A stretch of DNA of 22,825 nt from IMG/VR virus record IMGVR_UViG_3300042936_000161, positions 1 through 22,825 of that record; one strand, written 5' to 3'. The position numbers and the translations under genes were made by a program. This stretch comes from a virus. The notes beneath the pieces are model-generated. The model made no database searches. It was not told the origin of the DNA and was given only the letters and a program-made list of their open reading frames with translations. Shown here piece by piece: positions 1 to 22,825 of this stretch; position 1 is the stretch's first letter; each line of letters begins with the position of its first letter.

Positions 1-1
1 T

Positions 2-625
2 ATGAGTTTGTATCCTGTAACACAAAAGAACCCTAAGCTAGCCGCTAATGTTGTTAAGATGTTAGATATGGGTATGGGTAATGAATTGTCAGAAGGATTA
101 TTGAATGAATTTGTTCCACCAAGTAGTGACGGAGGTGGCGAGAATGATAGAAGTCGTAGAATAAGAAAACTATTAGAAATTGCTATACAAGTAGCAAAGG
201 AAAAAAATGTCGATGAATTGGGTATGATACATGCTATGAATATGATAGCAGGTGATGACTTTTTTAGTGTAGCAGTTGAAGGTATACTACCAGATATAAC
301 AGATAAAGAATATATGTTTGTGCTACAAAGTGCTTATAAAACAGTTAAGCAAGGTTTGGCGGAAGGCGAAGAAATTGATGAAGGACCCTTTGTTCAACGT
401 CTTGGGCGCCCTAATAAAGTTAATATCTATGTAAGACATACTAAAGGAAAACCCTCTTTACTTATTGCAACTGATATTCCTTATTCAATATACGACAAGT
501 TCATAATGAAAGCTATTCAAAAATATCCACAATTTAGACAGTCAGACTTTTCATTTAAATCTGCTGATAAACTTAAGGAAGAAACTAAATTGTCCAAAAG
601 TGCTGATTATTTAGACGAAAATTAA
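2..625 (+). CDS. Modular hypothetical phage protein, start uncertain
   Basis: This 207-residue reading frame opens with an ATG at the second base of the window, so the true start may lie upstream and no ribosome site can be judged. I do not recognise an enzyme domain. It is built like the modular proteins further right: a Gly/Ser stretch follows LNE|F at residues 34-37, a helical segment spans about 50-115, and LAE|G (119-122) and IDE|G (125-128) precede a C-terminal piece of about 80 residues. These junctions fit the hydrophobic-x-Glu form of T4 prohead-protease sites, and the DNA of the LAE|G linker is identical over 17 bases to one in the gene at 3076. I infer a capsid-associated or cargo protein. 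It is followed by the glycosyltransferase gene after 57 bases. Confidence 0.6.
   Translation: MSLYPVTQKNPKLAANVVKMLDMGMGNELSEGLLNEFVPPSSDGGGENDRSRRIRKLLEIAIQVAKEKNVDELGMIHAMNMIAGDDFFSVAVEGILPDITDKEYMFVLQSAYKTVKQGLAEGEEIDEGPFVQRLGRPNKVNIYVRHTKGKPSLLIATDIPYSIYDKFIMKAIQKYPQFRQSDFSFKSADKLKEETKLSKSADYLDEN
350..366 (+). repeat. 17-base linker repeat, copy 1
   Basis: CAAGGTTTGGCGGAAGG encodes the QGLAEG linker. The same 17 bases occur at 3955-3971 in a different gene, also at a predicted module boundary. Identity at the DNA level, where only the peptide would need to be kept, suggests recombination or recent copying of linkers. Confidence 0.75.
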
Positions 626-650
626 AAATATTTTGATCACCTTGTTTTGA

Positions 651-658
651 TGTAAATA
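651..658 (+). promoter_or_regulatory. Weak late-promoter-like motif upstream of the glycosyltransferase
   Basis: TGTAAATA differs at one base from the T4 late consensus TATAAATA and lies 24 bases before the start at 683. A ribosome site (AAGAGGA, 672-678) follows. No matching sigma70 pair was found. The assignment rests only on this motif. Confidence 0.3.
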
Positions 659-682
659 TTACTATCTTAACAAGAGGATCAA

Positions 683-1636
683 ATGGCAACTAAGAAAACA
701 ACTGAACAGGCAATTACTAAACCAGTAAAAGCCGCAACAAAAACTCCAGCTAAGGCTAAATCTGCAAAAACAGTTCCTGTAGAAAAATTACAGGAAATAG
801 CTGAACAGGCTGCACAAACCCCGGCCGCACCGGCCCCAGGCCAAGTACAAGTTAATGTAGATTTTTTAAAAACTACAAAGGTACACATCGCAATGCCATG
901 CTACGGTGGTATGCTAACAGAATCAACATTTATGTCATTCATCAAGTGGGCCAATACAGCCCGTCAACTTGGTATTGATTGGACATTAGAAACAATGGTC
1001 AACGAAAGTCTTATCAGTCGTGCCCGTAACACACTAACTGCTAAGTTCTTGGATATGCCAGACGCAACACATTTATTCTTTGTTGACGCTGACATTGGTT
1101 GGGAGCCATGGCATCTACTAGTTCTATTGAATCGTGATGTTGATGTTATTGGTGGTTTGTACCCAATGAAGACAATGCCAATTAAATGGGTTGTTAATGG
1201 CTTTGAAGGTGCAGAAGAAGGCCCAGATGGTCTACAAGAAGTATCTAAGGCAGGTACAGGTTTCTTATTAATGAAGAAACATGTATTTGAGAAATTAAAA
1301 TCTCATCCTGCAGTTAAGCAGTATAAGAACGACATTGGATTAGATCCAAAGTTTGACCAACACTTAAAGACATACTTTGATACAGCGGTTCGTCAGAATC
1401 GTTACTACAGTGAAGATTGGACGTTCTGTGAAAACTGGCGTGATATAGGTGGTAAGATTTGGATGGACAAACGTGTTCTATTACGTCATAGTGGTAGTTA
1501 TGTTTTCTGTATGGAAAATCAAGAACATCTGATGAAAACAGTTGGTCCTATGTTCCTACAAGAACAGCAAGAAAAATTTGGAATGAAGTTTACCGATAAA
1601 GACGGTAACGAAATTAAAAAAGTTACTGCCGCATAA
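683..1636 (+). CDS. GT-A-like glycosyltransferase
   Basis: This 317-residue protein probably transfers a sugar, on to an unknown acceptor. Residues 1-55 are a Lys/Ala/Pro-rich tail that looks unstructured. From about residue 65 the sequence resembles GT-A-fold (GT2-like) enzymes: a first beta strand with MPCYGG (71-76), an acidic DAD motif (135-137, metal and nucleotide-sugar site) after a hydrophobic strand, a GG(LY) turn near 157-160, and a later segment with SEDWTFCENW and a downstream RHSG. Phages of this group often carry such proteins. The start has a good ribosome site, AAGAGGA, five bases upstream. A strong terminator overlaps the stop codon, so transcription probably ends here. The acceptor could be virion protein, DNA or host surface sugar; the sequence does not decide. 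Confidence 0.7.
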   Translation: MATKKTTEQAITKPVKAATKTPAKAKSAKTVPVEKLQEIAEQAAQTPAAPAPGQVQVNVDFLKTTKVHIAMPCYGGMLTESTFMSFIKWANTARQLGIDWTLETMVNESLISRARNTLTAKFLDMPDATHLFFVDADIGWEPWHLLVLLNRDVDVIGGLYPMKTMPIKWVVNGFEGAEEGPDGLQEVSKAGTGFLLMKKHVFEKLKSHPAVKQYKNDIGLDPKFDQHLKTYFDTAVRQNRYYSEDWTFCENWRDIGGKIWMDKRVLLRHSGSYVFCMENQEHLMKTVGPMFLQEQQEKFGMKFTDKDGNEIKKVTAA

Positions 1637-1665
1637 TAAAGCCCCGAAAGGGGCTTTATTCTTTT
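1635..1665 (+). terminator. Rho-independent terminator
   Basis: A perfect 11-bp stem (1635-1645 with 1650-1660) closes on a GAAA tetraloop and is followed by CTTTTT. The core is AAAGCCCC-GAAA-GGGGCTTT. It overlaps the stop codon of the glycosyltransferase and insulates it from the next late transcription block. Confidence 0.93.
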
Positions 1666-1668
1666 TAG

Positions 1669-1676
1669 ATAAATAC
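1669..1676 (+). promoter_or_regulatory. Late promoter-like ATAAATAC abutting a start codon
   Basis: GATAAATAC (1668-1676) matches the T4 late -10 element TATAAATA at seven of eight positions. The gene start at 1680 is only three bases beyond it. With T4 geometry transcription would begin at or near the ATG, giving a leaderless message unless the internal Met at 1710 is used. Confidence 0.6.
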
Positions 1677-1679
1677 TCT

Positions 1680-3020
1680 ATGGACTTAAAAGAATTACAT
1701 TCATTCAAAATGTCAGATGCAGTGACATTTCACGATAACCTCAATAGTAAATTGTTTCGTGGACAGCATCTACAACCTGCCGTAGAACTACAATTAAAAA
1801 CTATAGCACAAGACTTTTTACAAGAGATGGGTATACATGATTTGGATGTACGTGATATCACTGTTTCTGGAAGTAATGCAGCCTACAGCTATACAGACCA
1901 TAGTGATTTAGATTTGCATATTCTAGTCAATATGAAAGATTTACCGGACGATGATGTATACCGTGAATTCTTCAAAGCTAAAAAAGATTTATACAATGAT
2001 TCACATGATATTACTATCAATGGAATTCCAGTAGAATTATATATACAGGATGCGTCAGAACCTGTAACTAGTTTAGGTGAATATAGTGTTAAAGATAAGA
2101 AATGGTTACGTTTACCAACAAGGCGCAGAGCTAACTTTGATCAAACAGCTACTAAAGCAAAATATGAAAAATTATTAGATGTTATTGATACCACATTGCA
2201 TTCTGATAATATGGATAAAGTTAATAAAGTATTGAAGAAGATTACGCAATATCGTCAAGCTGGATTAGATAAAGGTGGTGAGTTTGGTCCTGAAAATCTA
2301 GCATATAAAGCATTACGTAGTCGTGGCTATATTACAAAACTATATGACTTAAGAGATAAGTTACATAGCAAACATTTAAGTTTAAATGGTATGTATTCTA
2401 ATGTTAGTGAAAGTTTTGATAAACCGTATAAAGTACTTCGGTGGGAAAAGGGAGACTACGGTGATGTAGACGCAATAGCACGATTAGATGACAACACTTT
2501 TCTAAGCATTATGTTCACCAAGGGATTTAGTCAAGAGACAAAAGAGGAAGCATGGAGTGTTGAGTTTTATAGAAACAACAGTCAAGAAGTCACGGGCGAA
2601 GGTGATGCACAACGTGTATTTGCTACGGTGTTAAGTGCTATCCAAACATTTATTAAAAAGTACAAACCCAACAAGGTGTTTTTTGCGGCAAACAAAGTAG
2701 ATGACACCGGACACGACTTACAAAGCAGAGCTAGTCTATATGACAAGTTAGTTCAGCGTTATGCCAAATCTTGGGGCTTTAGAGCATTTCGTGCTGACAC
2801 CGGTAATAAAGTTATGTACGAATTGAGTAGAATTAATAAGAACGTAGAAGAAGCATCCGGGTATATTCCTAGTGAAAAACAAAAAAATGACCCACGTTTT
2901 AGTACAGCATTAACAGTAGATGTTAAGCCTGATAGTATTAAAAAGAACGCAAAAGCATTCTATTGGAATACTAGTAGAGCAGGTATTCCTCCAACAGCAA
3001 AGCCATCAGGCAAAATCTAA
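1680..3020 (+). CDS. Modular protein: nucleotidyltransferase domain plus two phage modules
   Basis: The N-terminal part of this 446-residue protein is a pol-beta-fold nucleotidyltransferase: G64-S65, then D76-x-D78 in SDLDLH, and a third acidic strand with E119 in PVELY, so the catalytic triad is complete. The substrate is unknown. After VSE|S (242-245) comes a module of about 145 residues with a GNAT-like look (a GEGDA loop, then RASLYDKL and a WGFR strand near 350-368). After VEE|A (389-392) a short tail starting SGYIPSEKQK closes the protein; I recall similar tails on other phage modular proteins. Both boundaries fit prohead-protease sites, so I infer that the three parts are released in the capsid. 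The start is close to the ATAAATAC motif; a Met at codon 11 (1710) is an alternative. No capsid-targeting peptide is evident. Confidence 0.7.
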   Translation: MDLKELHSFKMSDAVTFHDNLNSKLFRGQHLQPAVELQLKTIAQDFLQEMGIHDLDVRDITVSGSNAAYSYTDHSDLDLHILVNMKDLPDDDVYREFFKAKKDLYNDSHDITINGIPVELYIQDASEPVTSLGEYSVKDKKWLRLPTRRRANFDQTATKAKYEKLLDVIDTTLHSDNMDKVNKVLKKITQYRQAGLDKGGEFGPENLAYKALRSRGYITKLYDLRDKLHSKHLSLNGMYSNVSESFDKPYKVLRWEKGDYGDVDAIARLDDNTFLSIMFTKGFSQETKEEAWSVEFYRNNSQEVTGEGDAQRVFATVLSAIQTFIKKYKPNKVFFAANKVDDTGHDLQSRASLYDKLVQRYAKSWGFRAFRADTGNKVMYELSRINKNVEEASGYIPSEKQKNDPRFSTALTVDVKPDSIKKNAKAFYWNTSRAGIPPTAKPSGKI

Positions 3021-3045
3021 TAAGTTTCTATATTATGGTATTTTG

Positions 3046-3053
3046 ATAAATAC
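3046..3053 (+). promoter_or_regulatory. Late promoter-like ATAAATAC
   Basis: GATAAATAC (3045-3053) lies 22 bases before the ATG at 3076. This leaves room for a short leader, unlike the copies at 1669 and 8723. It probably drives the cargo operon 3076-8635. Confidence 0.65.
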
Positions 3054-3075
3054 ACTAATAGTATGGGAATCCGTT

Positions 3076-4110
3076 ATGAAAATCAAACAAATCACTGAAA
3101 CTACGACAGCAGGCGCAATTGCTACAACAGAAACCGCATTAGGTGGTACTCAAAGTAGAGGAAATCCTAGCATATATGGTGGTAAAAAAGTAGGCTCACT
3201 ATTCAAGGGTAAAAAAACTAAAGCCCCATATGCTAATAGCATTAATGAAAGTGCTGAACTAAGTGAAGCACAACTAGAAGAAGATGATATTATTGTTGTT
3301 CCTGGTCAAGGTCGTAGTCGTAAAAACGGACTCGTTCCACATGGTCAAAGTCGTATAGACCACGAAGTTGAGATGGCACGTAGTGATTTATTCAGTGCCG
3401 CAAAGAATGCTCAACAAGTTTATTCAATGATTAAAGATGTTGGTGAAGACGAAGGACTTGATGGTTGGGTACAAGAAAAGATTATTAAAGCTAATGACTA
3501 TCTAAACACTATACGTGAATACTTAGAAGGTAAACAAGTTCAGAGTGTGACGGAAGGGGCTGAAATCATGTATGCTGAGGAACTGGCAGAAAAACTTTTT
3601 GACCGATCTCCTAATTTGCAAAACGAAGATGACATCTTGACCAGAGGATTCCAGTTATCCAAAAAAGACCCTAGAATAGGTAGTAGAGTTAACGCTATAT
3701 TCCGCACCGAAGATTTCCCTAGCGACTTTGTAAGTTATTACCGATATATACAACATAATCATGGTATATCAAGTGGTATGAATGAAGGTGAAAATAGAGT
3801 TGATACGCTGGTCACTGATACAGAAGCCGTAATGAGAGAATTTAAAATTGATGCTCTACCAGCATTAAAAATTGTGCTGGGAGAGAGAGAATACAAAGAC
3901 CGTCCTGGTTATTATAATACCTTTATTAGACAAATTATTGCTAGATCAAAACAACAAGGTTTGGCGGAAGGTGCTAAAGTAGACCGTATGGTTAAACATG
4001 TAGCACAATCAGAAAAGAAATTAGGCAAGAGTAAAGACGAAGCAGAAAACATTGCGTGGGCAACAGCTAACAAACGTGGCATGTTAAATAATAAGAATAA
4101 GAAAGCGTAA
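3076..4110 (+). CDS. Multi-module candidate capsid cargo polyprotein
   Basis: This 344-residue protein starts at the ATG after the late promoter motif; the frame is open for 52 more codons, but that stretch overlaps the previous gene and lies upstream of the promoter. The first eight residues, MKIKQITE, resemble the T4 capsid-targeting peptide, which is removed after a hydrophobic-x-Glu. Further candidate junctions are INE|S (56-59), VTE|G (158-161), MNE|G (235-238) and LAE|G (296-299). They split the chain into a basic Gly-rich piece, a helical module of about 100 residues (with LDGWVQEKI), a module of about 77 residues, one of about 60, and a Lys-rich tail with the ENIAWATANKRG motif. I recognise several of these as recurring phage modules of unknown function. 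The next gene starts two bases after the stop, so the pair is probably co-translated. Confidence 0.7.
   Translation: MKIKQITETTTAGAIATTETALGGTQSRGNPSIYGGKKVGSLFKGKKTKAPYANSINESAELSEAQLEEDDIIVVPGQGRSRKNGLVPHGQSRIDHEVEMARSDLFSAAKNAQQVYSMIKDVGEDEGLDGWVQEKIIKANDYLNTIREYLEGKQVQSVTEGAEIMYAEELAEKLFDRSPNLQNEDDILTRGFQLSKKDPRIGSRVNAIFRTEDFPSDFVSYYRYIQHNHGISSGMNEGENRVDTLVTDTEAVMREFKIDALPALKIVLGEREYKDRPGYYNTFIRQIIARSKQQGLAEGAKVDRMVKHVAQSEKKLGKSKDEAENIAWATANKRGMLNNKNKKA
3955..3971 (+). repeat. 17-base linker repeat, copy 2
   Basis: This is identical to 350-366 and encodes QGLAEG just before the C-terminal AKVDRMVKHV module of the 344-residue protein. A related, imperfect form (GTGACGGAAGGGGCT) is found at the VTE|GA junction near 3547. 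Confidence 0.75.
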
Positions 4111-4111
4111 T

Positions 4112-7100
4112 ATGAGCAATATTCTTAAAGGTATAATAAACGAAGTTGATCCACATAACTATGACAGTGATTGGGATTATCAGGATGCGGTAGCACGTAG
4201 TGGCAAATCACGTTCTAGTTATCGTTCACAAGAAGATGATACATCTGATGCTGATATTGAATACTCTAAAAAGATGTATCAACTAAGCCAAAAACAAAAA
4301 CGTGACAGTGACCATGATAGATTAGCAACTGGTACTAATGAAGATAATACCACTCAAACTAGAATGAGAATGAATGATTATTATGATGTAGCTGATGCTC
4401 TTCAGGAAAAGCTTAAACAAGCAATTAAGCTGGGTAATGACGAACTTGTACATGAATTATCTAAAGAACGTGCTGACTTAGATGCACGTGTTAAAAAATA
4501 TGGATTAGTTCCCGAAGATGTAGTAGAAGGATCTAAAAAAGAAGAAGAATACGGTCCTGAATGGGATGCAAAAGTAAAACGTATAGGTCAAATAGCTAAA
4601 GAAGGTCCTCGTAAAACTGTTTGGGATCCTGTCAAGCGTGTTTATAAAACGGTTCCAGTTAAACAATCTGGCATTAAACAAGGTATAAATGAATTTTCCC
4701 CTATTAAACCCCCTACTGCCGGAGCATTTGGTGGCAATAAAGATTATGGTCAGCCCACCAGTTCACGTTACTTGGGCAACAACAAGTTTGTAGTAGGAAC
4801 TACCAACAACTATGTGTTGACTGCAACTGTGGACAAATGGGGCCTGGAATGGGACGAGGACGATGAAATATGGTTCTTGGACAGTCCTGGTGCTGTGTAC
4901 ATTGCTGATGCTACTGAAGGTGAAATAGAATTACCTGCTCCACAAGAACAAAGAAATCAAATACACGATTTGGTAAGTGATTATCTTAACGCTAGAAATT
5001 CTGCCGACTTACAAAAGGTAGCCGCATATTTTGGTCATAGTCCTGATGGTGAAATGGCAACAAATGAAGCTGTTTCAGGAAATAGATTTAACAGTAAACA
5101 AGAAGTTATTAATCATTTTGTTAAAAACGGTAAAAGTGCGGCAGCAGGCGCAGCGGCATGGGAACGTGGTTATAGAGGTTCATCTAAGAAACCAATAGAG
5201 TTAAAAAAACCACCACAAAGAAGTTACCATGATGAACTAGATGACAAACGTTATGATACATTTGAAAACTTAGGTGATCAATTAAAATCTAAATCATTAG
5301 AAGCATTAATGCAACTTAAGCAACAAATTGAACAAAAAAGTATGGATGATTTAGCTCAATGGGAACAAGATTTTAGAAATAATGTTGCTAATAAGATGAG
5401 AAGTCAACCAATACTTCCACCAGAAGCAACCCCAGTTGCACAGCCCGGTGAGAAACATTCTATATTAAAATCTAGATTAGCACAATTGAATAATGCTATT
5501 CAGAAACAAGAACTATTAGATAAGTTAGTTGATAGATTAGACCGTAAAGGTTTAATGACTCCTGCAATGCAGAATGATACCGATACTAGTATGCACGTTA
5601 AGTATGGTGCAAAAGATAACTATCAATCATTAAATAAAAAGTTAGACAATGCTATTTCAATGTTACAGGATAGATTGTATATACGTAAAAAGTCAGGTTT
5701 GAAAGAAGTACATGATGAGCGTGATGAATATGATAATCCTAGACAAGGTAGAGATTATGGCAAAGGCAATCTATTTGTAGATCCAGGCTCAAATGAATTT
5801 AAGAAAGAAGTACATCTTGGCGCTAATGACGGTGAACGAGGCAGACCTAAAAATCTAAAAGGTGTTTCAAAAGCATTGCCAGCTGATGCGTTTGGTCGTA
5901 CTACAGGTAAGATTCCGGATAGTGCAAGACCTACGTCAAATCCAGATCCCTTTCCTCCAGTTAAGATTTTAAAAAATCACGAAAAGTGGATATATCCTCC
6001 TAAATCAAAGAAAAGTGTGGATGAAGCTGATATGAGCCGTAGAGGATTTTTAGGAAACGTAGGTAAGGCAGCCGGTGCTGGCGCATTAGCTGCCGCAGGA
6101 TTAGGTGGTGCAGGTAATGCTCAGGCATTTAAGGGAACACTTCCCGCACGTGCTCCTCGTATCTCTGAAGATGAGGCCGAAGCTCAACTTAAAGAATTAA
6201 AAAGTACAGCATATAAAGAGTTAGCAAGTATGGTATGGGGTGCATGGCCTAGTATACTGGATACGACTTTTGGTGTTGGCACACCTGCAGATAAGCCAGC
6301 AACACCTGAACAAATTGGTAAAATGTTAGGATACAGATTAGCTGAATATGCTGAAGAATATAGACAAAAAGTTAGAGCAGTTAAAGTAGCAGCCGGAGTA
6401 AGAGATCCTCAAAGTTTAAATAAAACAACTGCCGCAATTTATGTTAATGAACAAGAGATGGATGAGGGCTGGAGTCAAAAGTATAAAAGTAGTATCAACT
6501 GTAGTCATCCTAAAGGTTTTAGTCAAAAGGCGCATTGTGCTGGTAAAAAAAAACACAATGAAAGTATTGACAATGTTATGGAGATGACTTGTCCTGATTG
6601 TGGTATGTGTGAAACTCACGGTGACAATTCAAAAGATCAATTAGATGAATTGAAATGCTGGTCTGGTTATCATAGAGTTGCTGGTACAAAAGCTGGCTTT
6701 CCAGGTAGTTGTGCAAAAAATAAAACTAATGAAGAACAACATAGTTGCCCACACTGTGGTGGCGAAATGGTTAGTGAAGAATTAATGAACGAAAAGAAAG
6801 ATGCTTGCTACTACAAAGTTAAGAGCCGTTATAAAGTATGGCCAAGTGCTTATGCCAGTGGTGCATTAGTTAAATGTCGTAAAAAAGGCGCAAGCAACTG
6901 GGGCACAGGCGGAAAGAAAAATGAAAGCTCTATACTAGAGGGTATTGAACAAGCAGATGAAAGTTTGCACGATTGGTTCAATAAAGAAAAATGGGTTCGT
7001 ATGGATACTAAAGGAAACATTAAAGGTCCATGTGCAAAAGAACCAGGAGAAGGCAAACCAAAATGTTTGCCACAAAGTAAAGCACATAGTCTAGGTAAAA

Positions 7101-7201
7101 AGGGTCGTGCTAGTGCCGCTCAACGTAAGCGTAGAGAAGATCCTAATCCAGAGCGTAGTGGTAAAGCTATCAATGTTGATACAAAGAAAAGTAAAGGTTA
7201 A
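4112..7201 (+). CDS. Giant modular candidate capsid cargo polyprotein with internal Tat signal
   Basis: This chain of 1029 residues has no single recognisable function. It begins MSNILKGIINE|V, like a T4 capsid-targeting peptide. Candidate prohead-protease junctions follow at VVE|G (139/140), INE|F (194/195), TNE|A (319/320), VDE|A (638/639), MDE|G (785/786), ILE|G (943/944) and ADE|S (950/951). In order I see charged helical segments (12-139), a short WDPVKRVY peptide (171-178), a beta-rich module with WGLEWDEDDE (243-252), Gln-rich possible coiled coil (390-470), a Tat-type signal plus a module of about 110 residues (641-780), and then Cys-rich and basic mini-modules: GWSQKY (786-817), CPDCGMC (827-833), CWSGYH (849-854), CPHCGGE (879-885), KSRYKVWPSAYASG (904-917) and a SLHDWF basic tail (951-1029). 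The set looks assembled by shuffling. The Dps-like gene follows after two bases. Confidence 0.68.
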   Translation: MSNILKGIINEVDPHNYDSDWDYQDAVARSGKSRSSYRSQEDDTSDADIEYSKKMYQLSQKQKRDSDHDRLATGTNEDNTTQTRMRMNDYYDVADALQEKLKQAIKLGNDELVHELSKERADLDARVKKYGLVPEDVVEGSKKEEEYGPEWDAKVKRIGQIAKEGPRKTVWDPVKRVYKTVPVKQSGIKQGINEFSPIKPPTAGAFGGNKDYGQPTSSRYLGNNKFVVGTTNNYVLTATVDKWGLEWDEDDEIWFLDSPGAVYIADATEGEIELPAPQEQRNQIHDLVSDYLNARNSADLQKVAAYFGHSPDGEMATNEAVSGNRFNSKQEVINHFVKNGKSAAAGAAAWERGYRGSSKKPIELKKPPQRSYHDELDDKRYDTFENLGDQLKSKSLEALMQLKQQIEQKSMDDLAQWEQDFRNNVANKMRSQPILPPEATPVAQPGEKHSILKSRLAQLNNAIQKQELLDKLVDRLDRKGLMTPAMQNDTDTSMHVKYGAKDNYQSLNKKLDNAISMLQDRLYIRKKSGLKEVHDERDEYDNPRQGRDYGKGNLFVDPGSNEFKKEVHLGANDGERGRPKNLKGVSKALPADAFGRTTGKIPDSARPTSNPDPFPPVKILKNHEKWIYPPKSKKSVDEADMSRRGFLGNVGKAAGAGALAAAGLGGAGNAQAFKGTLPARAPRISEDEAEAQLKELKSTAYKELASMVWGAWPSILDTTFGVGTPADKPATPEQIGKMLGYRLAEYAEEYRQKVRAVKVAAGVRDPQSLNKTTAAIYVNEQEMDEGWSQKYKSSINCSHPKGFSQKAHCAGKKKHNESIDNVMEMTCPDCGMCETHGDNSKDQLDELKCWSGYHRVAGTKAGFPGSCAKNKTNEEQHSCPHCGGEMVSEELMNEKKDACYYKVKSRYKVWPSAYASGALVKCRKKGASNWGTGGKKNESSILEGIEQADESLHDWFNKEKWVRMDTKGNIKGPCAKEPGEGKPKCLPQSKAHSLGKKGRASAAQRKRREDPNPERSGKAINVDTKKSKG
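6032..6127 (+). other. Internal Tat-type signal peptide
   Basis: Residues 641-672 of the 1029-residue protein read M-S-R-R-G-F-L-G, then an Ala/Gly-rich hydrophobic stretch, then A-Q-A|F. This has all three parts of a twin-arginine signal: SRRxFL, an h-region and an AxA cleavage site. It lies two residues after the candidate prohead-protease junction VDE|A, so cleavage there would expose it near a new N-terminus. An internal start at the ATG (6032) is also conceivable. Confidence 0.6.
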
Positions 7202-7203
7202 TA

Positions 7204-7644
7204 ATGTTATCAGATAATTTAAAAGTACTATTAGCTAGTACACAAAGTTTTGCTATCAAAACACAAAACTTCCATTGGAATACAGAAGGAAGTAATTTCC
7301 CACAATATCACAAATTCTTTAATACATTGTACAAAGATGTAAATGCCACTATTGATCCTATTGCTGAATATATCAGAATCTTAGGTCACTATACTCCTGG
7401 CAGTTTGTCACGTTATACTGAATTAAGTATCATACAAGACCAAACTAAAGTGCCAAGAGCAGAACTTATGTTTGTTGAGTTACTACAAAATTGTGAAACA
7501 ATGTCAGAACTTGTTGTTGCTATGTTTGACGAAGCTACAAATGAACGTCAACAAGGTATTGCTAACTACATGGCTGAATTACAAGACTTATACGGTAAGA
7601 AAGCATGGTTCATTCGTTCTACATTAAAAAGAGAACGTGAGTAA
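7204..7644 (+). CDS. dps: Dps-like ferritin-fold protein
   Basis: The 146 residues match the Dps family, iron-oxidising 12-mers that protect DNA. The family signature NFHWNTEG lies at 22-29. Without gaps, the E. coli Dps ferroxidase ligands H51, H63, D78 and E82 correspond to H24, H36, D51 and E55 here; the D67 position is Asn40. The protein lacks the Lys-rich N-terminal DNA-binding tail of E. coli Dps, but ends in a basic KRERE. It lies directly behind the cargo polyproteins in what looks like a late transcript, with AAAGG before the start, and overlaps the next gene by one base (TAATG). It could be packaged or act late on host iron or oxidative stress. Identity as a Dps-family protein is firm; activity is not, given Asn40. 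Confidence 0.88.
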   Translation: MLSDNLKVLLASTQSFAIKTQNFHWNTEGSNFPQYHKFFNTLYKDVNATIDPIAEYIRILGHYTPGSLSRYTELSIIQDQTKVPRAELMFVELLQNCETMSELVVAMFDEATNERQQGIANYMAELQDLYGKKAWFIRSTLKRERE

Positions 7645-8192
7645 TGAGGGCAACAGAATTTATTAATAAGGAAATACCTTTTGCAGACGGGTATTTGGTT
7701 GTGAGCAAACACTTTATTAATGATAGAAGTGATGGTTCCAATCGTAACATTCCTATAGAAAAAGTCCTTCGAGTTTTACATAAGTTAGAAACTACACGTG
7801 GACATGAACTAATGAAAATGCCATATATTACTTTTGCAGTTAAAACTCCTGATTTAGGAGTAGCAGTAGCCAAACAAAAAGATAATCAAGGTGAAAATGC
7901 ATATATTGTATTAACAGCACATCCTACGTTACAATTATCACCGGATGAGGATGTATTTTATTTAGAAGAACAAGAAAATCCTAAAATAGATTTGACACCA
8001 AACTATCCTAACTATGAAGTATTAGTGGGAGAGTTTATTGGCATGAAAAAGAATAGAGCAAGATTCTTAATTGTAGCATCTGAACTTAAGCCAGGGGTAC
8101 GTGAGACAGATAAGATATTTAGAGCAAAAACAACTAATACTCCAATCAGTGTTGAAATAAGTAAAGTACGTAATCGTACAGTAGTAGGATAA
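7644..8192 (+). CDS. Hypothetical phage protein, two-part
   Basis: I do not recognise a defined function for these 182 residues. The N-terminus MRATEFINKE resembles that of the metallopeptidase at 8735 (MRAIELYE), although it lacks a proper hydrophobic-x-Glu before a small residue. Residues about 15-95 (KHFINDRSDGSNR, then VLRVLHKLE and an AVKTPDLGVAVAK strand) look like a small alpha/beta module that I recall in other phage modular proteins. Residues about 105-182 are a second, beta-rich piece. Its start codon overlaps the Dps stop (TAATG), and the thermonuclease begins two bases after its stop, so it sits firmly inside the late operon. A role as virion cargo is inferred from the company it keeps. 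Confidence 0.6.
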   Translation: MRATEFINKEIPFADGYLVVSKHFINDRSDGSNRNIPIEKVLRVLHKLETTRGHELMKMPYITFAVKTPDLGVAVAKQKDNQGENAYIVLTAHPTLQLSPDEDVFYLEEQENPKIDLTPNYPNYEVLVGEFIGMKKNRARFLIVASELKPGVRETDKIFRAKTTNTPISVEISKVRNRTVVG

Positions 8193-8194
8193 AC

Positions 8195-8635
8195 ATGAAA
8201 AAAATATTAATAGCAATAACACTAACATTAACAACTATGGTAGTATTTGCTCAAAAACAAAAGCCAATGAATATATATGACTTCCCAATCACTAGAGTTA
8301 TTGATGGAGATACTGTAGCATTTCAAGCAACATTTTTACCCCCACCGTTAAAACAAGAATTAAGTATTCGTGTGTTTGGTGTTGATACACCTGAAAAAGG
8401 TCATAGAGCGCAATGTCCAAGTGAAGATCAACGTGGTCAGGCTGCTTCTGCATTTACAAAGAATGCTATAGCTAAAGCACAGAAACGTCAAGTAGCTATT
8501 GCCGATTGGGATAAGTATGGTGGACGTGTATTGGGTGATATAATACTTGATGGACAAAGTTTAAGAATGATGTTAATACAGAATGGATTTGCAAGAGAAT
8601 ACTACGGAGAAGCTAAAACTTCTTGGTGTAACTAA
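8195..8635 (+). CDS. Secreted thermonuclease (staphylococcal nuclease family)
   Basis: This 146-residue enzyme should hydrolyse DNA and RNA with calcium. Residues 1-19 are a Sec signal peptide (MKK, then a hydrophobic stretch ending VFA|Q). The SNase core has all the known active-site residues: D39 in DGDT, R59 in SIRVFG, D64 and E67 in VDTPE, and R111 in YGGR, matching D21, R35, D40, E43 and R87 of the staphylococcal enzyme. The length after the signal (about 127) is near the minimum for the fold. It starts two bases after the upstream gene in the late operon. Export to the periplasm would keep it off the phage genome inside the cell, and suggests action on extracellular or periplasmic nucleic acid during or after lysis. 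Confidence 0.88.
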   Translation: MKKILIAITLTLTTMVVFAQKQKPMNIYDFPITRVIDGDTVAFQATFLPPPLKQELSIRVFGVDTPEKGHRAQCPSEDQRGQAASAFTKNAIAKAQKRQVAIADWDKYGGRVLGDIILDGQSLRMMLIQNGFAREYYGEAKTSWCN

Positions 8636-8722
8636 CACACCTTAGGACCGGTACTAGTTACCGTGGTGTAGGCGGCTTCTGCCTTAAGTTATCCAATTCG
8701 CTACTGGACCTTATAAGTGAGC
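8636..8722 (+). other. Non-coding stretch with two potential hairpins
   Basis: No gene is seen here. CGGTA (8649-8653) can pair with TACCG (8659-8663), enclosed by ACACC (8637-8641) with GGTGT (8665-8669). A second stem, AGGCGG (8670-8675) with CTGCCT (8679-8684), has a three-base loop and one G-U pair. There is no U-tract, so an intrinsic terminator is unlikely; it may be a processing or stability element at the end of the thermonuclease transcript. Confidence 0.35.
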
Positions 8723-8730
8723 ATAAATAC
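8723..8730 (+). promoter_or_regulatory. Late promoter-like ATAAATAC abutting a start codon
   Basis: CATAAATAC (8722-8730) ends four bases before the ATG at 8735. By T4 late geometry transcription would start close to that ATG, so the message would be essentially leaderless. It probably drives the metallopeptidase and the first two repeat proteins. Confidence 0.6.
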
Positions 8731-8734
8731 TAAT

Positions 8735-9310
8735 ATGAGAGCAATAGAACTATACGAATCAGCCGCAACTGACCTAGCTAAGAAACTTCCTAGCTTAGAG
8801 AAGCACGACTATAATACCATTGATAAGTTAATGAAAAAGATAGCAAAGAAACATCGTATAACCGGTGATGCATTGCATGATTTGTTTGTTAGAAAATATC
8901 ATAAGACTCCAGACAGTTGGATTAAAGACAAACTAGATGAGAATGAACAAGAAGATTTGAATAGTAATCCTATTGTAAAGAAGTTTCTTGCTTGGACAAG
9001 TAAGAAGTTGAATTTAGAAAATACTCCAAAGATAGAGTTTAGTTATGATAGCGAAGAAGCACAAGAAGGTCATCATACTGGTAGACATAATCCAGATACG
9101 GGTGAAGTATGGGTTTATTGTGCCAATAGAAATTTAGTAGATATACTACGTACGGTGTTTCATGAATTAACACATGTACGTCAGGGTGAATTAAATATGA
9201 TTAAGCCCGGTGATAGTTATCCAGGTAGTCCAATAGAAGCAGAAGCAGACGTAATGGCTGGCAAGTATATTAAAATATTTGGCAAGGCCCATCCAGAAAT
9301 ATTTCAATAA
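8735..9310 (+). CDS. Zinc metallopeptidase with capsid-targeting-like N-terminus
   Basis: The 191-residue protein starts MRAIELYE|S, resembling the T4 capsid-targeting peptide cut after hydrophobic-x-Glu. Residues about 13-65 form a small helical module (KKLPSLEKHDY, then ALHDLFVRKY and WIKDKL) that I recall from many T4-like phage proteins. The C-terminal part is a gluzincin-like peptidase: H143-E144-x-x-H147 in FHELTHVRQ, then a helix with IEAEAD (167-172) that offers the third zinc ligand. A GTG at 8717 is in frame, but it lies upstream of the ATAAATAC motif and would hide the targeting-like peptide, so I prefer 8735. No Shine-Dalgarno is present. The target may be host surface or periplasmic protein, or virion protein; this is inference. 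Confidence 0.75.
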   Translation: MRAIELYESAATDLAKKLPSLEKHDYNTIDKLMKKIAKKHRITGDALHDLFVRKYHKTPDSWIKDKLDENEQEDLNSNPIVKKFLAWTSKKLNLENTPKIEFSYDSEEAQEGHHTGRHNPDTGEVWVYCANRNLVDILRTVFHELTHVRQGELNMIKPGDSYPGSPIEAEADVMAGKYIKIFGKAHPEIFQ

Positions 9311-9320
9311 AGAGTAACAA

Positions 9321-10244
9321 ATGTCAATAACAATTACAGGTGGAATAACATTAAATGGTGGTGGTTGGACTATAGTTGCACCACCGGAAGGTAAAAAAGC
9401 TATATTTGGATTTGGAAATACTGGTGTTGCTAGTGTAGCAATAACTAACTTAGTAAGTAATACCGGAGTAGTTGCAACAGATACAGCAGGCGTCGGTACT
9501 GCTAGTGAGCAACGTGCGGCCTCAGGGTACGGCACAGATAAAGCTATATTTGGTTATGGAGTTACTAGTGTTAGGATATCAATAACTAATTTAGTAAGTA
9601 ATACCGGAGTAGTTGCAACAGATACTTCAGGTGTTGGTACTGCTAGACGACTTTTGGCGGCCGCAGGTTATGGAACTGATAAAGCTATTTTTGGATATGG
9701 AAATACTAGTGGCGGTGATGTATCAATTACCAATTTAGTAAGTAATACAGGTGTGGTTGCTACTGATACAACAGGAGTTGGTACTGCTAGAAGTAATTTA
9801 GCAGCCGCAGGTTATGGCACAGATAAAGCTATTTTTGGTTATGGGGAAAGTCCTGCTACGGCAATAACTAATCTAGTATCAAACACAGGCGTAGTTGCAA
9901 CAGATACTTCAGGAGTTGGTGTTGCTAGATTCGGATTAGCAGCCGCAGGTTATGGAGGGGATAAAGCTATATTTGGCTATGGATTGGCAGCATCGCCATT
10001 TGGGGCTACCGCTATAACCAGCCTAGTATCAAATACGGGTGTTGTTGCATCAGATACAACTGGTGTCGGTACTGCTAGATATTATCTTGCAGCCGCAGGT
10101 TATGGCACTGATAAAGCTATTTTTGGTTATGGTAATGGTCCAGTATCAATGACCAACTTAGTATCAAACACCGGGGTAGTTGCTACAGATACTACAGGGG
10201 TAGGTACTGCTAGAACTACATTATCGGCCGCAAGTTACGGTTAA
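9321..10244 (+). CDS. Six-repeat propeller-like surface protein, paralog 1
   Basis: This 307-residue protein has an N-terminal peptide MSITITGG, a GGGWTI turn and APP, then six repeats of 45-52 residues. Each repeat runs KAIFG(Y/F)G, a variable loop of 6-11 residues, TNLVSNTGVVATDT, GVGTAR and (L)AAAGYG. The layout resembles the kelch-like repeats of phage structural proteins, and six copies would close a six-bladed beta propeller. The loops after FGYG are the only strongly variable part (for example NTGVASVA, ESPATA, LAASPFGATA). I infer a tail or capsid surface decoration or receptor-binding role. It follows the metallopeptidase by ten bases with only a weak ribosome site (AAGAG). Confidence 0.7.
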   Translation: MSITITGGITLNGGGWTIVAPPEGKKAIFGFGNTGVASVAITNLVSNTGVVATDTAGVGTASEQRAASGYGTDKAIFGYGVTSVRISITNLVSNTGVVATDTSGVGTARRLLAAAGYGTDKAIFGYGNTSGGDVSITNLVSNTGVVATDTTGVGTARSNLAAAGYGTDKAIFGYGESPATAITNLVSNTGVVATDTSGVGVARFGLAAAGYGGDKAIFGYGLAASPFGATAITSLVSNTGVVASDTTGVGTARYYLAAAGYGTDKAIFGYGNGPVSMTNLVSNTGVVATDTTGVGTARTTLSAASYG

Positions 10245-10281
10245 ACAAAAATCATACACATTAAAAGAAAAGTAATAAAAT

Positions 10282-11220
10282 ATGTCAATAACAATAACAG
10301 GTGGGATTTCATTTAGTGGAAGTTTAGATATAGTTGCACCACCGGCTGGTAATAAAGCTATATTTGGATATGGAAATACAGGAATTGCACCATTTAATAC
10401 AGCAATAACCAACCTAGTAACAAACACCGGTGTAGTTGCAACAGATACTACAGGTGTTGGTACTGCTAGGAATGGACTTACGGCTGCTGGATATGGTACT
10501 GATAAGGCTATATTTGGATATGGGTATGCTAATCCGTCAGCACAATCAATGACTAATCTAGTATCAAATACAGGTGTTGTGGCTACAGACACTGCAGGTG
10601 TTGGTACTGCTAGAGATACACCTGCGGCCTCAGGTTATGGAACTGATAAAGCTATATTTGGATATGGACAGACGGCCGGCGGGTCAAAGCTTTCAATGAC
10701 CAATCTAGTATCAAACACCGGGATAGTTGCTACTGATACTACAGGCGTTGGCACTGCTAGAAACGCACTAGCAGCCGCTAGTTATGGCACTGATAAAGCT
10801 ATATTTGGATATGGAACAAGTCCTGTTACGGCAATAACCAATCTAGTATCAAATACTGGTGTTGTTGCTAATGATACTGCAGGTGTTGGTACTGCTAGAT
10901 ATTCATTAGCAGCCGCAGGTTATGGCACTGATAAAGCTATATTTGGATATGGTCTCGGAGGTGGTGGTTATCTATCAATGACCAATCTAGTAAGTAACAC
11001 TGGTGTAGTTGCATCAGATACTACCGGAGTTGGTACTGCAAGATACGGTCCAGCGGCTGCAGTCTACGGAACTGATAAAGCTATATTTGGATATGGAAAT
11101 AGTGTTGATGGTTACGTATCAGTGACCAATCTAGTATCAAATACAGGTGTAGTTGCTACTGATACAACTGGTGTTGGTACTACTAGAGGTACATTGGCGG
11201 CTGCAGCCTACGGTTCGTAA
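10282..11220 (+). CDS. Six-repeat propeller-like surface protein, paralog 2
   Basis: These 312 residues have the same plan as the gene at 9321: MSITITGGISF leader, APPAG, then six KAIFGYG repeats. Its loops differ (NTGIAPFNTA, YANPSAQS, QTAGGSKLS, TSPVTA, LGGGGYLS, NSVDGYVS). Loop 1 (NTG...) and loop 4 (SP-TA) match the same positions in paralog 1, which points to whole-gene duplication followed by loop change. The 37-base gap before it holds no ATAAATAC motif and no clear Shine-Dalgarno, so it is probably expressed from the 8723 promoter. The last repeat ends at AAAYGS followed directly by the stop, as in the other paralogs, consistent with a closed ring. The ligand is unknown. Confidence 0.7.
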   Translation: MSITITGGISFSGSLDIVAPPAGNKAIFGYGNTGIAPFNTAITNLVTNTGVVATDTTGVGTARNGLTAAGYGTDKAIFGYGYANPSAQSMTNLVSNTGVVATDTAGVGTARDTPAASGYGTDKAIFGYGQTAGGSKLSMTNLVSNTGIVATDTTGVGTARNALAAASYGTDKAIFGYGTSPVTAITNLVSNTGVVANDTAGVGTARYSLAAAGYGTDKAIFGYGLGGGGYLSMTNLVSNTGVVASDTTGVGTARYGPAAAVYGTDKAIFGYGNSVDGYVSVTNLVSNTGVVATDTTGVGTTRGTLAAAAYGS

Positions 11221-11233
11221 AATTAGAATTAGC

Positions 11234-11241
11234 ATAAATAC
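11234..11241 (+). promoter_or_regulatory. Late promoter-like ATAAATAC
   Basis: CATAAATAC (11233-11241) lies 22 bases before the ATG at 11264, with AAAGGA (11251-11256) in between as ribosome site. It separates paralogs 1-2 from a second unit of the 71-residue gene and paralogs 3-4. Confidence 0.65.
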
Positions 11242-11263
11242 ATTTATTATAAAGGAAAATAAA

Positions 11264-11479
11264 ATGATAGACTTAGAAAACATGCCTGCTCCAACAGCAG
11301 AGGAAATTGCAGAAGCAAGAGAAAATGCATTTAATGCAGAACATCCAGCATCATGGACATGGAACGAAGAGGCAACTTCATATGTTGCTCCAGTTGCTAT
11401 TCCAAGTGATGGTTATCCATACTTATGGGATGAAGCTACAACTAATTGGGTACCATTTCCGGATTATCCAAGAGATTAA
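11264..11479 (+). CDS. Small Trp-rich phage protein
   Basis: The 71-residue protein starts at the ATG eight bases after AAAGGA and behind its own late promoter motif; the frame is open further upstream, but that part lies before the promoter. It is acidic and has two related motifs, WTWNEEATSYV (residues about 32-42) and LWDEATTNWV (about 55-64), separated by PSDGYPY. I recall similar Trp-motif proteins next to tail-fibre or structural genes of cyanophage-like T4 relatives, where the function is unknown. Paralog 3 starts three bases after its stop, so the two are probably co-translated. A chaperone or adaptor for the propeller proteins is a reasonable guess from position only. Confidence 0.7.
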   Translation: MIDLENMPAPTAEEIAEARENAFNAEHPASWTWNEEATSYVAPVAIPSDGYPYLWDEATTNWVPFPDYPRD

Positions 11480-11482
11480 AGA

Positions 11483-12460
11483 ATGTCGGTAACATTTAGT
11501 GGTGGCGGTGTAACAATATCAGGCGGAGGATGGACTCTTACTGCCGCGCCACCGTCAACTCCAACGGCAGGATGGTTTGGTGGCGGCCTCTCGGCACCCT
11601 TTTCAACAGTAGACCGTATTACATATGCAATTGATACTGCAACAGCTAGTGTGCGTGGTCCACTTTTTCAGACCATAGCCAGGTTGGCCGCAACAGGTAA
11701 TACCACTGATGGATGGTTTGGTGGTGGTACCGGCCAAGGCGGAACCCTAACATCAACAGTTAATAGAATCACATATGCAATTGATACTGCAACAGCTAGT
11801 GTACGTGGTCCACTAAGTTCGGCTAGACGATATTTAGCCGCAACCGGCAATACAACTGATGGATGGTTTGGTGGTGGTATTGATACGTTAGCTAACGTAT
11901 CAACAGTAGATAGAATCACATATGCAACTGATACTGCTACAGCTAGTGTACGTGGTCCACTAAGTTCGGCTAGACGATATTTGGCTGCATCCGGCAATAC
12001 AACTGACGGATGGTTTGGTGGTGGTTTATTATCGGTATCCCTTTCAACTGTAGCACGAATCACATATGCAACTGATACTGCAACAGCTAGTGTTCGTGGT
12101 CCACTAAGTTCTGCTAAATATGGCCTTGCCGCAACCGGTAATACTACATATGGTTGGTTTGGTGGTGGGTATATGCCTGGCACCGGCGTCGCCGGCGGTA
12201 TTTCAACGGTAGATAGAATCACATATGCAACTGATACTGCTACAGCTAGTGTACGTGGTCCACTATCTTCGTCTAGACGATATTTGGCTGCATCCGGCAA
12301 TACAACTGACGGATGGTTTGGCGGTGGTGTTGGGATCGGTGGACCTAGCGTATCAACGGTAGATAGAATCACATATGCAACAGATACTGCAACTGCAAGT
12401 GTACGTGGTCCACTTAGTTTAGCTAGACATGCTTTGGCATCAGCTTCCGGCATACAATAA
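11483..12460 (+). CDS. Six-repeat propeller-like surface protein, divergent paralog 3
   Basis: The 325 residues keep the N-terminal plan of the neighbours (MSVTFSGG, SGGGWTLTAAPP) but carry a different repeat: GWFGGG, a variable loop, STVDRITYATDTATASVRGPL, then SSARRYLAATGNTTD, six times. The strand order (small hydrophobic, Gly-rich turn, variable loop, long strand, Ala-rich strand) is the same as in the KAIFGYG type, so the fold is probably the same propeller. Its loops are longer, up to about 13 residues (YMPGTGVAGGI). The shared leader with a swapped repeat body suggests that the leader is the attachment part. A long open frame on the opposite strand (11668-12453) is a by-product of the repeats. 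Confidence 0.7.
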   Translation: MSVTFSGGGVTISGGGWTLTAAPPSTPTAGWFGGGLSAPFSTVDRITYAIDTATASVRGPLFQTIARLAATGNTTDGWFGGGTGQGGTLTSTVNRITYAIDTATASVRGPLSSARRYLAATGNTTDGWFGGGIDTLANVSTVDRITYATDTATASVRGPLSSARRYLAASGNTTDGWFGGGLLSVSLSTVARITYATDTATASVRGPLSSAKYGLAATGNTTYGWFGGGYMPGTGVAGGISTVDRITYATDTATASVRGPLSSSRRYLAASGNTTDGWFGGGVGIGGPSVSTVDRITYATDTATASVRGPLSLARHALASASGIQ

Positions 12461-12481
12461 TAATATAAAGATTTAAAAAGA

Positions 12482-13420
12482 ATGAGTATAACAATAACAG
12501 GTGGATTTACAGCAACAGGCGGAGGATGGACGCTTGAGGCACCACCAGCTGGGGTAAAGGCTATATTTGGATACGGCTATGATGGCGCCGGTACATCAGT
12601 AACCAATCTGGTATCAACCACCGGTGTAGTATCTACTGATACTGCAGGTGTCGGTACTGCTAGATGGTATCTTGCAGCCGCAGGTTACGGTACTGATAAA
12701 GCTATATTTGGATACGGAAACACTAGTGGTGGATTAGTATCAATAACCAATCTAGTAAGTAATACAGGCGTTGTTGCTACCGACACTGCAGGCGTCGGTA
12801 CTGTTAGACGAAGCCTTGCAGCCGCAGGTTACGGTACAGATAAAGCTATTTTTGGATATGGAATTATTACAGGAGGTACTACTGCTGTATCAATGACTAA
12901 TCTAGTATCAAACACCGGCGTTGTGGCTGGTGATACATCAGGAGTGGGTACTGCTAGATATACATTAGCGGCCGCAGGTTATGGAACAGATAAAGCTATA
13001 TTTGGATATGGATTTTCGCTGACGCTTGGAACAAATGTGTCCATGACTAATTTGGTATCAAACACCGGTGTAGTTGCTAGTGATACAACAGGTGTTGGCA
13101 CTGCTAGAGAAAGTTTAGCAGCCGCAGGTTATGGAACTGATAAAGCTATATTTGGTTATGGTTATTCATCTGATAGAACATCAATTACAAACCTAGTATC
13201 AAATACCGGTGTTGTTGCTAGTGATACAACTGGTGTTGGTACTGCTAGACATAGTCTTGCGGCCGCAGGCTATAGTACTGATAAAGCTATATTTGGATAT
13301 GGAAATAGTGGATCATTTACTGCAATAACCAACCTAGTATCAAATACCGGTGTAGTAGCAACAGATACTGCAGGCGTAGGTACTGCTAGATTATATCTTG
13401 CAGCCGCAAGTTACGGTTAA
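12482..13420 (+). CDS. Six-repeat propeller-like surface protein, paralog 4
   Basis: This 312-residue protein returns to the KAIFGYG repeat type of paralogs 1 and 2, with MSITITGG, GGGWTLEAPPAG and six repeats. Loops include YDGAGTS, NTSGGLVS (nearly the same as loop 3 of paralog 1), IITGGTTAVS, FSLTLGTNVS, YSSDRTS and NSGSFTA. The reuse of one loop at a different repeat position suggests exchange between copies. It follows paralog 3 by 21 bases and is the last late-type gene; sigma70-type promoters begin 20 bases after its stop. The role is inferred as for the other paralogs, probably surface or tail binding. Confidence 0.7.
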   Translation: MSITITGGFTATGGGWTLEAPPAGVKAIFGYGYDGAGTSVTNLVSTTGVVSTDTAGVGTARWYLAAAGYGTDKAIFGYGNTSGGLVSITNLVSNTGVVATDTAGVGTVRRSLAAAGYGTDKAIFGYGIITGGTTAVSMTNLVSNTGVVAGDTSGVGTARYTLAAAGYGTDKAIFGYGFSLTLGTNVSMTNLVSNTGVVASDTTGVGTARESLAAAGYGTDKAIFGYGYSSDRTSITNLVSNTGVVASDTTGVGTARHSLAAAGYSTDKAIFGYGNSGSFTAITNLVSNTGVVATDTAGVGTARLYLAAASYG

Positions 13421-13440
13421 ACAACAATTTACCATAATCA

Positions 13441-13469
13441 TTGCTAACTAAATCATTCTATGTTACAAT
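13441..13469 (+). promoter_or_regulatory. Sigma70-type promoter for the TilS-like gene
   Basis: TTGCTA (13441-13446) and TACAAT (13464-13469) are separated by exactly 17 bases. The expected start of transcription falls at about 13476, the ATG itself, and no ribosome site is visible, so the message may be leaderless. Confidence 0.55.
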
Positions 13470-13475
13470 AGATAA

Positions 13476-14072
13476 ATGATTAAGTTAACAGTACCCTTAC
13501 CCAAAAGTATCACAATCGCATTCAGTGGAGGTGTTGACTCTTGCGCTATAGTTGACTTTCTAAGTCGTAAACATAATGTCTCTTGCGCTTACTTTCATCA
13601 TGGCACTGAACATAGTAACAAAGCACTAGAATTTGTATCTAAATTCTGTGAGGATAGAACTATCCCATTATATTTAGGTGTGCTAAATCGGGAAAAACCC
13701 AAATCAATGAGTCAAGAAGAATTCTGGAGAGAAGAACGCTATCAATATTTTGCTACTCACGGCCCAATCATTACTGCTCATCACTTAGATGATTGTGTAG
13801 AAACATATATCTGGTCATGTCTTCATGGTACACCCAAAGTGATTCCATTAACAAGAAATAATGTATTACGTCCATTTCTAACTACAAGAAAAGAAGATTT
13901 TATCTATTGGTGCGAAAGTCATAACATTGAATGGTGTGAGGATAAATCTAATAAAAATAACAAATATATTCGTAACTATATTCGCAATGAACTAATGCCA
14001 CATGCATTAAAAGTAAATCCCGGTCTACATACTTTGGTAAAAAAGATTGTAGAAGGTAAAAAAAATACTTGA
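13476..14072 (+). CDS. tilS: Minimal TilS-like tRNA(Ile) lysidine synthase
   Basis: TilS attaches lysine to the wobble C of the CAU-anticodon isoleucine tRNA, using ATP. The 198-residue protein has the PP-loop SGGVDS at 17-22, the HHG segment (41-43), an E-x-x-R-x-x-RY-like stretch (81-89), AHHLDDCVET (101-110), a RPF segment (132-134) and the closing EDKSN...YIRNYIRN signature (155-171). These are TilS rather than QueC features. Bacterial TilS is usually longer (about 430 residues in E. coli) and has C-terminal tRNA-binding domains; here only the catalytic N-terminal domain is present. The gene stands alone behind its own promoter, and its TGA stop overlaps the -35 box of the next one. It could repair or extend AUA decoding in an AT-rich phage. 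The tRNA substrate is not in this window. Confidence 0.85.
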   Translation: MIKLTVPLPKSITIAFSGGVDSCAIVDFLSRKHNVSCAYFHHGTEHSNKALEFVSKFCEDRTIPLYLGVLNREKPKSMSQEEFWREERYQYFATHGPIITAHHLDDCVETYIWSCLHGTPKVIPLTRNNVLRPFLTTRKEDFIYWCESHNIEWCEDKSNKNNKYIRNYIRNELMPHALKVNPGLHTLVKKIVEGKKNT

Positions 14073-14097
14073 CTTCCCTGCACAAGCCATGTATACT
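14069..14097 (+). promoter_or_regulatory. Strong sigma70-type promoter for the DsbA-like gene
   Basis: TTGACT (14069-14074) and TATACT (14092-14097) with a 17-base spacer are close to consensus. The -35 box overlaps the stop codon of the TilS-like gene. AAGGAG (14110-14115) follows, five bases before the ATG. Confidence 0.8.
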
Positions 14098-14120
14098 AAC
14101 TAATTATTTAAGGAGAAACT

Positions 14121-14387
14121 ATGTCGGATTATAACAGAACGTTTAATGGTGAGGCAAAAATTAAGCTTACCCAAATCGTAAATGAAGGTATGCATGTACT
14201 ACATGAAATTGATACATTGAATGGTGGATTAAATGACACTATCAAGGCGGTTGCTGAGGAGCTGGAAATCAAAGCTAGTACATTAAAAAAAGCAATTAAA
14301 TTGGCACACAAAGCCGGACTCACTCAAACTAACAAGGATCACGAAGATTTGAATTCCATACTTGAGGCGGTTGGAAAAACATTATAA
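14121..14387 (+). CDS. dsbA: DsbA-like double-stranded DNA-binding late-transcription protein
   Basis: The 88-residue protein is mostly helical and mildly charged, and close in length to T4 DsbA (89 residues), which binds double-stranded DNA near late promoters. The middle part, LNDTIKAVAEELEIKASTLKKAIKLAHK (seen in short pieces at about 36-64), has a helix-turn-helix look and resembles proteins annotated as DsbA in cyanophage-like T4 relatives. The match to T4 itself is weak by eye, so this is a family-level call. It has the strongest promoter and ribosome site in the window and ends in a strong terminator, consistent with a small, abundant regulator. If correct, it would act on the ATAAATAC promoters to the left. 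Confidence 0.6.
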   Translation: MSDYNRTFNGEAKIKLTQIVNEGMHVLHEIDTLNGGLNDTIKAVAEELEIKASTLKKAIKLAHKAGLTQTNKDHEDLNSILEAVGKTL

Positions 14388-15062
14388 CGTTTTAAACAAT
14401 CTCCAACCTTTAACAGATTTTGGAGATTGTTTTTTATTAACAAGTTGACTTACGTTCCCCCTAGAAGCTCCAGTCATCTTACAAAAATCGTAAGCAGTTG
14501 AGTGCTTTACTTCTCCGGTTGAAATATTTTCAAATATGTAAATATTATGATCAAATACAGGATTATGAGTTGCAGGATTTTTTCTTAAGTAATGATTATT
14601 TCCGGATTTTTTCTTCATTGCATCCTTATTATGCCATGGGGCATCTTTATTAGACATTCTAAGTGATTGCGCTTTCCGCCTGTTACTATCTTTCATATGA
14701 TGGAATTCCCCAGATCGTTTAGCAACAATATTAGGATCCTTCATCGGGTTGTTTATAGTAAATAAAATTCCACCGCCAGTTCCTTCTTCAGGTTTTTCAT
14801 TGGCCCAAAGTTTTTTACCATACTTATCAACTGAATTTACAACGTCCCATAGATCACTATAGTAACGACCTGTTTGTTTTAATTCTTCTTTTGTGGTACA
14901 TTCGTGAATTATTTCACGTGATATGTCAAACCCGTGAACTTTTAAATGTCTTATCCAATATACACCGCTACCAAAATATTTATTTAAGTCTTTGGTAGTA
15001 TATCCTAAATATTTTAATCCGGTTGAATTATGTGTCATGACGTAAAGTTTATAAATACTCAT
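14382..15062 (-). CDS. GIY-YIG-like free-standing homing endonuclease with NUMOD motifs
   Basis: It is the only convincing minus-strand gene (226 residues). The N-terminus KLYV...GLKYLGYTT (5-23), followed by YFGSGVYWIRH (29-39), resembles the GIY-YIG-like nucleases of phage homing endonucleases. The middle has NUMOD3-like pieces (NNPMKDP, SGEFHHMKD, GNNHYLRKN) and the C-terminus a helix-turn-helix of NUMOD1 type (STAYDFCKMTGASRGNVSQL, then GWRLF). The start has AAGGAG (plus-strand 15071-15076) eight bases upstream. It lies between dsbA and the DNA polymerase, convergent with dsbA and overlapping its end by six bases. Such genes often sit beside replication genes whose uninserted form they cut. 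Confidence 0.75.
   Translation of the reverse strand: MSIYKLYVMTHNSTGLKYLGYTTKDLNKYFGSGVYWIRHLKVHGFDISREIIHECTTKEELKQTGRYYSDLWDVVNSVDKYGKKLWANEKPEEGTGGGILFTINNPMKDPNIVAKRSGEFHHMKDSNRRKAQSLRMSNKDAPWHNKDAMKKKSGNNHYLRKNPATHNPVFDHNIYIFENISTGEVKHSTAYDFCKMTGASRGNVSQLVNKKQSPKSVKGWRLFKTL
14395..14435 (+). terminator. Rho-independent terminator for dsbA inside the endonuclease gene
   Basis: A perfect 12-bp stem (14395-14406 with 14420-14431; arm AACAATCTCCAA) with a 13-base loop runs into T6 (14430-14435). It is just downstream of the dsbA-like stop, and at the same time encodes the last residues (QSPKSVKGWRLF) of the minus-strand endonuclease. Confidence 0.85.
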
Positions 15063-15087
15063 GCTGATTGCTCCTTGTAGCGTTAGA

Positions 15088-15118
15088 GTGAGTGGGTATT
15101 ACCAGTACCGCGACTCAC
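15088..15118 (-). promoter_or_regulatory. Hairpin in the endonuclease leader
   Basis: GTGAGT (15088-15093) pairs with ACTCAC (15113-15118), and inside it GGTA (15095-15098) with TACC (15106-15109). It lies between a late-promoter-like motif and the ribosome site of the endonuclease, 12 bases from the latter. It may modulate expression, though it does not mask the ribosome site directly. Confidence 0.35.
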
Positions 15119-15120
15119 AC

Positions 15121-15129
15121 TTATTTATC
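15121..15129 (-). promoter_or_regulatory. Late-promoter-like GATAAATAA for the endonuclease
   Basis: On the minus strand this reads GATAAATAA, seven of eight matches to TATAAATA, about 59 bases upstream of the endonuclease start. Several T4 homing endonucleases are known to be expressed from late promoters. Confidence 0.4.
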
Positions 15130-15138
15130 CCTTTTCAA

Positions 15139-15167
15139 TTGAATTTACAATACTTTTAACTTATAAT
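15139..15167 (+). promoter_or_regulatory. Sigma70-type promoter for DNA polymerase
   Basis: TTGAAT (15139-15144) and a perfect TATAAT (15162-15167) are separated by 17 bases. Transcription should begin near 15174, leaving a leader of about 16 bases with only GAAAG as ribosome site. Confidence 0.75.
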
Positions 15168-15189
15168 CAACACATGAAAGAAATATTTA

Positions 15190-17907
15190 ATGTCATACGT
15201 TGATGCAATACACTCAAGGGATGAGGATCGTATCTACGTTGTAGAACGAGATAAAGACGGCAAGCGTCAATACAAAGAATACCCTACTAACTACGTATTG
15301 TACTATCCCGATCCTAGGGGTAAACAACGTAGTATCTATGGCGATCCAGTCAGTCGTTTTAGCACACGTAAACGACAAGAGTTTGAAAAAGAAAGACGCA
15401 TCCACTCAAATAAGAAATTATTTGAAAGTGATGTTCCGGTAATCTTTCGCTGTCTAAGTGAAAACTATCTTGGCATTGATGCACCCAAACTTCATACTTG
15501 CTTCTTTGACATTGAGGTAGACTTTGATCCTGAAAAAGGTTTCAGTCCTACAAGTGATCCATTCAATCCTGTAACTGCTATCAGTTGTTACTTAGATTGG
15601 CTAGATCAATGTATTACATTAGTGATTGCTCCGAAACATATGAGCAGTGAAACAGCCCAAGAAATCACTAATGAATTTGATAATACAATGCTATTCAAAT
15701 CAGAGAAGGAAATGTTTGACGTTTTCTTTCAACTTATTGAAGATGCTGATGTATTGACTGGCTGGAACTCAGAAGGATATGATATACCTTACATGGTCAA
15801 TCGTGTTACTAGGGTTATGAGTAAAGATGATACACGCAAGTTTTGCTTGATGGGTCAACTGCCTAAAGCTAGAGAATACGAACGATTTGGTAAAAGTGAA
15901 ACAACATATGACTTAGTAGGTCGTATTCACTTAGACTATCTACAACTATACAAAAAGTATAACTATGAAAGTCGTCATAGTTACAAACTTGATAGTATCG
16001 GTGAGATGGAAGTAGGTGAAAACAAAACTCAATATGAAGGTACTCTTGACCAACTGTATAACAAAGACTTCAAAAAGTTCATTGAATACAATAGACAAGA
16101 TACTATGTTGTTGGTGAAAATTCACAACAAACTTAAGTTTTTAGAATTAGCTAATCAACTTGCACATGAGAACACAGTATTGCTTCCAACAGTAATGGGT
16201 TCAGTAGCAATGATTGAGATGGCAATTTTTAATGAAGCCCATGAACGTGGGCTTGTAGTTCCAGATAAAAAACGAAAGGTTGAAAATGAAGAAGATGTCC
16301 AGCAGGCAGCAGGTGCCTTTGTTGCTACGCCGAAAAGAGGTATGCATGAATATGTCGGAGCAGTTGACATTAACTCACTCTATCCCTCGGTTATTCGTGC
16401 CCTCAACATGGCAGGAGAAACCATCGTTGCTCAAGTCAGACAAACAATCACTGACCAATATATGCACGACAAAGGCTTACGATTAGCTAGTGAAAAGAAA
16501 CGTCACAAAGAAGGTGATGATGCCGTTACAGGATCTATTCTCTGGGAAAATCTATTCGGTGCATTAGAATATACTGCAATTATGAATCAAGAACGTGGTA
16601 CAATTCTTACTGTTGATTTTGAAGATGGTCGTAGTGTAGAAATGAGTGCGGCCGAAATCTGGAAGATGATATTTGATAGTCATAAGCCCTGGATGTTAAG
16701 TGCTAATGGTACAATCTTTACTTATGAAAAAGAAGGTGTAGTTCCCGGTCTACTTACACGTTGGTACTCAGATCGTAAAGAGATGCAGAAAAAACTCAAA
16801 GAAGCAACTAATACAGAGGATAGAGAGTACTGGGATAAACGACAACTTGTTCGTAAAATTTTACTTAACTCAGCATATGGTGCATTGTTAAATGAACATT
16901 GCAGATTCTATGATAAACGTATCGGTCAAAGTGTAACACTATCTGGTCGGCAGATTGTTAAACACATGATGAGTACTATCAACGAAACAGTTGAAGGTGT
17001 CTATTCTCATGACGGTAATGCTATTGTATATGGTGATACTGACTCATGCTACTTTACAGCCTATCCTACACTAAAGCCACAGATTGATAGTGGTGCATTA
17101 GAGTGGAATAAAGAAACTTGTATTGGTCTATATGATGGCATTGCTGAACAAGCAAATGAAAGTTTCCCTGCATTCATGGAGAAAGCATTTCACGCTCCAA
17201 GAAAGAACGGTGAAATTATCAAAGCTGGTCGTGAACTGATCGGTGATCGTGCTATCTTTATTGTTAAGAAACGTTATGCTATTAACATCTTTGACAAAGA
17301 AGGTAAACGTAAGGATAAAAATGGTGATTTGGGTGATATCAAAGCTATGGGTCTTGACTTGAAACGTGCTGATACTCCTAAGTATGTACAAGAGTTCTTA
17401 ATGAATGTACTACAGATGGTTCTTCAACAAGGTAAAGGTCGTGATGAAGTTATTGAAGCAGTAAAAGATTTCAAACGAGTACTAACTGCACAAGATAGTT
17501 GGACTAAGGGTTCGCCTAAAGGTGTAAACAAACTTACAATGTACGGTGACTTAGAAGCTAAGAGTAGTACAGGTCGTGCAAATATGCCCGGTCACGTAAG
17601 AGCCGCACTTAACTACAATTACTTGCGTAGAGTAAACGGTGATCAATATAGTCAAAAGATTATTGATGGTATGAAGGTTGTAGTATGTAAACTTAAAAGT
17701 AATCCATTAGGGTTTACCAGTGTAGCATATCCCGTAGATGAATTACGTTTGCCCAAATGGTTTACAGAGTTACCATTTGATGATTCAGCTATGGAACAAA
17801 CATTAGTAGATGAGAAGATAGATAACTTATTGGGTGTACTTGGTTGGGATATTCGTAGCAATACAGATACCAATAGTACATTTGATGATTTATTTGTTTT
17901 CGGTTAA
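15190..17907 (+). CDS. 43: Family B replicative DNA polymerase (T4 gp43-like)
   Basis: This is the phage replicase, 905 residues against 898 for T4 gp43, and apparently complete. The proofreading exonuclease has its three motifs: FDIEVD with D107 and E109, GWNSEGYDIP with D198, and YNRQD with Y300 and D304. The polymerase has motif A DINSLYPS (393-400), motif B KILLNSAYG (556-564) and motif C YGDTDS (614-619), with both catalytic aspartates. Palm, finger and thumb order is normal, and no intron or intein breaks the frame. It lies behind its own sigma70-type promoter and is followed by the clamp gene, its processivity partner, as expected for a T4-type replication module. The ATG at 15190 is the first in frame after the promoter; the ribosome site is weak. 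Confidence 0.97.
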   Translation: MSYVDAIHSRDEDRIYVVERDKDGKRQYKEYPTNYVLYYPDPRGKQRSIYGDPVSRFSTRKRQEFEKERRIHSNKKLFESDVPVIFRCLSENYLGIDAPKLHTCFFDIEVDFDPEKGFSPTSDPFNPVTAISCYLDWLDQCITLVIAPKHMSSETAQEITNEFDNTMLFKSEKEMFDVFFQLIEDADVLTGWNSEGYDIPYMVNRVTRVMSKDDTRKFCLMGQLPKAREYERFGKSETTYDLVGRIHLDYLQLYKKYNYESRHSYKLDSIGEMEVGENKTQYEGTLDQLYNKDFKKFIEYNRQDTMLLVKIHNKLKFLELANQLAHENTVLLPTVMGSVAMIEMAIFNEAHERGLVVPDKKRKVENEEDVQQAAGAFVATPKRGMHEYVGAVDINSLYPSVIRALNMAGETIVAQVRQTITDQYMHDKGLRLASEKKRHKEGDDAVTGSILWENLFGALEYTAIMNQERGTILTVDFEDGRSVEMSAAEIWKMIFDSHKPWMLSANGTIFTYEKEGVVPGLLTRWYSDRKEMQKKLKEATNTEDREYWDKRQLVRKILLNSAYGALLNEHCRFYDKRIGQSVTLSGRQIVKHMMSTINETVEGVYSHDGNAIVYGDTDSCYFTAYPTLKPQIDSGALEWNKETCIGLYDGIAEQANESFPAFMEKAFHAPRKNGEIIKAGRELIGDRAIFIVKKRYAINIFDKEGKRKDKNGDLGDIKAMGLDLKRADTPKYVQEFLMNVLQMVLQQGKGRDEVIEAVKDFKRVLTAQDSWTKGSPKGVNKLTMYGDLEAKSSTGRANMPGHVRAALNYNYLRRVNGDQYSQKIIDGMKVVVCKLKSNPLGFTSVAYPVDELRLPKWFTELPFDDSAMEQTLVDEKIDNLLGVLGWDIRSNTDTNSTFDDLFVFG

Positions 17908-17914
17908 ATTGGTG

Positions 17915-17943
17915 TTGCAATTCGTAATATATTCCTATATAAT
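17915..17943 (+). promoter_or_regulatory. Sigma70-type promoter for the clamp operon
   Basis: TTGCAA (17915-17920) and TATAAT (17938-17943) have a 17-base spacer, starting eight bases after the polymerase stop. AAAGGA (17974-17979) precedes the clamp ATG. No later promoter or terminator is evident up to the window end, so it may drive all genes from 17985 on. Confidence 0.8.
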
Positions 17944-17984
17944 ACGTATCACAACTACCTAAATAGTTAAAACAAAGGAAAAAT

Positions 17985-18716
17985 ATGAAAGATAATTTAC
18001 AAGATTTAATTCAACATACGCATGGCTTAGGCTGTATTGAGTTGATTAAAGTCAGTGGAACTGACACAGAGACAACTGTAAACGCAGTAGCAGAAGATAA
18101 ATCTGTTATCGTTAGTGGTGTGCTTAAACATCCTAGCGCAGAGTTTATAGGAACTTTCGGTATGCCTAACTTAGGTAAACTAAAAACAATTCTAGGCTTT
18201 GATGATTATGATGAGCATAGTAAAATCACTGTTACACGTGTCAAAAAAGACGGAGTTGATGTACCGGAATATATTCACTTTGAAACAAAAGCAGGTGATT
18301 TCGTTAACGATTATCGTTTGATGAGTAAAGCTATTGCGGATGAGAAAGTTAAGACTGTAATGTTCAAGGGTACTACTTGGGGTGTTGAATTTGAACCTAC
18401 TATTGCTGGCATTCAACGACTAAAGCGTCAAGCAAGTGCTAATAGTGAAGAAAAGAACTTTACTACTAAAACAGAAAACGGTAACTTAATGGTTTACTTC
18501 GGTGATCCGTCAACTCACTCAGGTAACTTTGTGTTTCATCCCGGTGTTACTGGTACGTTGAATAAAGCATGGATGTGGCCTGTTAAAGAGTTCTTAAGCA
18601 TCATGGATCTACCCGGCGATAAGATTATTCGTATCGGTGATGCAGGTGCAACAGAGATTGTTGTTGATAGTGGTCTAGCAGTTTATCGTTACTTACTCCC
18701 AGCACAAGCGAAATAA
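17985..18716 (+). CDS. 45: Sliding clamp (T4 gp45-like)
   Basis: The 243-residue protein is close in length to T4 gp45 (228). It has the clamp-like alternation of strands and the FGMPNLGKLKTILGF segment (about 58-72), which matches the inter-strand helix region found in T4-type clamps. A second copy of the fold appears to start near residue 120, as expected for a two-domain subunit of a trimeric ring. In T4 the clamp tethers polymerase and also activates late transcription through gp33 and gp55, which would tie this gene to the ATAAATAC promoters on the left. The position directly after polymerase and the strong promoter support the call; similarity to T4 gp45 itself is low by eye. Confidence 0.78.
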   Translation: MKDNLQDLIQHTHGLGCIELIKVSGTDTETTVNAVAEDKSVIVSGVLKHPSAEFIGTFGMPNLGKLKTILGFDDYDEHSKITVTRVKKDGVDVPEYIHFETKAGDFVNDYRLMSKAIADEKVKTVMFKGTTWGVEFEPTIAGIQRLKRQASANSEEKNFTTKTENGNLMVYFGDPSTHSGNFVFHPGVTGTLNKAWMWPVKEFLSIMDLPGDKIIRIGDAGATEIVVDSGLAVYRYLLPAQAK

Positions 18717-20332
18717 TGGAACAAGATAATCTATCAGCAAAACAAAACCCAGATTGGGCATTGTTCTTACCCGCAGTCAGTAGTTTCTATATCTCTGGCT
18801 TGGGTAAACAACGTAAAGGTGAAGAGTACTTTGATCCTGCACGTATCCCTGCTCAATTCAACGGTGATGTAGAGAAACTAAACTTTCTTAATAGTAAAGA
18901 GGGTCTCTATTATTATAAATGGGGATTGTATAGTGCTGGTCATGCTAACTTAGATACTACTAAAGACGATGCTAGTGAATCAATCATTAGAGAACGTGAA
19001 GCTGGTACATTTATGTTAGGTGATTCTGGTGGATTTCAAATTCTTAAAGGTCAATGGCCAGCTGATTGGAAAGATCCTAACTGCCCTAAAGCTATGATTA
19101 AGCGTAAAGCAGTATTGAACTGGATGGATACATATATGAACTATGGTATGGTTCTTGATATTCCTTCACAATCATTAACTACCTTTCATATGAAGGATCC
19201 TAAAACAATTGAAAAAGATAAAGAAGGTAATGATATTCCAGGTAGTGGTGTAAGTCTTCATGGTATTAGTACTATTCAGGAAGCAATTACTGCTACCCAT
19301 ATCAATAACGAATACTTCATTAACAACCGTACAGGTAAATGTAAATTCTTAAACGTATTACAGGGTCGTACCCATACACAATCAGATGATTGGTATGCTG
19401 AAATGAAGAAATATTGTGATCCAAACATCTATCCAGACAATCACTTTAATGGTTGGGCGTTTGGGGGACAGAATAAGATTGATGTACACTTGATGTTAAC
19501 TAGAATGATTGATATCATTCACGATGGATTGTTAGTTGAAGGTAAACATGATTTGATTCATTGTTTGGGTACAAGTATTTTAGAGTATGCTGTATTGTTT
19601 ACTGATATTCAACGTGCTATTCGTAAGTATCATAATCCAAAATTACTGCTTACATTTGATTGTGCTAGCCCATTCTTTAGTGCGGCTAAAGGACTAGCTT
19701 ATTTCAATACTAATATTGAGCATAATAAGAAATGGTCGTACAGTATGGAAAAGACTGCTGAAAAGAAAAGTTATGCTAATGATACCCGTAAATATCGTGA
19801 TGCTGTATTAGCTGAAGGCATCCATAAAGTCTTTACAGATAGTCCAGTAACTGATAAACTAGTAATGAAGGATTTGTGTTACCGTGGTCAGGGGTTCTTG
19901 GGACAACATAACAAAGAAACTAAGACTAGTTGGGATACATTGAGTTATACACTTCTTCAAAGTCATAACGTATGGATGCACATGAATGCTGTTCAAGAGG
20001 CTAATCGTCAATATGAACAAGGTGTTGTTCCTAAGATGCTTATTCATAAGTTTGAAGGTAGTAAGTTTTTTGGTGAGTTAGTTGATAAAATATTCAGTAA
20101 AAAAACTAAACAAGAAGCTATAGATTTGATTGACTATCATAGTAGATACTGGATGCAGTTCCAATCAGGTAGTCAAGGTATCAGTGGTAAGAAAACTGAA
20201 AATGCAATGACTAACTTTGACAAATTTTTTGACGTAATAGATACACCAAAATTTGAAGAAGTAATAGAAGATAGCGATGATGCTATGAATGAAGTTTTAC
20301 ATGAAAAGGTAGATTTAGATGATGACAATTAA
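18716..20332 (+). CDS. dpdA: TGT/DpdA-like 7-deazaguanine transglycosylase
   Basis: The 538-residue protein belongs to the tRNA-guanine transglycosylase superfamily, which swaps guanine for a 7-deazaguanine base. Key TGT-type motifs occur in order: GDSGGFQ with D103 (102-108), VLDIP with D148, LQGR (215-218), GWAFGGQ (246-252), LGTS (284-287) and FDCASP with D315, the likely nucleophile. The usual C-x-C-x-x-C...H zinc site is not apparent, and the protein is longer than bacterial TGT (about 375), with extra C-terminal sequence ending in an acidic tail. Both fit the phage DpdA group, which acts on DNA rather than tRNA. Its ATG overlaps the clamp stop (TAATG), so it is made with replication proteins. 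A tRNA role cannot be excluded. Confidence 0.78.
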   Translation: MEQDNLSAKQNPDWALFLPAVSSFYISGLGKQRKGEEYFDPARIPAQFNGDVEKLNFLNSKEGLYYYKWGLYSAGHANLDTTKDDASESIIREREAGTFMLGDSGGFQILKGQWPADWKDPNCPKAMIKRKAVLNWMDTYMNYGMVLDIPSQSLTTFHMKDPKTIEKDKEGNDIPGSGVSLHGISTIQEAITATHINNEYFINNRTGKCKFLNVLQGRTHTQSDDWYAEMKKYCDPNIYPDNHFNGWAFGGQNKIDVHLMLTRMIDIIHDGLLVEGKHDLIHCLGTSILEYAVLFTDIQRAIRKYHNPKLLLTFDCASPFFSAAKGLAYFNTNIEHNKKWSYSMEKTAEKKSYANDTRKYRDAVLAEGIHKVFTDSPVTDKLVMKDLCYRGQGFLGQHNKETKTSWDTLSYTLLQSHNVWMHMNAVQEANRQYEQGVVPKMLIHKFEGSKFFGELVDKIFSKKTKQEAIDLIDYHSRYWMQFQSGSQGISGKKTENAMTNFDKFFDVIDTPKFEEVIEDSDDAMNEVLHEKVDLDDDN

Positions 20333-20546
20333 TCCATCACTTACACTGAAGTCAACAATGACTTCCGATACTCAGGAATCTGTTATTACCTTTACCGGTG
20401 GGTCAGATGAGATGTTACGTATAGCAAAAGATGGGTTTTATATACGTGGTAAACGGGTACCGCATGATGACAAAGAAGCTGAAGTAGTATATAATACATT
20501 TCATCAATGGTTAACATGGGCAACATTAAACAGGGATTATAAATGA
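20319..20546 (+). CDS. Small conserved phage protein
   Basis: The 75-residue protein starts inside the end of the DpdA-like gene (14-base overlap) with AAAAGG upstream; a second ATG immediately follows the first, so the start is uncertain by one codon. The C-terminal half, LRIAKDGFYIRGKRVPHDDKEAE in pieces, followed by VYNTFHQWL, looks like a small strand-strand-helix unit that I recall from many phage hypothetical proteins. No catalytic motif is visible. Its stop overlaps the next start (ATGA), so dpdA, this gene and the QueD-like gene appear translationally coupled. The function is unknown. Confidence 0.75.
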   Translation: MMTINPSLTLKSTMTSDTQESVITFTGGSDEMLRIAKDGFYIRGKRVPHDDKEAEVVYNTFHQWLTWATLNRDYK

Positions 20547-20998
20547 TAAAACAACATGAACAAGCAATGGCAGAGAAACGTTCTCGCATCAAAGATAAAG
20601 CATTGCGTACAATCTTTGTACGTTTTCAAAAAGAAGGTATTCATAAATACCCAGCGGCAGCAACAGACCCTAACTTGGCAACAGGTGATGAGTATGATGT
20701 TAGCTTTTTAGCTACTCCACATAGACACATCTTTCATTTTGATGTGGCTATTGAAGTATTTCACAACGACCGTGATATTGAGTTTATTCAGTTTAAAAGA
20801 TGGTTAGAGAATCAATATTCTCAAGGCATTCTTCAATTGGATTACAAAAGTTGTGAAATGATTAGTGATGACCTCTATGAAGTCATTGCAACTCGGTATC
20901 CAGATCGTAGTGTCGCTATTCAAGTATCAGAAGATAATGAGAATGGTGCTCATATTGTCTATAACACAACAACAAATTTACATAAACTCGCTATTTAA
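20543..20998 (+). CDS. Possible QueD/PTPS-like T-fold protein
   Basis: This family of 151-residue phage proteins is usually left unnamed. I see a pattern like 6-carboxytetrahydropterin synthase (QueD). H34 (in EGIHKYP) and the pair H60-R-H62 in TPHRHIFHF could be the three zinc ligands (QueD has F..aH and HGH). DIEFIQFK (78-85) resembles the V-DF-LK strand, SCEMI with E105 the PTAEN Glu that holds the pterin, and VSEDNENGA the closing E-T strand. A catalytic Cys near the first His is not obvious, so it may be an inactive or altered relative. Four-base overlap with the gene before it and nearness to the DpdA-like gene fit a 7-deazaguanine pathway. The call is inference from motifs, not a clear family match. 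Confidence 0.45.
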   Translation: MIKQHEQAMAEKRSRIKDKALRTIFVRFQKEGIHKYPAAATDPNLATGDEYDVSFLATPHRHIFHFDVAIEVFHNDRDIEFIQFKRWLENQYSQGILQLDYKSCEMISDDLYEVIATRYPDRSVAIQVSEDNENGAHIVYNTTTNLHKLAI

Positions 20999-21010
20999 AA
21001 GGAAATAAAA

Positions 21011-21211
21011 ATGGCAAAACAACAATCCAACCCACGTGTTCAACAAATCTTTGAGGATCTAGAAAACTATCTAGCCTTCTGTCAAGACTTTGGATACAAG
21101 TTTGATGAATCAACAATGTATGATATGCGTAGCTTTGCGTATCGGCAATTCACTAAAGCTGTAACTGGTAAGTGGGCTAAAGATCAATGGCAGGAAGACG
21201 CACGTCCATGA
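21011..21211 (+). CDS. Small hypothetical phage protein
   Basis: The 66-residue protein has a good ribosome site (AAAAGGAAAT, ending about three bases before the ATG). It is helical, begins with a basic MAKQQSNPR and contains DLENYLAFCQDFGYKFDE and AYRQFTKAVTGKW pieces. I recall this as a recurring small T4-relative protein, without known function. Its TGA overlaps the glycosyltransferase start (ATGA), implying coupled translation. Confidence 0.75.
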   Translation: MAKQQSNPRVQQIFEDLENYLAFCQDFGYKFDESTMYDMRSFAYRQFTKAVTGKWAKDQWQEDARP

Positions 21212-22407
21212 GAAAACTGTTTTACATGGGACTGGAAAAATATGTTGCTAGATACACATACCAGTTACAAGACTGGAATGAAAGTGTATTCAAACGAAGA
21301 GGCATTAATTATGTTATCGTTCCCGGCGAAACATTAAGTGATGACCAAGCTATTGTTACAGGACAAGTACTAGATGCACATGGTCGTACATACTTTGGTA
21401 TGAGTCAATTAATGAATCTAGTAAAGATGATGAAGGCAGGAGAGTGTGGTTATGAAGATATTGTCTATTTTGAAGATATGTTTCAGCCGGGCATTGAAAG
21501 TCTTCCTTATATACTTAAGCAAGTTCCTATTAATCTCCGTCCTCGTATATTTGTCCGTTGTCTTGCTCAGTCAATCGATCCGGATGATTTCGTACATGTA
21601 TGGGGCATGAGTGAGTTCATGGGTCACTATGAAAAGATGGTTGACTCATTCGTTGATGGTGTTCTAGCATCTAATGAAGAAATGGTAATGCATATGAAGA
21701 TTGCGGGTTGGAAGGCTCCCATCTACAATATTTCAGGATTAGCATTTGGCAAAGAAGAAGTTCGTGGTCGTATCAACAATAACATCAAGCCGTTCAATGA
21801 ACGACCAATGCGTATTGCATTTAGTGCAAGATGGGATCAAGAAAAACAACCAGACTTTTATATGGATGTGATTGAAGAATTCTATAACCGTTATGGTCAG
21901 AAGGATCGTCATGGTGTATATCGTGGTGTAGAATTCTGTGTATTCAGTGGTAGTAAACTAAAAAGCAACAACGATAGTTATATGCAACGAACAAAAGAAA
22001 TGCAAAATCGTGGTCTATTACGTATATGTGAAGACCTAGATAAGAACGCATACTATGAGTTATTAAATGATACAAGAGTATTATTTAATTGTGCATTACA
22101 AGATTGGGTAAGTAATACAGTAAGTGAAGCAGACAGTTTGGGTTGTAATGTATTGTATCCGGCATATCGCAGTTTCCCAGAAACGTTTGCGAATGACTAT
22201 ACAAGACTGTATACGCCCTGGAGTGTTGAAGATGCGGTAATTAAGTTGTATCATATGTTACATCAACCGCATGTAAATCAAGGAAAGATTAGTGATTGGA
22301 CTGACGGTACAATCGATAGAATTTGTGATATCCTAGAAGGTAACGGACAACAATGGTTGCGTATGGATAGTGATTATCGCAAACACACCCGTGAAGCAAA
22401 ATATTAA
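21208..22407 (+). CDS. GT-B glycosyltransferase (GT4-like)
   Basis: The 399-residue protein starts at the ATG that overlaps the upstream stop; an in-frame ATG at 21187 would run 25 bases into that gene and is less likely. The C-terminal half has the GT4 nucleotide-sugar-binding pattern: RIAFSARWDQEKQPD (202-216) at the domain start, a FSGSK strand (246-250), LLNDTRVLFNCA (285-296), and an acidic segment SEADSLGC...SFPE (306-325) like the E-x7-E region of the family. The N-terminal half is Rossmann-like but unusual. Because it sits with replication and DNA-modification genes and not with the virion genes, modification of phage DNA bases, as by T4 glucosyltransferases, is a fair guess; wall or glycoprotein targets remain possible. 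Confidence 0.75.
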   Translation: MRKLFYMGLEKYVARYTYQLQDWNESVFKRRGINYVIVPGETLSDDQAIVTGQVLDAHGRTYFGMSQLMNLVKMMKAGECGYEDIVYFEDMFQPGIESLPYILKQVPINLRPRIFVRCLAQSIDPDDFVHVWGMSEFMGHYEKMVDSFVDGVLASNEEMVMHMKIAGWKAPIYNISGLAFGKEEVRGRINNNIKPFNERPMRIAFSARWDQEKQPDFYMDVIEEFYNRYGQKDRHGVYRGVEFCVFSGSKLKSNNDSYMQRTKEMQNRGLLRICEDLDKNAYYELLNDTRVLFNCALQDWVSNTVSEADSLGCNVLYPAYRSFPETFANDYTRLYTPWSVEDAVIKLYHMLHQPHVNQGKISDWTDGTIDRICDILEGNGQQWLRMDSDYRKHTREAKY

Positions 22408-22417
22408 GGAGAAAATT

Positions 22418-22612
22418 ATGAGCGCACAAAATGATATTGAAACAAGTTTAGAAGCATACAATGCTGAGAATGATAAGTTTAACAAAGGTAATGCAGCCGC
22501 TGGTACACGTGCCCGTAAAGCATTAGCAGAATTAGCTAAGGCAGTTAAGGCCCGCCGTAATGAAATTACGGCAGAAAAAGCCGCACGTGCAGAAGCAAAA
22601 GCTAAGGCTTAA
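22418..22612 (+). CDS. Histone H1-like DNA-binding protein
   Basis: The 64-residue protein starts at the ATG six bases after a clear AAGGAG (22406-22411). The frame opens earlier, but that part overlaps the glycosyltransferase. The sequence is Ala/Lys/Glu-rich and helical; KGNAAAGTRARKALAEL (about 23-39), followed by AVKARRNEI, resembles the core of Hc1-type bacterial histone-like proteins, with an AKAKA tail. It probably binds DNA non-specifically in compaction or host nucleoid takeover. It lacks the long Lys-rich tail of chlamydial Hc1. The next gene starts two bases after its stop. Confidence 0.65.
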   Translation: MSAQNDIETSLEAYNAENDKFNKGNAAAGTRARKALAELAKAVKARRNEITAEKAARAEAKAKA

Positions 22613-22614
22613 TT

Positions 22615-22825
22615 ATGGCTCGCAAGAAAATTCAACTTGAAGAAGTTAATTCATTGCCAATAGTAACAAAAGGTAGTCACTTAACCGTGACTACTTTCCC
22701 TGATGGCCGTTCTGAATTAAAATGGGATTGGGATGCATTAGTTAAAGAGGTTCGTGAAGCCTGCGCTAGTGCTGAACTTGCTAATATGAAGCCTTCAGTT
22801 AAGGCTAAATCAAAAAAATCAGTTG
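22615..22825 (+). CDS. Hypothetical phage protein, cut by window end
   Basis: The reading frame starts MARKKIQLEEVNSLP and runs at least 70 residues without a stop to the window edge. It contains TVTTFPDGRSELKWDWD followed by LVKEVREACASAE, which suggests a short beta-turn-beta unit and a helix, and then a Lys/Ser-rich stretch. I recall similar small proteins in phages but no function. It is two bases behind the histone-like gene and is presumably coupled to it. Confidence 0.7.
   Translation, partial: MARKKIQLEEVNSLPIVTKGSHLTVTTFPDGRSELKWDWDALVKEVREACASAELANMKPSVKAKSKKSV

What the first reader, a model, noticed from the sequence alone, without database searches (positions are those of the whole stretch)
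1680..7201. Candidate capsid cargo polyproteins cut into modules by a prohead protease
Seen: three adjacent proteins have domain boundaries at VSE|S, VEE|A, ITE|T, INE|S, VTE|G, MNE|G, LAE|G, INE|V, VVE|G, INE|F, TNE|A, VDE|A, MDE|G, ILE|G and ADE|S, nearly all before a small residue. Two begin with short peptides (MKIKQITE, MSNILKGIINE) like the T4 targeting peptide MKTYQEFIAE. Known: T4 gp21 cuts after (L/I)-x-E, and its internal proteins are packaged by such peptides and injected. Inference: the polyproteins are loaded into the prohead and released as many small proteins, a multi-effector delivery device.
Basis: partly seen in the sequence, partly recalled or inferred. Interest (0 to 1): 0.85.

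Follow-up and report, generated by a model that had tools for sequence, protein, structure and literature searches.

The report
Self-dividing cargo proteins in phage heads
A T4-like phage seems to string many small proteins into long chains, load them into its head, and let its own head protease cut them apart there, some with a hidden export tag that would only work once cut free; relatives of two of the three chains have been found in virus particles, but the cutting itself has not been shown.

Summary
The three proteins (A 1680-3020, B 3076-4110, C 4112-7201) are mosaics of shuffled modules. Points where homology between relatives starts coincide with hydrophobic-x-E: 163 of 309 against 93.6 expected, 0 of 2000 shifts; D, K and Q show nothing. 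Against a collinear sister phage, 6 of 7 DNA homology blocks in A-C end within 2 nt of such a Glu codon. Codons vary, so the constraint is on protein. The 348-kb sister carries T4-type gp21 protease, gp22 and gp23. Homologues of A and C were detected in purified virions of cyanophage S-CREM2 (PMC10665884, Table 3). New here: twin-arginine-like signals inside the chains, directly behind a predicted cut in 12 of 12 contexts of a scan that left the preceding residue free; they would be N-terminal only after cleavage. Best reading: prohead-cleaved, virion-delivered multi-cargo polyproteins, a cross between T4 internal proteins and 'polyvalent proteins'. Not shown: cleavage, injection, effector activity. 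Against: A has no clear targeting peptide; V is common at P3 where T4 gp21 uses L/I; the raw motif count is weak; Pfam does not recognise the window's own Tat-like segment.

The parts
1680..2411 (+). A module 1: Pol-beta-type nucleotidyltransferase (GSN...SDLDL), ends VSE|
   Evidence: phrog_36119 4e-45; relatives match Pfam NTP_transf_2 (only the S-CREM2 one over cut-off); homologue S-CREM2 ORF156 detected in virions
2412..2852 (+). A module 2: DUF6934-like, weak GNAT-like fold, ends VEE|
   Evidence: Pfam below cut-off, 2e-5; Foldseek top hits mostly GNAT acetyltransferases, best E 3e-3; absent in G001, DNA homology stops at 2412 and resumes at 2844
2853..3017 (+). A module 3: C-terminal basic module ASGYIPSEK..., pI 10
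   Evidence: 36 of 36 distinct upstream contexts have [LIVMFT]xE just before it; pI
3076..3099 (+). B: N-terminal peptide MKIKQITE|, capsid-targeting-like
   Evidence: conserved in G001 and relatives; GATAAATA octamer 31 nt upstream
3100..3555 (+). B modules up to VTE| (internal INE|S at 3249/3250 not supported as a break)
   Evidence: homology ends at 157-160 in relatives; DNA homology with G001 ends at 3557
3556..3786 (+). B module ending MNE|
   Evidence: 3 starts and 2 ends there in relatives
3787..3969 (+). B module RVDTLVTD..., ends LAE|
   Evidence: related VDSLVT module: 8 of 8 contexts preceded by the motif
3970..4107 (+). B C-terminal basic module GAKVDRMVKH..., pI 10.2
   Evidence: 22 of 25 contexts preceded by the motif; relatives in cyanophages
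4112..4144 (+). C: N-terminal peptide MSNILKGIINE|, capsid-targeting-like
   Evidence: alignment A1; DNA homology block with G001 ends at 4144
4145..4693 (+). C modules to TNE| (4342) and INE| (4693)
   Evidence: indels there in relatives; DNA homology block ends at 4342
4694..5068 (+). C module FSPIKPP..., ends TNE|; absent in L018 and L057
5069..5707 (+). C module AVSGNRFNS..., ends LKE|
   Evidence: DNA homology with G001 stops at 5708
5708..6025 (+). C module ending VDE|; absent in G001
   Evidence: DNA homology resumes at 6015
6026..6466 (+). C module ADMSRRGFLGN...AQA: twin-arginine-like signal plus about 110-aa cargo, ends VNE|/MDE|
   Evidence: 12 of 12 distinct contexts in viral contigs have [VIL]xE before ADMxRRGFL; Pfam TAT_signal at the same place in five relatives but not in this copy
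6467..6649 (+). C module GWSQKYKSSINCSHPKGFSQ..., ends LDE|
   Evidence: 22 of 23 contexts preceded by the motif
6650..6793 (+). C modules CWSGY... (TNE|) and CPHCGG... (MNE|)
   Evidence: 39 of 44 CWxGY contexts preceded by the motif; LEE|KKNCWPGY in virion protein S-CREM2 ORF160
6794..6940 (+). C module KKDACYYKVKSRYKVWPSAYASG..., weak DUF5872, pI 9.9
   Evidence: ISE|GKKDACYHKVKARY in virion protein S-CREM2 ORF160
6941..7198 (+). C C-terminal basic module SLHDWFNKEKWVRMD..., pI 9.8
   Evidence: phrog_23735 and phrog_12753; same module in another order in S-CREM2 ORF160
7644..8189 (+). Probable further cargo: MRATEFINKE start, module swap near LEE|QENPK; relatives add a Tat-like signal and a GH19 domain
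8735..9307 (+). Probable further cargo: MRAIELYES start, HExxH; G001 homologue has a sigma-70 region 4 module between LDE| and ITE|
   Evidence: Sigma70_r4 7.9e-19 in the G001 homologue; no Pfam family in the window copy

Best explanation
A, B and C are late-made polyproteins of a T4-like phage. They enter the prohead core, helped by N-terminal targeting peptides (clear in B and C, not in A). There the phage's gp21-type protease cuts after hydrophobic-x-E between modules and leaves about 18 small proteins inside the head. These go into the next host with the DNA as enzymes or effectors (nucleotidyltransferase, perhaps a GNAT-like enzyme; in relatives and companion chains GH19 hydrolase, sigma-70 region 4, amidoligase, ASCH). 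Modules with a Tat-like signal are silent in the chain, because the signal is internal, and would be exported by the host Tat system only after the cut. Shown here: modular shuffling at the motif, constraint on protein rather than DNA, and gp21 in a sister genome; published mass spectrometry shows homologues in virions. Inferred: late synthesis, the cutting and its place, injection, and Tat export.
For: Breakpoints: 60 polyproteins clustered at 85% identity give starts 242/460 (1.79x) and ends 183/383 (1.63x), ten control residues 0.66-1.11x. At 70% identity, 40 polyproteins give starts 163/309 vs 93.6 and ends 130/250 vs 77.4, 0/2000 shifts each; a second set gives starts 53/84 vs 35.4, 0/2000. 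By P3 class, L/I 89 vs 50.0 and V 77 vs 38.3 stand out, 0/1000 each. Window vs G001 DNA: 6 of 7 block ends in A-C within 2 nt of the end of a [LIVMFT]xE, 4.2% expected per position; starts are looser, 1 of 7 within 2 nt and 5 of 7 within 10 nt (17% expected). Module-anchored: SGYIP 36/36, VDRM 22/25, KYKxSINC 22/23, RRGFL 20/20. P3 codons vary: V by GTG 39, GTA 34, GTT 15, GTC 10. gp21 (1.7e-28), gp22 and gp23 in G001. MR-starting N-termini: 21/41 carry [LIVMF]xE at residues 5-12 vs 12% of 606 others. Virion detection of homologues ORF156 and ORF160 in S-CREM2, which has a homologous gp21. Tat-like signals behind the cut: 12/12. In T4 an Asp in place of the Glu inhibits processing (PMC9026906 passages), which fits the absence of D enrichment.
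Against: No cleavage product seen. V is the commonest single P3 residue among the scored junctions (39%) while T4 gp21 wants L/I; A/S at P3 is also slightly raised in the first set (67 vs 51.3, 6/1000) but not the second. A lacks a clear targeting peptide. A stricter targeting-peptide pattern in G001 gives E 8 vs D 9, and [LIVMF]xE near all 394 starts is no commoner than inside (90 vs 91). Ends of the second set are not significant (182/2000). The window's own Tat-like segment gets no Pfam hit, and one Tat-like copy (L033, ISRRGFA) has no Glu motif before it. C could not be modelled (pLDDT 38). In A both junctions lie in low-confidence stretches, but so do 3 of 6 other [LIVMFT]xE sites. Homologues in Syn9 and S-SM1 are not labelled structural. 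S-CREM2 authors warn that virion regulatory proteins may be carry-over.
Confidence: 0.68

Rival explanations
1. Cut in the prohead, but mainly core or DNA-condensing material like T4 gp22, gp67 and gp68: fragments serve assembly or are expelled, and are not injected effectors.
For: 8 of 21 predicted fragments are basic, pI 9.2-10.2. T4 core proteins are cut into many fragments that mostly leave the head (PMC9026906 passages).
Against: Enzyme domains in these and companion chains (NTase, GH19, amidoligase, sigma-70 region 4) and Tat-like signals behind the cuts have no evident use in assembly. 5 of 21 fragments are acidic, pI 4.3-5.1. A gp22-like and an acidic gp67-like gene exist separately in G001 (my reading of the gene order).
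Confidence: 0.14
2. Modular proteins with conserved linkers that are never cut; hydrophobic-x-E is only a tolerated insertion point.
For: Raw motif counts are only modestly above chance.
Against: D, K and Q in place of E show no excess at breakpoints. Tat-like signals would be useless inside a chain, yet follow the motif in 12 of 12 contexts.
Confidence: 0.1
3. Cut by another protease, or only after injection into the new host.
For: V at P3 and the common QGVxE context (P5 Q 24%, P4 G 28%) differ from gp23's LLAE site and from T4's L/I-x-E. An HExxH protein lies nearby (8735-9310).
Against: The Glu-only P1 fits known prohead proteases. L/I at P3 is enriched much as V is at breakpoints of the first set, and a targeting-type N-terminus in G001 has V at P3 (MRAIEFVTE).
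Confidence: 0.08

Closest known systems
T4 internal head proteins (IPI-III, Alt) with capsid targeting sequence and gp21 processing (PMC9026906, passages read)
   Same: Short N-terminal targeting peptide ending in Glu, protease after x-x-E, cargo in the head; gp21, gp22 and gp23 in a sister genome.
   Different: T4 internal proteins are one cargo per gene; here many modules per chain, reshuffled at the cut sites, with export-like signals hidden behind some.
Polyvalent proteins (PMC5512222; passages and section 8 read)
   Same: 2-15 disparate domains in one polypeptide, predicted injected, including Pol-beta NTases and GNATs; likened there to polyproteins.
   Different: There, release is ascribed to embedded peptidases (zincin-like; assemblin-like at the C terminus). 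A, B and C hit no peptidase family and carry candidate sites for a separate prohead protease. The words 'signal peptide', 'twin-arginine' and 'periplasm' do not occur in the main text held.
phiKZ and SPN3US head proteins (PMC10052503, PMC9026906; passages read)
   Same: Prohead protease cuts after Glu, several cuts per propeptide.
   Different: Motif A-x-E (SPN3US) or S/A-x-E (phiKZ); in SPN3US 13 of 14 sites remove N-terminal propeptides, not a string of kept modules.
S-CREM2 virion proteins ORF156 and ORF160 (PMC10665884, Table 3)
   Same: Homologues of A module 1 and of C's last modules, detected in virions.
   Different: Shorter; the NTase stands alone and the C-type modules are in another order; listed there as hypothetical proteins.

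Membership tests
T4-type CTS/gp21-processed internal head proteins | N-terminal targeting peptide ending in (L/I)-x-E | tested here: met
   B MKIKQITE, C MSNILKGIINE; 21 of 41 MR starts in held sequences. Not clearly met for A, and no excess over all 394 G001 genes.
T4-type CTS/gp21-processed internal head proteins | gp21 (peptidase S77) in the phage | tested here: met
   Not in the 22.8-kb window, but in collinear sister G001 and in G004, 2 of 17 records searched
T4-type CTS/gp21-processed internal head proteins | Present in the virion | tested here: inconclusive
   Only through homologues: S-CREM2 ORF156 (6 peptides) and ORF160 (7 peptides); Syn9 and S-SM1 homologues not labelled structural, S-E7 and RN05-S ones are
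T4-type CTS/gp21-processed internal head proteins | Cleavage after (L/I)-x-E by gp21 | not testable with these tools
   Sequence sites only; at breakpoints both L/I (89 vs 50.0) and V (77 vs 38.3) are enriched at P3
Polyvalent proteins | Several domains of disparate activity in one chain | tested here: met
   NTase plus DUF6934/GNAT-like in A; an A relative adds amidoligase, a C relative ASCH below cut-off
Polyvalent proteins | Embedded peptidase, common though not universal (about 36% have an MPTase) | tested here: not met
   No peptidase family in A, B or C at E 1
phiKZ/SPN3US-type cleaved head proteins | Cleavage motif S/A-x-E | tested here: not met
   At breakpoint starts A/S-x-E 67 vs 51.3 (6/1000) in set 1 and 13 vs 10.7 (260/1000) in set 2, far below L/I and V in set 1
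Tat substrates | N-terminal S/T-R-R-x-F-L-K signal with hydrophobic stretch and A-x-A | tested here: inconclusive
   Motif and hydrophobic stretch present; Pfam TAT_signal in 5 of 16 relatives scanned, chosen partly for it, one over cut-off (L096); none in the window copy; N-terminal only if the chain is cut

The most novel reading that the evidence does not exclude
A phage delivery device in which the head protease is the switch: effectors are stored as silent polyproteins, freed only inside the maturing head, and each freed piece carries its own address (Tat or Sec signal for the periplasm, none for the cytoplasm). New effectors are added simply by inserting a module between two cut sites.
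Probability: 0.45. Interest if true: 0.93.

Novelty: new variant of a known kind. Interest (0 to 1): 0.82.

Why it matters
If true, a T4-like phage delivers not a few but many proteins at the start of infection, and the cut-site grammar lets one read effector libraries straight from sequence. The family is large: 66 loci for C and 93 relatives for B in viral contigs, some of them near-copies. C-type modules match 373 phage records, 361 of them named Synechococcus, Prochlorococcus or cyanophage; most rows listed are called hypothetical. The latent Tat-like signal gives a simple, testable prediction.

Tried and rejected
DNA-level recombination linker: rejected as the sole cause, because codons at P3 and P2 vary; a preferred QGVxE protein context remains.

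Raw motif counts: too weak to decide, replaced by breakpoint tests.

Targeting-peptide enrichment over all G001 genes: not seen; it appears only in MR-starting proteins.

Structure of C: too poor to use. Foldseek of A against PDB: nothing at E 0.001 or better. Profile search of PDB sequences with the A alignment: one hit at E 0.97.

T4 late promoter: TATAAATA occurs once in the window, fewer than expected by chance and not before A-C; GATAAATA lies 12 nt before A and 31 nt before B, and TATAAATA 31 nt before the gp67-like gene of G001; only suggestive.

Tat module (of L111) and SGYIP module in isolated phages: no match.

Papers: the listings of searches (several capped at 10-20 rows of up to 130) showed no paper on prohead-protease-cut effector polyproteins or on Tat signals in head cargo; subscription journals and preprints are not in that library. 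Supplementary tables (for example S8 of PMC3037559) could not be read.

Full report
WHAT IS THERE. The window is a 22,825-bp virus record from a T4-like phage: it has a family B DNA polymerase and is largely collinear with part of a 348,701-bp contig, G001, that carries a T4 head cluster. DNA polymerase to clamp is 91% identical in DNA over 3.5 kb, and the polymerase protein 96% over 755 aa. The finding covers three adjacent genes: A (446 aa), B (344 aa from the ATG at 3076) and C (1029 aa).

DOES THE OBSERVATION HOLD. Counting motifs against shuffles is a weak test: [LI]xE 20 vs 14.4 (P 0.067), [LIVM]xE 38 vs 23.6 (P 0.001), A alone not enriched. Comparing relatives is a strong one. A scan of viral contigs with C gave 66 loci, in which 103 distinct ORFs, the window's own included, match A, B or C in different orders and combinations. 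Homology between pairs tends to start just before and stop on a [LIVMF]-x-E. With 60 polyproteins clustered at 85% identity, starts are 242/460 within 8 residues of the motif against 29% expected, ends 183/383; ten other residues in place of E give 0.66-1.11x. With 40 polyproteins clustered at 70% and breakpoints shifted along each protein: starts 163/309 vs 93.6 (sd 7.5), ends 130/250 vs 77.4 (sd 6.9), 0 of 2000 shifts for each, D, K and Q unremarkable. A second set of 30 from the B scan, which shares some contigs with the first (only identical proteins were removed), gives starts 53/84 vs 35.4 (0/2000) but ends 59/127 vs 52.1 (182/2000), so the ends do not replicate there. By residue at P3, starts of the first set show L/I 89 vs 50.0 and V 77 vs 38.3 (0/1000 each), M and T slightly raised (25 and 12/1000), A/S slightly (67 vs 51.3, 6/1000), and F, G, charged and N/Q not; the second set shows mainly V (34 vs 19.0), with F raised on few cases (6 vs 2.2). 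Pairs share ancestry, so these are not independent events.

A second view anchors on the inside of each module and asks what stands before it. Distinct upstream contexts with [LIVMFT]xE within six residues: SGYIP 36/36, VDRM 22/25, KYKxSINC 22/23, CWxGY 39/44, VDSLVT 8/8, TRMRM 9/9, RRGFL 20/20, WFxxxxWVR 16/24, KKDACY 26/27 (the last mostly behind the same upstream module, so little evidence). The patterns were chosen after seeing the modules, and related sequences are among the contexts. A tenth pattern matched only one context.

The closest case is DNA against DNA. Within A-C, window and G001 align in blocks; 6 of 7 block ends lie within 2 nt of the end of a [LIVMFT]xE: 2412 (VSE), 3557 (VTE), 4144 (INE), 4342 (TNE), 4516 (VPE), 5708 (LKE); the seventh, 3943, does not. 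Of all positions 4.2% lie that close. Block starts are looser, 5 of 7 within 10 nt against 17% of positions. Two differences are clean module losses: G001 lacks A residues 247-388, between VSE|S and VEE|A, and C 533 to about 635, between LKE|V and VDE|A. G001's A homologue has 304 aa and reads ...NVDE|MYVGE|ASGYIP....

PROTEIN OR DNA. Codons at the junctions differ: V by GTG 39, GTA 34, GTT 15, GTC 10; L and I by 6 and 3 codons; E GAA 241, GAG 21 against 2949 and 573 in all positions. So it is not one fixed DNA linker, although QGVxE is a favoured context (P5 Q 24%, P4 G 28%).

WHO WOULD CUT. G001 and G004, 2 of 17 related records searched, hold a peptidase S77 (gp21) at E 1.7e-28 and 1.9e-27, next to gp23; the other 15 records are 46-316 kb and may be fragments. 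G001's gp23 begins ...KKQLLAE|SSAGTTTAGN (the cut is inferred by analogy with T4). T4 gp21 cuts after L/I-x-E, and an Asp in place of the Glu inhibits processing but still allows targeting (PMC9026906, passages). The absence of D enrichment at breakpoints fits that. The frequency of V at P3 does not match T4 exactly.

TARGETING. In 726 distinct N-termini of held sequences, 21 of 41 that start with MR carry [LIVMF]xE at residues 5-12, against 12% of 606 others and 16% of 79 MK starts. Over all 394 G001 genes no excess is seen. A lacks a clear peptide.

ARE THEY IN VIRIONS. S-CREM2, a T4-like Synechococcus phage with a homologous gp21 (44% over 149 aa), has ORF156, 36% identical to A module 1, and ORF160, which carries C's last modules in another order with I/L-x-E between them: LSE|ARDGKSAKDKGYSLHDWF, LEE|KKNCWPGY, ISE|GKKDACYHKVK. 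Table 3 of PMC10665884 lists both in purified virions: 6 and 7 unique peptides, 15.2% and 13.1% coverage (passages and section 18 read). The table's ORF154 is a cytidylyltransferase two genes before ORF156. G001 has a protein with a cytidylyltransferase-like domain, just under Pfam's cut-off, two genes before A; the window's first ORF (2-625) matches its C-terminal part. The two cytidylyltransferases match each other only weakly (E 0.005). Against: Syn9 gp114 and the S-SM1 homologue are not labelled structural; those in S-E7 and RN05-S are. The authors warn of possible carry-over for the regulatory proteins.

LATENT EXPORT SIGNALS. C from residue 636 reads VDE|ADMSRRGFLGNVGKAAGAGALAAAGLGGAGNAQA, a twin-arginine-type signal in the middle of the protein. 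A scan of viral contigs for ADM[S/N/D/G]RRGFL, with the preceding codon free, found 24 sites with 12 distinct upstream contexts. In all 12 the preceding residues are [VIL]xE, and all are internal, with 45-632 aa of open frame upstream. Most upstream modules differ, two pairs are related; part of the likeness may be inherited with the module. Pfam TAT_signal matches five polyproteins, one above its cut-off, but not the window's own copy. In L020 such a signal (VLE|DLSRRGFLGG) precedes a GH19 hydrolase domain, 3.6e-16; in L033 the same arrangement has no Glu motif before the signal (IIADDISRRGFA). A signal of this kind is expected to work only at an N-terminus (established knowledge), so its fixed place right behind the motif argues for real cutting. 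Sec-like hydrophobic starts behind a junction were also seen by eye (L057, L104).

CARGO. A: nucleotidyltransferase (phrog_36119, 4e-45), then a DUF6934-like domain whose predicted fold is GNAT-like at best (E 3e-3). Relatives or neighbouring chains carry amidoligase, ASCH and HD domains (ASCH and HD below cut-off). A G001 protein starting MRAIELYES has a sigma-70 region 4 module, 7.9e-19, between KLDE| and YITE|, absent from the window copy at 8735. With the junctions used the chains fall into 21 pieces: two targeting peptides of 8 and 11 aa and 19 pieces of 20-244 aa (18 if the unsupported B58 is left uncut); 8 are basic (pI 9.2 or more) and 5 acidic (pI 5.1 or less).

STRUCTURE. For A the low-confidence stretches 231-246 and 387-399 cover both junctions, but 3 of 6 other [LIVMFT]xE sites also lie in low stretches. 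C could not be modelled (mean pLDDT 38).

HOW IT MOST LIKELY WORKS. Late synthesis; loading into the prohead core; cutting by gp21 after hydrophobic-x-E; fragments kept with the DNA; entry into the next host; enzymes act there and Tat-tagged pieces go to the periplasm. Only the modular grammar, the protease gene in a sister phage and the virion presence of homologues rest on data.

COMPARED WITH WHAT IS KNOWN. It works like T4 internal proteins with their targeting peptides and like the 'polyvalent proteins' of PMC5512222 (passages and section 8 read). It differs from the first in carrying many kept modules per chain, and from the second in lacking an embedded peptidase and in carrying hidden export-like signals. 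The listings of searches in an open-access library showed no paper describing this combination.

Noticed in passing
window 2-625; G001 293902-295008: The first ORF matches the tail of a longer protein that in G001 starts with a cytidylyltransferase-like domain followed by further hydrophobic-x-E junctions.
   Followed up: partly
L073 16987-17937 (G001 284983-285936): A sigma-70 region 4 domain is inserted between two x-x-E junctions of a protein with a T4-like N-terminus and an HExxH motif; the window homologue at 8735 lacks it. Possibly a virion-delivered sigma module.
   Followed up: partly
L020 14077-15327, L033 8771-9967: GH19 (chitinase-type) hydrolase domain directly behind an internal Tat-like RRGF segment; in L033 the Glu-ending motif is not present before it (IIADDISRRGF).
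   Followed up: partly
window 9321-13420: Four genes built of repeated TDKAIFGYG/TNLVSNTGVVATDT or TDGWFGGG units, with relatives in G001 and G004; no Pfam match in the one tested.
   Followed up: no
window 1635-1660: Terminator-like hairpin of 11 pairs just before A, followed by GATAAATA 12 nt before the start codon.
   Followed up: no
window 7204-7644: Ferritin-domain (Dps-like) protein directly after C.
   Followed up: no
window 8195-8635: Staphylococcal-nuclease-like protein with a hydrophobic, signal-like start.
   Followed up: no
window 13476-14072: PP-loop ATPase (Pfam ATP_bind_3), probably a tRNA-lysidine-synthase-like gene.
   Followed up: no
window 3100-3130 vs L071 gene at 12319: B after its first junction reads TTTAGAIAT, gp23 of G001 after LLAE reads SSAGTTTAGNIAT; the likeness is unexplained.
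   Followed up: no
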